A stretch of DNA of 64,000 nucleotides from Ferrimonas sp. YFM (GTDB lineage: Bacteria > Pseudomonadota > Gammaproteobacteria > Enterobacterales > Shewanellaceae): positions 3,162,001 through 3,226,000 of the forward strand of contig NZ_AP027368.1 of the NCBI RefSeq assembly GCF_030296015.1. Direction: 5' to 3'. Below, in pieces: positions 1-64,000 of the stretch. Under the pieces are notes generated by a model, which saw nothing but the letters and a program-made list of their open reading frames with translations, did no database searches and was not told the DNA's origin. Position 1 is the first letter of the stretch; each line of letters begins with the position of its first letter. The translations under genes and the position numbers were made by a program.

Positions 1-393
1 TTCGATGACGCCGAAGTTCACACCGCTGCCACCGTGCACCGCAATGCCGGAGGGTTTGTTGATCACCAGGATCAACTTGTCCTCATAGACGATGCACTCC
101 TCCAGCTGAGCCACCTTGGTGAGCTTGGCCGAGGGCAGATTGTCCTGCTGAGACTTTTCAGATACTCGAATGGGGGCGATCCGCAGCTGGTCACCGGCCT
201 GCAACTTGTACTCGGGCTTGATCCGTTTCTTGTTGACCCGGACCTCACCTTTGCGAAGCAGTCGATAAATAAGACTTTTAGGAACCCCTTTGAGGAAAGT
301 GCGCAAAAAGTTATCAATCCGCTGGCCCTCGTAGTCGGGCTCCACGGTCACCCATTGCACCTTGGGTGAATTACTCTGTGATGAATCAGTCAT
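1..393 (-). CDS. rluC: 23S rRNA pseudouridine synthase RluC (N-terminal part)
   Basis: Ribosomal large subunit pseudouridine synthase C isomerises three uridines in 23S rRNA. The 131 visible residues hold the N-terminal S4 RNA-binding domain (about residues 15-75, with a GQRIDNFLR stretch and a [17 protein letters not shown]-type core that is almost identical to the E. coli protein) and the start of the catalytic domain ([13 protein letters not shown]). The gene runs off the left edge of the window, so the catalytic aspartate motif is not visible. The start ATG (391-393) is the first in frame. The gene is divergent from rne, the arrangement found in enterics and Shewanella, which supports both assignments. 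Confidence 0.95.
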
Positions 394-446
394 GGGCGCC
401 ATTGTACACCTATTCGCACTCAGGCGGACAATATGGAGAATGTTGA

Positions 447-475
447 TTGCCGCAAGAGGCGTAAGTTGCTATATT
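447..475 (+). promoter_or_regulatory. candidate sigma70 promoter for rne
   Basis: TTGCCG (447-452) and TATATT (470-475) are separated by 17 bp, giving a predicted start near 482. It is the best-matching promoter in the rluC-rne interval and would give a leader of about 466 nt. Confidence 0.5.
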
Positions 476-699
476 CTTGCCGTTGCAGCTTGACTAAAAG
501 TTGAATTTTTAGCGCGTCTGCACAGATTTGGTCCTGCTATCGGTTTTTATAGATAAGACCTTCGATGCCAGGTCCGGGACAGTGAGGAACTCTCTCCTGC
601 CATAGGACCGGCACGAACCTCCAACCGAGCAGTTGACCCCCCTAAACAGGAATGCAAAATCGGAAACCGTTTCAGGTCCTCCGTCCGGTGACGTACCGG

Positions 700-776
700 G
701 ATAGAATTTCGGCCGCAACGCCCTATGGCGCTGCGGCAGCAGTTGTAAGCTGCACAGCAAAGTGAACCGGGGTTGA
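700..776 (+). promoter_or_regulatory. rne 5' UTR autoregulatory element (rne5-like)
   Basis: Two stacked hairpins lie in the rne leader. The first, 712-737, pairs GCCGCA with TGCGGC and CGCC with GGCG around a CTAT loop with a single A/C mismatch. The second, 739-753, pairs GCAG with CTGC. It is followed by an AGCAAAGTGAACCGGGGTTG stretch. In enterics the rne leader forms conserved hairpins that RNase E binds to cleave its own mRNA, and the position and structure here match that element. The assignment rests on pattern recall, not a covariance search. Confidence 0.6.
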
Positions 777-947
777 GACAGAGCATCTGCGGCGTGCCCG
801 CAGCCAACCCCCCAAGTAACCTGATGTGTTGATGGGCAAAGCCCCGGTCAACCAGTCGTGAGACTGCCTAAAAATTGATTCTGGGGCGCCGGTGCAGCCG
901 ACGCTCGACCTGAAAGCGGTGACCAATGGAAAATTGGACCACCCAAA

Positions 948-3900
948 ATGAAAAGAATGTTGATCAACGCAACTCAATCCGAAGAGTTGCGTGTTGCCCT
1001 GGTTGATGGGCAACGTTTGTACGACCTGGATATTGAAGCACCAGGCCATGAGCAGAAAAAAGCCAACATCTACAAGGGTAAAATCACCCGAGTAGAGCCC
1101 TCTCTGGAAGCCGCCTTCGTGGACTACGGCTCAGAGCGTCACGGCTTCCTTCCCCTGAAAGAGATCGCCCGCGAGTACTTCCCCGAAGGTTACTCCTTCC
1201 AAGGTCGCCCCAACATCAAAGAGGTGATCAAAGAGGGCCAGGAAGTGATCGTTCAGGTGGACAAAGAGGAGCGTGGCAGCAAGGGCGCGGCCCTGACCAC
1301 CTTCATCAGCCTGGCTGGCAGCTACCTGGTTCTGATGCCCAACAACCCTCGTGCCGGTGGCATCTCCCGCCGCATCGAAGGTGATGAGCGCACCGAGCTC
1401 AAGGATGCCCTGAGCCAGCTGACCGTGCCTCAGGGCATGGGCCTGATTGTTCGCACCGCCGGCGTCGGCAAAGCCGCCGAAGAGCTGGAGTGGGATCTCA
1501 AGGTTCTGCTGAACCACTGGGATAAGATCCAGGAGGTCTCCCAGTCCCGTGCCGCTCCTTTCCTGATTCACCAGGAAAGCAACGTGATTGTGCGCGCCAT
1601 CCGTGACTACCTGCGCCGTGACATCGGCGAAATCCTGGTGGATCACCCCCGCATCTACGACGAAGCGGTTCAGCACATCAACCTGGTGCGCCCCGACTAC
1701 GTCAGCCGCGTTAAGCAGTACAAGGCCGAAGTGCCGCTGTTTACCCACTACCAGATCGAAAGTCAGATTGAGTCCGCTTTCCAGCGTGAAGTGCGTCTGC
1801 CCTCCGGTGGTTCCATCGTTATCGATCCCACCGAGGCCCTGACCGCCATCGACATCAACTCCGCCCGGGCAACCAAGGGTGGCGATATCGAAGAGACCGC
1901 GCTGCAGACCAACCTGGAAGCCGCCGATGAGATCGCCCGTCAGCTGCGCCTGCGCGACCTGGGTGGCCTGGTGGTCATCGACTTTATCGACATGGGCCCA
2001 GTGCGCCATCAGCGTGAGGTGGAAAACCGCCTGCGTGACGCCGTTCGCCAGGACCGCGCCCGTGTTCAGATTGGCCGCATCTCCCGTTTCGGCCTGATGG
2101 AGATGTCCCGTCAGCGCCTGCGCCCCTCCCTGGGTGAGTCCTCCGCACACATCTGCCCCCGCTGTAGCGGCCAGGGCGTAGTGCGTGGTACCGAGTCCCT
2201 GGCCCTGTCCATCCTCCGCCTGATGGAGGAGGAAGCGATCAAGGACAACACCGCCCAGATTGAAGCCCAGGTGCCCACCGACGTGGCCGCCTTCCTGCTG
2301 AACGAAAAGCGTAAGGCGATTCGCATCATCGAGGAGCGTCACAAGGTTGAGGTGTACGTAATTCCTCATCCGCACATGGAGACCCCACACTACACCGTGG
2401 TGCGTCACCGTAAGGATGACACCATCACCGAGGCCAGCTACAAGATTGCCGAAGCGCCAGAGCCGGTGCTGTACGAGCCGCGCAAGCTGGAGAAGCAGGT
2501 TGCCGACCGTCCCGCCATCCGTGCCATGGAAGCGCCCAAGCCTGAAGAGCTGAAGCTGCAGTCCAAGGCCAAGCAGGAAAAGGCCAAGCCTCAGCCGAAG
2601 AAGGATAAGCAGCCTAAGGCCGAGGAGGAGAAGCCCTCCCTGCTGACCAAGCTGGCCGGTGCCCTTAAGTCCCTGTTCGGCGGCGAAGAGGAGCAGCCGA
2701 AGCAGGAAGAGAAGAAAGAATCCCGTGACGGTAAACGTAGCGACCGTCGTCGTAACGACCGCCGTCGTGGCGAGCGCGGTGACCGCAAAGAGCGTGGCGA
2801 CCGTAAAGAGCGCGGCGAGCGCAAAGAGCGCGGCGACCGCAAAGAGCGTGGCGAACGCAAAGAGCGTGGCGAGCGCCAGGAACGCGGCGAACGCCAGGAG
2901 CGCGGTGACCGTCAGGAGCGAGGCGAACGTAAAGACCGACGTCGCCGTGACGACCGTCGTGACGACCAGAAGTCTCAGGAAAGACAGGAGCGTCGTCAGT
3001 CCGAGCAGCAGGCCCGCACCGACGAGAAACAGGAGCAACCCAGCCGCCAGCGTCGTCGTCGCAAGGATCTGGAGCCCGCCGCCGCCGAAGCTGAAGTAGC
3101 CGCTGCTGCTCAGGAAGCGCCTAAGCAGGAGAAGCGTGAGCGCGAAGTGGTGAAAGAGCGCCGCCAGCGCCGCAAGATGGACAAGTCCGTACGTCTGAGC
3201 GCCGAAGGCCGCGACAGCGCCCCAGTTGCCAAGGTGGAAGAGACCGCCCCGGTTGCCGAGGAAGCGCCAAAGGCCGTTGAGACTCAGGTTGCTGAAGTGA
3301 CTGCCACCCAAGCCCCAGTGGACACCCAAGCCGACGCCAAGCCTAAGGCTCAGGAGAGCATGGAGGCCAAGGCCGAGGAAGCTCAGGCTGCTGAGGGTGA
3401 CAACGGCGAGAATGGCGAAGAGGGCGAGCGTGAAAACAACCGCCGCAGCCGCCGCAGCCCACGTCACCTGCGTGCCGCAGGCCAGCGTCGCCGTCGCAAG
3501 CGCGACGATGACAATGGTGATGCTGACGCAGATTCCGCCGAACTGGAAGCGGAAGCTCAGAAAGATCCTGTGACCGCCCGCTACCCTGAAGCCACCGAGA
3601 TGGCGGAAGAGACTCAGCTGGAGATGTTCGACGGTCAGGCAGATGCTCCTCAGGATGCGTCTGAAGAGAAGGCCGAAGCACCTAAGCCTCGTCGCAGCCG
3701 TCAGCCTCGCAGCCGCAAGCCCAAGTCCGACAAGGGTGAAGCCAAGAGCAGTGACGCCGCCGAGCCTAAAGCGGCAGAAGCCAAGGCCGACGCCCCTGTG
3801 GAAGCCAAAGCCGACGCGCCTAAGGCCGCCGAGCCCAAAGCCGAAGCGCCTGCGGTAGAAGCCAAGGCCGCTGAGCCCAAAGCCGAAGCGCCTGCGGTAG

Positions 3901-4307
3901 AAGCCAAGGCCGCTGAGCCCAAGGCCGACGCGCCTGCGGTAGAGGCCAAGGCCGCTGAGCCCAAGACCGAAGCGCCTGCGGCAGAAGCCAAGGCCGTGGA
4001 AGCCAAGGCCGCCGAGCCAAAAGCCGTGGAAGCCAAGGCCGCCGAGCCAAAAGCCGTTGAAGCCAAAGCCGCCGAGCCCAAGGCCGTAGAAGCCAAGGCC
4101 GCCGAGCCCAAGGCTGCTGGCAGCCGCTTTGCCAAGGCCGCATTCTCCCAAGCCGCCACCCCAGAGGTAGAGGTACCGGAGTTTGAGCCTGTGGTTGTCC
4201 CTAAGAGCGAAGAGGCTAAGGTGGAAGCCAAGCCAAACGACTTCGCTCAGAGCCGCTACCGCTTCTCCTCCAACGCCGGCATGACCAAGCCGACCGACGC
4301 GGAGTAA
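948..4307 (+). CDS. rne: ribonuclease E, degradosome scaffold endonuclease
   Basis: Essential endoribonuclease for mRNA turnover and rRNA/tRNA processing, 1119 aa. The N-terminal half is nearly collinear with E. coli RNase E: S1 domain (about 39-119), 5' sensor and DNase-I-like region. Catalytic metal ligands D302 and D345 lie in AIDIN and VIDFIDM, and a zinc-link CPRC is at 403-406. The C-terminal half (about 500-1119) is a low-complexity, presumably disordered scaffold. It has an Arg/Glu-rich repeat of the form RGDRKERGE (about 607-665) and an Ala/Pro/Lys repeat of the form [14 protein letters not shown] (about 940-1060). Such scaffolds carry RNA-binding and degradosome-partner segments, but exact partner motifs cannot be assigned here. 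Expression is probably autoregulated through the leader. A terminator follows directly. Confidence 0.98.
2766..2940 (+). repeat. Arg/Glu-rich tandem repeat within rne
   Basis: About nine tandem units of 15-18 bp encode [17 protein letters not shown]-type peptides in the RNase E scaffold. The codons vary (cgc/cgt, gag/gaa), so the repeat is diverged at DNA level. The strongly basic composition fits an arginine-rich RNA-binding region. Confidence 0.8.
3760..4120 (+). repeat. Ala/Lys/Pro/Glu tandem repeat within rne
   Basis: Near-identical units encode [14 protein letters not shown], shortening to [10 protein letters not shown] toward the 3' end. Several units are almost identical in DNA, for example the blocks starting near 3850, 3910 and 4020, so unit-number variation by slippage or recombination is plausible. 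Confidence 0.85.
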
Positions 4308-4320
4308 GCGCAGCGACCCG

Positions 4321-4353
4321 AAAAAACCGGCAGCCCAGTCTGCCGGTTTTTTT
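4321..4353 (+). terminator. rho-independent terminator of rne
   Basis: The stem ACCGGCAG/CTGCCGGT has a CCCAGT loop and is followed by seven T residues. It begins 13 bp after the rne stop codon. Confidence 0.92.
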
Positions 4354-4534
4354 ATGCCCGTCCCCCATCTGTTCACCGGCTGCGAATCTGTGCGCCTTTG
4401 CAGTTTTTTATCGGGAATGAGGGCCAAAGTGTGCCGTGGATAACATCCTGATAAAAATCCTTTACGTGCACTGAACTTGGACCATTAGAGTGAATACTAA
4501 GATGGTAGTTAATCGGTTTTAGGAGTGATTCTTG

Positions 4535-5911
4535 ATGAATCCCATCAGAGGCCTGTTGTTGGGTCTGCTACTTATTTTCCTCTCCCCTTTGAGTCAGGCT
4601 GCCGATGCGGACTGGTTCACCCATGACAGCGCCGGGGAACCCAGAGTCACCCTCTACTTCTTCTGGTCAGAAACCTGTCCTCACTGTGCCGAAGCCCACC
4701 CCTTCATCGAGGACAAGCTGCTGGCCCAGTACCCCTGGATCGATCTCAAGGACTACAAGGTGCAGGATGCCGGCACCCGAGCCCACTGGCAGAAGGTGGC
4801 CAAGCTGACCGGCACCGAGCCCACTTCCGTGCCCTTTATGGCGGTGTGCGGCACCCCTATCGTGGGCTACACCAGCGAACAGACCACGGGTCAGTTCCTG
4901 GAGAACCAGCTGCGCGCCTGTTATCAGCGCCTGGGGGGCAACCTCAGCGGCGTCGCCCCGGTGGCCAGCAACAGCATCGACATGGATGCACCCCTGGATC
5001 TCGGCGCCCAGTGTGGCGACGGGGACGACGGCACCTGTGGCATCACCAACATGAATGCCCCTGCGGTTCAGCCTGTGGAGCTGCCCTTTATCGGCGTGGT
5101 CAATCCGGAGAAACTTTCCCTGCCCGCCCTGACCGTGGTGCTGGCCGGCGTGGACGCGTTCAACCCCTGTGCCTTCTTTGTGTTGCTGTTCCTGCTGAGC
5201 GTGATGGTGAATGCCAAGAGCCGGGGCCGCATGCTGATTGTTGGCGGCATCTTCGTGTTCTTCTCAGGCCTGATCTACTTCCTGTTCATGACCGCCTGGC
5301 TCAACCTGTTCCAACTGCTGGGCGATGGCTCCGACGGAGGCTGGATCATCCTGGCGGCGGGGATGCTGGCCATTGTGGCCGGTGTCATCAACGTCAAGGA
5401 GTTCTTCCTGCAGCGGGGCGAGATCTCCCTCTCCATGTCGGCAGAGAACCGCACCGGGCTGATCAAGCGCATGGGCAAGCTCTCCAGCGCCTCCAGCCTG
5501 GCGGCGATGATCGTCGGCTCCACCGTACTGGCGATCCTGGCCAATGCCTACGAGCTGCTGTGCACTGCCGGTTTCCCGATGATCTACACCAGCGTGCTTT
5601 CCATGCATGACATGCCTGAAAGCACCCGCTACATGTACCTGGTGATGTACAACGTGGTGTATGTGATCCCTCTGGCGGCCATCGTTACCGTATTCGCCCT
5701 GACCATGGGCAAGCGCAAACTGACCGAGAAAGAGGGCCAGACCCTGAAGCTGATGTCCGGTGTGATGATGCTTGGCCTGGGCGGCACCCTGGCGGTCAAC
5801 CCCAATGCGCTTCAGAGCCCCGTGGTGGCCATCGGCATGATTCTGGCTGCCATACTGGTCACCGCCATCATCGTGCCTATCAAGCGCCGCTGGGAGCGAA
5901 AACAAGCCTAG
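4535..5911 (+). CDS. secreted thioredoxin-like domain fused to CcdA/DsbD-type membrane domain
   Basis: Predicted 458-aa inner-membrane thiol-redox protein. A signal sequence (about 1-23) precedes a periplasmic thioredoxin-like domain with the redox motif CPHC in FFWSETCPHCAEAHPF. A short linker carries another cysteine pair (CGDGDDGTC). A multi-helix CcdA/DsbD-like domain follows, with the characteristic intramembrane cysteines in NPCAFFVLL and LCTAGFP. By analogy with DsbD and CcdA it should move reducing equivalents across the membrane to periplasmic thiols, which could serve cytochrome c maturation in this heme-rich organism; that role is inferred. ATG 4535 was chosen over TTG 4532 because AGGAG (4521-4525) is better spaced. 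It stands alone between two terminators. Confidence 0.75.
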   Translation: MNPIRGLLLGLLLIFLSPLSQAADADWFTHDSAGEPRVTLYFFWSETCPHCAEAHPFIEDKLLAQYPWIDLKDYKVQDAGTRAHWQKVAKLTGTEPTSVPFMAVCGTPIVGYTSEQTTGQFLENQLRACYQRLGGNLSGVAPVASNSIDMDAPLDLGAQCGDGDDGTCGITNMNAPAVQPVELPFIGVVNPEKLSLPALTVVLAGVDAFNPCAFFVLLFLLSVMVNAKSRGRMLIVGGIFVFFSGLIYFLFMTAWLNLFQLLGDGSDGGWIILAAGMLAIVAGVINVKEFFLQRGEISLSMSAENRTGLIKRMGKLSSASSLAAMIVGSTVLAILANAYELLCTAGFPMIYTSVLSMHDMPESTRYMYLVMYNVVYVIPLAAIVTVFALTMGKRKLTEKEGQTLKLMSGVMMLGLGGTLAVNPNALQSPVVAIGMILAAILVTAIIVPIKRRWERKQA

Positions 5912-5934
5912 GCATGCTGCCCAGCGCCTAAACA

Positions 5935-5965
5935 CAAAAAAGCCGGCTGAACAGCCGGCTTTTTC
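5935..5965. terminator. bidirectional terminator
   Basis: AGCCGGCTG and CAGCCGGCT pair around an AA loop, with an A run on one side and a T run on the other. It serves the thioredoxin fusion gene (+) and the convergent phosphatase gene (-). Confidence 0.9.
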
Positions 5966-5981
5966 ATTCTCTGTCTGATGC

Positions 5982-6437
5982 CTAACGTGCCAAACGCTCT
6001 ATCCAGCGGTCCGCCGCCTGCTCCAGCAGGTCGAGCACCAACTCAAAGCCGTTACTGCTGCCATAATAGGGATCCGGCACCTCACCGGCCTCGATGATCA
6101 TCGCCAGCTTATAGGCCAGATGATCCGGGCAACGTGCCTTGAGATCCCGCATGTTGCTGCCGTCGGCAGCCAGGATCAGGTCAAACTGCTCAAAGTCTTC
6201 ATCGGTGACCCGCCGGGCTCGCATGCCGGAAAAGTCGTAACCCCGCTGACGCCCGGCGGCGGCGGAGCGCCTGTCCGGCTGCTCACCGGCGTGATAGGCA
6301 TCGGTCCCGGCGGAGTCCAGGGTCAGGGCCAGGCCGGCGGACTCGAAGCGGTGACGAAACACCGCCTCCGCCGTTGGGGAGCGGCATATATTGCCGAGAC
6401 AGACAAAAAGTACTGAGGAAACCGTCTTGTAGTTCAT
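5982..6437 (-). CDS. low-molecular-weight protein-tyrosine phosphatase
   Basis: 151-aa cytoplasmic phosphatase. The P-loop CLGNICRS near the N-terminus gives the C-x5-R catalytic motif (Cys13, Arg19), and DPYYG near residue 120 supplies the general-acid aspartate, so all catalytic residues are present. The family removes phosphate from protein tyrosine or small aryl phosphates. The best-known gammaproteobacterial members (Wzb/Etp) work with exopolysaccharide tyrosine kinases, but no such kinase or capsule gene is nearby, so the substrate is unknown. ATG 6437 is preferred over an upstream in-frame TTG. It is monocistronic and convergent with the upstream gene. Confidence 0.9.
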   Translation of the reverse strand: MNYKTVSSVLFVCLGNICRSPTAEAVFRHRFESAGLALTLDSAGTDAYHAGEQPDRRSAAAGRQRGYDFSGMRARRVTDEDFEQFDLILAADGSNMRDLKARCPDHLAYKLAMIIEAGEVPDPYYGSSNGFELVLDLLEQAADRWIERLAR

Positions 6438-6532
6438 AGGGCTAATCAAAATTGAATCTGCAGAATCGTGCCCAGCCTAGCAGAAGCCGTATGGGACGGC
6501 GAGCCCCCAAACCCGGCCAGGTTACGCTCCCC

Positions 6533-6697
6533 TCAATGAAAATGCAGATCCGCGTCAATCTCCTCATCGGTGATCTGCTCAGGCACATCGAAGCGCCAGC
6601 GGACCAGCCACAGCCACCCCAGGGCCACAGCCAGAGTAAACAACAGCGTCAGGATGAAATGGATGATTGCGGTAACTAACGTTGAAGATACAGACAT
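6533..6697 (-). CDS. small single-span membrane protein, unknown function
   Basis: 54-aa protein of a family I do not recognise. Residues about 6-30 form one hydrophobic helix, followed by a short basic patch (RWRF) and a strongly acidic tail ending EEIDADLHFH. The start is set by a good ribosome binding site (GGAGAGG) seven to eight bases before ATG 6697. A longer frame exists upstream but has no binding site. It lies on the same strand as the phosphatase but is separated by about 95 bp. The layout suggests an inner-membrane protein with a cytoplasmic C-terminus. Confidence 0.65.
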   Translation of the reverse strand: MSVSSTLVTAIIHFILTLLFTLAVALGWLWLVRWRFDVPEQITDEEIDADLHFH

Positions 6698-6914
6698 GAC
6701 CACCTCTCCAGTAACGATGACCCTGCCATCAACAGGCCAGGCTCCACCCACCCCCTTGGGAGCTGTCGGTGGAAACCCGCTGAGCAGGTTCATTCCCTTG
6801 TACTTAGAGGCTAATCTGAAATTTTAGGCATTTCCGCCTAATTTTTGCTCAACGAGGATTTTCCCGCGCCTGAATGGCAACCAGGCGCCATCTGGGTCAG
6901 GGTTCCGGCCCGGT

Positions 6915-7025
6915 TCAGGTGCGGGTCGCGGTCCAGTAGACGAAGGCAACGATGGGGACAATCAGCAGCAGTTGCCCCAGGACATCCTGGGTGAACAAGA
7001 CATGAGTGATGTAATACCAGTCCAT
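6915..7025 (-). CDS. 36-aa membrane microprotein
   Basis: A tiny gene with a near-perfect ribosome binding site (AAGGAGGT, five bases from ATG 7025). It encodes MDWYYITHVLFTQDVLGQLL and a further hydrophobic segment ending in TATRT. The peptide is one aromatic-rich membrane helix with a short basic tail. No family is recognised. The strong binding site and clean amphipathic-to-hydrophobic layout make translation likely. It is flanked by other minus-strand genes but separated by more than 180 bp on each side, so it may have its own promoter. Confidence 0.6.
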   Translation of the reverse strand: MDWYYITHVLFTQDVLGQLLLIVPIVAFVYWTATRT

Positions 7026-7163
7026 GGATACCTCCTTGTTCAGAGAAGGGGGCAAGAGGTCGGGAGACGTTAAGACCTCATGGGTTATGGGCTTGCTTTA
7101 TAAGTATAGTCCCTCTTGCCTGGACTTGTTGGTGCCTTGCCCCTAGTTGACTGATAAAGAAAG

Positions 7164-7200
7164 GGAAAAAGGGGGCATCCAACCGAGGTCAGACACCCCC
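7164..7200 (-). terminator. probable terminator of chemoreceptor gene
   Basis: On the minus strand GGGGG (7196-7200) pairs with CCCCC (7171-7175), with a further paired inner stem, followed by TTTTT (7166-7170). It lies 12 bp downstream of the chemoreceptor stop codon. Confidence 0.6.
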
Positions 7201-7211
7201 AGGCTCCAGGG

Positions 7212-9281
7212 TCAGGGTTGCAGTTTGAATCTGTCCACCAGGCCACTCAGCTGCCGGTTGGCCGACGCCAGGTTACGGGCACTGCTGGCCACCATTTCGC
7301 CATTGTCGCTGAGCTCCATGGCCATGGACTGAAGGGCGTGCACGCTCTGGCTGATGTCGTCACTGACGGCACTCTGCTGACGCGCCGCCTGATCGATGCG
7401 ACCACTGAGCTGGTCGATGTCGCCGATGGCCGTGCCCATCTGCTCCAGGCTGTCGGTCACCCGCTCGGTATTCTCCGCCACCAGGGTGCAACTGCTGCGG
7501 GTGTTGTGGACCATGGCAACCGCATCGCCGGCACTCTGGGTCAGTTGGCCGATGATCTGGTTGATCTCTGCGGTGCTCCCCTGGGTTCGGGAAGCCAGGT
7601 TACGCACCTCGTCGGCCACGACGGCAAAACCTCGTCCCTGCTCACCGGCTCTGGCCGCTTCGATGGCGGCGTTGAGGGCAAGCAGGTTGGTTTGCTCGGC
7701 GATCTCCCCTATCACCCCCAATACGGACGCAATCTTCTGGGTATCCCGGTTCATGGAGTCGATGCCGCCTGCGGCCTGCTCCATCTCTCCGATCAACGCC
7801 CTGACGCTGTCCGCAGCCTGCTTGACCGTGGCTCGGGACTCCTGGGCCTGGCCGGTGGCGGAGTGGGTCATGGCGGAGGTATCCGCGGCTCCCTCGGCGA
7901 CGGTATCGGCGCTGGCACTGACCTGGGTGATGGCGGTGGCCGCCAGCGAGGTCTCCCTGGCATGACGCTCCAGGGCCTGACTGTTGCGCTGGGTCTGATT
8001 GTCCAGCTCTGCCAGGGACAGGGTGATGTGATCGCTGGTCTGTTTCACCTCCAGCATCATCCCCTGCAGGTTCCCCACGAACTGATTGAACGCCTTGCGA
8101 ATCGCCCCGAGCTCATCTTCAGTCTTCACCTCCAACCGGGCGGTCAGATCCGCATCTCCGGTACACAGGTTCTCGATTCGGGCCTGCAGATCGCGCATCT
8201 CGGCGATGATCTTATTCAGCAGAAACACCGACAGGCCCATGGTCAGCACCAGCAACACCAGGGAGTAGCTGACGCTTTTCAGAACCTCGGCGCTGAACAG
8301 CTCGGCCATGGCCCCGCTCAGCCCCTGTTCGATGTCTGTCACCTCACGCTCGAAGGCACCGGTGACGATGATCCAGTCCCAGCGGGGAAACACCGCCCTG
8401 GCATAGGTGATGCGAGGCTCGGACTCACCGGTGTCGGCGTTGGGCTCCAGGGTCTTGAGCACCGCCTCGCCACTGCTGGCCAGCGCCTCGTTCACCGCCC
8501 GGGTCGCCGGGGTCACTGCCCCCACCATGGCCGGGTCCGGATGGGAGAGAATTTTCCCCTGGCGGTCCTGTATCCAGAAGTAGCCGGACGCCCCAAACCT
8601 GGACTCCGCCACGGCCATGAGTACCGAGCTCCTGGCGGAGGTTTTCAGGGTGCTCAGATACTCGCCGGTGCCGATCACCAGGTTCAGGGGCTGAAAATAG
8701 AAGGAGGCAGACAGCTTCTCCTCCACCAGGCCGGTGGCAGGGTTGGTGAAGAAGTAACTGGAGAAACCGATGTCGCTGCTGCGGGCAGAGGCCACGATGT
8801 CACGGGCATAGTAGTTGCCCTTCTCATCCTGGGCGTCTCTGGAACTGCCCACCGCCACCTCACCGTTTCCCGAGGCTTCATTGGCCAGGGTATCGGCGTC
8901 ATAGGCGAAGAGATAGCGCCCCTCGCCCCAGCGATACTCATTGATGAAGGTGTAGAGCAGCATCGCCTCATCGTCGGTCAGGTTGTTTTCATACATCCGT
9001 TCCACCGAGTCCCGGACCGACTTCAGCTCGCGGGCCAGGGCCTGGCGAACCTGCGCCTCCTCGGTGGCCCGGTAAGCCCCCCCCACACCCTTCACCAGGG
9101 TTTCCACCTGCCCCGCCAGATTCTGCCGTATCAGCCCCTCGACCCGGGCGGAAAGCTGCTGTTGCTGCTGGTCCAGTACCTTGGATTCGATCCAGTACAG
9201 GTTGGCACCAAAGAAGCTGCTGACGGCCAGCAGCACTCCAGCGATGAGAATGGCCAATTTCCAGCGAATGGTGAGGGTCAT
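7212..9281 (-). CDS. methyl-accepting chemotaxis protein with Cache sensor
   Basis: 689-aa transmembrane chemoreceptor. The order is TM1 (about 6-28), a large periplasmic ligand-binding region of double-Cache type (about 30-325; one module contains GRYLFAYD and the second GASGYFWIQD...HPDPAMVG...WDWIIVTGAFE), TM2 (about 340-360), HAMP (about 362-415) and a cytoplasmic signalling coiled coil. The conserved hairpin tip reads IGEIAEQTNLLALNAAIEAARAG in the usual place. The C-terminus (VDRFKLQP) lacks a CheR/CheB tethering pentapeptide. Cache modules of this kind often bind small carboxylates or amines, but the ligand cannot be read here. ATG 9281 has a GGAG six bases upstream. No other chemotaxis gene is adjacent. 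Confidence 0.93.
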   Translation of the reverse strand: MTLTIRWKLAILIAGVLLAVSSFFGANLYWIESKVLDQQQQQLSARVEGLIRQNLAGQVETLVKGVGGAYRATEEAQVRQALARELKSVRDSVERMYENNLTDDEAMLLYTFINEYRWGEGRYLFAYDADTLANEASGNGEVAVGSSRDAQDEKGNYYARDIVASARSSDIGFSSYFFTNPATGLVEEKLSASFYFQPLNLVIGTGEYLSTLKTSARSSVLMAVAESRFGASGYFWIQDRQGKILSHPDPAMVGAVTPATRAVNEALASSGEAVLKTLEPNADTGESEPRITYARAVFPRWDWIIVTGAFEREVTDIEQGLSGAMAELFSAEVLKSVSYSLVLLVLTMGLSVFLLNKIIAEMRDLQARIENLCTGDADLTARLEVKTEDELGAIRKAFNQFVGNLQGMMLEVKQTSDHITLSLAELDNQTQRNSQALERHARETSLAATAITQVSASADTVAEGAADTSAMTHSATGQAQESRATVKQAADSVRALIGEMEQAAGGIDSMNRDTQKIASVLGVIGEIAEQTNLLALNAAIEAARAGEQGRGFAVVADEVRNLASRTQGSTAEINQIIGQLTQSAGDAVAMVHNTRSSCTLVAENTERVTDSLEQMGTAIGDIDQLSGRIDQAARQQSAVSDDISQSVHALQSMAMELSDNGEMVASSARNLASANRQLSGLVDRFKLQP

Positions 9282-9472
9282 CAGAGGCTCCAGCCAACCT
9301 TTATTTAAGCTATATCTAATAAAGCTGGAGGCAATATTTCAATATCTGAAAAGGAGATTTTCACCAGTTGTGGAGGCACTCCTGTTTTAGGGGAGTGCCG
9401 AATAAATTTTAGCCGCCGATAAGTCGGGTTCTGCTAGGAAGATCACACTGAAAACTATACGAGTTTAACTCG

Positions 9473-9925
9473 TCAAAGCAGGGCGCTCTGCAACTGCTGC
9501 ATTAAGCCCTCTCCCCCTTGCTGATTGACGTAATCGAGGAGAATCTGGCTGAAACTGGCCACCATATCAGGGGAGAGCCCAAGAGACGCGAAGGCATCGT
9601 TCAGCCCCATCAGGGCGCCGCCACTCTGTCCCAGCACTGTACCCAGCAACCCAGAGGTTCCGTTGCCCTCCCCGGCCTTGGCAAGCAGGTCGCCGCCCAG
9701 TTTCGTCAGCCCCTCCATTCCCGGCAGCACCTGAGACAGTTGCCCCAGAGTGTCCGAAGAGAGATTAGGTTCGGCGGTGGCCAAGAGGGCGCCGATCCCG
9801 CCACTGGCCTGCTCCTGGGACACCCCCAGCTGGGAGGTCACCAGACCCAGAAGGTCGTCCACCGCTTGAGCCGGGGTGGAAAAACAGACAAGAGAGAGGA
9901 ACAAGGGGGCAAAAAGCTTCAGCAT
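9473..9925 (-). CDS. secreted DUF2780 (VcgC/VcgE-like) protein
   Basis: 150-aa exported protein. Residues 1-21 are a signal peptide ending in AQA. The mature part is Gly/Leu/Ser-rich and helical, with a VTSQLGVSQEQASGGIGALL segment typical of the DUF2780 family, named for Vibrio VcgC/VcgE; its function is unknown. Weak internal repetition is visible (SGLLGTVLGQSGGALMGLNDA). The start was set at ATG 9925, with AGGAG seven bases upstream and the signal peptide beginning at once; a longer frame would bury the signal sequence. It sits between the chemoreceptor and the kinase genes, apparently as a separate unit. Confidence 0.75.
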   Translation of the reverse strand: MLKLFAPLFLSLVCFSTPAQAVDDLLGLVTSQLGVSQEQASGGIGALLATAEPNLSSDTLGQLSQVLPGMEGLTKLGGDLLAKAGEGNGTSGLLGTVLGQSGGALMGLNDAFASLGLSPDMVASFSQILLDYVNQQGGEGLMQQLQSALL

Positions 9926-10025
9926 GGGAGACTCCTGATGGCCAATACTCAACAAGCATAGACCAGAGATCCCCCATCCACTGCCTATTTAGAGGTAGTT
10001 GAACCCGGTGCCGCCCCAGGGCCGT

Positions 10026-11684
10026 TCACAGCCACTGGTTCAGGGCATTCACCAGGGCTTCCCTGTGGATGGGTTTGTGCAGAACCGCATCCATCCCCGC
10101 ATCCAGGCACATGCGGTGTGCCTCGGCGGTGGTGGTGGCCGTCAGAGCCAGAATCGGCATCCGACAGCCTCTGCGGCGCAGGGCCTCGGTGGCGGAATAA
10201 CCGTCCATCTCAGGCATGCTGCAATCCATCAGGATCAGGTCAAAGGGGTGGTTGCTGGCCTGCGCCAACGCCTCCTTACCGTTCTCCACTATGGTCACCC
10301 GACACCCCTGGCGCTCCAGCATCATCCGCACCACCAGTTGATTGGCCTTGGTGTCCTCGGCCACCAGGATATTGCCACTCTTATGGCTCGCCAGTTGCTC
10401 ACGCTCGGCGCTCTGCTGCTGACAGGCTTCCAGCTCCAAGGTGAAGAAGAAGCGGCTTCCCTCCCCCGGGTGGCTCTCCACCTGCAACTCGCCACCGAGG
10501 CGCCTCACCAGCTTCTGGCTGATGGACAACCCCAGGCCGGTGCCGCCGCCCTCCCCTTTCTGCTGAGAGAAGGGCTCAAACAACCGCCCCATAAACTCGG
10601 CATTGATGCCGGGACCGCTGTCGATCACCGAGGTGGTCACCTCACTGCCCTTGTCGGTCAGGGCCCCCTTGAGACGGAGCACCACACCGCCGGATTCGGT
10701 GTGATTGATGGCGTTGCCCAACAGGTTCAGCAACACCTGGCGATAGCGGCTGGGATCCAGTTTCACCGACTCAGGCAGCTTACCCTCGAGGCGATAACTC
10801 AGGTCCAGTCCTTTGTCCGCCGCCATGGGCCGGACGATCTCCAGGGTATCCCGGCACAGCTGGTGCAAATCGGTGGCCTTGTCGTGCAGACAAAACTGGT
10901 CGGAGTCTATTTTGTTGTAATCCAGCACGTCGTTGATGAGGGCCAGCAGGCTCTGGCCGGATTGGGTCAGCACCCTGAGCAGTTCCCGCTGCTCGCTCTC
11001 CAGGTCGGTGGAGGCCAGCAGATCGGCACAACCCAGCACGCCGTTCATCGGCGTACGCAGCTCATGGGTCACCATGGCCAGGAAGCGGGACCTTAGGTTG
11101 GACATCCTGTGGGTCTCCTGCTCCGCCAGCTTCAGTTGGGTAAAGGCCAGCCAGTTATCGTGGAAGGCATTGAGCAATGAACACAGGTCCCTCAGCAGGG
11201 ACTGTTGGATCTCCTGCCACACCATCTCCTGCTCAAACAGCACCACCAGACGCACGCCGGTGTCCACCGACTGATGACCACAGACGTAGGGCGAGTCACA
11301 CAACATCGCCTCGCCCCTGACCAGGGGGCCGCTTTGCCGCTTCGGCCAGGGGCCGTTATACAGGCTGGGCCACCCAAGGGTCCGGCCGCGCCCCCACTCC
11401 AGCCCCACCCACTGGGCATCGAGGAGGAGTCCGAGGCGATTGAGGCACTCTCGGATGGCGTCGAAAGGGGCCACGACGTTACAGGCCAGCAACTCGCGGC
11501 TGACGCCAAGCAGATAGGTATCGTATCGTTGACGCAGGCGAATCTCCCCGGCCTGCTGCTGATTCACCGCCTCCAGCCGCTGATTGGCCTGATAGAGCTC
11601 CAGACTCTTGCTTTCCAGCAGCGCCTCCGCCTCCTCTCTGGCCTGGCGCTCTCGCTGATAGCGTTTTTGCCAGATGTCCGACAT
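10026..11684 (-). CDS. H-NOX-associated hybrid sensor histidine kinase
   Basis: 552-aa cytosolic hybrid kinase. It has an N-terminal coiled coil (about 1-50), an uncharacterised input region (about 55-180), a HisKA domain with the phospho-acceptor motif THELRTPMNG (about 213-222), an HATPase domain (N box near LLGNAINH, G boxes GPGI and GTGLGLS), and a C-terminal receiver domain with DLILMDCSMPEMDGY holding the acceptor aspartate. There are no transmembrane segments. Its ATG overlaps the H-NOX stop codon by one base, so the two are translationally coupled. In known H-NOX/kinase pairs, NO-loaded H-NOX inhibits kinase autophosphorylation, and that is the inferred role. No phosphotransfer or output partner lies nearby. 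Confidence 0.9.
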   Translation of the reverse strand: MSDIWQKRYQRERQAREEAEALLESKSLELYQANQRLEAVNQQQAGEIRLRQRYDTYLLGVSRELLACNVVAPFDAIRECLNRLGLLLDAQWVGLEWGRGRTLGWPSLYNGPWPKRQSGPLVRGEAMLCDSPYVCGHQSVDTGVRLVVLFEQEMVWQEIQQSLLRDLCSLLNAFHDNWLAFTQLKLAEQETHRMSNLRSRFLAMVTHELRTPMNGVLGCADLLASTDLESEQRELLRVLTQSGQSLLALINDVLDYNKIDSDQFCLHDKATDLHQLCRDTLEIVRPMAADKGLDLSYRLEGKLPESVKLDPSRYRQVLLNLLGNAINHTESGGVVLRLKGALTDKGSEVTTSVIDSGPGINAEFMGRLFEPFSQQKGEGGGTGLGLSISQKLVRRLGGELQVESHPGEGSRFFFTLELEACQQQSAEREQLASHKSGNILVAEDTKANQLVVRMMLERQGCRVTIVENGKEALAQASNHPFDLILMDCSMPEMDGYSATEALRRRGCRMPILALTATTTAEAHRMCLDAGMDAVLHKPIHREALVNALNQWL

Positions 11685-12232
11685 CAGCTCACCTGCTTGG
11701 TTAACCTGAAGGACACTCGTGTCTTGCGCTCACCGCTCAGGTCTTCCATGGCGATCTCCACCCGCTCCTTGAAGTGGTCGCAGCAGTGGGCGATCAGGCC
11801 ATGGGCCACGTCGGCAAGGCCCCGCTCGGAGTTGTAGATCACCTCCATGTAGCCGTCTTCGGTGTGGGGAAATTCAAAGGTGGGCACCTGGGCGTTGGCG
11901 TGGATCTTCTTCACCTGGGTGTGGATCTCGTTCTCCACCACCTGAAGAAACTCAAAACTCTCATGACACTGAGCCAGCCGCTGCGGGTAGAGGGTCAACA
12001 ACCGGGGGAAGAGGTGATAGCCATAGGTATAGAGCAGGTCCGGGACCGGCTTGGCCACCAGGTCACTGAGGGTGACCACCAGCTGCACCATCTCCTGATG
12101 ATCGTAGTTACCGACCCGGGTATAGGCCCCCCCGCTGGCAGGGGAAACCCGCTCCAGCATCGCCTCGGTCACCTCCGGACCGAAGGCGTTGTCGACCAGA
12201 TCCAAAAACTCCGTAAAAATAATTCCCTGCAT
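11684..12232 (-). CDS. H-NOX heme nitric-oxide sensor
   Basis: 182-aa stand-alone heme-NO-binding protein. The key residues line up with characterised H-NOX proteins at an offset of about two: proximal heme ligand H104 (in NEIHTQVKKI), P117 next to the heme, and the propionate-binding Y-x-S-x-R as Y133, S135 and R137 in YNSERG. It should bind ferrous heme and sense NO. It is the first gene of a two-gene operon with the hybrid kinase, overlapping it by one base. In Shewanella and Vibrio, equivalent pairs control biofilm and c-di-GMP responses; here the output is not visible. The start has GGAGG four bases upstream. Confidence 0.93.
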   Translation of the reverse strand: MQGIIFTEFLDLVDNAFGPEVTEAMLERVSPASGGAYTRVGNYDHQEMVQLVVTLSDLVAKPVPDLLYTYGYHLFPRLLTLYPQRLAQCHESFEFLQVVENEIHTQVKKIHANAQVPTFEFPHTEDGYMEVIYNSERGLADVAHGLIAHCCDHFKERVEIAMEDLSGERKTRVSFRLTKQVS

Positions 12233-12279
12233 CTTGCCTCCCTGGCATGGAGATGGACTCTGAGGATAAGCTTAGACCA

Positions 12280-13182
12280 TTACTCTTCCTTAAGCCTATC
12301 TGCAAAGCGCTGATAAATAGAAGCAACTTTGGGGGAAATCACCACCTGGCAGTAGGGCTGGCCACCATGACGCTCGTAATACTCCTGGTGCCCCTCCTCG
12401 GCGACATAGAAAGGCGCATCATCGGCGATTTCGGTGACTATGGGTGAGGAGTAGTGGCCTGACGCCTCCAGCCGGCCGACGAAGGCCTCGACGTTCCGCC
12501 TCTGTTCCGGACTGTAGCACAGCACTATGGAGCGATACTGGGTGCCCACGTCCGCCCCCTGACGATTCAATGTGGTGGGATCATGGGCGGCGAAAAACAG
12601 CTCCAGCAGAGAGTCCAGATCCACCTGGCCCGGATCGAAGTCGATGCGCACCACCTCGGCGTGGCCGGTGCTGCCGCTGCACACCGCCTGATAACTGGGG
12701 TTGTCCACCTGGCCCCCGGCGTATCCGCTTTGGACCGCGGTGACACCTCTGACTCGCCGGAACACCGCCTCGATGCACCAGAAGCAGCCGCCCCCCAGAG
12801 TCAGGGTCTCGCTGCCTGACTGCTGCTCAGGCTCAAAGGCCAGACTCAGGGAATTGACACAATGACGCTCGTTGGCCGGAGTCAGCCGCTCTCCACGAAA
12901 CACATGGCCCAGGTGACCACCACAGGCGCTGCAGAGGATCTCGGTGCGACGGCCATCCGCATCCACCTGCTCGGTGACCGCCCCGGCCACCGGAGTTTCA
13001 AACGCCGGCCAGCCGCAGCCGGCGTCAAACTTGCCATCACTGTGATACAGACGAGCGCCACAGTCCCGGCACAGGTAGTGGCCGTCACTGTCGTGATTGA
13101 GGAAGCGGCCGCTGTACGGGGCTTCGGTCCCCTTTTGGTGCAGCACCCGCTGTTCATCCTGGGTTAACGGACGTTTTGCCAT
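12280..13182 (-). CDS. bifunctional methionine sulfoxide reductase, MsrB-MsrA fusion
   Basis: 300-aa fusion repairing both methionine sulfoxide diastereomers. The N-terminal MsrB domain (about 1-118) has zinc cysteines C38, C41, C84 and C87 and catalytic C108 in RHCVN. The MsrA domain (about 126-300) begins with the signature GGGCFWC, catalytic C133. There is no signal peptide, so it acts in the cytoplasm. The order B then A is the reverse of the A-then-B order of Neisseria PilB and similar fusions. It is followed upstream on the same strand by a small lipoprotein gene only 9 bp away, so the two may be co-transcribed. Confidence 0.93.
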   Translation of the reverse strand: MAKRPLTQDEQRVLHQKGTEAPYSGRFLNHDSDGHYLCRDCGARLYHSDGKFDAGCGWPAFETPVAGAVTEQVDADGRRTEILCSACGGHLGHVFRGERLTPANERHCVNSLSLAFEPEQQSGSETLTLGGGCFWCIEAVFRRVRGVTAVQSGYAGGQVDNPSYQAVCSGSTGHAEVVRIDFDPGQVDLDSLLELFFAAHDPTTLNRQGADVGTQYRSIVLCYSPEQRRNVEAFVGRLEASGHYSSPIVTEIADDAPFYVAEEGHQEYYERHGGQPYCQVVISPKVASIYQRFADRLKEE

Positions 13183-13191
13183 AGGCTCTCC

Positions 13192-13404
13192 TTAGTGGGA
13201 CTCCAGTCGCCAGCCTGCGGACTGCATGCACATGGCAAAGCGGTCATTGAAGTTGGCCTGACTGTCGTCGGTACGGCTGTTGCACCTGTCCCGATCAGCC
13301 ATAAAGGCCTGGCTGTCCTTGGTGTCGTGCACCCAGGTGGCTTCGGGTTCACCGCAACCACTGAGCAACAACACACCGCATAATCCCAAAAATCCAAGTC
13401 GCAT
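13192..13404 (-). CDS. small lipoprotein, unknown function
   Basis: 70-aa predicted lipoprotein. The signal sequence MRLGFLGLCGVLLLSGC ends in a good lipobox (LLSG-C). The mature part is short, with three more cysteines (CNSR and CMQ) that could form disulfides. I do not recognise a family. The start ATG 13404 was chosen because the signal sequence begins there and AAGGA lies upstream; a longer frame adds a non-signal N-terminus. Its stop codon is 9 bp from the MsrB-MsrA start, suggesting one transcript. Confidence 0.75.
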   Translation of the reverse strand: MRLGFLGLCGVLLLSGCGEPEATWVHDTKDSQAFMADRDRCNSRTDDSQANFNDRFAMCMQSAGWRLESH

Positions 13405-13559
13405 AGCTGTTTTCCTTTTCCATTGTTGGTCGTCACTGACCCTCACCCATAGTACGTCAAAGTTGACCATCTGGGCACCATCGCCAGGCCCATGCTGACT
13501 ACGGTTGCATCACTGCCACCACCGTGCCAAACTTCCGCCCGCAATTTTAGGAGTCCAAC

Positions 13560-13922
13560 ATGTCAACAGAGATCTACAAAGAGTTCTACTTTGAAGCGGC
13601 CCATAGGCTGCCCCATGTGCCTGAGGGCCATAAATGCGGCAGGCTGCACGGCCATTCTTTCCTGGCCAGGATCTACATCCAGGGAGAAGTGGACGCCCAC
13701 ACCGGCTGGATCATGGACTTCGGCGATCTGAAGGCGGCCTTTAAGCCCATCTACGATCGCCTGGATCACCACTACCTCAACGATATCCCCGGACTTGAGA
13801 ACCCCACCAGCGAAGTTTTGGCCCGCTGGATCTGGGAGGAGCTCAAGCCCACTCTTCCGGAGCTCTCCATGGTGGAGATCAAGGAGACCTGCACCGCAGG
13901 TTGCCGCTACCGGGGAGAATAA
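13560..13922 (+). CDS. queD: 6-carboxy-5,6,7,8-tetrahydropterin synthase QueD
   Basis: 120-aa enzyme of the 6-pyruvoyl-tetrahydropterin synthase fold. It converts 7,8-dihydroneopterin triphosphate to 6-carboxy-tetrahydropterin, the second step of queuosine/7-deazaguanine synthesis. Zinc ligands H15, H30 and H32 and catalytic C26 (in KCGRLHGH) are visible, with the acid-base pair region DHH further on. Length and motifs match the short bacterial QueD rather than eukaryotic PTPS. A TAGGAG lies seven bases before the ATG. It is a single gene followed by a terminator; no other queuosine genes are nearby. Confidence 0.93.
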
Positions 13923-13925
13923 CCC

Positions 13926-13956
13926 ACAAAAAAAGCAGCCTGTTGGCTGCTTTTTC
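13926..13956. terminator. bidirectional terminator between queD and cysB
   Basis: AGCAGCC and GGCTGCT pair around TGTT, with an A run before and a T run after, between convergent genes. Confidence 0.9.
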
Positions 13957-14018
13957 TTTGCTCTGCCGACAGATTTGACATCGACTTGCCCGAGCTGTTC
14001 TCCGGTAAATGCTCGGAA

Positions 14019-15017
<999 letters not shown>

Positions 15018-15147
15018 TTAATTCCTATTAGTTATAGCCAAAAGGCTTTTTGACATCAATCGGAATATGGTGTGACCTCCCACGACGGGATGCACATCAA
15101 CCGACAATAGTGTAGGATTGACAAAAATTCTAACTCTCTGCTAAAGC

Positions 15148-15903
15148 ATGTCATTTTTCGCCGTCGTCGTTATGGTTGTGGTCGCTCTGCTGGTGATCAT
15201 CGCCATCAATCTGGTTTATCAACATCATGAAGCCAAAGAAGCCCAGCGACGCAAGGAGCTGGCGCGACAGCGCGCGGTCATCGAAGAGACCGAGGAGATC
15301 CTCTCCCAGGCCGCGCTCATCCCCATGAGCAACGCCCTGCTGCAGACCCTGAACACCCGCATCCTCGATGCCCTGAACCAGTCCAAACAACTGGCCGGTG
15401 GCAGCAGTGAGTTTGATGCCCGCATCAGCCACACCCTGAGCCAGCTCTCCGCTCTGGAAGCGGGCCAACTGGGGCAGGAGAGCATCGATCTGTTCCAGCT
15501 GCCCAGCAACGAGAAGCAGACCCTGGTACTGATCCAGACCCTGAAGAAGCTTAAGCCAGTATTGCGCAATGAACACAACAAGGGGCGCATGGGCGCCGAG
15601 GTGTTCACCGATGAAGAGCTCAAGGTCGATAAGCTGCAGCTGCGCATCCACATCGAAGTACTGATGAACCGGGCACGCAACCTGGTCAACGCCCGCCAGC
15701 ACGGCTCCGCCAAGATGCTGCTCTCCAAGATCACCCTGGCCCTGAACAACCAGGTGCTGGCCGGCCCCGACTACCGGGCACGCATGCAAGCCAAGACCAA
15801 TGAGCTGCTGCAGGCCATTGAAGGGTCCAAAGAGGATCTGAGCAAACAGAACAAGCCCAAGAATGACCTTGACGAGCTGTTCCAGCCAAAGAAGAAATGG
15901 TAA
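15148..15903 (+). CDS. membrane-anchored coiled-coil protein, unknown function
   Basis: 251-aa protein with a single N-terminal membrane helix (about 4-24) followed by a long, mostly helical, charged cytoplasmic region. Helices around 28-55 (HHEAKEAQRRKELARQ) and 150-200 look like coiled coils. The C-terminus is lysine-rich (ELFQPKKKW). No enzymatic motif is visible. It resembles hypothetical proteins of Shewanella next to cysB or topA, but I cannot name a family. It is monocistronic, ending in a GC-rich terminator, and divergent from cysB. Confidence 0.75.
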   Translation: MSFFAVVVMVVVALLVIIAINLVYQHHEAKEAQRRKELARQRAVIEETEEILSQAALIPMSNALLQTLNTRILDALNQSKQLAGGSSEFDARISHTLSQLSALEAGQLGQESIDLFQLPSNEKQTLVLIQTLKKLKPVLRNEHNKGRMGAEVFTDEELKVDKLQLRIHIEVLMNRARNLVNARQHGSAKMLLSKITLALNNQVLAGPDYRARMQAKTNELLQAIEGSKEDLSKQNKPKNDLDELFQPKKKW

Positions 15904-15906
15904 TCA

Positions 15907-15928
15907 GGGCCCTGCGGGGCCCTTTTGT
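15907..15928 (+). terminator. rho-independent terminator
   Basis: GGGCCC and GGGCCC pair around a TGCG loop, followed by TTTTG, directly after the coiled-coil protein gene. Confidence 0.8.
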
Positions 15929-16032
15929 TTCCCCCTCCTCCGGTTCCAGATTGGGATCCCCATTCCAAATTCGCCCCCCCTCCTTGCCGCTGACCTGCCC
16001 CGGGGAGTAGCATGGCCCTGCCTTCGGGCAAC

Positions 16033-16175
16033 TATTCTCAGGGCGGGGTGAAATTCCCCACCGGCGGTATGTCCCTTCCAGGGATGAGCCCGCGAGCGCC
16101 CGCCAGTATGGCGGGGTCAGCAGATCTGGTGAGACGCCAGAGCCGACGGTCACAGTCCGGATGAAAGAGGATAGG
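16033..16175 (+). promoter_or_regulatory. FMN riboswitch (RFN element)
   Basis: The conserved RFN landmarks appear in order: CTCAGGGCGGGGTGAAATTC, CCCACCGGCGGTA, GAGCCCGCGAGCG, GTCAGCAGATCTGGTGAGA, the AGAGCCGACGGT box and CAGTCCGGATGAAAGAGGATA. The aptamer binds FMN and represses downstream expression. About 135 bp separate it from ribB. A hairpin combining AAAGAGG and CCTCTTT (about 16164-16190) is a candidate expression-platform structure. Confidence 0.97.
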
Positions 16176-16309
16176 CGTAACAGCCTCTTTGAGAGGACCA
16201 GTACGTCCGCACGGTGGAGCATCACTCCGCCTGCCGGGGGACAGCCTTGCGCTGTGCCCTAATCCTGATGCCCTGATTCTGGTAACTAACGTATTTTTAA
16301 GGACCTACC

Positions 16310-16957
16310 ATGAATCAGTCTCTACTTATCGGAACCCCCCACTCCCGTGTGGAAGCGGCCATCGACGCCCTGAAACAGGGCCAGGGCATCATCCTGGTGG
16401 ATGATGAGGACCGAGAAAACGAAGGCGACGTCATCTTCGCCGCCGAATCGATCACCAAGGAGCAGATGGCCCTGCTTATCCGTCACGGCTCCGGCATCGT
16501 CTGTCTGTGCCTGACCCCTGAACGGGTTGAGCAACTGGCCCTGCCCGCCATGGTGGCGGACAACAACAGCCGCAACCAGACCGCCTTCACCGTCTCCATC
16601 GAAGCCAAGGTCGGCGTCAGCACCGGCGTGTCCGCCTCCGACCGGGCGGTCACCGTCCGCACCGCCGTGGCCGAGGGCGCCCGCCCTGAAGATCTGGCCC
16701 GTCCCGGCCATGTGTTCCCCCTGCGCGCCCAGCCCGGCGGGGTACTCTCCCGCCGCGGCCACACCGAGGGCTCGGTGGATCTGGCCCGTCTGGCCGGCCT
16801 TGCCCCGGCGGCGGTGATCTGCGAACTGAACCACGACGACGGTGAGATGATGCGGCTGCCGGCCCTGGCAGAGTTCGCCAAAGCTCGTCAGATGCCTCTG
16901 CTGACCATTGAGGACCTGGTGGCATACCGAGTTCAACAGGAGCGCCAAAGCGCCTGA
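16310..16957 (+). CDS. ribB: 3,4-dihydroxy-2-butanone 4-phosphate synthase
   Basis: 215-aa riboflavin-pathway enzyme converting ribulose 5-phosphate to 3,4-dihydroxy-2-butanone 4-phosphate plus formate. The acidic metal-binding loop [10 protein letters not shown] lies at 31-40, followed by STGVSASDR, the [10 protein letters not shown] motif with its catalytic histidine, and [13 protein letters not shown]. It is a stand-alone RibB with no GTP cyclohydrolase II domain, as in E. coli. The FMN riboswitch upstream indicates feedback control by FMN. AAGGA precedes the ATG. It is monocistronic, ending in a terminator shared with topA. Confidence 0.97.
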
Positions 16958-16984
16958 GAATGCCGCTGAGGCGTTTTGAGACAC

Positions 16985-17015
16985 AAAAAAGCCCGCTGAC
17001 TGCAGCGGGCTTTTT
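16985..17015. terminator. bidirectional terminator between ribB and topA
   Basis: GCCCGCTG and CAGCGGGC pair around an ACTG loop, flanked by A6 and T5 runs, between convergent genes. Confidence 0.93.
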
Positions 17016-17039
17016 GGTTTCTTAGCTGAGACAGGCCGA

Positions 17040-19700
17040 TCAGGCCTTCTTCTTGGCCGGGGCACGCTTCTTGGTTTGCTCCTCGACCCACTTGCCGTCG
17101 ATGTACTTGGCGGTCCAGCCTGTGGCCTTGCCATTGACCTCGGTGGCCACGTACTGCTCCTTGGTCTTACGGCTGAACTTCACCACCGCCAGGTTACCGT
17201 CACCGTCTTTGGCCGGGGCCTCGGTCAGGTAGTGGAACTTGGGTGAGATGCGATCCTTGAAGCGAACCAGCTCCTCCACCTTGGGCGCACGGGTCTCCCG
17301 GCTCTTGGGGAAGGTGCTGGCGGCCAGGAACAGGCCAGCGGCGCCGTCACGCAGCACGAAGTGGGCATCGGACTTCTCGCACGGCAGCTCCGGCAACTGA
17401 ACCGGATCCTCTTTCGGTGGCGCCACCTCTCCGCTCTTAAGCAGCTTGCGGGTGTTCTTGCAGTTGTCGGTATTGGTGCAGGCGAAGTACTTGCCGAAGC
17501 GGCCGTTCTTCAGCTCCATGTCGGCACCGCAGCGATCACACTCGATGATGGGACCGTCATAGCCCTTGATCTTGAAGCTGCCCTTCTCCACCTCGTAGCC
17601 GCTGCAACTCGGGTTGTTACCGCACACGTGCAGCTTACGCTGCTCGTCGATCAGGTAGCTGTCCATGGCGGTGCCACATTTGGGGCAACGACGCTTGTGA
17701 CGCAGAGCTTCGGTTTCCAGATCCTCGCCTTCGAGCACCGCCACCGCTTCCTCACCCGGGGTGAGGTTGATGGTGGTCTTGCAGCGCTCCTTGGGCGGCA
17801 GGCTGTAGCCACTGCACCCCAGGAATACACCCGTGGTGGCGGTACGAATGCCCATGGGGCGCTCACAGGTGGGACAGGGGATGTCGGTCAGTACCATCTC
17901 GTTGCCCACCATGCCGCCCTCCTCGGCGGGCAGGCCGGCTTGATCCAGACGCTGGGTGAAGCCGCCATAGAACTCGTTGAGCACCTGTTTCCAGTCGCGC
18001 TGGTCATCGGCGATCTTATCCAGGGTCTGCTCCATATCCGCGGTAAAGTCGTAGTTGAGCAGGTCGGTGAAGTTCTGCACCAGACGGTCGGTGACAATCT
18101 CACCCATCTTCTCGGCGAAGAAACGGCGGTTCTCCACCTTCACATAGCCCCGGTCCACGATGGTGGAGATGATGGAAGCGTAGGTGGAAGGACGGCCGAT
18201 GCCGCGCTTTTCCAGCTCCTTCACCAGGGAGGCTTCGTTGAAGCGTGCCGGTGGCTTGGTAAAGTGCTGACGGGGATCCAGCTCCTTCAGGCTCAGGCTG
18301 TCCCCTACCTTGACCGGAGGCAGAATCAGGTCCTCTTCACCCTTGCGTCGCAGCGGCGGCTGAACCGCGGTCCAACCGTCGAAACGCATGATGCGGCCCT
18401 TGGCCTTGAGCTCGTAGTCACCGGCGGTCACGGTCAGGGTGGTGGCATCGTAACGGGCCTCGGTCATCTGACAGGCGACAAACTGGCGCCAGATCAGGTC
18501 GTACAGACGCTCGGCGTCTCGCTCCATACCGGAGAGGCCGTCGGCCTTGACGGTAACGTCGGAAGGACGAATCGCCTCGTGCGCTTCCTGGGCGCCCTCC
18601 TTGCTGCCGTACACCTTGGGAGCGTCCGGCAGGTAGGCATCGCCGTGCCACTGCTGAATGTAATCACGACAGTTGGCCACCGCCTCTTTGGAGAGGTTGG
18701 TGGAGTCGGTACGCATGTAGGTGATGTAACCGGCTTCATACAGGCGCTGAGCCAGGGTCATGGTCTTCTTCACCCCGAAGCCCAGACGGGTGCTGGCCGC
18801 CTGCTGCAGGGTGGAGGTGATAAAGGGGGCCTGAGGGCGGCTCTTGCTGGGCTTGTCCTCGCGGCCGGCCACGGTGTAACCCGCCGCCTTCAGGGCCGCA
18901 ACGGCGGTCATCGCCTCGGCTTCGTTGCCCAGTTCCAGCTTGTTGCCCTGGAAGCGGGCCACCTGCATCCGCAGGGCATCGCCGGAGGCGGAGCTCAGAT
19001 CGGCGTGCAGGTCCCAGAACTCTTCGGGCACGAAGGCACGGATCTCACGCTCGCGCTCCACCAGCAGGCGCACTGCCACGGACTGAACCCGGCCGGCGGA
19101 CAGGCCGCGGCCAATCTTCTTCCACAGCAGGGGCGACACCATGAAGCCCACCACCCGGTCGAGGAATCGACGGGCCTGCTGGGCGTTCACCCTGGCCTGA
19201 TTCAGCTCCAGAGGGTGAGCAAAGGCCTCCTTGATGGCGCCCTTGGTGATCTCGTTGAATACCACCCGGCGGTAGCGGCTGTCATCACCGCCAATCACCT
19301 GCTGCAGGTGCCAGGCGATCGCTTCCCCTTCGCGGTCCAAATCCGTTGCGAGGTAGACGTGGTCCGCCTTGGCTGCCAGGGTCTGAAGCTCCTTGACCAC
19401 CTTCTCTTTGCCAGGCAGCACCTGGTAGTTGGCCTTCCAGTCGTGTTCCGGGTCGATGCCCATGCGGGCAATCAGTCCCTGATACTCGCGCTCGCGCTTG
19501 TACGCGGCTTTGGCCTCGGGGGCCATCTTGCGCACTTCCGCGGCACTCTTGGCCGGGGCCGCTGACTCAGATTGACTGGCAGAGGTAGGCAAGTCACGGA
19601 TGTGCCCCACCGAGGATTTCACGATGAAGTCTTTGCCGAGATATTTGTTAATGGTCTTCGCCTTGGCGGGCGACTCCACGATTACCAGTGATTTAGCCAT
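17040..19700 (-). CDS. topA: DNA topoisomerase I
   Basis: 886-aa type IA topoisomerase that relaxes negative supercoils. The Toprim domain begins [17 protein letters not shown] and includes [12 protein letters not shown]. The active-site tyrosine lies in [13 protein letters not shown]. The C-terminal region has three Cys4 zinc modules (beginning [20 protein letters not shown] and [10 protein letters not shown]) and an extended zinc-less domain ending in a Lys/Ala tail ([10 protein letters not shown]). The start at ATG 19700 matches the E. coli N-terminus; upstream in-frame codons would add 17 unrelated residues. A good promoter lies about 50 bp upstream. It is monocistronic and convergent with ribB. 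Confidence 0.97.
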
Positions 19701-19750
19701 GGCGGGGGTCAGGACACCTGTCTGCAAGCGGTTTATATAAAGTGGCTCCA

Positions 19751-19779
19751 TATATAGAGGGAAGACCTGTGAGTTTCAA
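19751..19779 (-). promoter_or_regulatory. topA promoter (sigma70, possibly also sigma32)
   Basis: On the minus strand TTGAAA and TATATA are spaced by 17 bp, with a start near 19744. The -35 reads CTTGAAA and the -10 is preceded by CCCTC, which also loosely fits the heat-shock sigma32 pattern. E. coli topA has a sigma32 promoter. Confidence 0.65.
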
Positions 19780-19935
19780 GCCTTGAGCCCCAAGGAAGCC
19801 GTCAGTTAGTCGAAATTTGTCCAATACAGAATTTTTTTGGGACTAGATTCGCATATAAAAAAATTACTAATGCAATGAGAGAGGCAACGCAAGTAATAGT
19901 TATGCAGATGTTACATCCGAGCGGCAGTTCCCCCC

Positions 19936-19963
19936 TTGTCCATCACAGTTTGCGCCTTATACT
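19936..19963 (+). promoter_or_regulatory. candidate astB promoter
   Basis: TTGTCC and TATACT are spaced by 16 bp, with a start near 19970, giving a 5' leader of about 75 nt before astB. Confidence 0.4.
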
Positions 19964-20045
19964 GTTGACTTTCTTCACCTGCTCGGTCAGCCCCTCCCAG
20001 GCACCGGGCAGAGAGGTTTAACTATAAATAAGCAAAGGAATTTTC

Positions 20046-21386
20046 ATGCGAGCTTTTGAAGCCAACTTCGATGGCCTGGTAGGCCCTACCCACAACTACG
20101 CCGGTCTCTCCTTTGGCAACGTTGCCTCCCAGTCCAACGCTCAGGCGGTTTCAAATCCCAGGGCCGCGGCCCTGCAGGGCCTGGACAAGATGCTCTCGGT
20201 CCAGCAGCTGGGCATGGTGCAGGGGGTGTTGGCCCCCCAGCAGCGCCCGGACATCCACACCCTGAAGCAACTGGGCTTCTCCGGCAGCGATGGTGACATC
20301 CTGCAGAAAGCCTTCGATACCGCTCCGCACCTGCTGATGGCCTGTTACTCCGCCTCCAGCATGTGGACCGCCAATGCCGCCACCGTATCGCCCAGTGCCG
20401 ACAGTGCCGACGGTAAGGTCCATTTCACCCCGGCCAACCTGGTGAACAAATTCCACCGGGCCATCGAGCATGGGGTGACCGGTCGCATCCTCAAGGCCAC
20501 CTTCGCCGATGAGCAACGCTTTGCCCATCACGACGCCCTGCCAGCCCATGAGATGTTCGGCGATGAGGGAGCCGCCAACCATACCCGCCTGTGCCGGGAT
20601 TATGGCCAGCAGGGGGTTCAGCTGTTCGTCTACGGCCAGCACGGCTCGGATCCCACCGCGCCCAAACCCAGCCTCTATCCGGCTCGTCAGACCCTGGAAG
20701 CCAGCCAGGCTGTGGCCAGGCTGCACCAGCTGAATGACCACAACACCGTGTTCATCCAGCAGAACCCGGATGTCATCGACCAGGGGGTATTCCACAACGA
20801 CGTGATCGCCGTGGGCAACCACAACGTGTTGTTCTACCATGAGCAAGCCTTCCTGGACACCCAATCCAAACTGGAGGAGGTTCGCCGCAAGTTCGGCGAC
20901 GGGGAGCTGCACTTCATCAAGGTGCCCACCGAGGCAGTCAGCATCGACAACGCGGTGAGAAGCTACCTGTTCAATACTCAGATCCTCACCCTGCCCAGCG
21001 GTGAGATGGTGATCATCGCCCCCACCGAGTGTCAGGAGAATGCCCAGGTGGCCGCCTACCTGGAGACCCTGGTGGCCCAGGACAACCCCATCGCCAAGGT
21101 GCACTTCTTCAACGTCAAACAGAGCATGCAAAACGGTGGCGGCCCCGCCTGTCTGCGCCTGAGGGTGGCGATGAACGAACGGGAGCTGGCCGGGGTGAAT
21201 CAGGCCACGCTGATCAACCAGGCCAGCCACGCCAGCCTGAGCGCCTGGGTGAGCAAGCATTATCGCGACCAGCTGACCCTGAATGACCTGCGTGACCCGT
21301 CCCTGCTCAACGAGTCCCTCACCGCCCTGGATGAGCTGACTCAGCTGCTGAAACTGGGCAGCGTCTACCCCTTCCAGCGGGGATGA
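20046..21386 (+). CDS. astB: N-succinylarginine dihydrolase
   Basis: 446-aa enzyme of the arginine succinyltransferase pathway, hydrolysing N2-succinylarginine to N2-succinylornithine, ammonia and CO2. The guanidino-group-modifying fold is shown by the N-terminal [18 protein letters not shown] and the catalytic triad residues E174 (DEGAANH), H250 ([14 protein letters not shown]) and C369 ([11 protein letters not shown]). Length matches the family. The other ast genes are not adjacent, unlike in E. coli, so this gene is detached from its operon. AGGAA precedes the ATG. Confidence 0.96.
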
Positions 21387-21475
21387 CCCTTGAGGGCCCC
21401 TGTGGGGGCCCTGTGCCCTTTGCCGGCCCCAAAGCCCTTACCCGGCCGCTCCCCAGGCGGGAGTCCGGGCCTCAG

Positions 21476-21508
21476 ACAAAAAAAACGGCCCCGATGGGGC
21501 CGCTTTTT
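21476..21508. terminator. bidirectional terminator between astB and permease gene
   Basis: CGGCCCC and GGGGCCG pair around a GAT loop, flanked by an A8 run and a T5 run. A second GC-rich stem without a T run lies at about 21391-21411, just after astB. Confidence 0.88.
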
Positions 21509-21531
21509 CTCTCTCTCAATTCCCTAAGGCA

Positions 21532-22983
21532 TTACAGCAGGGCTGGAATACCGGGCAGCTGACCCACCAGGGCCAGGGCGCCAACACAGATGATGAAGGC
21601 GATCAGAGGGATAACCAGACGGTCTGCGGTGGACAGCTTAGCGGAACGCTCCTTGTCACCAATCAGGCCCAGGTTATCCAGCAGCATGGTCAGAGCCCAA
21701 CCAAATACTGGGTTTACGAAAGCACAGGAGAACATGCACACACCGGCACTCTGAGCGCTCTGGTTGTCACGTACCATCTGCATGCCCGCTTCCAGCAGAG
21801 GCAGAAATACACCCACCAGCAGGGCCACACGCAGTACAGGCTCCCACATGGCCAGATCCATGGGGTAACCCAAGACCGCAGCCAGCACACACATCACACC
21901 GGTCAGCAGGGCGCCGCCTGGGATAGGACGCTTGGCGATGGCCGCCGGAATCATGTAGGTACCCCAGGAGGAGGCGAGGTTACCGCCGCCCAGCACAGAA
22001 CCTACGATCTGACGGATGGAGCACACGGTCATGGTGTCGTCCACGTTCATCAGAACGCCTTTGGCCTTCTTGGGATAGTTCAGCTCCTGGAATACGCGGT
22101 GGCCCAGGAAGTCCGGGGACCACATGGCCACCGCCAGGATGGCAAAAGGAATGACCGCGACGAAGTGGCTCAGCTCAGGCCAGCCCATCTGCCAACCGGT
22201 GTTCTCACCCCACCAGAAGAAGGGGCTCAGAGGCGGCAGACCGGGTTCGGTTACGAACTCGAAAGGCGTGCCCATGGCCCAGGCCACGGCACCGGCCAGG
22301 AAGGAACACAGAGGAATCGCCAGCCAGCGCATCTTCACCCGCGCCAGATAGGCGTAGATCACCACGGTGGCAAAAATTACGCCGAAGGAGACATAGCCCA
22401 TGCCAATGCCGGAGGACCAGGCTTCCAGCTTGGTGATCTGGCCAACCAGACCAATGGCGCCCAGGTAGATGAGCAGGCCGCCCTTCACCCCTTCGCCGGT
22501 CATGGTCACCAGACGGGAGCCGCCTTTACTCCAACTGAGCAACAGGCCGAAGACGCCCACCATGATCCCCAGTGCGAGAGGGTGACCACCCGCAGCGGCA
22601 ATCAGAGGAATCAGCGGAATCATCGGGCCGTGAGTACCGGCCAGGTTGGTATTGGGGTTCAGGATTGCTGAGAAGATGACTGCGAACAGGACACCCGCAA
22701 TCAGCAGCTCGTAGCGAACGTTTTCGGCAATGAACTCGGGAGACAGACCGAACTGGGCAGCGAAGGCCGCCGCCATGGCAGTCACCATTACCACCTTACC
22801 GATGGTAGCGGCGAGAGCCGGAATCAGATCTTCGAACTCAATGCCGAAATCGCGAAACGGCAGGTGCACACGCCAGCGCCGGAAGTTCATGATGGTCAGT
22901 TCGTTTTCGAGATAGCTCTGACGATTCTCGAAGGAACTGGCCGGCTTGTGGCGGTCCTTATAGGAAGCAGTTTGTGTTGACAT
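21532..22983 (-). CDS. DUF3360-type multi-pass permease
   Basis: 483-aa integral membrane protein with about 11-12 predicted helices after a roughly 45-residue hydrophilic N-terminus. Sequence character (FEDLIPALAATIGKVVMVTAM, LAGTHGPMIPLIPLIAAAGGHPLALG) matches the DUF3360 family of Vibrio/Shewanella putative permeases, which I associate with the SulP/xanthine-permease fold. The TxGPMIPL motif resembles the substrate-site half helix of such transporters. The substrate is not known. It is monocistronic with a long AT-rich upstream region. The start ATG 22983 has an AGAGG upstream. Confidence 0.7.
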   Translation of the reverse strand: MSTQTASYKDRHKPASSFENRQSYLENELTIMNFRRWRVHLPFRDFGIEFEDLIPALAATIGKVVMVTAMAAAFAAQFGLSPEFIAENVRYELLIAGVLFAVIFSAILNPNTNLAGTHGPMIPLIPLIAAAGGHPLALGIMVGVFGLLLSWSKGGSRLVTMTGEGVKGGLLIYLGAIGLVGQITKLEAWSSGIGMGYVSFGVIFATVVIYAYLARVKMRWLAIPLCSFLAGAVAWAMGTPFEFVTEPGLPPLSPFFWWGENTGWQMGWPELSHFVAVIPFAILAVAMWSPDFLGHRVFQELNYPKKAKGVLMNVDDTMTVCSIRQIVGSVLGGGNLASSWGTYMIPAAIAKRPIPGGALLTGVMCVLAAVLGYPMDLAMWEPVLRVALLVGVFLPLLEAGMQMVRDNQSAQSAGVCMFSCAFVNPVFGWALTMLLDNLGLIGDKERSAKLSTADRLVIPLIAFIICVGALALVGQLPGIPALL

Positions 22984-23686
22984 CGATAACCTCTGGGGAT
23001 TAATCCAACAGTTAGCTGGAGAAATGGCTGACCACTATTTCCGCAACAGTCGGCTTACATTTCATTTTCGTTGTCGTCGAATTCTAGTTAGACGCATTCT
23101 GCAAATCAAACAGTGGAATTCAGGCTCTAATCTCACCAAAACTTTATCGACGCTCATTCATCCAAAGGGCCAAATACCTAAATCTGACATTTTAATTTCA
23201 TATATATCAGTCACATAAATTCATTTAACGACCAATATAACCAAAAGTTAGTTTGTGATAGATTGTGCCTATAATCGAATGTATATCAATGAATTAGCGC
23301 AAAACCATGTAGCCCAATTGTAACGAAGGCTCTTTTTTAACTTGAAATGGATCACGAAAATTAGCAGTGGATGATCTGGTTCGAAAAAGGGGGTGGGATT
23401 GAGGAAAACGCGCAGCTCAAAAGGGAGTCAACCAGAAGTTAAATGTGATCTTCAGCGGGCAAACTTGAATTATCTTGCCAAAGGTCACAATTATGACATC
23501 TCGCATAATCCTTTTATTACTCCTAAGGGATGTCTGCTTACCTTTCAGGCGATTCGGCGTTTACAGGCTGATTTTGTCTCCCCCGGGCAACAGGAATGAA
23601 CCAGCTTTGTTACAAATCAAACCATTAGCCAACATGCGCTGAGAATGCCCTTTTGCCTCCACTCAAAACACTAAGGCAAAAAAAAT
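22984..23686. other. long AT-rich intergenic region
   Basis: About 700 bp between the permease start and the insertion sequence, clearly more AT-rich than its surroundings. It must hold the permease promoter. On the plus strand a consensus TATAAT lies at 23270-23275. A GTG-initiated open frame at 23393-23599 (68 aa) has no ribosome binding site and no recognisable product. TTTTGCCT (23651-23658) and AGGCAAAA (23674-23681) can form an 8-bp stem next to the insertion sequence. I see no convincing gene. Confidence 0.5.
23679..23686. repeat. left 8-bp target-site duplication
   Basis: AAAAAAAT directly abuts the left inverted repeat of the insertion sequence and is repeated at 24710-24717. Eight-bp AT-rich duplications are typical of IS1595-family insertion. 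Confidence 0.85.
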
Positions 23687-24709
23687 GGCTGTGTCTGCGT
23701 TAATTGTTGAGGTTCTATAATTAGGGTAACTCTTTGATAGAGAGGGCCCGTTATGGATAGTTCAGCTTTTGCCCGTATCCTGCGTTCCCTGCCTGAGCTT
23801 ACGCCCAGTCAACGAGAACAGCTCCTTACTCATGTGCGCTTCGATGCTCCTGCCGTCGTGGCGCTACTCATTGAAAACCATCCTAAAGACTGTCCACATT
23901 GCCACGAGGAAGCTCTACGCCCTTGGGGCTCAAGCCATGGTCTGCCTCGATTTCGGTGCCGTGCCTGTGGCAAAACCTCTAACCCATTGACTGGCACACC
24001 ATTGGCACGATTGCGCATGCGCGAACGCTGGTTGGAGTACGCACTTTGCTTAAACGATGGCTTGACCGTTCGCCGAGCTGCAGCCCAATGCCAAGTTAAT
24101 AAAAACACTGCGTTTTTGTGGCGACATCGATTTCTGAAATTGATAGCTGACATGCGCCCTGAAAAGGAGCACGGCATTGTTGAAGCCGATGAAACCTTCT
24201 TTTTGAAATCGTACAAAGGGCAACGCAACCTCCCCTGGCCAGCGCGTCAGCGTGGTGGTGTCAGCAAGACCAAAGGCGGTGGTAGTGAAGACCAGGTATC
24301 GGTCCTAATAGTGCGCGATAGGTCGGGTAAGACGGCGGACTACATGCTGAAAAAACTGGATGCAGCACATGTCACGACGGCTTTGGACTCGATTCTGGAC
24401 AAGGATGCCTGTCTGTGTACTGACCGTGCTGGCGTTTATCTGTCTTACGCAAAATCAAAGAGAATCAGACACGAGCCTATCAAGGCATCAGGCCCGCGCA
24501 GGCGAGGTCCCTTCCACATCCAGAACGTAAACGCCTACGACAGCCGGTTGAAAGGGTGGATATCAAGGTTTAGAGGGGTGGCGACCAAGTATTTAGGAAA
24601 CTACTTGGGCTGGCACAGAATGCTGGACCGGCATAAGTACCGACCCAGCTCTGAGCAGTGCCTGTTCGAAGCTGTTGGGTGGGGTTCAACAGTTACTTAG
24701 GACACAGCC
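23687..24709 (+). mobile_element. intact IS1595-family insertion sequence
   Basis: 1023-bp element. Terminal inverted repeats begin GGCTGTGTC (23687) and end GACACAGCC (24709), with imperfect pairing over about 24 bp (18 of 26 positions match, including a second conserved TGTTGA block). AAAAAAAT flanks both ends as a direct repeat. One transposase gene fills the element, and its stop codon touches the right inverted repeat. Size, repeats and duplication length fit the ISSod11-like part of the IS1595 family. It lies in the terminator of bamC. Confidence 0.93.
23753..24700 (+). CDS. IS1595-family transposase
   Basis: 315-aa DDE-type transposase. The N-terminus has a zinc ribbon (CPHC at about 45-48 and CRAC at about 69-72) as in the IS1595 family. 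A helix-turn-helix follows (LTVRRAAAQCQVNKNTAFLWRHRF). The catalytic core shows the first Asp in VEADETFF, the second in CTDRAGVYLSYAK, and a final HIQNVNAYDSRLKGW segment in which Asn replaces the usual Glu, a known variation in this family. No frameshift or stop interrupts it, so the element may be active. Confidence 0.95.
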   Translation: MDSSAFARILRSLPELTPSQREQLLTHVRFDAPAVVALLIENHPKDCPHCHEEALRPWGSSHGLPRFRCRACGKTSNPLTGTPLARLRMRERWLEYALCLNDGLTVRRAAAQCQVNKNTAFLWRHRFLKLIADMRPEKEHGIVEADETFFLKSYKGQRNLPWPARQRGGVSKTKGGGSEDQVSVLIVRDRSGKTADYMLKKLDAAHVTTALDSILDKDACLCTDRAGVYLSYAKSKRIRHEPIKASGPRRRGPFHIQNVNAYDSRLKGWISRFRGVATKYLGNYLGWHRMLDRHKYRPSSEQCLFEAVGWGSTVT

Positions 24710-24717
24710 AAAAAAAT
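24710..24717. repeat. right 8-bp target-site duplication
   Basis: AAAAAAAT matches the left copy at 23679-23686. It also forms the T tract of the bamC terminator on the minus strand. Confidence 0.85.
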
Positions 24718-24735
24718 CCCCGCCGAAGCGGGGAT
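24710..24735 (-). terminator. bamC terminator, abutted by the insertion sequence
   Basis: On the minus strand ATCCCCGC and GCGGGGAT pair around TTCG, followed by seven T residues that end exactly at the insertion-sequence boundary. The insertion duplicated the T tract and left the terminator intact. Confidence 0.9.
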
Positions 24736-24752
24736 TGCTATTAACTGCTGGT

Positions 24753-25838
24753 TTACAACGATCTTACGTTACGCTGCATATACTCGGAGAACTGCTCATA
24801 CAGAGAGCTCACCAGTTCGCCCTCCAGGGCAACGCCATCGGCGTCCTGAAGCAGGATCTGAGTGCCCTGCTCCACCTCGGTCAGCTTGACCCGGTATGCC
24901 CCTGAGGTCAGCGCCAGGATGTCGTTATTGCCCCACAGGTTGGCCCAGAAGCCCTCATTGGGATCATAGTCCACGTAATAGGTGCCCTGGCTCTTGTCCA
25001 GATCCTTCACGGTAAACCCAAGCACCGGCAGAACCCGGTCCAGTCGGCTCCACACCCGCTCGAAGCCGGCTTCGGTCTCAAAGGCAGTGTTGCCGTCGGC
25101 ATCGGTGACCAGACTCAGGGCCATCCCTTCCGCGCGCTCCAGGTCCCGCAGCTTGTTCTGCTGGGTCTGCTTGAAGTTCATGTAGGAGATGGCGTTGTTC
25201 AGCATGTCGATGGTGTAGCGGCGCTTATCGGAGTCGGTCAGGGCTATGTCCTGATCCTGCTGATCGACAAACTCCTCATGCTCGAGCAGTTCAATGGTCA
25301 GAGAGCCGGTATGGCCGTTGTCGCGCACCTGCACTTCAAATCCATAGCGCTGGCGCATCTTGTACTGCTCTTTGCTCCACCAGGAGCCGCCCAGTTCCTC
25401 GACCACCTCGATCCAGTCGGTGTCCACCTTACCCTGGAGGTCGTCCTGGCTGGCAATGCCGATCTTCTTGTGCTCAAGAAACTCGGTCAGGTTGGCCATG
25501 ATCTGTTGTTTCAGATTGACGTCGTCCCGCTGATTTTCCACCAGCACGGTGACGCTGTCGGCGCTTTCCTGCAGCCGCACCCCTTCTCCCAGGGGCAACA
25601 CCTGCAGAGGAGAACGCACATCAACCCTGGCGCCGAGAATCCGGTCGCCGGTCGCAGGAGCAGGAATCACGAATTCGCTGCTCACCTTGGGGGGATTCAG
25701 CCCTTCGGGCACCACCAGCGGCACCGGCTCAGGCTGCTCAAGGTAGTTGTAGTTGCCCTCGGCCTGACGCCGCTCAAGAGGGGTGGAACATCCGGCCAAT
25801 GCCGATACCACCAGCACCCCCAATAAAACTCGCTTCAT
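24753..25838 (-). CDS. bamC: outer membrane assembly lipoprotein BamC
   Basis: 361-aa lipoprotein of the BAM complex that inserts outer-membrane beta-barrels. The lipoprotein signal MKRVLLGVLVVSALAGC ends at C17. An unstructured N-terminal segment follows (LEQPEPVPLVVPEGLNPP, the part that contacts BamD), then two helix-grip domains. The C-terminal domain reads RVKLTEVEQGTQILLQDADG. The start ATG 25838 was chosen for the signal sequence. The gene lies 16 bp downstream of dapA on the same strand, the dapA-bamC order of E. coli and Shewanella. Confidence 0.92.
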   Translation of the reverse strand: MKRVLLGVLVVSALAGCSTPLERRQAEGNYNYLEQPEPVPLVVPEGLNPPKVSSEFVIPAPATGDRILGARVDVRSPLQVLPLGEGVRLQESADSVTVLVENQRDDVNLKQQIMANLTEFLEHKKIGIASQDDLQGKVDTDWIEVVEELGGSWWSKEQYKMRQRYGFEVQVRDNGHTGSLTIELLEHEEFVDQQDQDIALTDSDKRRYTIDMLNNAISYMNFKQTQQNKLRDLERAEGMALSLVTDADGNTAFETEAGFERVWSRLDRVLPVLGFTVKDLDKSQGTYYVDYDPNEGFWANLWGNNDILALTSGAYRVKLTEVEQGTQILLQDADGVALEGELVSSLYEQFSEYMQRNVRSL

Positions 25839-25854
25839 TCTTTTTTCCTTATTA

Positions 25855-26730
25855 TCAGACACCGGCCTGAGCCAGTGCTTCACGCACCGTGTCGTGGTGC
25901 GCTTCGGACAATGTTGTCAGCGGCAGACGCAGATCTGCCAGGGGCATCTTGCCCATCTCAGCCAGGGCCCACTTCACAGGGATGGGGTTGGCTTCGGTAA
26001 ACAGGGCGCTGTACAGGCCGGTCATCTTGTCGTTGTGCTCCGCGGCGGCGGTGCGGTCACCTTCGGCGGCGGCGGCGCACATCGCCTTGAACACACCAGG
26101 GACCACGTTGTTGGTCACGGAGATCACCCCATGGCCACCGAGGAGAATGAACTCCATCGCCGTGGCGTCATCGCCACTGAGCAGCAGGAAGTCGTCCCGG
26201 CACAGCTCCTTGAGCTTGGCCACCCGAGAGAGGTCTCCGGTAGCCTCTTTGATTCCAATAATCCCAGGAAGTTTCGACAACTCTGCCGCCGTTTCCGGCA
26301 ACAGGTCGCAACAGGTTCGGCCAGGGACGTTGTAGAGGATGATCGGCTTGGCCGCCACCTCGGCGATGGCAGTGTAGTGGGCCACCAGACCCGCCTGAGT
26401 CGGCTTGTTGTAATAGGGGGTTACAGACAGGGTGCCGTCCACGCCCACCGCCTCACAGGCCAGGGTGAGGTCAATGGCTTCCTGGGTGGCGTTGGCACCG
26501 GCACCGCCGATCACCTTGACCCGGCCATCCACGGCTTTGACCACCGCTTCCACCACCTCTATATGCTCTTTCGGGTTCAGAGTCGCGGACTCACCTGTGG
26601 TTCCCACCGCCACGATGGCGTCGGTTCCCTGCTCGATATGAAACTCAACCAACGCGTTTAAGGCGTTGAAATCGACGGCGCCATCCTCATTAAATGGGGT
26701 GACCAAGGCAACAATACTTCCGCTAAACAT
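25855..26730 (-). CDS. dapA: 4-hydroxy-tetrahydrodipicolinate synthase
   Basis: 291-aa class I aldolase that condenses pyruvate with aspartate semialdehyde in lysine and diaminopimelate synthesis. All catalytic residues are visible: Schiff-base K161 (GIKEATGD), Y133 (YNVPGRT), T44/T45 (GTTGES) and Y107 (TPYYNKP). Length equals the E. coli enzyme. It heads a dapA-bamC operon and is divergent from gcvR, as in E. coli, where gcvR-bcp lies across from dapA. Confidence 0.97.
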
Positions 26731-26959
26731 CTTCCGAATTCCCTAGACCATTGAGCAAGCTATGGTACTTGTGGCCAGGGGCATTGACAAGGTCAGGGAC
26801 CGCCTGGGCAGGCTCAGGGCCCGGGGGCTTGGGCCAGTACGGTTAACTCATAACCTTTATTGATAAGTTTTTCTCATGATTGGAGGGAAGCAACTGTGCT
26901 AGGATGATTGACCGATATAAAAGCAATAACAAGTTATTACCTGCCAAGTAAGGACCACC

Positions 26960-27502
26960 ATGACCCAGTATCTTGCGGTAACGGCTATGGGGACCGACCG
27001 TCCTGGCATAGTGAATCAGTTGGCCAAGCTCACCGCCAGTTGTGACTGCGACATCATCGACAGCCGCATGGCGACCTACGGCAATGAGTTCAACCTGATT
27101 ATGCTGGTAGCGGGCAGTCACACTGCCATTACTCTGATGGAAAACCAGTTACCCGCCAAGGCGGCGGAACTGGATCTGCTCACCATCACCAAACGGACCA
27201 GTGAACACGTTCCACAGAACCACATCGCCCGGCTGGCGGTGGAGTACTCCGGGGAAAACCGCCGCGGCACCATGAAGCAGATCACCCAGTGTCTGGAAGA
27301 CCTGGGCCAGGATCTGGCCGGTATGCGGACACATGCGGACGCCGACGAAAATGGCGCGGCCCTGCAGCAACTGGAACTGTTCATCAATATCCCGGAAGGC
27401 ACAGACACCGACCATCTGGAGGTGCAGCTGAGGGAACTGGGTGATCAGATCGGCCTGGACTGCCGTATACGGCGAATGGATCTCAACGAAAATACCAACT
27501 AG
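26960..27502 (+). CDS. gcvR: glycine cleavage system transcriptional repressor GcvR
   Basis: 180-aa protein of two ACT domains (about 4-85 and 92-175). It begins MTQYLAVTAMGTDRPGIVNQLAKL, the ACT signature of GcvR. It lacks a DNA-binding domain: in E. coli GcvR acts by binding the activator GcvA when glycine is scarce. It is divergent from dapA and 7 bp upstream of bcp, an E. coli-like arrangement that supports the call. Confidence 0.92.
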   Translation: MTQYLAVTAMGTDRPGIVNQLAKLTASCDCDIIDSRMATYGNEFNLIMLVAGSHTAITLMENQLPAKAAELDLLTITKRTSEHVPQNHIARLAVEYSGENRRGTMKQITQCLEDLGQDLAGMRTHADADENGAALQQLELFINIPEGTDTDHLEVQLRELGDQIGLDCRIRRMDLNENTN

Positions 27503-27509
27503 GGACGTT

Positions 27510-27977
27510 ATGCAACCACTTCAACCCGGTGCCCAAGCACCCGATTTCACTCTGCACAACCAGAACGATGAAGCGATCACCCTGGCGGATCTGCGCGGCA
27601 AGCGGGTTCTGGTCTACTTCTACCCCAAGGCGATGACCCCCGGCTGTACCGTTCAGGCCTGCAGCCTGCGTGACACCAAGGCGGAGCTGGATGCCCTCAA
27701 CACCGTGGTGTTGGGGATCAGCCCGGACCCGGTCAAGCGCCTGGCCAAGTTCATCGACCGAGACAACCTCAACTTCGATCTGCTCTCCGACGAAGACCAT
27801 GCGGTGGCCGACCTGTTTGGCGTCTGGGGTCCCAAGAAGTTTATGGGGCGCGAATACGATGGCATCCACCGCCTCAGCTTCCTCATCGACGAGCAGGGCA
27901 AGGTGGCTCACAGGTTCGATAAGTTCAAAACCAAAGACCACCACGAAGTGGTGCTGAACTACCTCAAAGAACTCTGA
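27510..27977 (+). CDS. bcp: thioredoxin-dependent peroxiredoxin Bcp
   Basis: 155-aa PrxQ/Bcp-type atypical 2-Cys peroxiredoxin reducing hydrogen and organic peroxides with thioredoxin electrons. The peroxidatic cysteine C46 lies in YPKAMTPGCTVQAC and the resolving cysteine is C51. The C-terminal DGIHRLSFLID and NHH-like (KDHHEVVLNYL) segments match E. coli Bcp. ATG 27510 follows the gcvR stop by 7 bp, with AGGGA upstream. A longer in-frame start inside gcvR has no homology. It ends in a shared terminator. Confidence 0.96.
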   Translation: MQPLQPGAQAPDFTLHNQNDEAITLADLRGKRVLVYFYPKAMTPGCTVQACSLRDTKAELDALNTVVLGISPDPVKRLAKFIDRDNLNFDLLSDEDHAVADLFGVWGPKKFMGREYDGIHRLSFLIDEQGKVAHRFDKFKTKDHHEVVLNYLKEL

Positions 27978-27987
27978 ATTCAGAGAT

Positions 27988-28016
27988 AAAAAAACCCGCC
28001 AACAGGCGGGTTTTTT
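27988..28016. terminator. bidirectional terminator between bcp and cytochrome gene
   Basis: ACCCGCC and GGCGGGT pair around AACA with A7 and T6 flanks, between convergent genes. Confidence 0.93.
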
Positions 28017-28034
28017 CTGACTGGCGCCACTGAA

Positions 28035-28352
28035 TTAACCAGCGGTGCGGCCGTCATCATGACAGGCATCACAAGCGGGACGGCTGCCCACTTCGTCTTC
28101 GTGCATCATGTGACAGTCGGTGCACTCCAGCATGCCATCGTGGGCAGGGTGTGGAGCTTCCATATCCGCCAGGCCACCGTGACAGTCGGCACAGGCAGCA
28201 GCTTCGTGGGCACCATCTTCAGAAGGCGCACCGTCGGCATGACAGGTTTCGCAGCCGGACATCTCGGCATGCATATCGGCCAGTACGTCGGCAGCGGCGG
28301 CACTGAAGGCCAGCCCCATGCCAAACATGGCGCACAGCAGTTGCTTAAACAT
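28035..28352 (-). CDS. cctA: small tetraheme cytochrome c (CctA/STC-like)
   Basis: 105-aa secreted cytochrome. A signal peptide (about 1-24, ending AAA-A) precedes a mature domain with four CxxCH heme sites (CETCH, CADCH, CTDCH, CDACH). Spacing and flanking residues (DMHAE, DGAPSEDGAHE, PHPAHDG, CHDDGRT) match Shewanella small tetraheme cytochrome. In Shewanella this periplasmic protein shuttles electrons between CymA-type quinol oxidases and terminal reductases, including the Mtr complex. Start 28352 was chosen for ribosome-site spacing (GAGG nine bases upstream). It is monocistronic with a consensus FNR site upstream. Confidence 0.93.
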   Translation of the reverse strand: MFKQLLCAMFGMGLAFSAAAADVLADMHAEMSGCETCHADGAPSEDGAHEAAACADCHGGLADMEAPHPAHDGMLECTDCHMMHEDEVGSRPACDACHDDGRTAG

Positions 28353-28419
28353 TATTCTCATCCTCACACGCATTAAAGGCGGTCAGACCGCCAGTTTTTT
28401 TTGTCTCCAAATAACCTAG

Positions 28420-28433
28420 TTGATCAACATCAA
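28420..28433. promoter_or_regulatory. consensus FNR-type site upstream of tetraheme cytochrome gene
   Basis: TTGAT-CAAC-ATCAA is a perfect match to the FNR/EtrA consensus, centred about 74 bp upstream of the cytochrome start codon. It implies activation under oxygen limitation. No clear -10 element at the class II distance was found. Confidence 0.75.
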
Positions 28434-28560
28434 CCCTGCAATCGGAGGCGGGCTAACTTTATCAGCTAAGCACCGCGGAAAATGCCGCTCAGATCAAAAA
28501 AAGAGGGGGAAATTTGTTGCAGGTGTCTAAATTTACAAACTAATTCTATTTAGCTCATAG

Positions 28561-28591
28561 AAACAAAACAGGCGGCCTTTTGGCCGCCTGT
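28561..28591 (-). terminator. terminator of htpX
   Basis: On the minus strand ACAGGCGGCC and GGCCGCCTGT pair around AAAA, followed by TTTTGTTT, 22 bp past the htpX stop. Confidence 0.88.
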
Positions 28592-28613
28592 AGTGTCGGA
28601 TTATCACCCGATT

Positions 28614-29492
28614 TTACGCAGAAGCCTGCAGTTGGGCGATGCGCTTCTCCAGCGGAGGGTGACTCATCAGCAGTTCGCTCATGCTCTTCTTACCGCTGAT
28701 GCCAAAGGCCGCCATGGTGGCCGGCATCTGACTTTCCTGACCGCCACGCAGCCTCTCCAGGGCGGCGATCATCTTATGACGGCCGGCCAGGGCTGCGCCT
28801 CCGGCGTCGGCCCGATACTCACGCTGACGTGAGTAGTACATCACGATGAAGGAGGCCAGAATGCCAAACACCATCTCCAGCACCATGGAGACCAGGAAGT
28901 AGGTCATGTAACTGGCTTCCTCGCCACCGCCCTCTTCGTCGCCGCCAATCACATTGCTGACGGTACCGGCGATCATCCGGGCGATGAAGATTACGAAGGT
29001 GTTCACCACCCCCTGGATCAGCGCCATGGTCACCATGTCACCGTTGGCGACGTGACTGACTTCGTGAGCCAGGACCGCTTCCACCTCATCCCGGTTCATG
29101 CCGTACAGCAAGCCTGTGGACACCGCCACCAGAGAGTTGTTGCGGCTTGGGCCTGTAGCAAAGGCGTTCATGTCGGGGGAGGAGTAGACCGCCACCTCGG
29201 GCATCTTGATGCCGCTGCGACGGGCCTGGTCAGCCACGGTATCCAGCAACCAGGCTTCGGTCTCGTCCCTGGCCTGTTCAATCACCTGCAGGCCCATGGA
29301 GCGCTTGGCAATCCACTTGGACATCTGCAGAGACAGAAGGGAACCACCAAAGCCGAACACCAGAGCCAGCATCAGGATGCCGCCCATGCTGTGGAACTCA
29401 ATCCCCAGTGCCGACGTCAGCACGGACAGAACAATACCCAACACCAGCACCACAGCCAGGTTAGTCGCCAGGAACAACAGTATGCGTTTCAT
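28614..29492 (-). CDS. htpX: membrane-bound zinc metalloprotease HtpX
   Basis: 292-aa M48-family inner-membrane protease acting in membrane-protein quality control with FtsH. The zinc motif HEVSH lies at 143-147, with the third ligand glutamate in REYRADAGG. Membrane helices are at about 4-26, 36-56, 155-175 and 193-213. The start at ATG 29492 ([11 protein letters not shown]) matches the E. coli protein; a longer frame adds unrelated residues. A heat-shock sigma32-like promoter lies upstream, in line with known stress induction of htpX. Confidence 0.96.
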
Positions 29493-29552
29493 TGATTCTC
29501 CTAAAAACACAAGGTTCAAAGGTGGCCACTCCGGCCACCTCTGTATAGACAG

Positions 29553-29585
29553 TATTTGGGGGTGAAGAGTCCCCTCTTCAAGGCC
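29553..29585 (-). promoter_or_regulatory. sigma32-like heat-shock promoter of htpX
   Basis: On the minus strand GGCCTTGAA (-35) and CCCCAAATA (-10) are separated by about 15 bp, close to the RpoH consensus CTTGAA and CCCCATNTA. The predicted start is near 29546, about 54 bp upstream of the htpX ATG. Confidence 0.65.
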
Positions 29586-29711
29586 GGGTAGCTACGGAAA
29601 AGTCATATCAATAGCTCGACTAAATCGAGCAATTGGCAACTTATCCTTGAAAAGCACAGTGTATAAGGCCAAGGCTGAACCCTGGCTGTCGCGTCCATCC
29701 AGCCAGAGAAG

Positions 29712-29741
29712 AAAAAGCCACCGTTGGGGGCGGTGGCTTTT
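29712..29741. terminator. orphan bidirectional terminator (possible small RNA end)
   Basis: AAAAGCCACCG and CGGTGGCTTTT pair around TTGGGGG. The flanks are A/T-rich enough to work on either strand. It lies between the divergent htpX and pepE genes, so a separate transcript must use it. Confidence 0.7.
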
Positions 29742-29997
29742 GACAGTGGTTTGGGAAACCAAATCGTATCGAAATACAGTATATGCCACAGAACTCATTG
29801 TTCAACCACAAGATGCGCCACAATCTAACTTTTGGTCTATATTTATATAACAATTAATTCTCATGTCGCTGGCAGCTTGGCATCCTGCCCTATCCTTTTG
29901 ATCCCTAAACGTTTTTAATCTTTCTGGAATTGTTGCAGACATCTTGTGGTTTTGGCTTTATTATCAGGTGGATAGCGCCAATTAAGGAATCAGCTTC

Positions 29998-30705
29998 ATG
30001 AGTCAGTCCATCCTGCTGCTGAGCAGCTCCCGAGCCGGGGATACCCCCTACCTGAGCCACGCCCTGCCCATGCTGGAAAAGATAATGAGCCCCGGCAGTC
30101 GCTGGTTGTTTATCCCCTATGCTGGCGTCAGCATCAGCTACGATGATTACCACCAGAAGGTGGTGGAAGCCTTAGGCGGCCTTGGCTGCCAACTGGTCAG
30201 TGCCCACGAAACCCCGGACCCGGTGGTCGCCCTGGAAGAGGTTGACGGTGTCATTGTGGGTGGCGGCAATACCTTCCACCTGCTCCATGAACTCTACCGC
30301 CATGGCCTGGTGGAGGCGATTCGGGACAAGGTGAACAATGGCATGCCCTACATTGGCTGGAGCGCAGGCTCCAATGTGGCAGGCAAGTCCATTCGCACCA
30401 CCAACGACATGCCCATTATTGAGCCCCCCAGCTTCGAGGCGCTGAACCTGGTGCCCTTCCAGGTGAACCCCCATTACACCGACTACCAGCCTCCGGGTCA
30501 CAACGGTGAGACCCGGGCCGATCGTCTGCGGGAGTTTACCTGTGTCGACCCCCTCTCCCCGGTGGTGGGCATCTGCGAAGGCAGTGCCATCCGCCGTCAG
30601 GGCGACGCCCTGGTGCTTCAGGGAGAGCTGGAGGCCTACCTGTTTGAAGGCACCACTCAGAAGCAGCCCATCGAACCAGGCAGTGACATCAGCTTCCTGC
30701 TGTAG
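29998..30705 (+). CDS. pepE: alpha-aspartyl dipeptidase (peptidase E)
   Basis: 235-aa cytoplasmic serine peptidase of family S51 that cleaves N-terminal aspartyl dipeptides. The nucleophile S122 lies in the elbow [10 protein letters not shown], preceded by the GGGNTFHLL segment; the [15 protein letters not shown] region carries the other catalytic residues. Length and motifs match Salmonella PepE closely. It is monocistronic and divergent from htpX. Confidence 0.95.
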
Positions 30706-30727
30706 GGATCGCCAGACTCCAACAACA

Positions 30728-30755
30728 AGAGGGCTCATCGCGAGCCCTCTTTGTT
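30728..30755 (+). terminator. terminator of pepE
   Basis: AGAGGGCTC and GAGCCCTCT pair around a short ATCGC loop, followed by TTTGTTT. It could serve convergent cobB too. Confidence 0.88.
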
Positions 30756-30784
30756 TATTGGTCCCTTGTTGAGTCGAGGCCGTC

Positions 30785-31516
30785 TCAGCGGCCCTGCAGC
30801 TGCTCGAGAGACTGGCCTGAGGCGATGGCCGACACCAGCCTGGGCACCATCTCACCGGCTCTGCCCTGAAGGTGATACTGAAACTGGCTGTGCACCTCAG
30901 AGGGCTCCAGATTCACCTCAATGGTGTGGGCATGAGCCTGGCTGGCCATCTCCACGAAGCCGGCAGCGGGATACACGGTGCCAGAGGTGCCGATGGAGAT
31001 AAAGAGATCGCAGTCGGACAGGGACTGGTAGATGCGGTTCAGTTGCAGAGGCATCTCGCCAAACCACACCACATGAGGTCGCAGGGGCTCCCCGGGGATG
31101 CAGCAGGTACAACAGTTGTCTTCGGCAAAGGGCTGGGCCATGGGAAACACCTGCTGACTGCGGGGACAGCGGGCCTTGGCCAGTTCGCCATGCATGTGGA
31201 TCACCCGCCGGCTGCCGGCGCGTTCATGGAGGTTGTCGATGTTCTGGGTGATCAGGGTCAGTTCCACTCCCTCGATGGCCTCCAGCTCGGACAACGCCAG
31301 GTGAGCCGGATTGGGCTCAACCTTGCCATTTCTCAGCTGGTCCCAGCGAGCGTTGTAGAAAGCACGCACCAGTTCCGGGTTGCGCTCATACCCCTCCGGG
31401 GTGGCCACATCCTCGATATTGTGCTGCTCCCACAGACCATCTTCGGCGCGGAAGGTCTTGAGGCCGGACTCGGCGGAGATGCCCGCACCGGTAAGTACCA
31501 CTATCTTTTTATACAT
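30785..31516 (-). CDS. cobB: NAD-dependent protein deacylase CobB (sirtuin)
   Basis: 243-aa class III sirtuin that removes acetyl and succinyl groups from lysines using NAD. The NAD-binding GAGISAESG, TQNIDNLHERAG and catalytic histidine motif VIHMHGEL are present, as is the Tyr-x-x-Arg pair (FYNARW) that lets CobB/SIRT5 accept succinyl-lysine. The first zinc knuckle shows only one Cys (ARCPRS), as in E. coli CobB; the second is DNCCTCC. Start 31516 fits the short CobB form without the N-terminal extension. Convergent with pepE and divergent from fur. Confidence 0.94.
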   Translation of the reverse strand: MYKKIVVLTGAGISAESGLKTFRAEDGLWEQHNIEDVATPEGYERNPELVRAFYNARWDQLRNGKVEPNPAHLALSELEAIEGVELTLITQNIDNLHERAGSRRVIHMHGELAKARCPRSQQVFPMAQPFAEDNCCTCCIPGEPLRPHVVWFGEMPLQLNRIYQSLSDCDLFISIGTSGTVYPAAGFVEMASQAHAHTIEVNLEPSEVHSQFQYHLQGRAGEMVPRLVSAIASGQSLEQLQGR

Positions 31517-31711
31517 CCAGTCTTCCCTGAGGTGACACAGTGGAGCTGACATCAGGCAGTGAGTCAGCTCTCACTCCCCTTTTTACCTTGTCGGTGCGCC
31601 AGATTCCAGCCTGATTAAAATTTCACCCCTTTTCGGAGTGTTATTTGCCTTTTCCAGCAGCAGTTTTTGCCATAAGCTCCGGATATTCGCAAATACCTGC
31701 ATTATCGAAGG

Positions 31712-31740
31712 TTTAATGTTGAAGGCAAGCTACCTATAAT
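31712..31740 (+). promoter_or_regulatory. candidate fur promoter
   Basis: A perfect TATAAT (31735-31740) lies 17 bp from TTTAAT (31712-31717). The predicted start is about 40 bp before the fur ATG. Confidence 0.55.
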
Positions 31741-31788
31741 GGTCTAATTAGTAAATGTCAGCCCACTGACTTCAAGCAAGAGAATGCT

Positions 31789-32211
31789 ATGACGGACGAA
31801 AACCAAGCACTAAAGAAAGCTGGACTGAAGGTCACCCTGCCCAGAGTGAAGATTCTGGAGTTGTTGCAGCACCCAGGCAATCAACACATCAGCGCAGAAG
31901 ACCTTTACAAGCTTCTGCTGGACCAGGGAGAGGAGATCGGCTTGGCAACGGTCTACCGGGTTCTCAACCAGTTTGACGATGCCGGTATCGTGACCCGCCA
32001 CCATTTCGAAAGCGGTAAAGCGGTGTTTGAACTGGCCACTCAACATCATCATGACCACCTGGTTTGCCTCGATTGCGGCAAAGTGGTGGAGTTCAGTGAT
32101 GAGGTGATTGAGCAGCGCCAGCACGAGATCGCGCAAAAGCACAACATTAAGCTGACCAACCACAGTCTCTATCTGTACGGCGTCAGCACCGACGGTAAGT
32201 GTAACCACTGA
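31789..32211 (+). CDS. fur: ferric uptake regulator Fur
   Basis: 140-aa iron-responsive repressor. The winged-helix DNA-binding domain (about 1-83) includes the recognition part GLATVYRVLNQFDDAGIVTR. The metal-binding HHHDHLVCLDCGK region has C93 and C96 of the structural zinc site. The C-terminus ends GKCNH and has one Cys where E. coli Fur has two. With ferrous iron it would bind the Fur box upstream of feoAB in this same window. Monocistronic, ending in a strong terminator. Confidence 0.97.
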   Translation: MTDENQALKKAGLKVTLPRVKILELLQHPGNQHISAEDLYKLLLDQGEEIGLATVYRVLNQFDDAGIVTRHHFESGKAVFELATQHHHDHLVCLDCGKVVEFSDEVIEQRQHEIAQKHNIKLTNHSLYLYGVSTDGKCNH

Positions 32212-32228
32212 TACCGTCACAACAGGCA

Positions 32229-32261
32229 TAAAAAAAGCGGAGCCGTGGCTCCGCTTTTTTT
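32229..32261. terminator. bidirectional terminator between fur and glnS
   Basis: AGCGGAGCC and GGCTCCGCT form a near-continuous stem with A7 and T7 flanks between convergent genes. Confidence 0.93.
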
Positions 32262-32273
32262 ATGGATGGGCGG

Positions 32274-33947
32274 TTAGCCGCCCATCTTGGCCCAGGTGTC
32301 CCGCAGGCCGACGGTGCGGTTGAACACCAGCGCATCCGCCTTGCTGTCGACGCTGTCGGCACAGAAGTAACCGGTACGTTCAAACTGGAACGCCTTCTCC
32401 GCTTCGGCAGAGGTCAGGCTGGGCTCAGCGTAGCCGTGACGCACCACCAGGGACTCTGGGTTGATCACCGCTTCGAAATCCTCGGCCGCGCCGGGGTTCT
32501 CTACGGTGAACAGGCGGTCGTAGAGGCGGAACTCGGCAGGCACGCCGGCTTCGGCAGACACCCAGTGAATCACCCCTTTTGGCTTGACGCCGTCGGCAGG
32601 GTCCACACCCAGGGAGTCCAGATCCACAGAGCAGTAGATGGCGGTCACCTTGCCCTCGTCGTCCTTCTCAACCCGCTCGGCGGTCACCACATAGGCGCCA
32701 CGCAGACGCACCTTCTTGCCCAGAACCAGACGCTTGAACTTCTTGTTGGCCTCTTCACGGAAATCTTCCGCTTCGATCCAGATCTCCCGGGAGAAGGGCA
32801 CGTCGCGGCTGCCCATGGACTCATCGGAGGGATGGTTGGCTACCGTCAGGGTTTCCACCTGGCCTTCAGGGTAGTTTTCCAGTACCACCTTCACCGGATC
32901 CAGTACCGCCATGGCACGGGGCGCGTTCACGTTCAGGTCATCACGGATGCAGGACTCCAGGGACCCCATCTCGATGGTGTTCTCCTGCTTGGTCACGCCG
33001 ATGCGCTTGCAGAACTCACGGATGGACGCCGGGGTATAGCCTCGACGACGCAGGCCTGAAATGGTGGGCATACGGGGATCGTTCCAGCCATCCACCAGGT
33101 TTTCGGTCACCAGGGCGTTCAGCTTGCGCTTGGACATCACGGTGTATTCCAGGTTCAGACGGCTGAACTCGTACTGACGTGGCTGACACTCGATGCTGAT
33201 GTTTTCCAGAACCCAGTCATACAGGCGACGGTTGTCCTGGAACTCCAGGGTGCACAGGGAGTGGGTAATGTTCTCCAGGGCATCGGAGATGCAGTGAGTG
33301 AAGTCGTACATGGGGTAGATGCACCACTTATCACCGGTCTGGTGGTGGTGGGCAAACTTCACCCGGTAGAGGACGGGATCCCGCATCACCATGAAGGAGG
33401 AGGCCATGTCGATCTTGGCGCGCAGACACACCTTGCCCTCGGGGAACTCACCGTTGCGCATCTTCTCGAACAGCGCCAGGTTCTCCTCGACACCGCGGTC
33501 GCGGAAGGGGCTTGGCTTGCCGGGTTCGGTCAGGGTGCCGCGGTATTCGCGGATCTGCTCTGGGGTCAGCTCATCCACGTACGCCAGTCCCTTCTCGATC
33601 AGCTCGATGGCGTAGCCATACAGCAGATCAAAGTAGTCCGACGAATAGTGGATGTCACCGTCCCACTGGAACCCAAGCCAGCGAACGTCTTCCTTGATGG
33701 ACTCTACGTACTCGACATCCTCCTTCTCAGGATTGGTGTCGTCGAAACGCAGGTTGCACTTGCCCTGGTAATCCTGGGCAATGCCGAAATTCAGGCAGAT
33801 GGACTTGGCATGACCGATATGGAGATAACCGTTGGGCTCAGGGGGGAATCGGGTTTGCACTGCACTGTGCTTTCCTGAGGCCAAATCGGCATCGATGATG
33901 TTGCGAATAAAGTTGCTTGGACGAACCTCGTTGTCCGGCTGGGTCAT
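32274..33947 (-). CDS. glnS: glutaminyl-tRNA synthetase
   Basis: 557-aa class I aminoacyl-tRNA synthetase charging tRNA-Gln. The HIGH motif is at 43-46 ([15 protein letters not shown]) and the KMSKS-like loop is VMSKRKL near 270. The C-terminal half is the two-beta-barrel anticodon-binding domain. Length matches E. coli GlnS. Its presence means glutamine is charged directly rather than by transamidation. It is monocistronic. Confidence 0.97.
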
Positions 33948-34121
33948 GATTGCCCTCGACTCACTTCAACTAAAAACAGTAAACGGCTAATGATCCACTA
34001 TCCCCGGGGCGGGAGCAAGACCCAATCACCGATAGCAACAGGAGTTTTCCGGATTTTTTGTCAGAATCTGCCCTCACCCGCTTCCCTGAGGTTTAGCCCA
34101 ATAGCTCTCAAGGGTCAAAAC

Positions 34122-34148
34122 AGAAAAAGGCAGCCCGGAGGCTGCCTT
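34122..34148 (-). terminator. terminator of feoAB
   Basis: On the minus strand AAGGCAGCC and GGCTGCCTT pair around a TCCG-type loop, followed by TTTTTCTGTTTT, 30 bp beyond the feoB stop. Confidence 0.88.
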
Positions 34149-34177
34149 CAATCGCTTAGGGAGAATTAAAGCGAATC

Positions 34178-36430
34178 TTACTCTTTGATGGCCACCGGAA
34201 TGTCGCCCACCCCCATCTGGCTGCGCTTGCCGACCCGTCTCAGGTAAGCGATGCCCGCCACCAGAATCACCACAATGATGCCAATGTGCATCAGGGCGTG
34301 AGCCGGTTCCACCGTCAGGCGGGAAGCCTGGTAGAACAGGGTGGCGGTGGCGTAGGCCACCACGAAGGTGTACACGGCACTGAAGGTGGTCCAGCGACCG
34401 CCAAACTCGCCGGCCATGGCACCCAGCACCGCCGCACACGGCGTGTACATCAAGATAAACAGCAGGTAGGCGAAGGCCGCGGCCCCGGTTTCAAACTGAG
34501 CCTTGAGGTTCTTCAGGGTGGCCGCTTCGAAGCCGTACTCTTCGCCCATTGTGTCCACGTCCTGAGCATCACCGATGTTCAGTCCCAGGGGGTCATCCCA
34601 GGCGATGCCAAACATGTTTTCGGGAATGGTGGCCAGACCCTCGTTGACGGCACCCAGCAGGCTGAACTCCGCCGCTTCCTCTTCACCGGACTGGCTGTAG
34701 AGGCTGTTCAGGGTACCGACCACGGCTTCCTTAGCGAAGATACCGGTGATCACCCCAACGGTGGCGGGCCAGTTCTCCTCTTTAACCCCCATGGGGTCAA
34801 ACACCGGGGTCACAATCTGAGCCGCTGCGGAGAGCACGGAATTTTCGGAGTCCTGGTTGCCAAAGCTGCCGTCGGTACCCATGGAGTTGAAGAAACTCAG
34901 GATGGTCACCACGATCACGATGGTCTTACCGGCGCCCAGGACAAACTGCTTGGTGCGCTGCCAGGTGCGACGACCGATGGCACTCAGGGTGGGCATCTCG
35001 TAGTCAGGCAGCTCCATGAAGCCCTGACTGGCATCGCCGGGCAGCAGGGTGTGGCGCAACAGCAGGCCGGTGAGAATCGCCGCCGCAATGCCGATGATGT
35101 ACAGGGCAAACACCAGGTTCTGACCGTTTTCCGGGAAGAACGCCGCCACAAACAGGGCGTATACCGGCAGTCGGGCACCACAGGACATGAAGGGCGCCAT
35201 CATGGCAGTGACGATACGCTCACGCTTGGTGTCCAGGGTCCGGGTGGCGGTCACCGCAGGTACGTTACAGCCAAAGCCGACAATCAGGGGAACGAAGGCT
35301 TTACCGGGCAGACCAATCTTCTGCATCACCCCTTCGATGACGAAACCGGCGCGGGCCAGGTAACCGGACACCTCGAGGATACTCAGGGCGATATAAAGGA
35401 AGGCCACCACAGGGATGAAGGTCGCCACCGTCTGGATACCGGCACCCACGCCGTCGGAGAGGATGGCGCCAACCCAGTCAGGCATGCCCGCGGCGTTCAG
35501 CAGCAGGGCCGAGCCGTCAACAAAGAGCGCACCGGCCACAATATCGAAGAAATCGATGAAGGAGGCGCCCACATTGATGGCAAACATAAAGGTCAGATAC
35601 ATCATGCCCAGGAAGATGGGCACCCCGGTCATGGGGCTCAATGCGTAATGATCCAGCTTTTCGGTCATGGAATCGATGACGGAAGGTTTGGAGACGATGG
35701 CTTTGACCAGGTCGCCGATGAACTGGTAGCGACAGTCGGCGATGTGTTCGGCGGGAGAGATCTCCTGAGCCAGCAGTTTGTTGCCAGCCTGAATTGCCTC
35801 ATCATCGCTTTGCGACAGCAGGCGGGTGATGGCGCTGGCGCGGCTGCCGCCCATCTCCTGCAGCGACTGCTCTACCTCTGCACCCAGATGGATATCCAGG
35901 GGCTGGCTCTGAGTGCCGGCCTTGGCCATCTCGGTAATGGCATCCTTCACCGCCTGAGGACCATTTTCCGTCTTGGCGCTGATCTGAATGACGCGACAGC
36001 CCAGGCGCTGGCTCAGGGCTTCGGTGTTGACCTGAACGCCGCGGCGCTCGGTGACATCGCCCTTGTTCAGCACCAGCAGCATGGGAACATTGAGTTCACG
36101 CAGTTGGGTGGTGAGATAGAGGTTGCGCTCCAGCTGGGATACGTCCACCACATTGATCAGCAGATCAATCTCCTGACCCAGCAGGTAATCGCGGCTGATC
36201 TTTTCATCGATGAAGCCTTCGCCGTCGGCGGCTTCCAGGTCGTACAGGCCAGGCAGATCGGTGATCTCCACGGCGCGGCCGTCGAGCTCGATCTTGCCGA
36301 CCTTCTTATCGACGGTGACGCCGGCCCAGTTGCCGACAGAGACGTTGTTACCGGTGAGAGCGTTAAACAGGGTGGATTTGCCGGAGTTAGGATTACCTAC
36401 GGCAACACAGCGCACTACTTGTTGAGACAT
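34178..36430 (-). CDS. feoB: ferrous iron transporter FeoB
   Basis: 750-aa inner-membrane ferrous iron transporter. The N-terminal G domain carries GNPNSGKST (G1, about 12-20), DLPG (G3) and NKGD (G4). A helical spacer follows, then a polytopic domain with two Gate motifs (LIVGFGCNVPAV and MAPFMSCGARLPVYALF). ATG 36430 is preferred over an adjacent TTG, since GAGG lies eight to nine bases upstream. It follows feoA by 3 bp. The operon is probably repressed by Fur-Fe(II). FeoC is not seen. Iron uptake as Fe(II) fits an anaerobic metal-reducing life. Confidence 0.97.
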   Translation of the reverse strand: MSQQVVRCVAVGNPNSGKSTLFNALTGNNVSVGNWAGVTVDKKVGKIELDGRAVEITDLPGLYDLEAADGEGFIDEKISRDYLLGQEIDLLINVVDVSQLERNLYLTTQLRELNVPMLLVLNKGDVTERRGVQVNTEALSQRLGCRVIQISAKTENGPQAVKDAITEMAKAGTQSQPLDIHLGAEVEQSLQEMGGSRASAITRLLSQSDDEAIQAGNKLLAQEISPAEHIADCRYQFIGDLVKAIVSKPSVIDSMTEKLDHYALSPMTGVPIFLGMMYLTFMFAINVGASFIDFFDIVAGALFVDGSALLLNAAGMPDWVGAILSDGVGAGIQTVATFIPVVAFLYIALSILEVSGYLARAGFVIEGVMQKIGLPGKAFVPLIVGFGCNVPAVTATRTLDTKRERIVTAMMAPFMSCGARLPVYALFVAAFFPENGQNLVFALYIIGIAAAILTGLLLRHTLLPGDASQGFMELPDYEMPTLSAIGRRTWQRTKQFVLGAGKTIVIVVTILSFFNSMGTDGSFGNQDSENSVLSAAAQIVTPVFDPMGVKEENWPATVGVITGIFAKEAVVGTLNSLYSQSGEEEAAEFSLLGAVNEGLATIPENMFGIAWDDPLGLNIGDAQDVDTMGEEYGFEAATLKNLKAQFETGAAAFAYLLFILMYTPCAAVLGAMAGEFGGRWTTFSAVYTFVVAYATATLFYQASRLTVEPAHALMHIGIIVVILVAGIAYLRRVGKRSQMGVGDIPVAIKE

Positions 36431-36433
36431 CAA

Positions 36434-36664
36434 TTAAACCTCTACGTGGATCTGTGCAGCCAGGCGATTGTTCAAACAGAGGCTGGCGCCTCGGACCTTA
36501 AGCTGGACAGCACCACCCAGAGGAGCAGAGCGAACCATTCTGACTTCACTGCCTTTGGTGAAGCCAAGCGCCATCAGACGACGCTTAAGAGAGAGTGACA
36601 TGGATTGATCGCCAAGACGAACAACACTGCAACTTTGTCCCAGACCCAACTCTGATAAAACCAT
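36434..36664 (-). CDS. feoA: ferrous iron transport accessory protein FeoA
   Basis: 76-aa SH3-like cytoplasmic protein that supports FeoB. Typical FeoA pattern: SLKRRLMALGFTKGSEVRMVRSAPLGGAVQLKVRG, then a C-terminal ALCLN-like segment (SLCLNNRLAAQIHVEV). It is the first gene of feoAB, with a Fur box about 20-40 bp upstream of its ATG. Confidence 0.94.
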   Translation of the reverse strand: MVLSELGLGQSCSVVRLGDQSMSLSLKRRLMALGFTKGSEVRMVRSAPLGGAVQLKVRGASLCLNNRLAAQIHVEV

Positions 36665-36684
36665 TGTGCTACCTGTTTCTAAAT

Positions 36685-36703
36685 GGGAATTGCTATCATT
36701 TGC
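36685..36703 (-). promoter_or_regulatory. Fur box upstream of feoAB
   Basis: On the minus strand the 19-mer GCAAATGATAGCAATTCCC matches the Fur consensus GATAATGATAATCATTATC at 12 of 19 positions, with the core AATGATA intact. It lies just downstream of a TATACT -10-like element, where Fur would block initiation. Confidence 0.6.
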
Positions 36704-36940
36704 AGTTAAGTATACACAACCTTATGGAAAAATCCTTGACCTAGTTCGCCGTTTTTTACCTCAAATGGAAATAATTCCTGTTTTCCAGCCAACCATGAAC
36801 CCAGGTCACCCAGACCACGGGCCAGAAGCCCATGGTGGCGGGATTTCCGGCAATTTTTTGCGGAGCTGGGTCACACCTAAGTAAATAACACTCAAATCGG
36901 GTTCAAAGTTTTTCTAATCCCCTGAATTTACTGGCCTGAA

Positions 36941-36956
36941 TGTGATTCCGTTCACA
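36941..36956. promoter_or_regulatory. consensus CRP site upstream of satP
   Basis: TGTGA-TTCCGT-TCACA is a perfect 5-6-5 CRP core centred about 91 bp before the satP start. CRP-cAMP control of acetate transport is established in E. coli. Confidence 0.75.
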
Positions 36957-37039
36957 TTAGCGCCACAGCAACCCGATCAATAATCCTCGCGTTTTCAACC
37001 GTTTACTCTACATCTTATTAACAAAAATTAGGTGAATTT

Positions 37040-37642
37040 ATGAACCGCGCTCACGCAAATCCCGCGCCACTGGGTCTGATGGGATTCGGCATGACCACCA
37101 TACTGCTGAACATCCATAACGCCGGGTTCTTCCCCATCGATGGCATGATTCTGGGTATGGGTATCTTCTTTGGCGGCATCGCTCAGATCATCGCCGGCAT
37201 TATGGAGTACCGCAACGGCAACACCTTCGGTACCACAGCTTTCACCGCTTATGGCTCCTTCTGGCTGACTCTGGTTGCCCTGATCATGCTGCCCAATATG
37301 GATGTGGGCGTCGCAGCCAGCCCTCACCACTTCATGGGTTGGTATCTGAGCCTGTGGGGCCTGTTCACCGGCTTCATGTTCATCGGCACCCTGGCCAACT
37401 ACCCCAGGGTCAAGCAGTTTATCTTCGGTTCTCTGACCGTCCTGTTTTTCCTGTTGGCCGCCCGCGACTTCACCGGCAGCGCCCTGATTGGCACCATCGC
37501 CGGTTACGAGGGCATCGTCTGTGGTGGCGCCGCCTTCTACCTGGCCATGGCCACCATCATTAACGCCGAGTTTGGCCGCACCGTGCTGCCCATCGGTGAT
37601 TGGAAAAGCCGTGCTTCCGTAGGGCGTGCCGCCCTGGCCTGA
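37040..37642 (+). CDS. satP: acetate/succinate transporter SatP (GPR1/FUN34/YaaH family)
   Basis: 200-aa inner-membrane protein with six predicted helices. The family signature NPAPLGLMGFG lies at the N-terminus. These proteins form hexameric channels or proton-coupled transporters for acetate and succinate. The CRP site upstream suggests catabolite control. The gene is convergent with the CO-metabolism cluster, sharing its terminator with cooA. It could export or retrieve acetate, but no link to the coo genes is shown. Confidence 0.9.
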   Translation: MNRAHANPAPLGLMGFGMTTILLNIHNAGFFPIDGMILGMGIFFGGIAQIIAGIMEYRNGNTFGTTAFTAYGSFWLTLVALIMLPNMDVGVAASPHHFMGWYLSLWGLFTGFMFIGTLANYPRVKQFIFGSLTVLFFLLAARDFTGSALIGTIAGYEGIVCGGAAFYLAMATIINAEFGRTVLPIGDWKSRASVGRAALA

Positions 37643-37657
37643 TGCAGGTTCAGCCAT

Positions 37658-37686
37658 TAAAAAAGCCGCCCAACGGGCGGCTTTTT
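37658..37686. terminator. bidirectional terminator between satP and cooA
   Basis: AAAGCCGCCC and GGGCGGCTTT pair around AAC, with A and T runs on either side. It closes the cooMKLXUH-cooA operon. Confidence 0.92.
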
Positions 37687-37690
37687 CAGT

Positions 37691-38359
37691 TTATGGCTGC
37701 TGACTGAGCAGGGTCTCCATGGCGTCCGGGTCGGGAATCAGGAATTCGCGGCGACTGCGACGCTCCAGCATCCCCTCCTTGATGAGGTTGTTCAGCAGTG
37801 ACGAAGCGGTCTGCCGGGTGGTGCCGATCAACAGGGAGATCTCCTCCATATTGAGATCGCACTCGAAGGCCACTCCCTCACCTTTGGCTTGTCCACGCTC
37901 CTTGGCCAGGGCCAGCAGGAACTCCACTAGGCGGTACTGCACATCGTGGAAGATGATCCCCTCTATCACATCCAGGGTCCCGGCCAGAACCTGCCCCAGG
38001 ATGCCGGTCATCACCAGGGAGACTTCGGGAAAGCGCACCACCTCCTGACGAAAGCGGGAGACACTGATGGCCAGAATGGTGCTCTCCCGGGCCGCCTGGA
38101 TCAGCATCCGGCTGTGGGTGCTGAAGATGTCGCCCGGCTCCAGGAAGGAGAGGGTAAACTCCCTGCCCTCATAGGAGAGGTAGAGCCGAAGCCGCCCGGA
38201 CACCAGGACAAACACCTCGCTCTCCTCGTGACAGGCCTGGTCCAGCAAGCGCCCCCGCGCCAGTTGACGGCAGTGAAAACCGGAAAGAAACCCCTCGTAC
38301 TTGGGCTTTTTCAGCAACTCGATCATGTTGAACCGGGACAGTTTCATCTTGGAGTACAT
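37691..38359 (-). CDS. cooA: CooA-type heme CO sensor, CRP/FNR family
   Basis: 222-aa CRP-family regulator closely resembling CooA of Carboxydothermus and Rhodospirillum. The cyclic-nucleotide-like heme domain carries H82, the proximal heme ligand, in GDIFSTHSRMLIQA. A long dimer helix follows (residues about 110-135), then a helix-turn-helix with the recognition segment IGTTRQTASSLLNNLIKEG. The residue two before the histidine is Ser80, where both characterised CooA proteins have Cys. The N-terminus (MYSKMKLSRFN) has the length of the Carboxydothermus form. On CO binding it should activate coo promoters. It is the last gene of the hydrogenase operon, 36 bp after cooH, so it is probably autoregulated. 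GGAGG sets the start. Confidence 0.88.
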   Translation of the reverse strand: MYSKMKLSRFNMIELLKKPKYEGFLSGFHCRQLARGRLLDQACHEESEVFVLVSGRLRLYLSYEGREFTLSFLEPGDIFSTHSRMLIQAARESTILAISVSRFRQEVVRFPEVSLVMTGILGQVLAGTLDVIEGIIFHDVQYRLVEFLLALAKERGQAKGEGVAFECDLNMEEISLLIGTTRQTASSLLNNLIKEGMLERRSRREFLIPDPDAMETLLSQQP

Positions 38360-38395
38360 CCGGTCCTCCCTCCCTTCAGGTTTCAGATCCCCACA

Positions 38396-39478
38396 CTATC
38401 TTTCCGTGCAGGAGATGCAGGGGTCGATGCTGTTGACCATCAGCGGGACATCCCCCACCTTCTCACCAGTCATCATGGTCTTCAGGGCATCCCAGTTCGG
38501 GTAGCTGGGCACGCGCCACTTCAGGCGCTCCGGCCGGTCTGAACCATCGGTCTTCAGATAGTAGATCAGCTCCCCCCGGGGGGCTTCGCTCTTGGCAATC
38601 GCCTCCCCCGCCGGGATCACCGGCAAACCGCTGATGGCGGTGGGCCCGGCAGGCATCCGCTCCAGGCACTGGCGAATCAGATCCAGGGCCACCAGCACCT
38701 CGTCCAGACGCACCATGGCCCGGGACCAGACGTCGCCGCCGCTGCGGGTCTGAATCTGCATATCCAGCTGATCATAAACCGCATAGGGCGCCTGAACACG
38801 AACATCGTACGCCAGTCCAGAGCCCCTGGCCACAGGTCCCACCAGACCATGATGCTGCACATCCTCCAGGGACAGCACCCCGACGCCCTGAGTCCGGGAC
38901 AACACGAAGTGATTGGAGCCGTAGAGGTCGCGGATCTCCTCCACCGCCGGCACTAACGTGTCGATCTGGGCCAGCAGCCATCGGGTCTGTTCGCCATCCA
39001 CATCGTACTTGACGCCGCCGATGCAGTTGGCCCCCAGGTCCATGCGGTTGCCGTAGATGGTCTCCTTGACGTCCTGCATCACCTCCCGGGTCTCCAGCAC
39101 ATGCATAAACAGGGAATCAAACCCGATGATGTGGGCCATGATCCCCACATTGAACAGGTTGGACGCCACCCGCTTCACCTCGTCGGCGATCACCCTCAGG
39201 TACTGGCCCCGCAGCGGCACTTCGATGCCCGCCAGCGATTCCAGCGCCATGCAGTAGGTGGTGGGGTGGCTGTTGGAGCACAGGGAGCAGAGCCGCTCGG
39301 TCAGGGTGATGTTCTGGTAGAAGTTACGTTTCACCGCCAGGTACTCCAGGCCACGGTGAACGTGGCCGGCGGTGATCTCCAGATCGCGGATGGTCTCCCC
39401 CTCCACCTCCACCTTGAAGTACATGGGCTCCTCCAGGGCCACATGCAGCGGCCCTACCGGGACTTTGTATCCACTCAT
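38396..39478 (-). CDS. cooH: CO-induced [NiFe] hydrogenase large subunit CooH
   Basis: 360-aa catalytic subunit of a group 4 energy-converting hydrogenase reducing protons to H2. Nickel ligands are visible as the N-terminal pair C64/C67 (RLCSLCSNSH) and the C-terminal pair C354/C357 (DPCISCTER). The protein stops three residues after the last Cys, so it has no C-terminal peptide for a maturation protease to remove, as reported for R. rubrum CooH. It is homologous to NuoD of complex I. Its ATG shares one base with the cooU stop. It is followed by cooA. Confidence 0.93.
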   Translation of the reverse strand: MSGYKVPVGPLHVALEEPMYFKVEVEGETIRDLEITAGHVHRGLEYLAVKRNFYQNITLTERLCSLCSNSHPTTYCMALESLAGIEVPLRGQYLRVIADEVKRVASNLFNVGIMAHIIGFDSLFMHVLETREVMQDVKETIYGNRMDLGANCIGGVKYDVDGEQTRWLLAQIDTLVPAVEEIRDLYGSNHFVLSRTQGVGVLSLEDVQHHGLVGPVARGSGLAYDVRVQAPYAVYDQLDMQIQTRSGGDVWSRAMVRLDEVLVALDLIRQCLERMPAGPTAISGLPVIPAGEAIAKSEAPRGELIYYLKTDGSDRPERLKWRVPSYPNWDALKTMMTGEKVGDVPLMVNSIDPCISCTER

Positions 39479-39990
39479 CAGTTCTCTCCTCGGCTGGTCA
39501 TGATCTTCTCCCACAACGACTTAGTGCTGGCGGCATTCACCAGATCCGAGTAGGGGATGAAGCGCTGCAATACGGCGGGGTCGATGCTCTCATCGATAAA
39601 CAGCCGCCGCGGATTGGGGTGCCCGGTCACCTCAATGTCGTACAGCTCCATAAACTCCCGCTCGTTCCAGTCGGCGTTGAGGAACACCGGCGTCATTGAG
39701 GGGATCACCGCCCCCTGCTCCGGCAGCACCACGGTGGCGGTCACCGTGGAGCCGTCCAGGTCGAAGTGGTAGGCGATCTCCAGGTTGGGCGACACCTGGT
39801 AGGCGGTGATGGTGCTCAGCCGGCCCCCCAGCACCTTGACCAGCCGGGCAAACGGCAGCAACTGCTCCGCCTGCTCCAGCCTGGCCCAGGCGACACTGAC
39901 CCCCTTGGCGTCCGTGGTCTGGGTCCAGGACGCCGGCTGTGCCAGGGTATTGCCCAGGCTGGCGGCGAAGCGTTGAAACATGGGGTTCAT
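39478..39990 (-). CDS. cooU: hydrogenase subunit CooU (NuoC-like)
   Basis: 170-aa subunit of the CO-induced hydrogenase, homologous to the NuoC/30-kDa subunit of complex I. The family signature region reads EREFMELYDIEVTGHPNPRRLFIDE. It links the large and small subunits in the peripheral arm. The real start is ATG 39990 (MNPMFQRFAAS); the longer open frame upstream reads through cooX in another phase and is not real. It overlaps cooX by four bases and cooH by one, so translation is coupled. Confidence 0.85.
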   Translation of the reverse strand: MNPMFQRFAASLGNTLAQPASWTQTTDAKGVSVAWARLEQAEQLLPFARLVKVLGGRLSTITAYQVSPNLEIAYHFDLDGSTVTATVVLPEQGAVIPSMTPVFLNADWNEREFMELYDIEVTGHPNPRRLFIDESIDPAVLQRFIPYSDLVNAASTKSLWEKIMTSRGEN

Positions 39991-40499
39991 AGCATCTCTC
40001 CTTTGGTGAGCTGTTGGGCGGAGCGGGCACGGCGGCAGTCCGGGCAGAGCGTGGCCAGGGTGCGGATATCCCCATTGCTGCCCGCGTAGGCCCGCCCCAG
40101 CAAACTGGTGGTGGTCTGGGTGATCTTCCTGCCGCATTCGCCACATGGCAGACGGGGGATCAGATCGTGCTCCACCATGGTGTATTTCTGCGACTGATGG
40201 TGCGCCAGGTGCCAGTCCTCGGTCAGCCGAATCGCCCCGGGAATGCAGTAGTGCTGGCACAGGCCGCAGAAGGTGCAGCTGTTGTGCCAGACGGTGAAGG
40301 TGGTGCCCTCTTGCGTTTCCTCGAATCGAATGGCTCCACCGGCACAGACGTGCTCGCACATGCGACAGGCACTGCAGCGGCTGGCGTCGAAGCGGATGCG
40401 TCCACGCAGTCCTTTCGGCGTAAAGGTGTCGCCGAAGGGGAAGGGATCGGTAGAGGGTCCCTTCTTGAGGTTCTGCCAAAGCAGTTTCAGTATCTTCAT
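39987..40499 (-). CDS. cooX: hydrogenase ferredoxin-like subunit CooX
   Basis: 170-aa electron-transfer subunit with two [4Fe-4S] motifs, CSACRMCEHVC and CTFCGLCQHYC, related to NuoI/EchF. It should pass electrons from CooF to the proximal cluster of CooL. The C-terminal third has an additional four-Cys pattern (CGEC about 119-122 and CPDC about 153-156) that looks like a zinc ribbon or rubredoxin-like knuckle. It overlaps both cooL and cooU by four bases. Confidence 0.88.
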   Translation of the reverse strand: MKILKLLWQNLKKGPSTDPFPFGDTFTPKGLRGRIRFDASRCSACRMCEHVCAGGAIRFEETQEGTTFTVWHNSCTFCGLCQHYCIPGAIRLTEDWHLAHHQSQKYTMVEHDLIPRLPCGECGRKITQTTTSLLGRAYAGSNGDIRTLATLCPDCRRARSAQQLTKGEML

Positions 40500-40936
40500 G
40501 ACGCCTCCTGCAGCCGTTGCTTCCAGATCTCGATGGCCTGGGCCACCCCCTCGAGGATCGCCTGGGGCCGGGGTGGACAGCCGGGGATGTTCACGTCCAC
40601 ATCGAAGTAACGGTCGATGGGACCCTCGATGGCGTAGCTGTCACGAAACACCCCGCCACTGATGGGACAGATCCCCACCGCCACCGTCACCTTGGGATCG
40701 GGGATCTCCTGATACACCCTGAGCACCTTCTCTTTGACCCGGGCGGTGAGGGGACCGGTGATCAGCACGATGTCCGCGTGCTTGGGGCTGCCGCAGTACT
40801 GGCAGCCGAGGCGCTCCACATCGAATCTGGGGATGCAGGCGGTGGTGGCCAGCTCCACATCACAGCCGTTGCAGGAGCCGGCATTGATCCGGTACAGCCA
40901 GGGCGAGCGCGCCGCCACGTTGGAAAACAGAGCCAT
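40496..40936 (-). CDS. cooL: hydrogenase small subunit CooL
   Basis: 146-aa small subunit, homologous to NuoB. It holds the proximal [4Fe-4S] cluster through C22 and C25 (GSCNGCD), C90 (VGICPISGG) and C120 (PGCPPRP). No Tat signal is present, as expected for a cytoplasm-facing group 4 enzyme. ATG 40936, two bases after the cooK stop, was chosen over a longer frame that overlaps cooK and lacks homology. Confidence 0.92.
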   Translation of the reverse strand: MALFSNVAARSPWLYRINAGSCNGCDVELATTACIPRFDVERLGCQYCGSPKHADIVLITGPLTARVKEKVLRVYQEIPDPKVTVAVGICPISGGVFRDSYAIEGPIDRYFDVDVNIPGCPPRPQAILEGVAQAIEIWKQRLQEAS

Positions 40937-40938
40937 GA

Positions 40939-41907
40939 TTACCCCCTTAGAGAGCCGAGCAGCACCAGCGCCAGGCTCAGCACACCGAGCAGCTCGGGCC
41001 ACTTGAAATAGAACAGGAATGCCTGGTCGATGCGCATCCGACCCACCGACGCCCGAAGCAGGGTTTTGGCCAGCAGAAACAGCACCAAGCACTTGAGCAG
41101 ATGGGCGGCCAGGGCGGCGATGCCGGTCAGGGCTCCTGGCCAGAACAGCACCACAGCCAGGCTGAACACCACCACGGTTTTGAGGGTGGACATCAGCTTG
41201 AACATCGCCAGGGCCGGCCCGGAGTACTCCAGCAGCGGCCCCTCGAGCAGTTCAGACTCCGCCTCAGGCACGTCGAAAGGCGGCACGCCGAGGTTGGCGG
41301 GAATGACACTGAGAAACGCCAGCAGCGCCGGCCACAGCCAGGGGTTGGTCACCAGGCTGCCGTTGGCCTGCTGCCAGGCGATGATCTCGGTCAGGCTGAG
41401 GCAGATGACCCCACCCTGGGCAACGCCAACGTGGATGGCCACACTGAGCAGCACCAGCAGCAGCGGCCCCTCATAGGCCAGCATCATGCTCATCTCCCGT
41501 GAGAAGCCGATGGCACCGAAGGTGGAGCCGGAGACCGAGCCGCTGAGCATGATCACCACCGCCGGCACCGCCAGCAGGTAGAGCAGCACCAGCATGTCCC
41601 CCAACTGGGCCGGCGGCTGATACCAGCCGGGCACAGGCACCAGGGCCAGGGCCACCGCCATGGCGCAGACGCCGGCGGCAGGCAGATAGAGAAACAGCGC
41701 CGCAAAACTGCCCTGGGGCACCATGGAGTGCTTTCGCATCAGCTTGGCCACGTCATAGAAGGGCTGCAGCAGCGGCGGTCCTACGCGCCGCTGCAGGCGG
41801 GCCAGCAGGATGCGATCCACCCCCTTGGCCAGCAGCCCGATAACCAGGCCGGCGGTCGCCACCACCATCACCCAGATGGGGAGCAGCAGGGACTCAAATT
41901 GATTCAT
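40939..41907 (-). CDS. cooK: hydrogenase membrane subunit CooK (NuoH-like)
   Basis: 322-aa integral membrane protein with about eight helices. Homologous to NuoH/HycD, the subunit joining the peripheral arm to the ion-pumping arm. The conserved acidic loop NLGVPPFDVPEAESELLEGPLLEYSGP and the RVGPPLLQPFYDVAKL segment are both intact. It overlaps cooM by four bases and is followed two bases later by cooL. Confidence 0.93.
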   Translation of the reverse strand: MNQFESLLLPIWVMVVATAGLVIGLLAKGVDRILLARLQRRVGPPLLQPFYDVAKLMRKHSMVPQGSFAALFLYLPAAGVCAMAVALALVPVPGWYQPPAQLGDMLVLLYLLAVPAVVIMLSGSVSGSTFGAIGFSREMSMMLAYEGPLLLVLLSVAIHVGVAQGGVICLSLTEIIAWQQANGSLVTNPWLWPALLAFLSVIPANLGVPPFDVPEAESELLEGPLLEYSGPALAMFKLMSTLKTVVVFSLAVVLFWPGALTGIAALAAHLLKCLVLFLLAKTLLRASVGRMRIDQAFLFYFKWPELLGVLSLALVLLGSLRG

Positions 41908-44900
41908 GATTCTCTCCGTTTAAAGGGTCCGGCCAGAGCGCGCAGCAGCGCTTTGGGGGATTCGTAGAGGGCGGCGGCGCCCATGTGGCTGTCCGCATCG
42001 CTCAGGTCCTCGACGCCACAGGCGTGATGGTGAATCGCCACTCGCTGGGGGGCGCTGAGGCGATAAAATCCCCAGCAGGCCAGGGCCGGCAGCAGCAGAG
42101 ACAGGGTCAGCAGCCAGGAGGACCAGCCTCCGGGCAGCGGCCCCCACAGGCTCACCTGAGGTGCGGTCATCCCCAGTGAGGTGACGATGGCGGCAATGGG
42201 CACCAGCGCCAGACCGGGGAAGAGTCCCAGACCCAGGCAGGCAGCGGCGGTCAGCACCATGGGCCAGGCCATGGAGGTCGGGGCCTCTTTCAGGTGTGCC
42301 AGCCCAGGTGAAGGCCGTCCCAGGAAGGCCACATGGGCAAACTTGAGCACCGCCGCCAGGGTGAACAGGCTGGACATCAGGGTGGCCAGGGCAAACAGGT
42401 AGTGGCCGGATTGCAGGCTGGCCTGATAGATAAGCCACTTGGAAGCAAAGCCATTGAGCGGCGGTATCCCCGCCAGCGACAGCCCGGCGAACAGGAACAG
42501 GCCGAAGGTCAGTGGCATCTGCCGTCCCAGTCCGCCCAGGTCATCCAGGCTGTGCAGGTGCGCCTGGGCCAGAATCACCCCGGCGCCCATAAACAGCAGG
42601 TTCTTCAGCAGCATGTGGTTCACAAAATGCAGCAAGCCGGCGCTGATGCCCAGGGGGGTCAGCAGGGCCAGGCCCAGCAACACATAGGCCAGCTGGCTGA
42701 CGGTGCTGTAGATAAGCAGCCGCTTGATGCCGGTCTGGATCATCGCCATCGCCCCGGCCCCCAGCAGGGTCACCGCCGCCACCAGGGCCACCAGGAAGGC
42801 GGGCCAGGGCAGGCCTTGCACCTCGCCGAAGCGGGCCGCCAGGGTGGTGATGCCGATGGCTCCGAAGAACTTGAGCATGCCGAAGGGGCCACTCTTGAGC
42901 AGCACCGCCGAGATGTAACCACTGACCGGCGTCGGCGCCGTCGGCGGGTGCATCTGCACATCGATGCGCAGCGGCAGCTGGGCGGCCTTCATCAGCAGCC
43001 CCGCCAACACCAGCACCAGGGCGGAGGCGCTCCAGGCTAGTGGCATCGCCTCCAGCCTCTGCCCCAGCCCTTCGAACGCCAACTCACCTGAGGGGGCCGC
43101 CAGCATCACTGTCCCCAGGAACAGGCAGCTGGCCCCGGCCAGATTGAACATCAGGTATTTGAATCCCTCATCCAGGGCATCGTCGCTCTCCTCGTGGATG
43201 ATGGCGAAATAGAGGGCCCAGCTGCTCATTACCTCCCAGAACAGGAAGAAGTTGAACAGATCGCGGCTGGCACAGATCCCCAGCAGGCCGCCAATCATCA
43301 ACAGGAAGAACATCAGGAACCTGGGCAGGCTGTGACCGTGGGCCATGTAGCCCTTGGAGTAGGCCAGGCTCAGCAGTCCTACGGCGGCGATCAGCAGGGC
43401 GAACCACCAGGAAAGCGGGTCAAACTGCTGGGAGTGCTGCAGCACCATCACCAAAGACAGCGCCATCACCGCCAGGGCAACAGGCACCGCCAGGGCGGGC
43501 ACCCGCTTACCCAGCAGATACACCGCCGGGGCGCCGATGCAGGCCACCAGCGCCGCCCAGGACCACTCCAGCGACAGGGAGAGAAGCTCGCCCCCCGCAG
43601 GGGAGAGCTGCGCCACCACCGGCTGAACCAGACCCAGCACCGCATCGGGGAACAGCCCCGCCGCCAGCACCAGAGCCGCCAGCAGCAGTTGCGGCAACAG
43701 CATCCCGACGGGGGCTTCGGTTGCCTCCGTCTGAGCCGGGGTGAAGAACAGCACCCGGAAGATGCGCAGGTAGTAGACGGCGCCAATCAGGCTGCCCAGC
43801 AGGATCACCACCGGCAGCACCAGGTTGCCCTGGTCAACGGCGGCGTAAATCATCAGATACTTGGAGAAGAAACCGCTGAATGGCGGAAGCCCCATGATCG
43901 CCAGCAAACCGACGGCCAGACAGGCCCCGGTGATGGGCATCCGCCGGCCGGCGCCGGCCAGATCGGCCAGGGTTTTGCTGCCATAGCGGTAGATGATGGA
44001 GCCGGCACAGAGAAACAGCAGACTCTTGAAGATGGCGTGATTGAGCAGATGAGCCAGGCCTGCGGTCAGGGCCAGGTAGCTGGCCAGCCCCAGCACCGCG
44101 GTGATCTCACCCACCTGGGCCAGGGTGGAGAACGCCAGCATCCGCTTGAGATCCGGTTCGCGCAGGGCCGCCAGTTCACCGTAGATCAGGGTCACCGCAC
44201 CCAGCAGGGTGATCACCAGTGGAATGGAGAGGGCCCCCTCCCCCGCCAGCCGCGACAGGGCGGCGGACCCGAACACCAGAAACAGCAGCTTCAGGATGCC
44301 GTACAGGCCCACCTTGGTGAGGATGGCTGACATGGGTGCGGAGATGGAGGAGGGTGCCACAGGATGGGCATCAGGCAGCCAGCCATGGGCGGGCCACAGC
44401 CCCGCCTTGACCCCCAGGCCCACCAGGAAGCAGGCGAGGATCACCAGGGCCTCCCCAGGGGGCAGCTGCCCGGCCGCCGCAGCCAGCTGGGCAAATTCGA
44501 AACTGCCCAGGTTGGCGTGCAACAGCAGGATGCCGAAATGCATGATGTAGGCGCCGCCGGCGCACATCAGAAAGTACTTACGTCCCGCCTGCAGCGCCTT
44601 GGGAGTGCGGGGGTGGATCACCAGCAGATAGGAGGTCCAGGTCATCAGCTCCCAAAACAGGTAGAAGTTACCCAGATCCGTTGCGGTGACCACCCCCAGC
44701 AGGGAACCGAGCATCAGCAGCAGGAAGAAGTAATAGAGGTTGGCCCTGGGGTCTTTGCGCATATAGGGGCCGGAGTAGACGCAGACCACCAGCATCACCA
44801 GCATCACCAGGGCGATGATCACGGCGAACAGCCAGGAAAGGCCATCGGCCATGGGCAGCTGCCAGGCCATCACCAGGGTGACGGCGGCCACCGCCTGCAC

Positions 44901-45662
44901 CATCAGATCCCGCAATCTGGGGCTGAAGTGCCCCAGCAGGAACACCCCGAAACCACTCAGGTAGGGCAGCAGCACCAGGGCCTGCCAGGGGGACTCGAAC
45001 CTGGGCATGCCATGGCCCTCAGTCAGGCCGTTGAGGGCACCGACCCAGTGCAGCAGCGGCTCGGGATCCAGGCTCAGCAGCACAGTAGTCAGGGCCGCGA
45101 TCAGCATCAGCAGCAGACTGGCCGCCCCCTGCCCCGCCTCGCTCAGCACCGGACGGCTGGCCGGGGCACCGAAACAGACTTTGTGGATCACCGTCACCGT
45201 GTAGATGGCCGCCACTATCCCCGCCAGGGTGGCGGTGACCGCCAAGGCCCAGTGGCCCTGGTCCACGGCGGCGTACAGGATGATGAACTTGCTGAAAGCC
45301 CCCTTGAAGGGGGAGAGCCCCATCACCGAGAACAGGCCAAAGCCGAACATCAGCCGGCTCAATGGCATCTGGGGCGCCACCTCGGCCACCCGGTCCAGGC
45401 GGTCGCTGCCGGCGGCCCGAATCAGCCGCCAGGCCGCCAGGATCACCAGCAGCCGCATCACCGCCTGCAGGGCCAGATGGAACCAGGCGCCAGTCTGAGC
45501 CAGGGGCTCGCCCAGCCCCAGGCCCATGATCAGGTAGCCCAGCTCGGCGGCGGTGGCGTAGAGCAGCAGCCTGCCAAGACTGGCTCGGTTGCGCAGGGCC
45601 CACAGCTCCCCGAGCAACAGCAGCCCGGCACCCAGCCAGGCCAGAATGGAAAACTCTCCCAT
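41904..45662 (-). CDS. cooM: large antiporter-like hydrogenase subunit CooM
   Basis: 1252-aa polytopic protein with roughly 30-35 helices, matching the very large CooM of R. rubrum. It consists of repeated NuoL/M/N-like modules. The segment G-[LI]-P-P-F-x-G-F-x-S-K-[YW]-x-x-[IY]-Y occurs three times (MGLSPFKGAFSKFIILYA, MGLPPFSGFFSKYLMIYA, AGIPPLNGFASKWLIYQA), so it has one partial and two full modules. The second module has the antiporter motif HGWLPDAHPVAPSS. It probably pumps protons or sodium while H2 is made. ATG 45662 was chosen for GAGG six bases upstream; in-frame ATGs at 45668 and 45674 are possible. First gene of its operon. Confidence 0.9.
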   Translation of the reverse strand: MGEFSILAWLGAGLLLLGELWALRNRASLGRLLLYATAAELGYLIMGLGLGEPLAQTGAWFHLALQAVMRLLVILAAWRLIRAAGSDRLDRVAEVAPQMPLSRLMFGFGLFSVMGLSPFKGAFSKFIILYAAVDQGHWALAVTATLAGIVAAIYTVTVIHKVCFGAPASRPVLSEAGQGAASLLLMLIAALTTVLLSLDPEPLLHWVGALNGLTEGHGMPRFESPWQALVLLPYLSGFGVFLLGHFSPRLRDLMVQAVAAVTLVMAWQLPMADGLSWLFAVIIALVMLVMLVVCVYSGPYMRKDPRANLYYFFLLLMLGSLLGVVTATDLGNFYLFWELMTWTSYLLVIHPRTPKALQAGRKYFLMCAGGAYIMHFGILLLHANLGSFEFAQLAAAAGQLPPGEALVILACFLVGLGVKAGLWPAHGWLPDAHPVAPSSISAPMSAILTKVGLYGILKLLFLVFGSAALSRLAGEGALSIPLVITLLGAVTLIYGELAALREPDLKRMLAFSTLAQVGEITAVLGLASYLALTAGLAHLLNHAIFKSLLFLCAGSIIYRYGSKTLADLAGAGRRMPITGACLAVGLLAIMGLPPFSGFFSKYLMIYAAVDQGNLVLPVVILLGSLIGAVYYLRIFRVLFFTPAQTEATEAPVGMLLPQLLLAALVLAAGLFPDAVLGLVQPVVAQLSPAGGELLSLSLEWSWAALVACIGAPAVYLLGKRVPALAVPVALAVMALSLVMVLQHSQQFDPLSWWFALLIAAVGLLSLAYSKGYMAHGHSLPRFLMFFLLMIGGLLGICASRDLFNFFLFWEVMSSWALYFAIIHEESDDALDEGFKYLMFNLAGASCLFLGTVMLAAPSGELAFEGLGQRLEAMPLAWSASALVLVLAGLLMKAAQLPLRIDVQMHPPTAPTPVSGYISAVLLKSGPFGMLKFFGAIGITTLAARFGEVQGLPWPAFLVALVAAVTLLGAGAMAMIQTGIKRLLIYSTVSQLAYVLLGLALLTPLGISAGLLHFVNHMLLKNLLFMGAGVILAQAHLHSLDDLGGLGRQMPLTFGLFLFAGLSLAGIPPLNGFASKWLIYQASLQSGHYLFALATLMSSLFTLAAVLKFAHVAFLGRPSPGLAHLKEAPTSMAWPMVLTAAACLGLGLFPGLALVPIAAIVTSLGMTAPQVSLWGPLPGGWSSWLLTLSLLLPALACWGFYRLSAPQRVAIHHHACGVEDLSDADSHMGAAALYESPKALLRALAGPFKRRES

Positions 45663-45695
45663 GGTCATCCTCATCTTGTTGTCGTTGTCAGGCCC

Positions 45696-45738
45696 ACTCT
45701 AGGCCTGAGCGGTCACCCCATCTGTCAGCGGGCTGACA
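45696..45738 (-). promoter_or_regulatory. CooA-dependent promoter of cooMKLXUH-cooA
   Basis: A perfect inverted repeat TGTCA-GCGGGC-TGACA (45723-45738) matches the 5-6-5 form of known CooA sites. On the minus strand a TAGAGT -10 element lies at 45696-45701, putting the start near 45689 and the site centre near -42, the class II position used by CooA and CRP. There is no good -35, as expected for an activator-dependent promoter. Confidence 0.75.
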
Positions 45739-45786
45739 GGGGGCAACCCGAATTCAGAAAACGTTGCGCCCATCACCCTTTGGGTG

Positions 45787-45811
45787 AAAAAAAGGGGCGC
45801 CTCTGCGCCCC
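45787..45811 (-). terminator. terminator of the hypA-cooFSCT-hypB operon
   Basis: On the minus strand GGGGCGC and GCGCCCC pair around AGAG, followed by seven T residues, three bases past the hypB stop. It separates the two coo operons. Confidence 0.92.
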
Positions 45812-45814
45812 GGT

Positions 45815-46549
45815 TCAGGGTGTCAGCCGCTGCTGCAGCCAGCTCAGCCAGGCGGCCATCCCCTCGCCGCTTTTGGCGGAGATGGGCAGGGTCTGCTCCT
45901 CCAACCCCAGGGTCTTGAGGTAGTGCTCGGCCCCCGGAAGGCTGAAATCATCGAAATGGGCCAGCAGATCCAGCTTGGTGATCAGCACCAGGTCTGCCGC
46001 GCGGAACATCACCGGATACTTGGCCGGTTTGTCCTCCCCTTCGGTGACCGACAGCAGCACCAGGTTGAGGTGCTGCCCCAGATCAAACCCGGCCGGGCAC
46101 ACCAGGTTGCCGACGTTTTCGATGAACAGCAGATCCAGCTCATCCAGGGGCAGGCTGTGCAGGGCGTCGTACACCATGTGGGCGTCAAGGTGACAGGCCA
46201 TCCCTGTGGTGATCTGCACCACGGGCACCCCCTTGGCGGCGATGCGCTGGGCGTCGTTCTCCGTTTCCAGATCCCCCTCAATCACCCCGGCGCGAATCCC
46301 CAGCGCCTTGAGCTGCTCCAGGGTCTCCTCCAGCAACCGGGTCTTGCCGCTGCCCGGAGAGGACATCAGGTTGATGGCCAGAATGTTGTGACGCTCCAGG
46401 TGCTCCCGGTTGTGCGCCGCCTGGTGGTCGTTTTCGTCCAACAGGCCGGTAAGAAGCTGCACCGCATCGCCGGGCCGGTGCAGGTGGCCTCCGGGTTCCA
46501 CCAGGTGTTGATTTCCCGGTGTCAGGTTACAGCCGCAGTTGTTGCACAT
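45815..46549 (-). CDS. hypB: hydrogenase nickel incorporation GTPase HypB
   Basis: 244-aa GTPase that delivers nickel to the hydrogenase large subunit with HypA. The N-terminal high-affinity nickel motif CNNCGC (2-7) is present, then a modest His-containing segment (HLHRPGD, DENDHQAAHNREHLERHN). The G1 motif is MSSPGSGKT, and the metal-site Cys/His of the G domain appear in TTGMACHLDAH and NLVCPAGFDLG. It ends the upstream coo operon. Its inclusion with hypA in a CO-dehydrogenase operon means nickel handling for hydrogenase is induced together with CooS. Confidence 0.95.
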   Translation of the reverse strand: MCNNCGCNLTPGNQHLVEPGGHLHRPGDAVQLLTGLLDENDHQAAHNREHLERHNILAINLMSSPGSGKTRLLEETLEQLKALGIRAGVIEGDLETENDAQRIAAKGVPVVQITTGMACHLDAHMVYDALHSLPLDELDLLFIENVGNLVCPAGFDLGQHLNLVLLSVTEGEDKPAKYPVMFRAADLVLITKLDLLAHFDDFSLPGAEHYLKTLGLEEQTLPISAKSGEGMAAWLSWLQQRLTP

Positions 46550-46559
46550 GGCCGCCTCC

Positions 46560-46790
46560 TCACTCTTGTTCGGTCTGTTGAGGCACCCGCGACAGGGTGC
46601 GGTTCAGGGCTTCGCCGGTGCAGCGCATCTGCTCCACCACCTCCAGCAGGGAGTCCGCCAGTTCCGCCAGCTCAAAGCGAATCAGCTGCTCGCGCCAACG
46701 CTCCATCTCGCTGATGTGGGCCTGGTTGTGCTCCTCCCAATGGGGCAGCAGGGTGTGGATACGCTGGATCAGTTGCTGCTGCGGGTTCAT
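46560..46790 (-). CDS. CooJ-like nickel-binding protein lacking the His-rich tail
   Basis: 76-aa helical protein at the position of cooJ in R. rubrum. The N-terminal half has the pattern HTLLPHWEEHNQAHISEM, with histidines spaced as in the H-W-x-x-H-N-x-x-H motif of CooJ-type helical domains that bind nickel. The remainder is a predicted helix hairpin. The histidine-rich C-terminal tail of R. rubrum CooJ is absent; the protein ends RVPQQTEQE. It overlaps cooT by four bases and lies 10 bp before hypB. The likely role is nickel storage or delivery to CooS. Homology is inferred from motif and position. Confidence 0.65.
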   Translation of the reverse strand: MNPQQQLIQRIHTLLPHWEEHNQAHISEMERWREQLIRFELAELADSLLEVVEQMRCTGEALNRTLSRVPQQTEQE

Positions 46791-46984
46791 GGGGCCTCCA
46801 CCGGCTCTAAGTGGATCTGACCCTGCATCATGTCCAGCAGGGTGATGCGGTAGCCCGCCAGTGTCCTGGGGGCGTCAAACAGGGTCTCCAGGCTGAGGCC
46901 GGGGGGGATCACCTCCACCCGGCTGACCTGGGAGACCTCCTCCCAGCCATGGGCGTGTTTGATTCGGGCGGTGAAGTTACACAT
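46787..46984 (-). CDS. cooT: nickel-binding CO dehydrogenase accessory protein CooT
   Basis: 65-aa protein resembling the small homodimeric CooT of R. rubrum. It begins Met-Cys: in R. rubrum Cys2 is the nickel ligand, and it is kept here. The remainder is a short beta-rich fold (VEVIPPGLSLETLFDAPRTL, ITLLDMMQGQIHLEPVEAP). It helps mature the nickel site of CooS. It overlaps cooC by eight bases and the CooJ-like gene by four, so translation is coupled. Confidence 0.85.
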   Translation of the reverse strand: MCNFTARIKHAHGWEEVSQVSRVEVIPPGLSLETLFDAPRTLAGYRITLLDMMQGQIHLEPVEAP

Positions 46985-47753
46985 GGGTCAGCTCCTGTTG
47001 CAGTTGAGATTGGATGGCGGCGGCCTGAGCCACAAAGGGGCCCTGACAATCGAAGGGGGCCAATCCCTGGCGGTCGGCGGCGCGCAGGGCTTCGCTCCAG
47101 CTGAGGTGCCCCAGCAGCCTGCGCCCGGGCCCCAGCCGCTCACGAATGAAGGCCAGATCCTCCTCGCCCTGAACCTTGCCCGCCACGAAGGCTACCCGGG
47201 CGATGCCCAGCTCCCTGGCCAGGGCTTCCGCCTGTTCGGCGGTCTGCAGGCTGCGCTGGCCCGGCTCCACCACCACCAGCAGCATGTCCACCGCCTCGGC
47301 GGTGCCCCGCCCCAGGTGTTCGATGCCGGCCTCCATGTCCATCACCACCCACTCGTTCCCCTTAACCAGCAACTGGCGCATCAGGGCGCGCAACAGGGTG
47401 TGTTCTGGGCAGACGCAGCCGCCACCGGCTTGCTCGACACTGCCCATCTTCAGCAGCTTCACTCCCTGATGCTCCAGGGCGAAACGCTCCGGCAGATCCG
47501 CCACCGACGGATTGAGCTTGAACAAGCCGCTGCCGTTGGCGCCGGTGCGCTCCTTGGCCAGGGATTTCATCTGGGAAAAGGGGACCAGCCCGGCCGCCCG
47601 CTGTGCGTCGATGCCGACGGCTCCCGCCAGGTTGGCATCCGGGTCGGCGTCCACCGCCAGCACCTTGAAACCCTGCTTGGCCAGGCCTCTGGCCAGCAGG
47701 CCCGCCAGGGTGGTCTTCCCCACCCCGCCTTTGCCCGTTATGGCAATCTTCAT
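46977..47753 (-). CDS. cooC: CO dehydrogenase maturation ATPase CooC
   Basis: 258-aa MinD/SIMIBI-class ATPase needed to insert nickel into CooS. The deviant Walker A GKGGVGKTT (7-15), the DADPDANLA switch motif and the dimer-bridging metal site C113-x-C115 (GGGCVCPEHTLL) are all visible. It sits directly after cooS, as in R. rubrum cooFSCTJ. Confidence 0.95.
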   Translation of the reverse strand: MKIAITGKGGVGKTTLAGLLARGLAKQGFKVLAVDADPDANLAGAVGIDAQRAAGLVPFSQMKSLAKERTGANGSGLFKLNPSVADLPERFALEHQGVKLLKMGSVEQAGGGCVCPEHTLLRALMRQLLVKGNEWVVMDMEAGIEHLGRGTAEAVDMLLVVVEPGQRSLQTAEQAEALARELGIARVAFVAGKVQGEEDLAFIRERLGPGRRLLGHLSWSEALRAADRQGLAPFDCQGPFVAQAAAIQSQLQQELTHV

Positions 47754-47796
47754 CGCTTCTCTCCTTAGGGGGAGGCACGCCTCCCCCAGTCTCGGA

Positions 47797-49707
47797 TTAC
47801 AGGCCCAGTGCGGCGCGCTTACGGCGAATCACCTCCACCAGCTTGTCGCCGGCGGCATCCGGGTCGGTCTCCACCAGGAAGTAACCGCCAAACAGCTGCT
47901 CGGCCCCCTGGGTCATCAGATCGGTCACCACCTGGGAACCGGTCACCTGAGGCATGGTGCCCAAATGTGTCGGCAGCCCCAGGGCCACGGACCAGGAGGC
48001 GATGGCTACCGCCTTCTCCGACATCGCTTCCGGTGCCGAAGCCACCAGAGGCAGATCGCTCAAGTCCAGATCCAGACGTTTCGCCAGGGCGGTCGCCAGG
48101 GAGACGGCGCGGCTGTTGTCCACACAGGAGCCCATGTGCAGCACCAGGGGCAGAGGTCCGCCCAGGCCGGCGGCTTCACCGATGGCGGTCAGCACCGCCT
48201 TGAGCCCGTCACCGGCGTAAGCCTCGGTGGCCTCCTGATTCATCAGGCCATTTTTGGCAAAGGCCCCTGCGCCGCAGCCGGTGGCCAGCAGCAGTACGTT
48301 GTTGGCGGCCAGCTTCTCGGCAATTTTCTGGTAGCTGTTGTCCTGAACGCTCTGGGTGTTGTTGCAGCCGGCGAACAGGGCAATACCCTGGATGTTGCCG
48401 TTGGTGAGGTTATCCAGCAGTGGCTTGAGCGGATCCTCGGCGTCCACCTTGGACAGGGCCTCCACCACCGCTTCGGCGGAGAAGCCCACCACGGCGGTGC
48501 GCTTGATGTCGGGGATGTTGATCTTCTTGGGATCCCGGCGGCGGAAAGCGTCGATGGCCAGGCGAATCACCTGGGAGGCGTTCTCCCGGGCGTCCTCCTC
48601 GCGGAAGGGCACATGACGGGCCCCCTGCATCTTGTTGTCCCCCATGGTGGTGATCACCTCGGTGTGGAAGCAGTCCCCCACCTGGGGCAGTGACGGCATG
48701 ATGCACTGCACGTCCACCACCATGGCGTCCAGGGCGCCGGTGAGGATCGCCATCTCCTGGCTGAGGTAGTTGGTGGCCAGGGGCACGCCATGGCGCATCA
48801 TCACCTCGTTGCCGGTACAGCAGATGCCGACGATGTTGATCCCCTGGGGGGCACCGGCGGCGATCGCTTCCTGATTCAGCTCGTCGGCCATCTCACAGAT
48901 CACTTCACTGAGCAGGGGGTTGTGGCCATTGACGGCGATGTTGACCGCGGCGGCGTTGATCACCCCGATGTTGGCCTCGGTCACCACAGGGGACGGGGTA
49001 CCGAACATGGCATCGGAGAGTTCGGTGGCCAGGGTCATGCCATTGAAGTCCGCCAGGGCCCCCTTGACCCCACCCAGGAACAGGTTGGTGGGGTCGGCGT
49101 CGCAGCCGATGTGAGTGCGGGCCATGATCTGGGCCACGGTGGCGTCGATGTTATGGGGCAGAGCGTGCAGAGACTCCAGCTTCTCCAGCCGCTTGGGCGG
49201 CAGGCTGGCCTGGATCCAGCGACATGGCGTGTCATGGTCCTGGTTCTGATAATCCTCCAGGGTCAGGGTGGCCACCTCGTGAGCCAGGGAGAGGGTATCC
49301 CGGCCGGCGGTGTCGATGCCCAGTCGCTGGGCCAGAGCCTCCAGTTTCTTGGGATCGCGAATGGAGTACGCAGGCAGCTCGCCTTTGCCTACCCGCTGCA
49401 TCGCCAGGGCGATGTGACGGCCGTGCTCGGAGTGGGCGGCGGCGCCGGCGGCCATCATCCGCACCACGTTGCGGGCGGCGATGGTGTCGCGGTTGGCGCC
49501 GCAGATCCCCTCACTGGGGCCATCGCCAAAGGGGTCGATGCGACAGGGCCCCTTCCAACACACCCGGCAACACAGACCCAGGGAGCCAAAGCCGCACTGG
49601 GGCTGCTGCGCCTGATGACGGTCGAATACGGTGGCAATCCCCTCACGCTCTGCCACGGGACAGAGGGCGGCAACTGCCTGATCTACAGATTTCACTTTAA
49701 TTTCCAT
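47797..49707 (-). CDS. cooS: anaerobic Ni-Fe carbon monoxide dehydrogenase CooS
   Basis: 636-aa homodimeric enzyme oxidising CO plus water to CO2, two protons and two electrons. All cluster ligands can be placed. D and B cluster cysteines are C38, C46, C47, C50, C55 and C69. C cluster (NiFe4S4) ligands are H262 (VNGHNP), C296 or C297, C335 (VDVQC), C448 (FAGCNN), C478 (ATGCGA) and C528 (MGSCVDN). The acid-base lysine is K565 (SEKAVAIASW). The spacing is that of the Carboxydothermus and R. rubrum enzymes. No acetyl-CoA synthase genes accompany it, so the role is CO oxidation, not carbon fixation. Its ATG shares one base with the cooF stop. Confidence 0.97.
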   Translation of the reverse strand: MEIKVKSVDQAVAALCPVAEREGIATVFDRHQAQQPQCGFGSLGLCCRVCWKGPCRIDPFGDGPSEGICGANRDTIAARNVVRMMAAGAAAHSEHGRHIALAMQRVGKGELPAYSIRDPKKLEALAQRLGIDTAGRDTLSLAHEVATLTLEDYQNQDHDTPCRWIQASLPPKRLEKLESLHALPHNIDATVAQIMARTHIGCDADPTNLFLGGVKGALADFNGMTLATELSDAMFGTPSPVVTEANIGVINAAAVNIAVNGHNPLLSEVICEMADELNQEAIAAGAPQGINIVGICCTGNEVMMRHGVPLATNYLSQEMAILTGALDAMVVDVQCIMPSLPQVGDCFHTEVITTMGDNKMQGARHVPFREEDARENASQVIRLAIDAFRRRDPKKINIPDIKRTAVVGFSAEAVVEALSKVDAEDPLKPLLDNLTNGNIQGIALFAGCNNTQSVQDNSYQKIAEKLAANNVLLLATGCGAGAFAKNGLMNQEATEAYAGDGLKAVLTAIGEAAGLGGPLPLVLHMGSCVDNSRAVSLATALAKRLDLDLSDLPLVASAPEAMSEKAVAIASWSVALGLPTHLGTMPQVTGSQVVTDLMTQGAEQLFGGYFLVETDPDAAGDKLVEVIRRKRAALGL

Positions 49708-50282
49708 CAGGGTTTCCTCAGTGTCAGGGTCATGTGTTTCTGGGATTGGGCCAGCTCTTTGGCCCGGGCCTGGATCAGTGCCGTACGGTAGGCTTTCATC
49801 TCCACCAGACGGATCGCCTTGGTAGGACAGGCTTCGACACAGGCTGGGTCACTCTTACCGGTCTGTGCCCGCCAGTCACGGCAGAGATCGCACTTGAGCG
49901 CCACCCCCTGGTTGTTGCTGCCGTCAGCCTGGCGATGACCGTCGCGACGCACCGTGATGGCACCGAAAGGACACACCATGACGCACAGCTTGCAGCCGAC
50001 ACAGCTCTCCTCGGTGATCTGCACCTGGCCATCCTGCTGACGACAGGCGCCGGTGGGGCACACCATGGTGCAGGGGGCGTTTTCACATTGACGACACTGC
50101 ATGGGCATCATCACCTGATCGCTGACCACCACCTTGGTGCGGGAGTGCAGGGGCTTGCGCTCGCGCACCGCCTCCACCAGACTCCCGCCACCGTGGGCCA
50201 CCGCGCAGGCAAGCTCACAACTATGACAACCCAGGCAGCGCTCTGCGTCGGCATAGATGATGACGTTTTCCGTTTCTCTCAT
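49707..50282 (-). CDS. cooF: CO dehydrogenase iron-sulfur electron-transfer protein CooF
   Basis: 191-aa polyferredoxin of the four-cluster DmsB/HycB type. Cysteine motifs are CLGCHSCELAC, CRQCENAPCTMVC, CVGCKLCVMVC and a final CDLC...CVEAC pair. It carries electrons from CooS to the hydrogenase (through CooX). It is co-transcribed with cooS with a one-base stop/start overlap. No signal peptide, so it works in the cytoplasm. Confidence 0.93.
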   Translation of the reverse strand: MRETENVIIYADAERCLGCHSCELACAVAHGGGSLVEAVRERKPLHSRTKVVVSDQVMMPMQCRQCENAPCTMVCPTGACRQQDGQVQITEESCVGCKLCVMVCPFGAITVRRDGHRQADGSNNQGVALKCDLCRDWRAQTGKSDPACVEACPTKAIRLVEMKAYRTALIQARAKELAQSQKHMTLTLRKP

Positions 50283-50296
50283 AGCTTTCGCCTTCT

Positions 50297-50635
50297 TCAG
50301 ATCTCAAAGCTCTCAATGAACAGCTCCTCGCCCTGAGTCAGTTGCAGCGACGTACTGTCACAGCCGGGACAACGGAAACAGAACCGCCGCACCTGAAACG
50401 ACTCAGAACACTCGAGGCAGGTGGCCCGGGCCTCCACGGTGTCGATCACCAGTTCCGCCCCCTCCAGTACCGTGTCCCTGACAAACATCTCGAAGCAGAA
50501 ACGCAAAGAGTGGGGTTCCACCGCCTTTAATCGACCCACCTTGAGGGTGACCCGGCTGACCGAGTCCACCCCAAGCTCTGAAGTACGGCTCAGCAGTATC
50601 TTCACCAGCCCTTGGGTTAAAGCCGCTTCATGCAT
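50297..50635 (-). CDS. hypA: hydrogenase nickel incorporation protein HypA
   Basis: 112-aa nickel chaperone. It begins MHEAALTQGL with the nickel ligand His2, and has the Cys4 zinc site CLEC...CPGC near residues 73-92. Together with HypB it loads nickel into CooH. ATG 50635 was chosen so that the conserved Met-His-Glu is at the N-terminus; an upstream GTG is ignored. It is the first gene of the CooA-controlled operon, 14 bp before cooF. HypC, D, E and F are not in this window. Confidence 0.94.
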   Translation of the reverse strand: MHEAALTQGLVKILLSRTSELGVDSVSRVTLKVGRLKAVEPHSLRFCFEMFVRDTVLEGAELVIDTVEARATCLECSESFQVRRFCFRCPGCDSTSLQLTQGEELFIESFEI

Positions 50636-50670
50636 CACCGTGTCTCCTGAACAACGTTGGGTTCACAGGC

Positions 50671-50713
50671 ATGAAACCCCAGGGGGAATGGGATTACTGT
50701 CGGCTGGATGACA
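50671..50713 (-). promoter_or_regulatory. CooA-dependent promoter of hypA-cooFSCT-hypB
   Basis: TGTCG-GCTGGA-TGACA (50698-50713) is a CooA-type 5-6-5 inverted repeat with one mismatch between arms. A weak TTTCAT -10-like element lies at 50671-50676 on the minus strand, putting the site near -42. It sits between the cymA-like gene terminator and hypA. Confidence 0.65.
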
Positions 50714-50760
50714 GCTGGGCTGAGGGAGGAAAAAAGTGGGATCCTGCGCAGACGACAGGC

Positions 50761-50788
50761 AAAAAAAACGCCGGCGGATGCCGGCGTG
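50761..50788 (-). terminator. terminator of the cymA-like gene
   Basis: On the minus strand ACGCCGGC and GCCGGCGT pair around ATCC, followed by eight T residues. It insulates the cytochrome gene from the coo operon. Confidence 0.92.
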
Positions 50789-50808
50789 GAGAGGGGGTCA
50801 GCCTGAAA

Positions 50809-51381
50809 TCAAGGCTTCTTGTGAGCCACCTTGTACTTGTGGCAGTCGATGCAGGTCTTGCCCATCTTGTCCATCTTCTGGTGCATCTTGGCGGCCACCT
50901 TCTTCTGCTTGTCGAAGTTCATCCGCTCCACATCGTGACAGGTGCGGCACTCACGGGAATCGTTGGCCTTCATCTCGGCGATGATGCGGGCAGCGCCATC
51001 TTTCTTGTAGGCGAGGAACTCGTCCTTGGTGGTGATCTCGCCCTTGAGCTCCAGGTAGACCTCCTTCATGGCGGAGATCTTGCGGATCATCTTAGGCACG
51101 AACTCCTTGGAGACGTGGCAGTCGGCACAGTTGACCACCATGCCGGAGGCGCTGGTGCCGTGCTTGCTCAGGGCCACCTCTTCGGCGGCAAAGGAGGGCA
51201 CATGGCAATTGACGCAGAAGGCGTCACTGCTGGTGGCGTGCAGCACGGTGTTGAAACCCACGGTACCCACGGCACCCACGGCCACCGCCAGGAAGGCGCC
51301 CAGGGGAATACCCAGTAACCACTTGGACTTAGGCTGCTTCCACAGTTTGGACCAACCGGATTCTTGTTGGTTGTTGTTCAT
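50809..51381 (-). CDS. CymA/NapC/NirT-family tetraheme quinol dehydrogenase
   Basis: 190-aa inner-membrane cytochrome. One N-terminal helix (about 20-42) anchors a periplasmic domain with four CxxCH sites (CVNCH, CADCH, CRTCH, CIDCH). The stretch TVLHATSSDAFCVNCHVPSF closely resembles Shewanella CymA. Such proteins oxidise menaquinol and pass electrons to periplasmic carriers. Its position next to decaheme genes suggests it feeds the MtrA/tetraheme route. It lies divergently from the first decaheme lipoprotein gene and just upstream of, but insulated from, the CO operon. Confidence 0.88.
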   Translation of the reverse strand: MNNNQQESGWSKLWKQPKSKWLLGIPLGAFLAVAVGAVGTVGFNTVLHATSSDAFCVNCHVPSFAAEEVALSKHGTSASGMVVNCADCHVSKEFVPKMIRKISAMKEVYLELKGEITTKDEFLAYKKDGAARIIAEMKANDSRECRTCHDVERMNFDKQKKVAAKMHQKMDKMGKTCIDCHKYKVAHKKP

Positions 51382-51719
51382 CTCTCATCCTCAAAAAAAC
51401 AGCGCCGCCTCAAAGGGAGGCGGCAAGATAAAATCGGTGTGAGCAAATTTTAATGAGGGTAAAAATGCAACATAATGATAGAGTTCACAGAACATCCAAC
51501 TGCAAAGTCACAGGCATCACAAGCTGAGATCCTGATCATCTTTTGGGCCGGACGCCAACCCCTCGGTTTCACCGAAACCCGACCCAAGCTTTATCTTTTT
51601 CAAATCAGTACCTAATGTTGAATGAGCCGGGTTCAATGTCAGTATTTTTTAACATTGCTGACAGCAAACTGAACTCCACTCACTGTTTTTGCAATATCAA
51701 GTTTAAACTTTTGCAATTG

Positions 51720-51733
51720 TTGACGTTGATCAC
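51720..51733. promoter_or_regulatory. FNR-like site upstream of the decaheme cluster
   Basis: TTGAC-GTTG-ATCAC matches the FNR consensus TTGAT-N4-ATCAA at 8 of 10 defined positions. It is about 107 bp before the decaheme start codon. Confidence 0.45.
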
Positions 51734-51779
51734 GACGGTTAACCAGAGGTCTGGGGTATCTTCGTGGTGTTCATTATGC

Positions 51780-51797
51780 ATACCTAAATTTAGGTAT
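51780..51797. promoter_or_regulatory. perfect 18-bp palindrome upstream of decaheme gene
   Basis: ATACCTAAATTTAGGTAT reads the same on both strands. It ends 36 bp before the decaheme start codon, so it lies in the promoter or early leader. No known regulator is recognised. Confidence 0.6.
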
Positions 51798-51833
51798 ATG
51801 CATGAACAACCTAAACATTGCAGGGAAAAAGTA

Positions 51834-54065
51834 ATGATGATGATGATGAAACCCAACGCCCTATGGCGCGCCATGGCCTTTGCCGGCCTGGGTGCCCTAG
51901 CCCTCAGTGGTTGCGGCAGCGACGGCTCCGATGGATCCGACGGTGAAGATGGCCAGCCAGGTCCGGTCGGCAAGCCCGTGACCTCGGCCTCCGCTGTTGT
52001 AAGCACTATCACAGGTGCCAGCTTTGATGACGCTGGCATCCTGACTGTGAACTTCTCCTTGGCAGACGCCAATGGTGTTGCCCTCTATGGCTTGAAAGAT
52101 ATCGACATTGCCGGTGTCTCTCTGGGCCGTATCGGTGACGAAGATGAGATCGGCTCCACCGACATTCCGGGTGAGCCCCGCGACGTCTGGCTGAGCTACT
52201 ACACCAAGACCAAGGGTGAGTTTGAAGGGGAAACCCTCTATGCCGGTTCCGGATACTTCTCCGGCATCTCCTATCGTGGTGATGTGAACTGTACCGACTG
52301 TCTGACCGACAACAACGACGGTACCTACACCCTGGTGACCAAGGGCACCAAGCCCGACGGCTCCGCCTACGAGGTGGCCATCGACACCAACGATCTCTAC
52401 AGCGTTAAGAATGACGTCACCCATGGTGTCTACATGGCCATCAAGGTGCGCAACGACGACGCCAGCGAGATCCACCTGGCCAATGGCGACTACCTCAACA
52501 CCGCTGGCTTCTACTACTGGCTGCCCAGCGCCAACACCGTTGCAGAACGTCCCAAGCACGTGATTGCCAATGAGACCTGTGAGAGCTGTCACCGTCCCGG
52601 TCACGACGGCAACCTGGGTAACATGCACCACCCCGGCAAGCACACTGTGATGGACTCCTGTACCTTCTGCCACGTGGAGTTCAACGAGTACCAGACCAAA
52701 GATGATGACGGCAACGTCATCGGCAAGCACGACGGCTCCATCAAGGGCATCGCCCACGAGTTCCACAGCCACTCCTTCTTCGCCGACGATGGCATCTATC
52801 CTCAGAACGCCGCCAACTGTCAGACCTGTCACCAGGCTGATGAAGCTGTGGCCAATGCGGATGCCTGGACCGCCGACAAGGACACCGCCACCTGTCTGAA
52901 CTGTCACGACAGTCAGTACGGCGTGCCGAGCTGGCACTGGGATGCGGACAACAACCAGATCGCTGAGAACTATCAGAACTGTGTGTCCTGTCACGGCCAG
53001 GGTGCCCGTGGTGCCGAGGCGGCCCACTACACCGCCAACAACACCGCCCGCTCCACCGAGCTGAAGGTGATCTTCGACTCCATGACCGCTGCGGCTGACG
53101 GCTCCTCCATCACCACCATCTTCAAGATCATGGATGGTGAGGATATGGTGCCTCTGAGCCAGATCGATCCTCGCCCCTACAAGTACGGCGGCTTTAACAG
53201 CGCCATCGTGCTGAACGGCGTGCTGAGCGACGACTTCCTGGTGAACTACCAGAAAGTGGGCTGGGATACCTTCACTCAGCTGCCAGACGGTCGTCTGCAG
53301 TCTGTCATCAGCGACGCCGACTTCGCGGTGAAAGAGCTGATTGATGCCGGTGCCACCATCGCCCTGAGCAGCCAGATTCACGTCTGCTTCGGTGGCCGCG
53401 GCACTCGCGAAGACTGTGTGGTCGATGCAGAAGGCAACCTGGACGGACAGGAAGCGCCCTACCTAGTGAGCGACACCTTCTACTTCAACCAGGACGGCAC
53501 TGCCGTGGCTGACACCCCGCGCATCCAGCATGCCGAGATGACCGCCTGTCAGGATTGCCACACCGCCGCCATCCAGCACCGTTACACCAACGACATGGAC
53601 GGCTGTGCAACCTGCCACAACGGTACCCGTACCAACAGCTCGGCCACCAGCTCCAACCTGGCCCGCGTGGTTCACAGCAAGCACTACATCGGTGGCTTCT
53701 TCAAGAAGACCGACTGTGCCACCTGTCACGGTGATTCCGGCTTCTCCCTGAGCCTGATCCCGGCCAATGCTGCACCTGTAGCCTTCGGTACCACCGACGG
53801 TGGTCGCTTCGACCCAGCCACCAACGAGCAGTTGCTGGTGTCTCCGCAGACCGCGGCCTGCGTCAGCTGCCACCTGCCTCCATACGGCCTGAGCGACTCC
53901 ACCGTGGCTCACATGAAGGCGATGGGCGGTGTGATTGAGCTGAACGACGGCGCCATCGGCGTACCTTCCAGCAGCTACCCAGCCCAGGTTGAAGAGACCT
54001 GTGCCACCTGTCACAGCGACAGCCAGGTGCTGGAAGCCCACTCCAACTGGAGCTCCAGCCACTAA
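51834..54065 (+). CDS. OmcA/MtrC-type decaheme outer-membrane lipoprotein
   Basis: 743-aa surface cytochrome. The signal sequence ends in the lipobox ALSG-C, followed by a Gly/Asp/Ser linker (GSDGSDGSDGEDGQPG). Ten CxxCH heme sites fall in two groups, five in the middle (CESCH, CTFCH, CQTCH, CLNCH, CVSCH) and five near the C-terminus (CQDCH, CATCH, CATCH, CVSCH, CATCH), separated by a beta-rich domain, the alternating layout of MtrC/OmcA. A CTDC pair near residue 150 may form a disulfide. It should reduce extracellular metals. The start is set at the first of five consecutive ATG codons, eight bases after AGGG. Confidence 0.92.
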   Translation: MMMMMKPNALWRAMAFAGLGALALSGCGSDGSDGSDGEDGQPGPVGKPVTSASAVVSTITGASFDDAGILTVNFSLADANGVALYGLKDIDIAGVSLGRIGDEDEIGSTDIPGEPRDVWLSYYTKTKGEFEGETLYAGSGYFSGISYRGDVNCTDCLTDNNDGTYTLVTKGTKPDGSAYEVAIDTNDLYSVKNDVTHGVYMAIKVRNDDASEIHLANGDYLNTAGFYYWLPSANTVAERPKHVIANETCESCHRPGHDGNLGNMHHPGKHTVMDSCTFCHVEFNEYQTKDDDGNVIGKHDGSIKGIAHEFHSHSFFADDGIYPQNAANCQTCHQADEAVANADAWTADKDTATCLNCHDSQYGVPSWHWDADNNQIAENYQNCVSCHGQGARGAEAAHYTANNTARSTELKVIFDSMTAAADGSSITTIFKIMDGEDMVPLSQIDPRPYKYGGFNSAIVLNGVLSDDFLVNYQKVGWDTFTQLPDGRLQSVISDADFAVKELIDAGATIALSSQIHVCFGGRGTREDCVVDAEGNLDGQEAPYLVSDTFYFNQDGTAVADTPRIQHAEMTACQDCHTAAIQHRYTNDMDGCATCHNGTRTNSSATSSNLARVVHSKHYIGGFFKKTDCATCHGDSGFSLSLIPANAAPVAFGTTDGGRFDPATNEQLLVSPQTAACVSCHLPPYGLSDSTVAHMKAMGGVIELNDGAIGVPSSSYPAQVEETCATCHSDSQVLEAHSNWSSSH

Positions 54066-54084
54066 GGCATAACGCCTGACCATG

Positions 54085-54110
54085 AAGCGGCCCACCGGGC
54101 CGCTTTTTTT
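54085..54110 (+). terminator. terminator of first decaheme gene
   Basis: GCGGCCC and GGGCCGC pair around ACC, followed by seven T residues. Confidence 0.92.
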
Positions 54111-54319
54111 GTGCCGACGCCGGCCCGATGAAATTGTTTCAAAATGTCTGTAAAGATCGCCAAATGTGGAAAGATTGACCAACACCCACACAAAAAGTCG
54201 GTCTTTTAACTCGGTTTTTCAGATTTAAAAGCAGCCCTGTCCGGGCTTTTCGCTGAACCCTGGCTGAACCGGCAAGAAACGCCGTTCACATTTCCCTTTT
54301 TTGCAACTAAGTTATTGCC

Positions 54320-54339
54320 TAAGTGAAATTTTTCACTTA
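54320..54339. promoter_or_regulatory. CRP-like perfect palindrome upstream of second decaheme gene
   Basis: TAAGTGAAATTTTTCACTTA is a perfect 20-bp inverted repeat. Its core GTGA-N6-TCAC is the CRP core with altered outer bases. CRP controls extracellular electron transfer genes in Shewanella. It lies about 87 bp upstream of the start predicted from TATAAA at 54405. Confidence 0.6.
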
Positions 54340-54510
54340 CTCCTTTCTGGGTAGAGCAATGTAAATCGCTGATGCAAGTCACAGTATTTATGAGAGGAAG
54401 TTGATATAAATTGCATTGAATAGGCGCACAACTGAATCTTAATCAAGGCAGTAAGCGTCACTTGGTAAGATGGTTAACAAAAAACCATCTCCAAAAGCAG
54501 GGAAATGATA

Positions 54511-56520
54511 ATGATGATGATGAAAACCCCCAACTGGCGCCTGATGGCTACCGCAGCGGTAGTCAGTGCGGCGCTGTCCGCCTGTGGCGGCTCCGACGGC
54601 AATGATGGCAATGATGGCAACCCCGGTCGTCCCGGCGGTGAGCCAGCCACCGAAGTCAACCAACTGAACCTGTCCGTTACCGAAGTCAGCTTCGACAACG
54701 GCCTTCCTGTCTTCAAGGTGCTGGCCACCAACGAAGAGGATGAGTCTGTTGTTGGTCTGCAGGGCATGAAGATCAACGTAGCTCAGTTGCTGCCCGCCGG
54801 TCACAAGACCGTTGGCGACAGCACCCGCTGGTTGTTCTCCGGTGATGACAGCCGCAATGGCGAAGCCGAGATCGTGGATGAGAAGAATGGCTACTACGCC
54901 GTGACCTTCTCCAGCCTGGACTCCGCCGACCTGGCCGACGACTTTACCCGCCGCCTGAACGTGATCGTTCCTGCGGGCACCCTGGCCGACGGCACCACCA
55001 CGGTACCGAATGCCGAAGTCGCCTTTGATTACAATGCAGCCGGCGCCTCCGCCGACTACACCCGCAACATCGTAGCCATCGACTCCTGTGCCGCCTGTCA
55101 CGGCGAAGGGGAGAAGATCAAACACAGCTACACCAACCCACAGACCTGTGCCACCTGTCACGATGGACTTCGCACCAACCGCGACTTCACCCTGATCGTG
55201 CACGATGTCCACCAGGTTGCCGCAGAAGCCGGTGAGTACCCCACCGATCGCGCCGCCTGTAACGTCTGTCACCTGACCTCCGAGCCCGAAGCCGATCTGG
55301 CCCTGGCCGAGTGGGGCAACTGGTCCATGGTTCCCACCAAGGAAGCCTGCTCCAGCTGTCACACCAACAGCGCTCACATCACCGAGCAGCCTGACAGCTC
55401 CACCTGTGCCACCTGCCACACCGCAGAAGGCACCGGCGTAGTGGCTGGCACCATCGACGCTCACCTGGGTGAGTGGAACGACGCCGCCAAGGTGATTGCC
55501 CAGTGGGGCAGCACCACCGAGCTGAACTACGACGCCGACAACAACAGCACCAGCATCACCGTAACCATCACCGACGCTCAGGGCACCGCTCTGGACGCCA
55601 CCGAGGTGCTGCCCAAGCTGAAGCGCATCGAAGTGCTGACTAACGTTGGTCCGAACTACCCCGTACTGAGCTACGGCACCGGCAGCCACCAGGATGCGGT
55701 AGTCAACGGTGAGCTGGCTTCCGGCACCACCATCGTCGATGGCAGCTTCGTCATGCCCATCACCGACCACGACGGCAACCCTCTGCCCTATGGTGCCGCC
55801 GGTGCTGATGACGATACCGCCTTCTCCTTCATCGGCGTTGCTGCCTGCAGCAAAGATGGTGCCATCGTTGACTGTGCCGACGTGGCCGACCCCGATGACG
55901 TGGCCAACTACACCGGTATGAAAGCCAACATGGCCTTCGTAACAAAGTCTGGTGACGCCCCCTCTATGCGCCACACCGACTCCCTGGACTTCGCCAAGTG
56001 TGAAGGCTGCCACAACGAAAACTGGCAGATTCACAAGGGCTACCACTCCGGTTTCGTGATGACCGAACAGGTTGCCCACGACGCCGAAGGTAAGGTTGTT
56101 GGCCTGGATGGCTGTGTGACCTGTCACACCCCAGAGGGTACCTACTCCTACGCCAACCAGGGCGCCTTCGAGCAGAAGCTGCACGTGACCCACAAGGACA
56201 AAGCCATCATCGGCGACTGTGCCCAGTGCCACACCAGCTTCAACCTGGACTCCTTCGCCAAGAAGGATGTGATCAACACCGGCATCGTTGATGGCGGCAG
56301 CGGCTTCAACCCCGCCGACGCCCGTTACGGCACCCCCATCACCGCTACCTGCGCCAGCTGCCACGACTATGAGTCTGCGGTCACTCACATGACCGGCGGC
56401 ACCTTCGGCAACGGCGTATACAACGGTGAGAAGGCTGACGCCCAGCTGGCCGTGTCCGCAGAGAACTGTCTGGTCTGCCACGCTCCCGAAGTGGTGAACC
56501 ACGGCAACGTCAAGTTCTAA
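54511..56520 (+). CDS. second OmcA/MtrC-type decaheme outer-membrane lipoprotein
   Basis: 669-aa paralogue of the preceding gene. Lipobox LSAC, then a Gly/Asp/Asn linker (GGSDGNDGNDGNPGRPGG). Ten CxxCH sites: CAACH, CATCH, CNVCH, CSSCH, CATCH in the first heme domain and CEGCH, CVTCH, CAQCH, CASCH, CLVCH in the second. A CSKDGAIVDC segment between them could form a disulfide, as in MtrC. It directly precedes the mtrA- and mtrB-type genes, so it is the best candidate for the surface subunit of an MtrCAB-like conduit. The start was placed at ATG 54511, eight bases after AGGG, at the head of four consecutive ATG codons. Confidence 0.92.
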   Translation: MMMMKTPNWRLMATAAVVSAALSACGGSDGNDGNDGNPGRPGGEPATEVNQLNLSVTEVSFDNGLPVFKVLATNEEDESVVGLQGMKINVAQLLPAGHKTVGDSTRWLFSGDDSRNGEAEIVDEKNGYYAVTFSSLDSADLADDFTRRLNVIVPAGTLADGTTTVPNAEVAFDYNAAGASADYTRNIVAIDSCAACHGEGEKIKHSYTNPQTCATCHDGLRTNRDFTLIVHDVHQVAAEAGEYPTDRAACNVCHLTSEPEADLALAEWGNWSMVPTKEACSSCHTNSAHITEQPDSSTCATCHTAEGTGVVAGTIDAHLGEWNDAAKVIAQWGSTTELNYDADNNSTSITVTITDAQGTALDATEVLPKLKRIEVLTNVGPNYPVLSYGTGSHQDAVVNGELASGTTIVDGSFVMPITDHDGNPLPYGAAGADDDTAFSFIGVAACSKDGAIVDCADVADPDDVANYTGMKANMAFVTKSGDAPSMRHTDSLDFAKCEGCHNENWQIHKGYHSGFVMTEQVAHDAEGKVVGLDGCVTCHTPEGTYSYANQGAFEQKLHVTHKDKAIIGDCAQCHTSFNLDSFAKKDVINTGIVDGGSGFNPADARYGTPITATCASCHDYESAVTHMTGGTFGNGVYNGEKADAQLAVSAENCLVCHAPEVVNHGNVKF

Positions 56521-56526
56521 GGCGTT

Positions 56527-56547
56527 GGGGAGGGCTCCGCCCTCCCC
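56527..56547 (+). other. strong intercistronic hairpin without T run
   Basis: GGGGAGGGC and GCCCTCCCC pair around TCC between the decaheme lipoprotein and mtrA-type genes, followed only by TTG. It is more likely an mRNA-stabilising or partial attenuation structure than a full terminator, leaving the three genes in one operon. Confidence 0.6.
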
Positions 56548-56575
56548 TTGTTCGGATCACAGTTAGGAATACCTT

Positions 56576-57517
56576 ATGAAACAGATGAAATGGTTAACCC
56601 CCCTGGTGGCCGGCCTCGCCCTGCTTACCGGCCTGGGCGCAACCGCCGCGCCCTGGGACAAACTGCCCGACGCGGAAGTGGAGCAGATCCTGGACACCAA
56701 GTTTGCCGAGGGTAAATACTCCAGCAAGGGCGCCGACGGCTGTCTGATGTGCCACCGCAAGAGCGACCAGGTGATGGCGATCTTCAAGGGCGTGCACGGC
56801 AGCACCAACAGCAGCAAGAGCCCCATGGCTGGCCTGCAGTGCGAAGCCTGTCACGGCCCTCAGGGCAAACACAACCGTGGTGGTAAGGAGCCGATGATTC
56901 AGTTCGGTGCCGACGCTCCCATCCCTGCCGCCAAACAGAACAGCGTCTGCCTCTCCTGTCACCAGGATGGCGAGCGCATGGCCTGGCACTCCTCCACTCA
57001 CAATCTGGAAGAAGTCGCCTGTGCCTCCTGTCACAAGGTCCACACCGACAAGGATCCTATCCTGGATCGTCATACCGAAGTGGATACCTGCACTGCCTGT
57101 CACAGCCGTCAGAAGGCGGACATGAACAAGCGCTCCTCTCACCCGCTGAAGTGGGCAGACATGAGCTGCACCGACTGTCACAACCCGCACGGCTCCATGT
57201 CGGAAGCGGCCCTGAACCAGGTCTCGGTCAACGACAACTGCTACCAGTGTCACGCCGAGAAACGCGGCCCTTTCCTGTGGGAGCACGCTCCTGTGACCGA
57301 GGATTGCTCCCTGTGTCACAACCCTCACGGCAGCGTTAATGAGGGCATGCTGACCAATCGTGCTCCTCAGCTCTGTCAGCAGTGTCACACCAACCCTCAC
57401 AGTGGCAACAGCATCAATGGTAAGCCCAGCGTGTTTACCTCAGGTCAAAGCTGTTTGAACTGCCACAGCCAGATTCACGGGTCTAACCACCCTGCCGGCA
57501 AAGCGCTGCAGCGCTAA
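56576..57517 (+). CDS. mtrA: MtrA-type periplasmic decaheme cytochrome
   Basis: 313-aa secreted cytochrome with a signal peptide (about 1-24, ending TAA). It has ten CxxCH sites (CLMCH, CEACH, CLSCH, CASCH, CTACH, CTDCH, CYQCH, CSLCH, CQQCH, CLNCH) with evenly spaced distal histidines (HNPHGS repeated), the layout of MtrA/DmsE/PioA. It threads through the MtrB barrel and carries electrons across the outer membrane. It lies 12 bp upstream of the mtrB-type gene. The gene symbol is by family: it could also be an mtrD- or dmsE-type paralogue. Confidence 0.9.
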
Positions 57518-57529
57518 GGAGAGGGAAGC

Positions 57530-59485
57530 ATGAGATTCAGATATAACCTGATCACCCTGGCCCTGGCCGGCGTTTCCGGCATGGCAATGGCGGGTGGTTA
57601 CAGCATCCAGGAAGCCAACCTGGACAAGGTCAACACCGACAAGTGGTCCTGTAAGCGTTGCGTCGTCGAGTACGGTGCCCAGGGCAGCGTTGGTGTGGCC
57701 GCCGGTGCGGTGGACAGCGACAACGAACGCTCCGCCAACTACTTCGGCGCAGAAGACGGCGCCTTCGGTGCCTTCAACTCCGATCTGAAATACACCTCAG
57801 AGTCCGGCTACGGCGCCTCCCTGGAAGCCCGCAACCTGGGTATGGACAACGGCGAAGCCCGCCTGGCAGCCGGTCACGGCGACACCTGGAACGTGGCCGT
57901 GGAGTACGGCAAGCTGGTCACGGTGAAGAATGACCACGCCCAGTCCAACTACTCCGTAGTCGGCAACACCTGGGTCGCCGGCGACCTCAAAGAGCAAACC
58001 CTGGAGACCGAGCGCGAGCGCTACGGCGCCGAGCTGAGCTTCGGTGGCGAGATGTGGCAGACCTACGCCAACTTCCGCCGTGAAGATAAGAGCGGCCTGA
58101 AGAAAGCCTCCATCTGGGGCGGTACCCCCACCAATGTAGCCAAGCCGGTGGACAGCAGCACCGACACCTGGGAAGCCGGGGTCAAGCTGCAGGGTGAGCA
58201 GTGGTTTACCCAGCTGGCTTACCTGGCCTCCAGCTACGACAACAAGGTGGATGTGCTGAACTTTGGCGCGGTTCAGGGCGCCTATCAGGACGCCCCTGAC
58301 AACGATGCCTACCAGGTGATGGCCAACGGCTTCTACAGCTTCGGTCGCACCCAGGTATCCGGTCGCGTCTCCTCCGGCGAAATGACTCAGGACCAGGATC
58401 TGCTGGTGGTCAACAACGGCATCGCCGGGTTCGACGGCAAGATCGAAACCCTGGATGCCAACCTCAAGCTGACCTCCATGGCCACCAACGCCCTGCGCCT
58501 GACCGCGTCTGTGGACTACAGCGAGCGTGACAACTCCTCTGACATCCTGGTCACCGAGCTGGCCCTGGACCCCAACTCCGGCGACGCCGCCGAGTACCAG
58601 GCCTACGACGTGGACCGCACCACCTACAAGCTGGGCGCAAGCTACCGCATCGCACGCGGCTACCGGGTGGATCTGGGTTATGACCGCAAGGAAGTGACCC
58701 GCAGCGCTCAGGACCGCGAAGACACCACAGACGACGCCGTCTGGGGTCGTGTGCGTGTGACTGCCTTCGACGCCTGGGACATCGCCCTCAAGGGTGGCTT
58801 CTCCAGCCGTGATGGCTCCACCTACAGGGTAACAGGCAACAACAACGACCTGATGCGCCGCTACAACGTGGCGGACCGGGATCGCAGCGAGGTGGAACTG
58901 CGCGTCAGCCACACCCCGTTGGATCGTCTGACCGTGGACTTCAGCGGCTACTACGCCCTGGATGACTACGACAAGTCCGAGGTGGGCCTGACCGAGGCCG
59001 AGGATTATGGCTTCGACGCCACCCTGGCGTTCCAGCACACCGAGCGCTTCAACACTCACCTGTTCTTCGGCAAGCAGTGGATCTTCTCCGAGCAGTCCGG
59101 CTCCGTGTCCGGTCCTGCCAGCTGGGATGCCGAGGTGGAAGATGAGTTTGAGCACTTCGGCCTGGGCTTCACCTACACAGGTCTGATGGCTGAGAAGCTG
59201 GTGCTGGGCGGCGATTATGTCTACGCCGACTCCAACAGTGACACCACCTCTGGCTTCAGCGAGTACGACGGCTACTTCGCCACCAGCTACAACCTCAACC
59301 TCTACGGCACCTACGCGGTGAACCCAGCCCTCTCCCTGAGACTGGACTACCGTTTCGAGCGCTACGAGGATGCGGACTACGCCGCGGTGGAGCAGGATGT
59401 GGTGCCTAACCTGATCACCCTGGGTGACCTGAACAGCGACTACAACGCCCACATGGTGATGCTGTCGGTGAACTACAAGCTGTAA
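57530..59485 (+). CDS. mtrB: MtrB/PioB-type outer-membrane beta-barrel
   Basis: 651-aa outer-membrane protein of the decaheme-associated family. After a signal peptide (about 1-21) a CKRC motif (about 41-44) matches the CxxC that is conserved near the N-terminus of MtrB. The remainder is alternating beta-strand sequence (for example YGASLEARNLG, TYANFRREDKSG) ending in an aromatic/leucine strand (MVMLSVNYKL), typical of a large barrel of about 26 strands. It sheathes MtrA so that MtrC-type proteins receive electrons at the surface. It is the last gene of the cluster. Confidence 0.9.
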   Translation: MRFRYNLITLALAGVSGMAMAGGYSIQEANLDKVNTDKWSCKRCVVEYGAQGSVGVAAGAVDSDNERSANYFGAEDGAFGAFNSDLKYTSESGYGASLEARNLGMDNGEARLAAGHGDTWNVAVEYGKLVTVKNDHAQSNYSVVGNTWVAGDLKEQTLETERERYGAELSFGGEMWQTYANFRREDKSGLKKASIWGGTPTNVAKPVDSSTDTWEAGVKLQGEQWFTQLAYLASSYDNKVDVLNFGAVQGAYQDAPDNDAYQVMANGFYSFGRTQVSGRVSSGEMTQDQDLLVVNNGIAGFDGKIETLDANLKLTSMATNALRLTASVDYSERDNSSDILVTELALDPNSGDAAEYQAYDVDRTTYKLGASYRIARGYRVDLGYDRKEVTRSAQDREDTTDDAVWGRVRVTAFDAWDIALKGGFSSRDGSTYRVTGNNNDLMRRYNVADRDRSEVELRVSHTPLDRLTVDFSGYYALDDYDKSEVGLTEAEDYGFDATLAFQHTERFNTHLFFGKQWIFSEQSGSVSGPASWDAEVEDEFEHFGLGFTYTGLMAEKLVLGGDYVYADSNSDTTSGFSEYDGYFATSYNLNLYGTYAVNPALSLRLDYRFERYEDADYAAVEQDVVPNLITLGDLNSDYNAHMVMLSVNYKL

Positions 59486-59504
59486 AGCAGCGATGATGAT
59501 GGAT

Positions 59505-59534
59505 AAGGCCGGTCTTGTGACCGGCCTTTTTTTA
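59505..59534 (+). terminator. terminator of the mtr-like operon
   Basis: AAGGCCGGTC and GACCGGCCTT pair around TTGT, followed by a T run. Confidence 0.93.
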
Positions 59535-59685
59535 TCCCTCTGAACCCACTCTGAATCATCATTTGATAATTCTGCTTATTTCTTGAGCTGTCCCGCCCCG
59601 GTCGCTATTCTGCACTGGCTGGCGCACCCGCGCCCTATTTCAGGCCAAGGAGTGGACCTTCTCACCCCTTTAGAGGAGATACACC

Positions 59686-59847
59686 ATGACCGAGTTAACT
59701 GTACTGGGCAACCCCGCCTCCATGGAGTTTGTGAAGCTGGCGTTTCTGGCGGGACTGCCGCTGCTGGCGTACCTGATCTACGACATCGTCAGCCTCGACC
59801 GCCAACCCAGGCTGTGGCAGACGCAGACGCAAAAAAACCGGCCCTGA
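59686..59847 (+). CDS. 53-aa single-span membrane protein
   Basis: Small gene with a strong ribosome site (GAGGAG seven bases before ATG 59686). The product has a short polar N-terminus (MTELTVLGNPASMEF), one hydrophobic helix (about 16-34, VKLAFLAGLPLLAYLIYDIV) and a basic, Gln-rich tail ending QTQTQKNRP. I do not recognise the family. Its last codons and stop are built into the terminator hairpin: TGA lies in the loop. It could be an accessory microprotein of a membrane complex, but nothing proves a link to the mtr genes. Confidence 0.65.
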   Translation: MTELTVLGNPASMEFVKLAFLAGLPLLAYLIYDIVSLDRQPRLWQTQTQKNRP

Positions 59848-59858
59848 GGCCGGTTTTT
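59831..59858. terminator. bidirectional terminator overlapping a coding end
   Basis: ACCGGCC and GGCCGGT pair around CTGA, with A7 and T5 flanks. The loop contains the stop codon of the 53-aa gene. It also ends the convergent hydrolase gene. Confidence 0.9.
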
Positions 59859-59867
59859 CCGTTTTCG

Positions 59868-60518
59868 TCACTGGCTCTGAAGCCGGCTGTCCGCCACATA
59901 GGGATTGAGGCGGCGCTCCCGGGCGATGGTGGAGTTGGGGCCATGACCGGGAACCAACTCCGTCTGTTCCCCCAAAGGCCAGAGCAGCTGGGTGATGGAG
60001 TGAATCAGATCCCCCTGGTTGCCCCCCTCGAAGTCGGTGCGTCCCACGGAGCCGGCGAAGATCAAATCGCCCACAAAGGCGATGTCCGCCTCAGGGTTAT
60101 GGAACACCAGGTGGCCCGGGGTATGGCCCGGCGTATGCAGCACCTCCAGGGTCAGGCGGCCCACCTGAATGCGGTCCCCCTGCTCGAGGTAACGCTCGGG
60201 CATAAAGGCTTCCACCATGGGAAAACCATAGGTGCGCGCCTCCTCGGGCAGCATATCCAGCAAAAACTGGTCATCCCGATGGGGCCCCTCCACCGGCACC
60301 CCCAGCCGCTGTGCCAACACCCGCGCCACCCCGACATGATCGATATGACCATGGGTCAGCAATACCCGCTCCAGGGTGAGCCCCTTCTCTTCGATGGCGT
60401 CAAGCAGCAGCTCGGCATCGCCGCCGGGATCGATAAGGGCCGCCCTGTGGGTCTGGGTACACCACAGCAGGGAACAATTGGTTCGGTAGGAGCTTACCTG
60501 TAGCACCTGATACTTCAT
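59868..60518 (-). CDS. metallo-beta-lactamase-fold hydrolase (YcbL/glyoxalase II-like), copy 1
   Basis: 216-aa member of the metallo-beta-lactamase superfamily. The binuclear metal motif is THGHIDHVG, with further ligands in HTPGHTPGHLVF, FVGDLIF and LVPGHGPNST. The length (about 215 aa) and sequence match YcbL-type short glyoxalase II enzymes, which hydrolyse S-lactoylglutathione or related thioesters; the physiological substrate is uncertain. A closely related gene lies immediately upstream on the same strand, so the pair arose by tandem duplication. Confidence 0.88.
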   Translation of the reverse strand: MKYQVLQVSSYRTNCSLLWCTQTHRAALIDPGGDAELLLDAIEEKGLTLERVLLTHGHIDHVGVARVLAQRLGVPVEGPHRDDQFLLDMLPEEARTYGFPMVEAFMPERYLEQGDRIQVGRLTLEVLHTPGHTPGHLVFHNPEADIAFVGDLIFAGSVGRTDFEGGNQGDLIHSITQLLWPLGEQTELVPGHGPNSTIARERRLNPYVADSRLQSQ

Positions 60519-60638
60519 CGTTACACCTCAAGTCTTGCAGTGGCGCAAGCCTACCATGGCCCCATGGCTCAGGACGGACCGACCTTGGCGGGGATTGCAG
60601 ATCTTTGACCCCGACCCCGAATCCGCTTTCTCCGGGCA

Positions 60639-60667
60639 CAAAAAAGCCGACACCAAGGCCGGCTTTT
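60639..60667 (-). terminator. terminator between the tandem hydrolase genes
   Basis: On the minus strand AAAAGCCG and CGGCTTTT pair around a 10-nt loop, followed by a T run, 15 bp after the upstream copy. The two copies are therefore probably transcribed separately. Confidence 0.75.
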
Positions 60668-60681
60668 CATGTCAGGCGTTC

Positions 60682-61329
60682 TCAGCCACCGAGGACCGCG
60701 TCAGCCACGAAGGGGTTGGAGCTGCGCTCCTGACCGAAGGTGGAGTTGGGACCATGGCCCGGCACGAACTCGGTGTCGGCACCCAGTGGCCACAGCTTGC
60801 CGGTAATGGAGGCGATGAGATCACCATGGTTGGACATGGGGAAGTCGGTGCGGCCGATGGAGCCGGCAAACAGTACGTCACCCACGAACGCCAGGCCGGA
60901 GTCGGCATTGTGGAACACCACGTGACCTGGGGTATGGCCCGGGGTGTGCAGCACGTCCAGGGTGACCTTGCCCACCGCCACCTGCTCGCCATCTTCCAGG
61001 TAACGATCCGGGGTGAACGCCTGAGACAGGGCCAGGCCGAACATCTGCGCCTGCTGGGGCAGTTGATCCAACCAGAACTGATCCGCCTTATGAGGGCCCA
61101 CCAGGGGCACATTCAGCTTGTCCGCCAACATGCGGGAGGCGCCGGCATGGTCGATGTGGGCGTGGGTCAGCAGCACCTGCTCCACCTCGATTCCCAGCTT
61201 ATCGATGGCCGCCTGAATCCGCTCCAGGTCACCACCTGGATCGATGACCGCCGCCTTATTGGTTTCACTGCACCACAACAGGGAGCAGTTCTGCTGGAAG
61301 GGGGTGACAGGCACAATCTGGTATTTCAT
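60682..61329 (-). CDS. metallo-beta-lactamase-fold hydrolase (YcbL/glyoxalase II-like), copy 2
   Basis: 215-aa paralogue of the neighbouring hydrolase with the same metal-ligand set (THAHIDHAG, HTPGHTPGHVVF, FVGDVLF, FVPGHGPNST). It is nearer in appearance to E. coli YcbL (MKYQIVPVTPFQQNCSLLWC). The two copies share more than half of their residues by eye, and differ mostly between residues 75 and 130, the region lining the substrate pocket, which hints at divergent substrates. Confidence 0.9.
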   Translation of the reverse strand: MKYQIVPVTPFQQNCSLLWCSETNKAAVIDPGGDLERIQAAIDKLGIEVEQVLLTHAHIDHAGASRMLADKLNVPLVGPHKADQFWLDQLPQQAQMFGLALSQAFTPDRYLEDGEQVAVGKVTLDVLHTPGHTPGHVVFHNADSGLAFVGDVLFAGSIGRTDFPMSNHGDLIASITGKLWPLGADTEFVPGHGPNSTFGQERSSNPFVADAVLGG

Positions 61330-61430
61330 AACTCACACACTCACCAAAAACTGAGGGCTTAGGGTACCACAGGGTTTCCCCAGGCCAAACGTCCCTAGTC
61401 TAAACAGGGTCTTTCCAATTCAAAAGGCAG

Positions 61431-61456
61431 AAAAAACGCCCCTCTCGAGGGGCGCC
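61431..61456 (-). terminator. terminator of formate-tetrahydrofolate ligase gene
   Basis: On the minus strand CGCCCCTC and GAGGGGCG form a tight hairpin followed by six T residues. Confidence 0.88.
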
Positions 61457-61480
61457 TTCACCGTTATATCTTAGCTGGGC

Positions 61481-63223
61481 TTACTCATCGATGCCGGTGA
61501 TGTTGCCCTCGTCATCGATGTCGATGCTCAGATAGGCGGGGCGCTCCGGCAGGCCGGGCATGGTCATCACGTTGCCGGTCAGGGCATAGACGAAACCGGC
61601 ACCGGCGCACAGCCGCAAGCCGCGCACCGGAATGGTAAAGCCGCTGGGCACCCCTTTGAGGGCGGGGTCATGGCTGATGGAGAGCGGCGTCTTGGCCATG
61701 CACAGGGGCAGGTTGCCATAGCCCAGCTCGGTCAGGCGGTCGATGTCACTGCGCGCCTGCTCGGAGAGCTCGATGCCATCGCCGCCATAGGCCACCTCAG
61801 CCAGGGTCAGCAACTTGGCCTCCAGGGGCTGTTCCAGCTCATACAGAGGACGGAAATCCGCGGGCTGTTGCAGGGCGTCCATCACCGCCTCAGCCAGGGC
61901 TCGGGCCCCCTCTCCGCCCTTGGCAAAGGCTTCAGACAGGGCAACGCTGGCACCAGCTTCCCTGACCCGGGCTTCCAGCCAGGCCAGCTCCATGTCGCTG
62001 TCATCGGGGAAACGGTTCAGCGCCACCACCACAGGCACGCCATAGCGGCGGGCGTTGTCGATGTGCCACTTCAGGTTGGCGAAGCCGTCGGCCAGGGCAT
62101 CGAGATCTTCCTGGAACAGGGAGTCCGGCAGAGGCTGGCCGGGACGCAGGTCGTAGCGCCCGGAGTTGGCCTTCAGGCCGCGTAGGGTGGCCACCACCAC
62201 GGCGGCGTCCGGGCCACGTCCGGCGGCGCGCGCCTTGATGTTGCAGGCTTTCTCAAAGCCCATGTCGGAGCCGAAGCCCCCTTCGGTCACCACCACGTCC
62301 GCCAGCCCCAGGGCGATGCGATCGGCGATCACCGAGGAGTTGCCATGGGCGATGTTGGCGAAAGGTCCCGCGTGCACCAGGGTGGGCACCCCTTCCAGAC
62401 TCTGCATCAGGGTGGGCTGGGCGGCGTCTTTCAGGATGGCGGCCATGGCACCGGCGACACCGATTTGCTCGGCGGTCACCGGCTGGTTGTGTTCGTTGTA
62501 GGCCAGGACCACCTGCCCCAGTCGCTGACGCAGATCCTTGAGGTCCTTGGCCAAGGCCAGAATGGCCATCAATTCGGAGGCGGCGGAGATGTCGAAGCCG
62601 CTCTCGCGCTCCAGGCCGTTGACGGTTTTGCCAGGTTCATTGAGGCCGATGCGAATCTTACGCAGGGCGCGGTCGTTCATGTCGACCACGCGATTCCAGA
62701 CGATCCCCTCGGCGGTGACGCCCAGGCGAGGCAGGCCGGAGCGGGCCTCGAACTGATCGCCCTGACGCTGCTCATGGTAGGCGCGGGCATCGATGGCGGC
62801 GGCGGCCAGGTTGTGGGCCGCGGTCACGGCGTGAATGTCGCCGGTCAGGTGGAGGTTCATCTCCTCCATGGGGGCCACCTGGGAGTAACCGCCACCGGCG
62901 GCGCCGCCCTTAACCCCAAACACCGGCCCCATGCTGGGCTGACGGATGCAGGCCATCACCTTCTGGCCGATGGCCTTGAGCCCCTGGGAGAGGCCGATGG
63001 TGGTCACGGTTTTGCCTTCACCCAGAGGCGTTGGGGTGATGGCGGTCACCAGCACCAGCTTACCCTGGGGCGCGGCACTGGCGCGCTTGAGCAGCTGGTG
63101 GCTGAGCTTGGCTTTGTACTGCCCCTGGGGGACCAGCTCTTGCGGCTGGATGCCTGCGGCGGCAGCGATGTCAGTGATGGGGGCCAAGTCAGCAGATTGA
63201 GAGATTGCGATGTCTGATTTCAT
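61481..63223 (-). CDS. fhs: formate-tetrahydrofolate ligase
   Basis: 580-aa ATP-dependent enzyme making 10-formyl-tetrahydrofolate from formate. The ATP-binding motif [11 protein letters not shown] and the family signature [24 protein letters not shown] are present, with a further conserved block ([12 protein letters not shown]...). Length is slightly above the clostridial 556-560 aa form. In acetogens the enzyme serves the Wood-Ljungdahl methyl branch, but that pathway is not evident here, so the role is probably one-carbon/formate assimilation. It is monocistronic. Confidence 0.96.
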
Positions 63224-63486
63224 TATTATTTTCCGGGTACGACCTTGAAGCCGCGCACATTGTACTGGAAAAGGGGCCTAATTCAGACACCTTTTTATCA
63301 AATTTGGACCAAGGCCGTAGCTGGCCCCAAAATCGTGCAAACTGGGAAATTTACTTATTAATTCATAACCTTAAGCAAAACCGCGACGTACACTCTGGTT
63401 TCCATCCTGTTGCTGGGGGTAAACAGCACAATGGAAGCTTTTGATTTGAGAAGGCAAAATGGGCTTTTCTCCATTCAAGGATGATG

Positions 63487-64000
63487 ATGGATAACCGCCC
63501 CCTGCCCTGGCTGCTGGCCCTGGTCGCTGCCATTGCCTACACCGCCGTTGAGGCGTTTCGCCCCTTTCCCTTCAGTTGGCTGCTCAAGGCCCTGCCGGCA
63601 CTGGCTCTGTTGCAGTGGAGCCTGGGACGCACGGTTCTTGGCCCCCGCCCCCTGCTCTACCTGGCCCTGGCGGCGGCCGCCTGCGGGGACATCGCCCTGG
63701 ACTTTGGCCACAACTCCCATCTGGTGCCGGGCCTGGGTGCCTTCAGCCTCACCCAGCTGTGTCTGTGTCTGCTGCTGTGGCGACACCCTGCTGGCCGCCC
63801 AAGCTGGCAGTGGGTCACCCTGCCCGCAGGTACCCTGGTATTCCTGTGGCTGATCTGGCCCTATCTGGATGGGCGGGCACCGCTACTGGCCCTCTACAGT
63901 CTGCTGCTGACCGCCATGGTGATGGGCGCGATACGGGCTAACCTCAACTGGCAGAGCCAGCTCGGGGCGGCGCTGTTCCTGATCTCCGATTCGATGATCG
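63487..64000 (+). CDS. YhhN-family integral membrane protein (partial)
   Basis: The first 171 residues of a polytopic membrane protein, cut by the window end. Six or more hydrophobic helices are visible, with the YhhN signature beginning GAALFLISDSMI at the right edge and an ACGDIALDF motif near residue 66 whose acidic residues match the catalytic residues proposed for TMEM86B lysoplasmalogenases. Bacterial YhhN homologues are likely lysoplasmalogen or lysophospholipid hydrolases. Three consecutive ATG codons (63481, 63484, 63487) start the frame; 63487 is favoured by AAGGA five bases upstream. Confidence 0.8.
   Translation, partial: MDNRPLPWLLALVAAIAYTAVEAFRPFPFSWLLKALPALALLQWSLGRTVLGPRPLLYLALAAAACGDIALDFGHNSHLVPGLGAFSLTQLCLCLLLWRHPAGRPSWQWVTLPAGTLVFLWLIWPYLDGRAPLLALYSLLLTAMVMGAIRANLNWQSQLGAALFLISDSMI

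Follow-up and report, generated by a model that had tools for sequence, protein, structure and literature searches.

A predicted CooA-controlled CO dehydrogenase–hydrogenase system beside metal-respiration genes in Ferrimonas

Does a bacterium with genes for metal respiration also encode a system that turns CO into H2, and what would that system be for? The question is raised by a coo cluster of 14 genes at positions 37691..50713 of the window (the whole 64,000-nucleotide stretch of DNA analysed), all of them on the minus strand. The host is a Ferrimonas, closest to F. futtsuensis (rpoB DNA identity 96.9%), and the cluster adjoins a NapC/NirT cytochrome gene and MtrC/MtrB-type genes. The gene order, hypA-cooF-S-C-T-J-hypB followed by cooMKLXUH-cooA, forms two co-directional operons, and none of the 14 genes contains an internal stop; the original prediction, which had described all named Coo parts as present and intact in two such operons, and the whole as a complete hydrogenogenic-type set in a gammaproteobacterium that also has genes for metal respiration, is borne out in each of these respects. 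Its statement that stop/start overlaps run throughout was too strong: overlaps are found at six of the 12 within-operon junctions, and the remaining six have gaps of 2–43 nt. The coo genes are under purifying selection, with dN/dS of 0–0.19 against F. futtsuensis in 13/13 genes (cooT was left out of this set), and a chance origin of the gene set is dismissed on the same grounds. With a probability of roughly 0.87, we read the locus as a CooA-controlled CODH-ECH system predicted from its sequence to convert CO and water to CO2 and H2 with energy conservation.

The CODH operon opens with hypA (50297..50638), which encodes a nickel chaperone (TIGR00100, 97 bits; cut-off 88) and starts at a GTG or at an ATG one codon downstream. 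It is followed by cooF (49707..50282), the product of which is a multi-[4Fe-4S] electron-transfer protein with 17 Cys, most of them in ferredoxin-type motifs; this electron carrier gene adjoins cooS (47797..49707), encoding a Ni-Fe CO dehydrogenase of 636 aa (TIGR01702, 765 bits; cut-off 478). The CooS ligands were checked by ChCODH-II numbering, and 12/12 of those checked in the B-, C- and D-clusters are conserved, in line with the complete ligand set claimed originally. The acid-base residues H92 and K565 are also kept; among the four His positions of the proton path, one has Leu instead. The D-cluster residues C38, C46 and C47 form a type II motif (Cys-X7-13-Cys-Cys) and the active site is complete, as in the published definition of Clade F Ni-CODHs (PMC6344411). 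The CooS phylogeny called for in the original prediction places the protein with gammaproteobacterial sequences, on a branch separate from that of R. rubrum, in a tree that included no sequences chosen from other CODH clades.

The nickel factors that follow are less uniform in their family matches. Position and analogy with known coo clusters identify cooC (46977..47753) as the gene for a P-loop ATPase for nickel insertion; in a family-model search its product gave MinD/ParA-family matches, none above its own cut-off. The small nickel protein gene cooT (46787..46984) carries Cys2 and scores 21 bits with PF10133, below the 27-bit cut-off. The cooJ-like gene (46560..46790; 76 aa) was named from its position and from an HWx2Hx3H motif, presumably the CooJ nickel site, and its product has no NCBIfam or Pfam match at E 0.001. 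The His-rich C-terminal domain of R. rubrum CooJ (PMC6006190) is absent from the Ferrimonas CooJ-like sequence. The operon is closed by hypB (45815..46549), encoding a nickel-inserting GTPase (TIGR00073, 263 bits; cut-off 121), 3' of which a consensus scan found a terminator-like hairpin (45794..45811).

All six subunits of the energy-converting hydrogenase CooMKLXUH are present in the second operon. They are the antiporter-like membrane subunit CooM (41904..45674; 1256 aa, with three Proton_antipo_M stretches), the NuoH-like membrane subunit CooK (40939..41907; PF00146), the NuoB-like hydrogenase small subunit CooL (40496..40936; PF01058), the ferredoxin-like CooX (39987..40499; two 4-Cys motifs), the NuoC-like CooU (39478..39981; PF00329) and the [NiFe] hydrogenase large subunit CooH (38396..39478), which has CxxC pairs at 64-67 and 354-357 and is without a C-terminal extension. 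In Pfam, CooM, K, L, U and H fall into the antiporter, complex-I and hydrogenase families to be expected of them, and the nearest solved relatives of CooH are formate hydrogenlyase subunit 5 and MBH alpha. Maturation genes are found elsewhere: beside the sole hypD of the genome lie hypF and hypC, together with a gene for an AIRS-domain protein that we regard as hypE. The genome also encodes a separate membrane-bound uptake hydrogenase with a b-type cytochrome.

The hydrogenase operon is closed by cooA (37691..38359), encoding a haem CO sensor of the CRP/FNR family that scores 172 bits against C. hydrogenoformans CooA-1 and 135 bits against R. rubrum CooA. The His that binds haem (His77 in R. 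rubrum) is kept, and Ser stands in place of Cys75, the thiolate ligand of the redox switch described for the R. rubrum subtype (PMC6955866); this residue is missing from CooA in 11/11 gammaproteobacterial genomes. Using the published consensus (PMC5371261), one CooA box was found ahead of each operon: box 1, TGTCATCCAGCCGACA (50698..50713), lies upstream of hypA and is identical in F. futtsuensis, and box 2, TGTCAGCCCGCTGACA (45723..45738), lies upstream of cooM and agrees at 17/18 fixed bases with the CO-hydrogenase operator of Citrobacter Y19 (PMC5371261). The window has no further CooA box; the whole genome has 16, these two included. A wider CooA regulon was considered and set aside, 12 of the 14 other boxes falling within ORFs, on either strand, of 100 aa or more; two (L165 and L174) lie outside any such ORF, and no further CooA target is claimed. 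Three other coo-bearing Ferrimonas have boxes at both operons, and a fourth has one at the first operon. In F. aestuarii the stretch from hypB to cooM contains no box even when two mismatches are allowed. Neither operon showed a sigma-70-like promoter in a simple scan.

Taken together, these components suggest the following course of events. In the absence of oxygen, CO would bind the haem of CooA, and CO-bound CooA would bind both boxes and switch on both operons, cooA itself included. Nickel would be supplied by CooC, CooT, CooJ, HypA and HypB, and the CN/CO ligands of CooH by the hyp genes that surround the genome's single hypD. CooS would then oxidise CO with water to CO2, CooF would pass the electrons to CooX/CooL, and CooH would reduce protons to H2, with CooM/CooK probably exporting ions; the H2 may be lost, or re-oxidised by the uptake hydrogenase. 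From this scheme we infer, as was originally proposed, that the organism may grow anaerobically on CO or conserve energy from it. Speaking for the CODH-ECH reading are the intact genes, family matches, ligands, boxes, hairpin, congener boxes, dN/dS, Y19 analogy, hypD group and uptake hydrogenase; the weak CooT/CooJ models, the F. aestuarii hypB-cooM region without a box, the 9/14 genomes without CooS and the lack of a sigma-70-like promoter speak against it.

Within the genus, cooS is present in 5/14 genomes and no CooS was found in the other nine, and the trait is therefore dispensable. In a near relative (G009) the site is empty: the same flanking genes are present without the cluster, so they were not acquired together with it. 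When the empty site was inspected for scars of a mobile element, its similarity to the window covered the end of the cymA-like gene plus the hairpin that follows, with no clear match elsewhere. F. aestuarii carries its cluster at a different chromosomal place and its gene tree is in conflict, from which it follows that the cluster has probably moved within Ferrimonas; Pfam assigns four of the six neighbouring ORFs checked there to a binding-protein-dependent ABC transporter and gives no match for the other two. A plasmid origin was also considered and set aside, with CooH searched against 72,556 plasmid records: all 248 matches were below 60% identity, with no close relative, and among the 30 listed identity reached 46%, the annotated ones being other hydrogenases or complex-I subunits.

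What the system is for can be read in several ways. One serious possibility, a little short of even odds and compatible with the CODH-ECH mechanism, is that it mainly scavenges trace or internal CO and keeps resting cells alive without acceptors, not supporting growth. Such a role has been reported for the Ni-CODH/ECH of Anoxybacillaceae (PMC13077300), and it would suit both the naming of F. futtsuensis as a facultative anaerobe (PMC8159138) and the Mtr-type genes for other acceptors in this genome; expression in Anoxybacillaceae is, however, described as CO-independent with predicted Rex control (PMC13077300), whereas cooA and the CooA boxes point to CO as a signal here. It is rather unlikely that the electrons go mainly to respiration of metals or other acceptors, from CooF directly or via H2 and the uptake hydrogenase, leaving little net H2. 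Geobacter sulfurreducens does grow on CO and fumarate with very little H2 (PMC4703632), the cluster adjoins cymA-like and mtr-type genes, the genome encodes an uptake hydrogenase with a b-type cytochrome, and a polyferredoxin gene lies between hypB and cooM in F. kyonanensis and F. sediminum; no such gene lies there in this cluster, however, G009 has the same flanking genes but not the cluster, and purifying selection acts on each of the six ECH subunits. The patchy occurrence and probable movement between species might suggest a decaying or silent passenger, but the uninterrupted genes, the low dN/dS of 13 of them and the conserved boxes make this highly improbable.

On the CODH-ECH reading, marine facultative anaerobes with metal-respiration genes carry a complete water-gas-shift system that is under selection and apparently inducible by CO. 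More speculatively, and in our view improbably, the Ferrimonas coo genes may be a movable add-on to metal respiration. Electrons from CO would then leave as H2, be recovered by the uptake hydrogenase for quinones and flow out along a CymA-like/Mtr chain, and CooA, lacking the Cys redox switch, would still allow CO to induce the genes at the more positive potentials that accompany respiration of metal oxides; in coastal sediments CO would in that case be a fuel for extracellular electron transfer. Sister species that share the flanking genes but differ in having or lacking coo offer a natural comparison for the purpose of CO-driven proton reduction, and the bearers include named culture-collection strains such as F. 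futtsuensis DSM 18154.

The R. rubrum set comprises cooMKLXUH, cooFSCTJ and cooA, and the Ferrimonas locus resembles it in having the same protein set and CooA box consensus, with CooS identical at 415/628 positions (66%). It differs in that CooS branches apart, CooA is without Cys75, CooJ lacks the His-rich tail, and gene order and the position of hypB are not the same; the original label of ‘R. rubrum-type’ is more apt for gene content than for descent, given the CooS branching and the higher CooA score against C. hydrogenoformans CooA-1. Nor is the cluster new in kind: those of F. futtsuensis, F. kyonanensis and F. sediminum were tabulated in 2019, with no activity reported in that table (PMC6687684 Table 2), the hydrogen potential of F. 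futtsuensis is described from genome analysis only (PMC8159138), and Citrobacter Y19 produces H2 from CO under CooA (PMC5371261). The surprise value first attached to the locus was overstated because Ferrimonas coo clusters were already in print. Comparison with these three congeners, also proposed at the outset, finds the same gene set and chromosomal place (cooT of F. kyonanensis being unmatched), Coo proteins 92–100% identical in F. futtsuensis, and an extra polyferredoxin gene as the difference in the other two. Citrobacter amalonaticus Y19 likewise has two CooA-controlled operons, with cooC, cooT, cooJ and hypB in the CODH operon (PMC5371261, PMC6006190), a CO-hydrogenase operon starting at cooM and a near-identical 9-2-9 operator; its operons are divergent with a first gene named hypC (PMC5371261), whereas those described here are co-directional and the CODH operon begins with hypA, and of the two systems Y19 is the one with demonstrated CO-to-H2 activity. 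Carboxydocella thermautotrophica also has a CooA-controlled CODH-ECH, and one strain reduces Fe(III), but this thermophilic clostridium has six CODHs, and its activity has been measured (PMC6085454). To these systems the present analysis adds the 5/14 distribution, the empty site, the location and tree of the F. aestuarii cluster, a CooA without Cys75, and a co-directional order with the CODH operon first that, among the 25 clusters compared, is found only in Ferrimonas.

The 14 genes of the coo cluster lie on the minus strand from 37691 to 50638 and contain no internal stops, in agreement with the original prediction that the named coo and hyp genes are intact. They are transcribed in the order hypA, cooF, cooS, cooC, cooT, cooJ and hypB, followed by cooM, cooK, cooL, cooX, cooU, cooH and cooA, and can be grouped into two putative operons, for the CODH and the hydrogenase. 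The stop/start overlaps that had been described as running throughout were found at 6 of the 12 within-operon junctions (F/S, C/T, T/J, M/K, L/X and U/H; 1–8 nt, using ATG starts for cooL, cooU and cooH), whilst the other six have gaps of 2–43 nt. The 140-nt hypB–cooM spacer contains a terminator-like hairpin alongside a CooA box, and a second hairpin is found behind the cymA-like gene, upstream of hypA. For the 13 genes other than cooT, dN/dS was 0–0.19 against Ferrimonas futtsuensis (G005); against F. aestuarii (G001) values were 0.02–0.13.

The encoded CooS passes the TIGR01702 cut-off of 478 with 765 bits; it shares 415 of 628 aligned residues with Rhodospirillum rubrum CooS and 352 of 629 with Carboxydothermus hydrogenoformans CODH-II. 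By CODH-II numbering, the ligands of the D-cluster (2/2), B-cluster (4/4) and C-cluster (6/6) are all kept, which upholds the predicted completeness; the acid–base His and Lys are also present, and one position of the four-His series is Leu (H102). HypA and HypB score above their family-model cut-offs, the hydrogenase subunits match the expected Pfam families, CooT is a weak family match, and CooJ matches no NCBIfam or Pfam family model at E 0.001. CooH ends in DPCISCTER without an extension, so that maturation by a C-terminal protease is presumably unnecessary. A single hypD gene is present in the genome; beside it (locus L101, 3.787–3.807 Mb) are hypF, hypC and a presumed hypE with an AIRS domain, adjoined by a membrane-bound uptake [NiFe] hydrogenase with its cytochrome b subunit and maturation protease. 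A second hypA–hypB pair lies at ~3.827 Mb, making the pair in the coo cluster an extra copy. Directly beside the coo cluster (50809–59485) are NapC/NirT-type (CymA-like), MtrC-type, multihaem and MtrB-type genes; MtrB is the porin of this flank, and one multihaem protein is MtrA-like by position. A large multihaem ORF also lies at 51543–54065.

The 4.66-Mb genome contains 16 matches to the CooA consensus TGTC(A/G)N6(C/T)GACA (PMC5371261; near-identical in PMC6085454), compared with 6 to a reversed control pattern; two of the 16 are the boxes upstream of hypA (50698–50713) and cooM (45723–45738). Both are present in F. futtsuensis, with identical letters, and in F. kyonanensis (G006) and F. sediminum (G010); F. 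aestuarii has the first, and its hypB–cooM interval contains no box at up to two mismatches. All eight non-Ferrimonas genomes scanned likewise have exact boxes in their coo loci (nine loci), the placement relative to the operons being judged from gene order only. Since cooA, 36 nt past cooH, closes one of the two operons that are preceded by a CooA box, positive feedback of CooA on its own gene is predicted. A further CooA-like box (L165, genome positions 777655–777670) is not contained in a long ORF and precedes, by 58 nt, a 593-aa ORF resembling a membrane protein. The box letters recur once in F. futtsuensis, and the box may belong to another regulator.

On reduction, R. rubrum CooA exchanges Cys75 for His77, whereas C. 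hydrogenoformans CooA uses Ala2 and His82 without such a change (PMC6955866). The window CooA, which scores higher against the latter protein, retains the haem His but has Ser at the position of the redox ligand Cys75, where C. hydrogenoformans CooA, in alignment with it, carries Cys; it is predicted to sense CO without a redox switch. Ser or Thr in this place, together with a conserved haem His, is shared by 11/11 gammaproteobacterial genomes (15 of 43 alignment rows, some genomes appearing twice). Cys occurs in 8 of the 43 rows, seven of them alphaproteobacterial; 13 low-scoring rows align poorly here and may not be CooA.

The nearest named relatives of the window genome are Ferrimonas (rpoB 96.9% identical to F. 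futtsuensis). CooS was found at ≥83% identity in 5 of 14 Ferrimonas genomes; seven gave only short, weak matches, probably to hybrid cluster proteins, and two gave none. Across 152 genomes of the family, CooH at ≥76% identity is confined to these five and G092, from another genus (probably Shewanella), which matches all 14 genes (cooT and cooJ weakly). Three layouts were seen among 25 clusters (23 loci with a CooS match, the window and G092). The hypA–cooFS and cooMKLXUH genes are divergent in eight (G092, two Photobacterium, Sodalis, Symbiopectobacterium, one Enterobacterales bin and two Azospirillum); in 12 (alphaproteobacterial, Desulfovibrio-like and Pelotalea clusters, cooM being unmatched in L021 and L068) they are co-directional and begin with the hydrogenase genes; and in five, all Ferrimonas, they are co-directional and begin with the CODH operon. 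CooMKLXUH-type hydrogenases with a divergent hypA, often accompanied by hypB, were also seen at 13 loci, mostly betaproteobacterial (L028, L031, L033, L034, L039, L041, L042, L044, L045, L046, L054, L080 and L085); no CooS match was found within the DNA retrieved for them, some of which ends at contig ends, and they are perhaps members of this ECH family that draw electrons from a different donor. In F. kyonanensis (L152:8948–10162), and at the same position in F. sediminum (L150), hypB and cooM are separated by a gene for a 404-aa protein in which Fer4_5 and dicluster ferredoxin domains are recognised. This is probably a membrane polyferredoxin, through which electrons from CooF could reach the quinone pool by a second route; the hypB–cooM spacers of the window, F. 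aestuarii and F. futtsuensis could not accommodate its gene.

The cluster lies between the cymA-like gene and satP–feoA–feoB in the window, F. futtsuensis, F. kyonanensis and F. sediminum; in F. aestuarii, satP–feoAB and the coo cluster are on different contigs. In the nearest coo-free relative, G009 (cymA-like 95%, rpoB 94.8%), these neighbours are adjacent, ~260 nt apart, and the locus is an empty site. A tree of 12 Coo proteins (4137 columns, some proteins missing in outgroups) groups F. aestuarii with the window and F. futtsuensis (support 100/100), whereas rpoB + gyrA group it with F. kyonanensis and F. sediminum (99.4/99). In topology tests on seven taxa, the coo data are incompatible with either of the two alternatives tested (AU p < 1e-40). 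With the two-gene core data, the coo topology is rejected under AU (p 0.023) but not under KH (0.057) or SH (0.10), and the two placements of F. aestuarii, beside kyonanensis/sediminum or basal, are not distinguished (AU 0.56 and 0.50). Identities point the same way as this conflict: the 12 Coo proteins of the window are 80–97% identical to those of F. aestuarii (FeoB 76%) and 65–92% to those of F. kyonanensis (FeoB 85%). Together these results point to at least one probable transfer or replacement of the cluster within Ferrimonas. The site shared by two coo lineages means either an old single insertion with loss in G009 and replacement, or repeated insertion. A GPR1/FUN34/YaaH-family transporter gene (37040–37642) is convergent with cooA, 48 nt away; such a gene is found at the feoAB locus in all six species of the coo-bearing clade, and none was found in the other eight stretches retrieved.

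Beyond the parts, ligands, boxes and selection observed for the Ferrimonas Coo system, its operation can be proposed by analogy. Citrobacter Y19, whose operons are divergent whereas those of the window are co-directional, forms H2 when induced by CO, which has been attributed to CooA (PMC5371261). CO-induced, CooA-dependent H2 formation probably also occurs in Ferrimonas, in which case CooM/CooK would conserve energy and the H2 could be re-used by the cell. The main role may be either growth or survival, the latter having been argued for bacilli (PMC13077300). Table 2 of PMC6687684 has hydrogenogenic growth as ‘n.r’ for Ferrimonas, and the potential of F. futtsuensis is based on genomic analyses only (PMC8159138). 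The same table lists CODH-ECH clusters for F. futtsuensis, F. kyonanensis and F. sediminum, and PMC6687684 also includes two Shewanella strains, Photobacterium marinum, Citrobacter Y19 and others; given these listings, CODH-ECH in Ferrimonas is of an already known kind, to which the window cluster adds a member.
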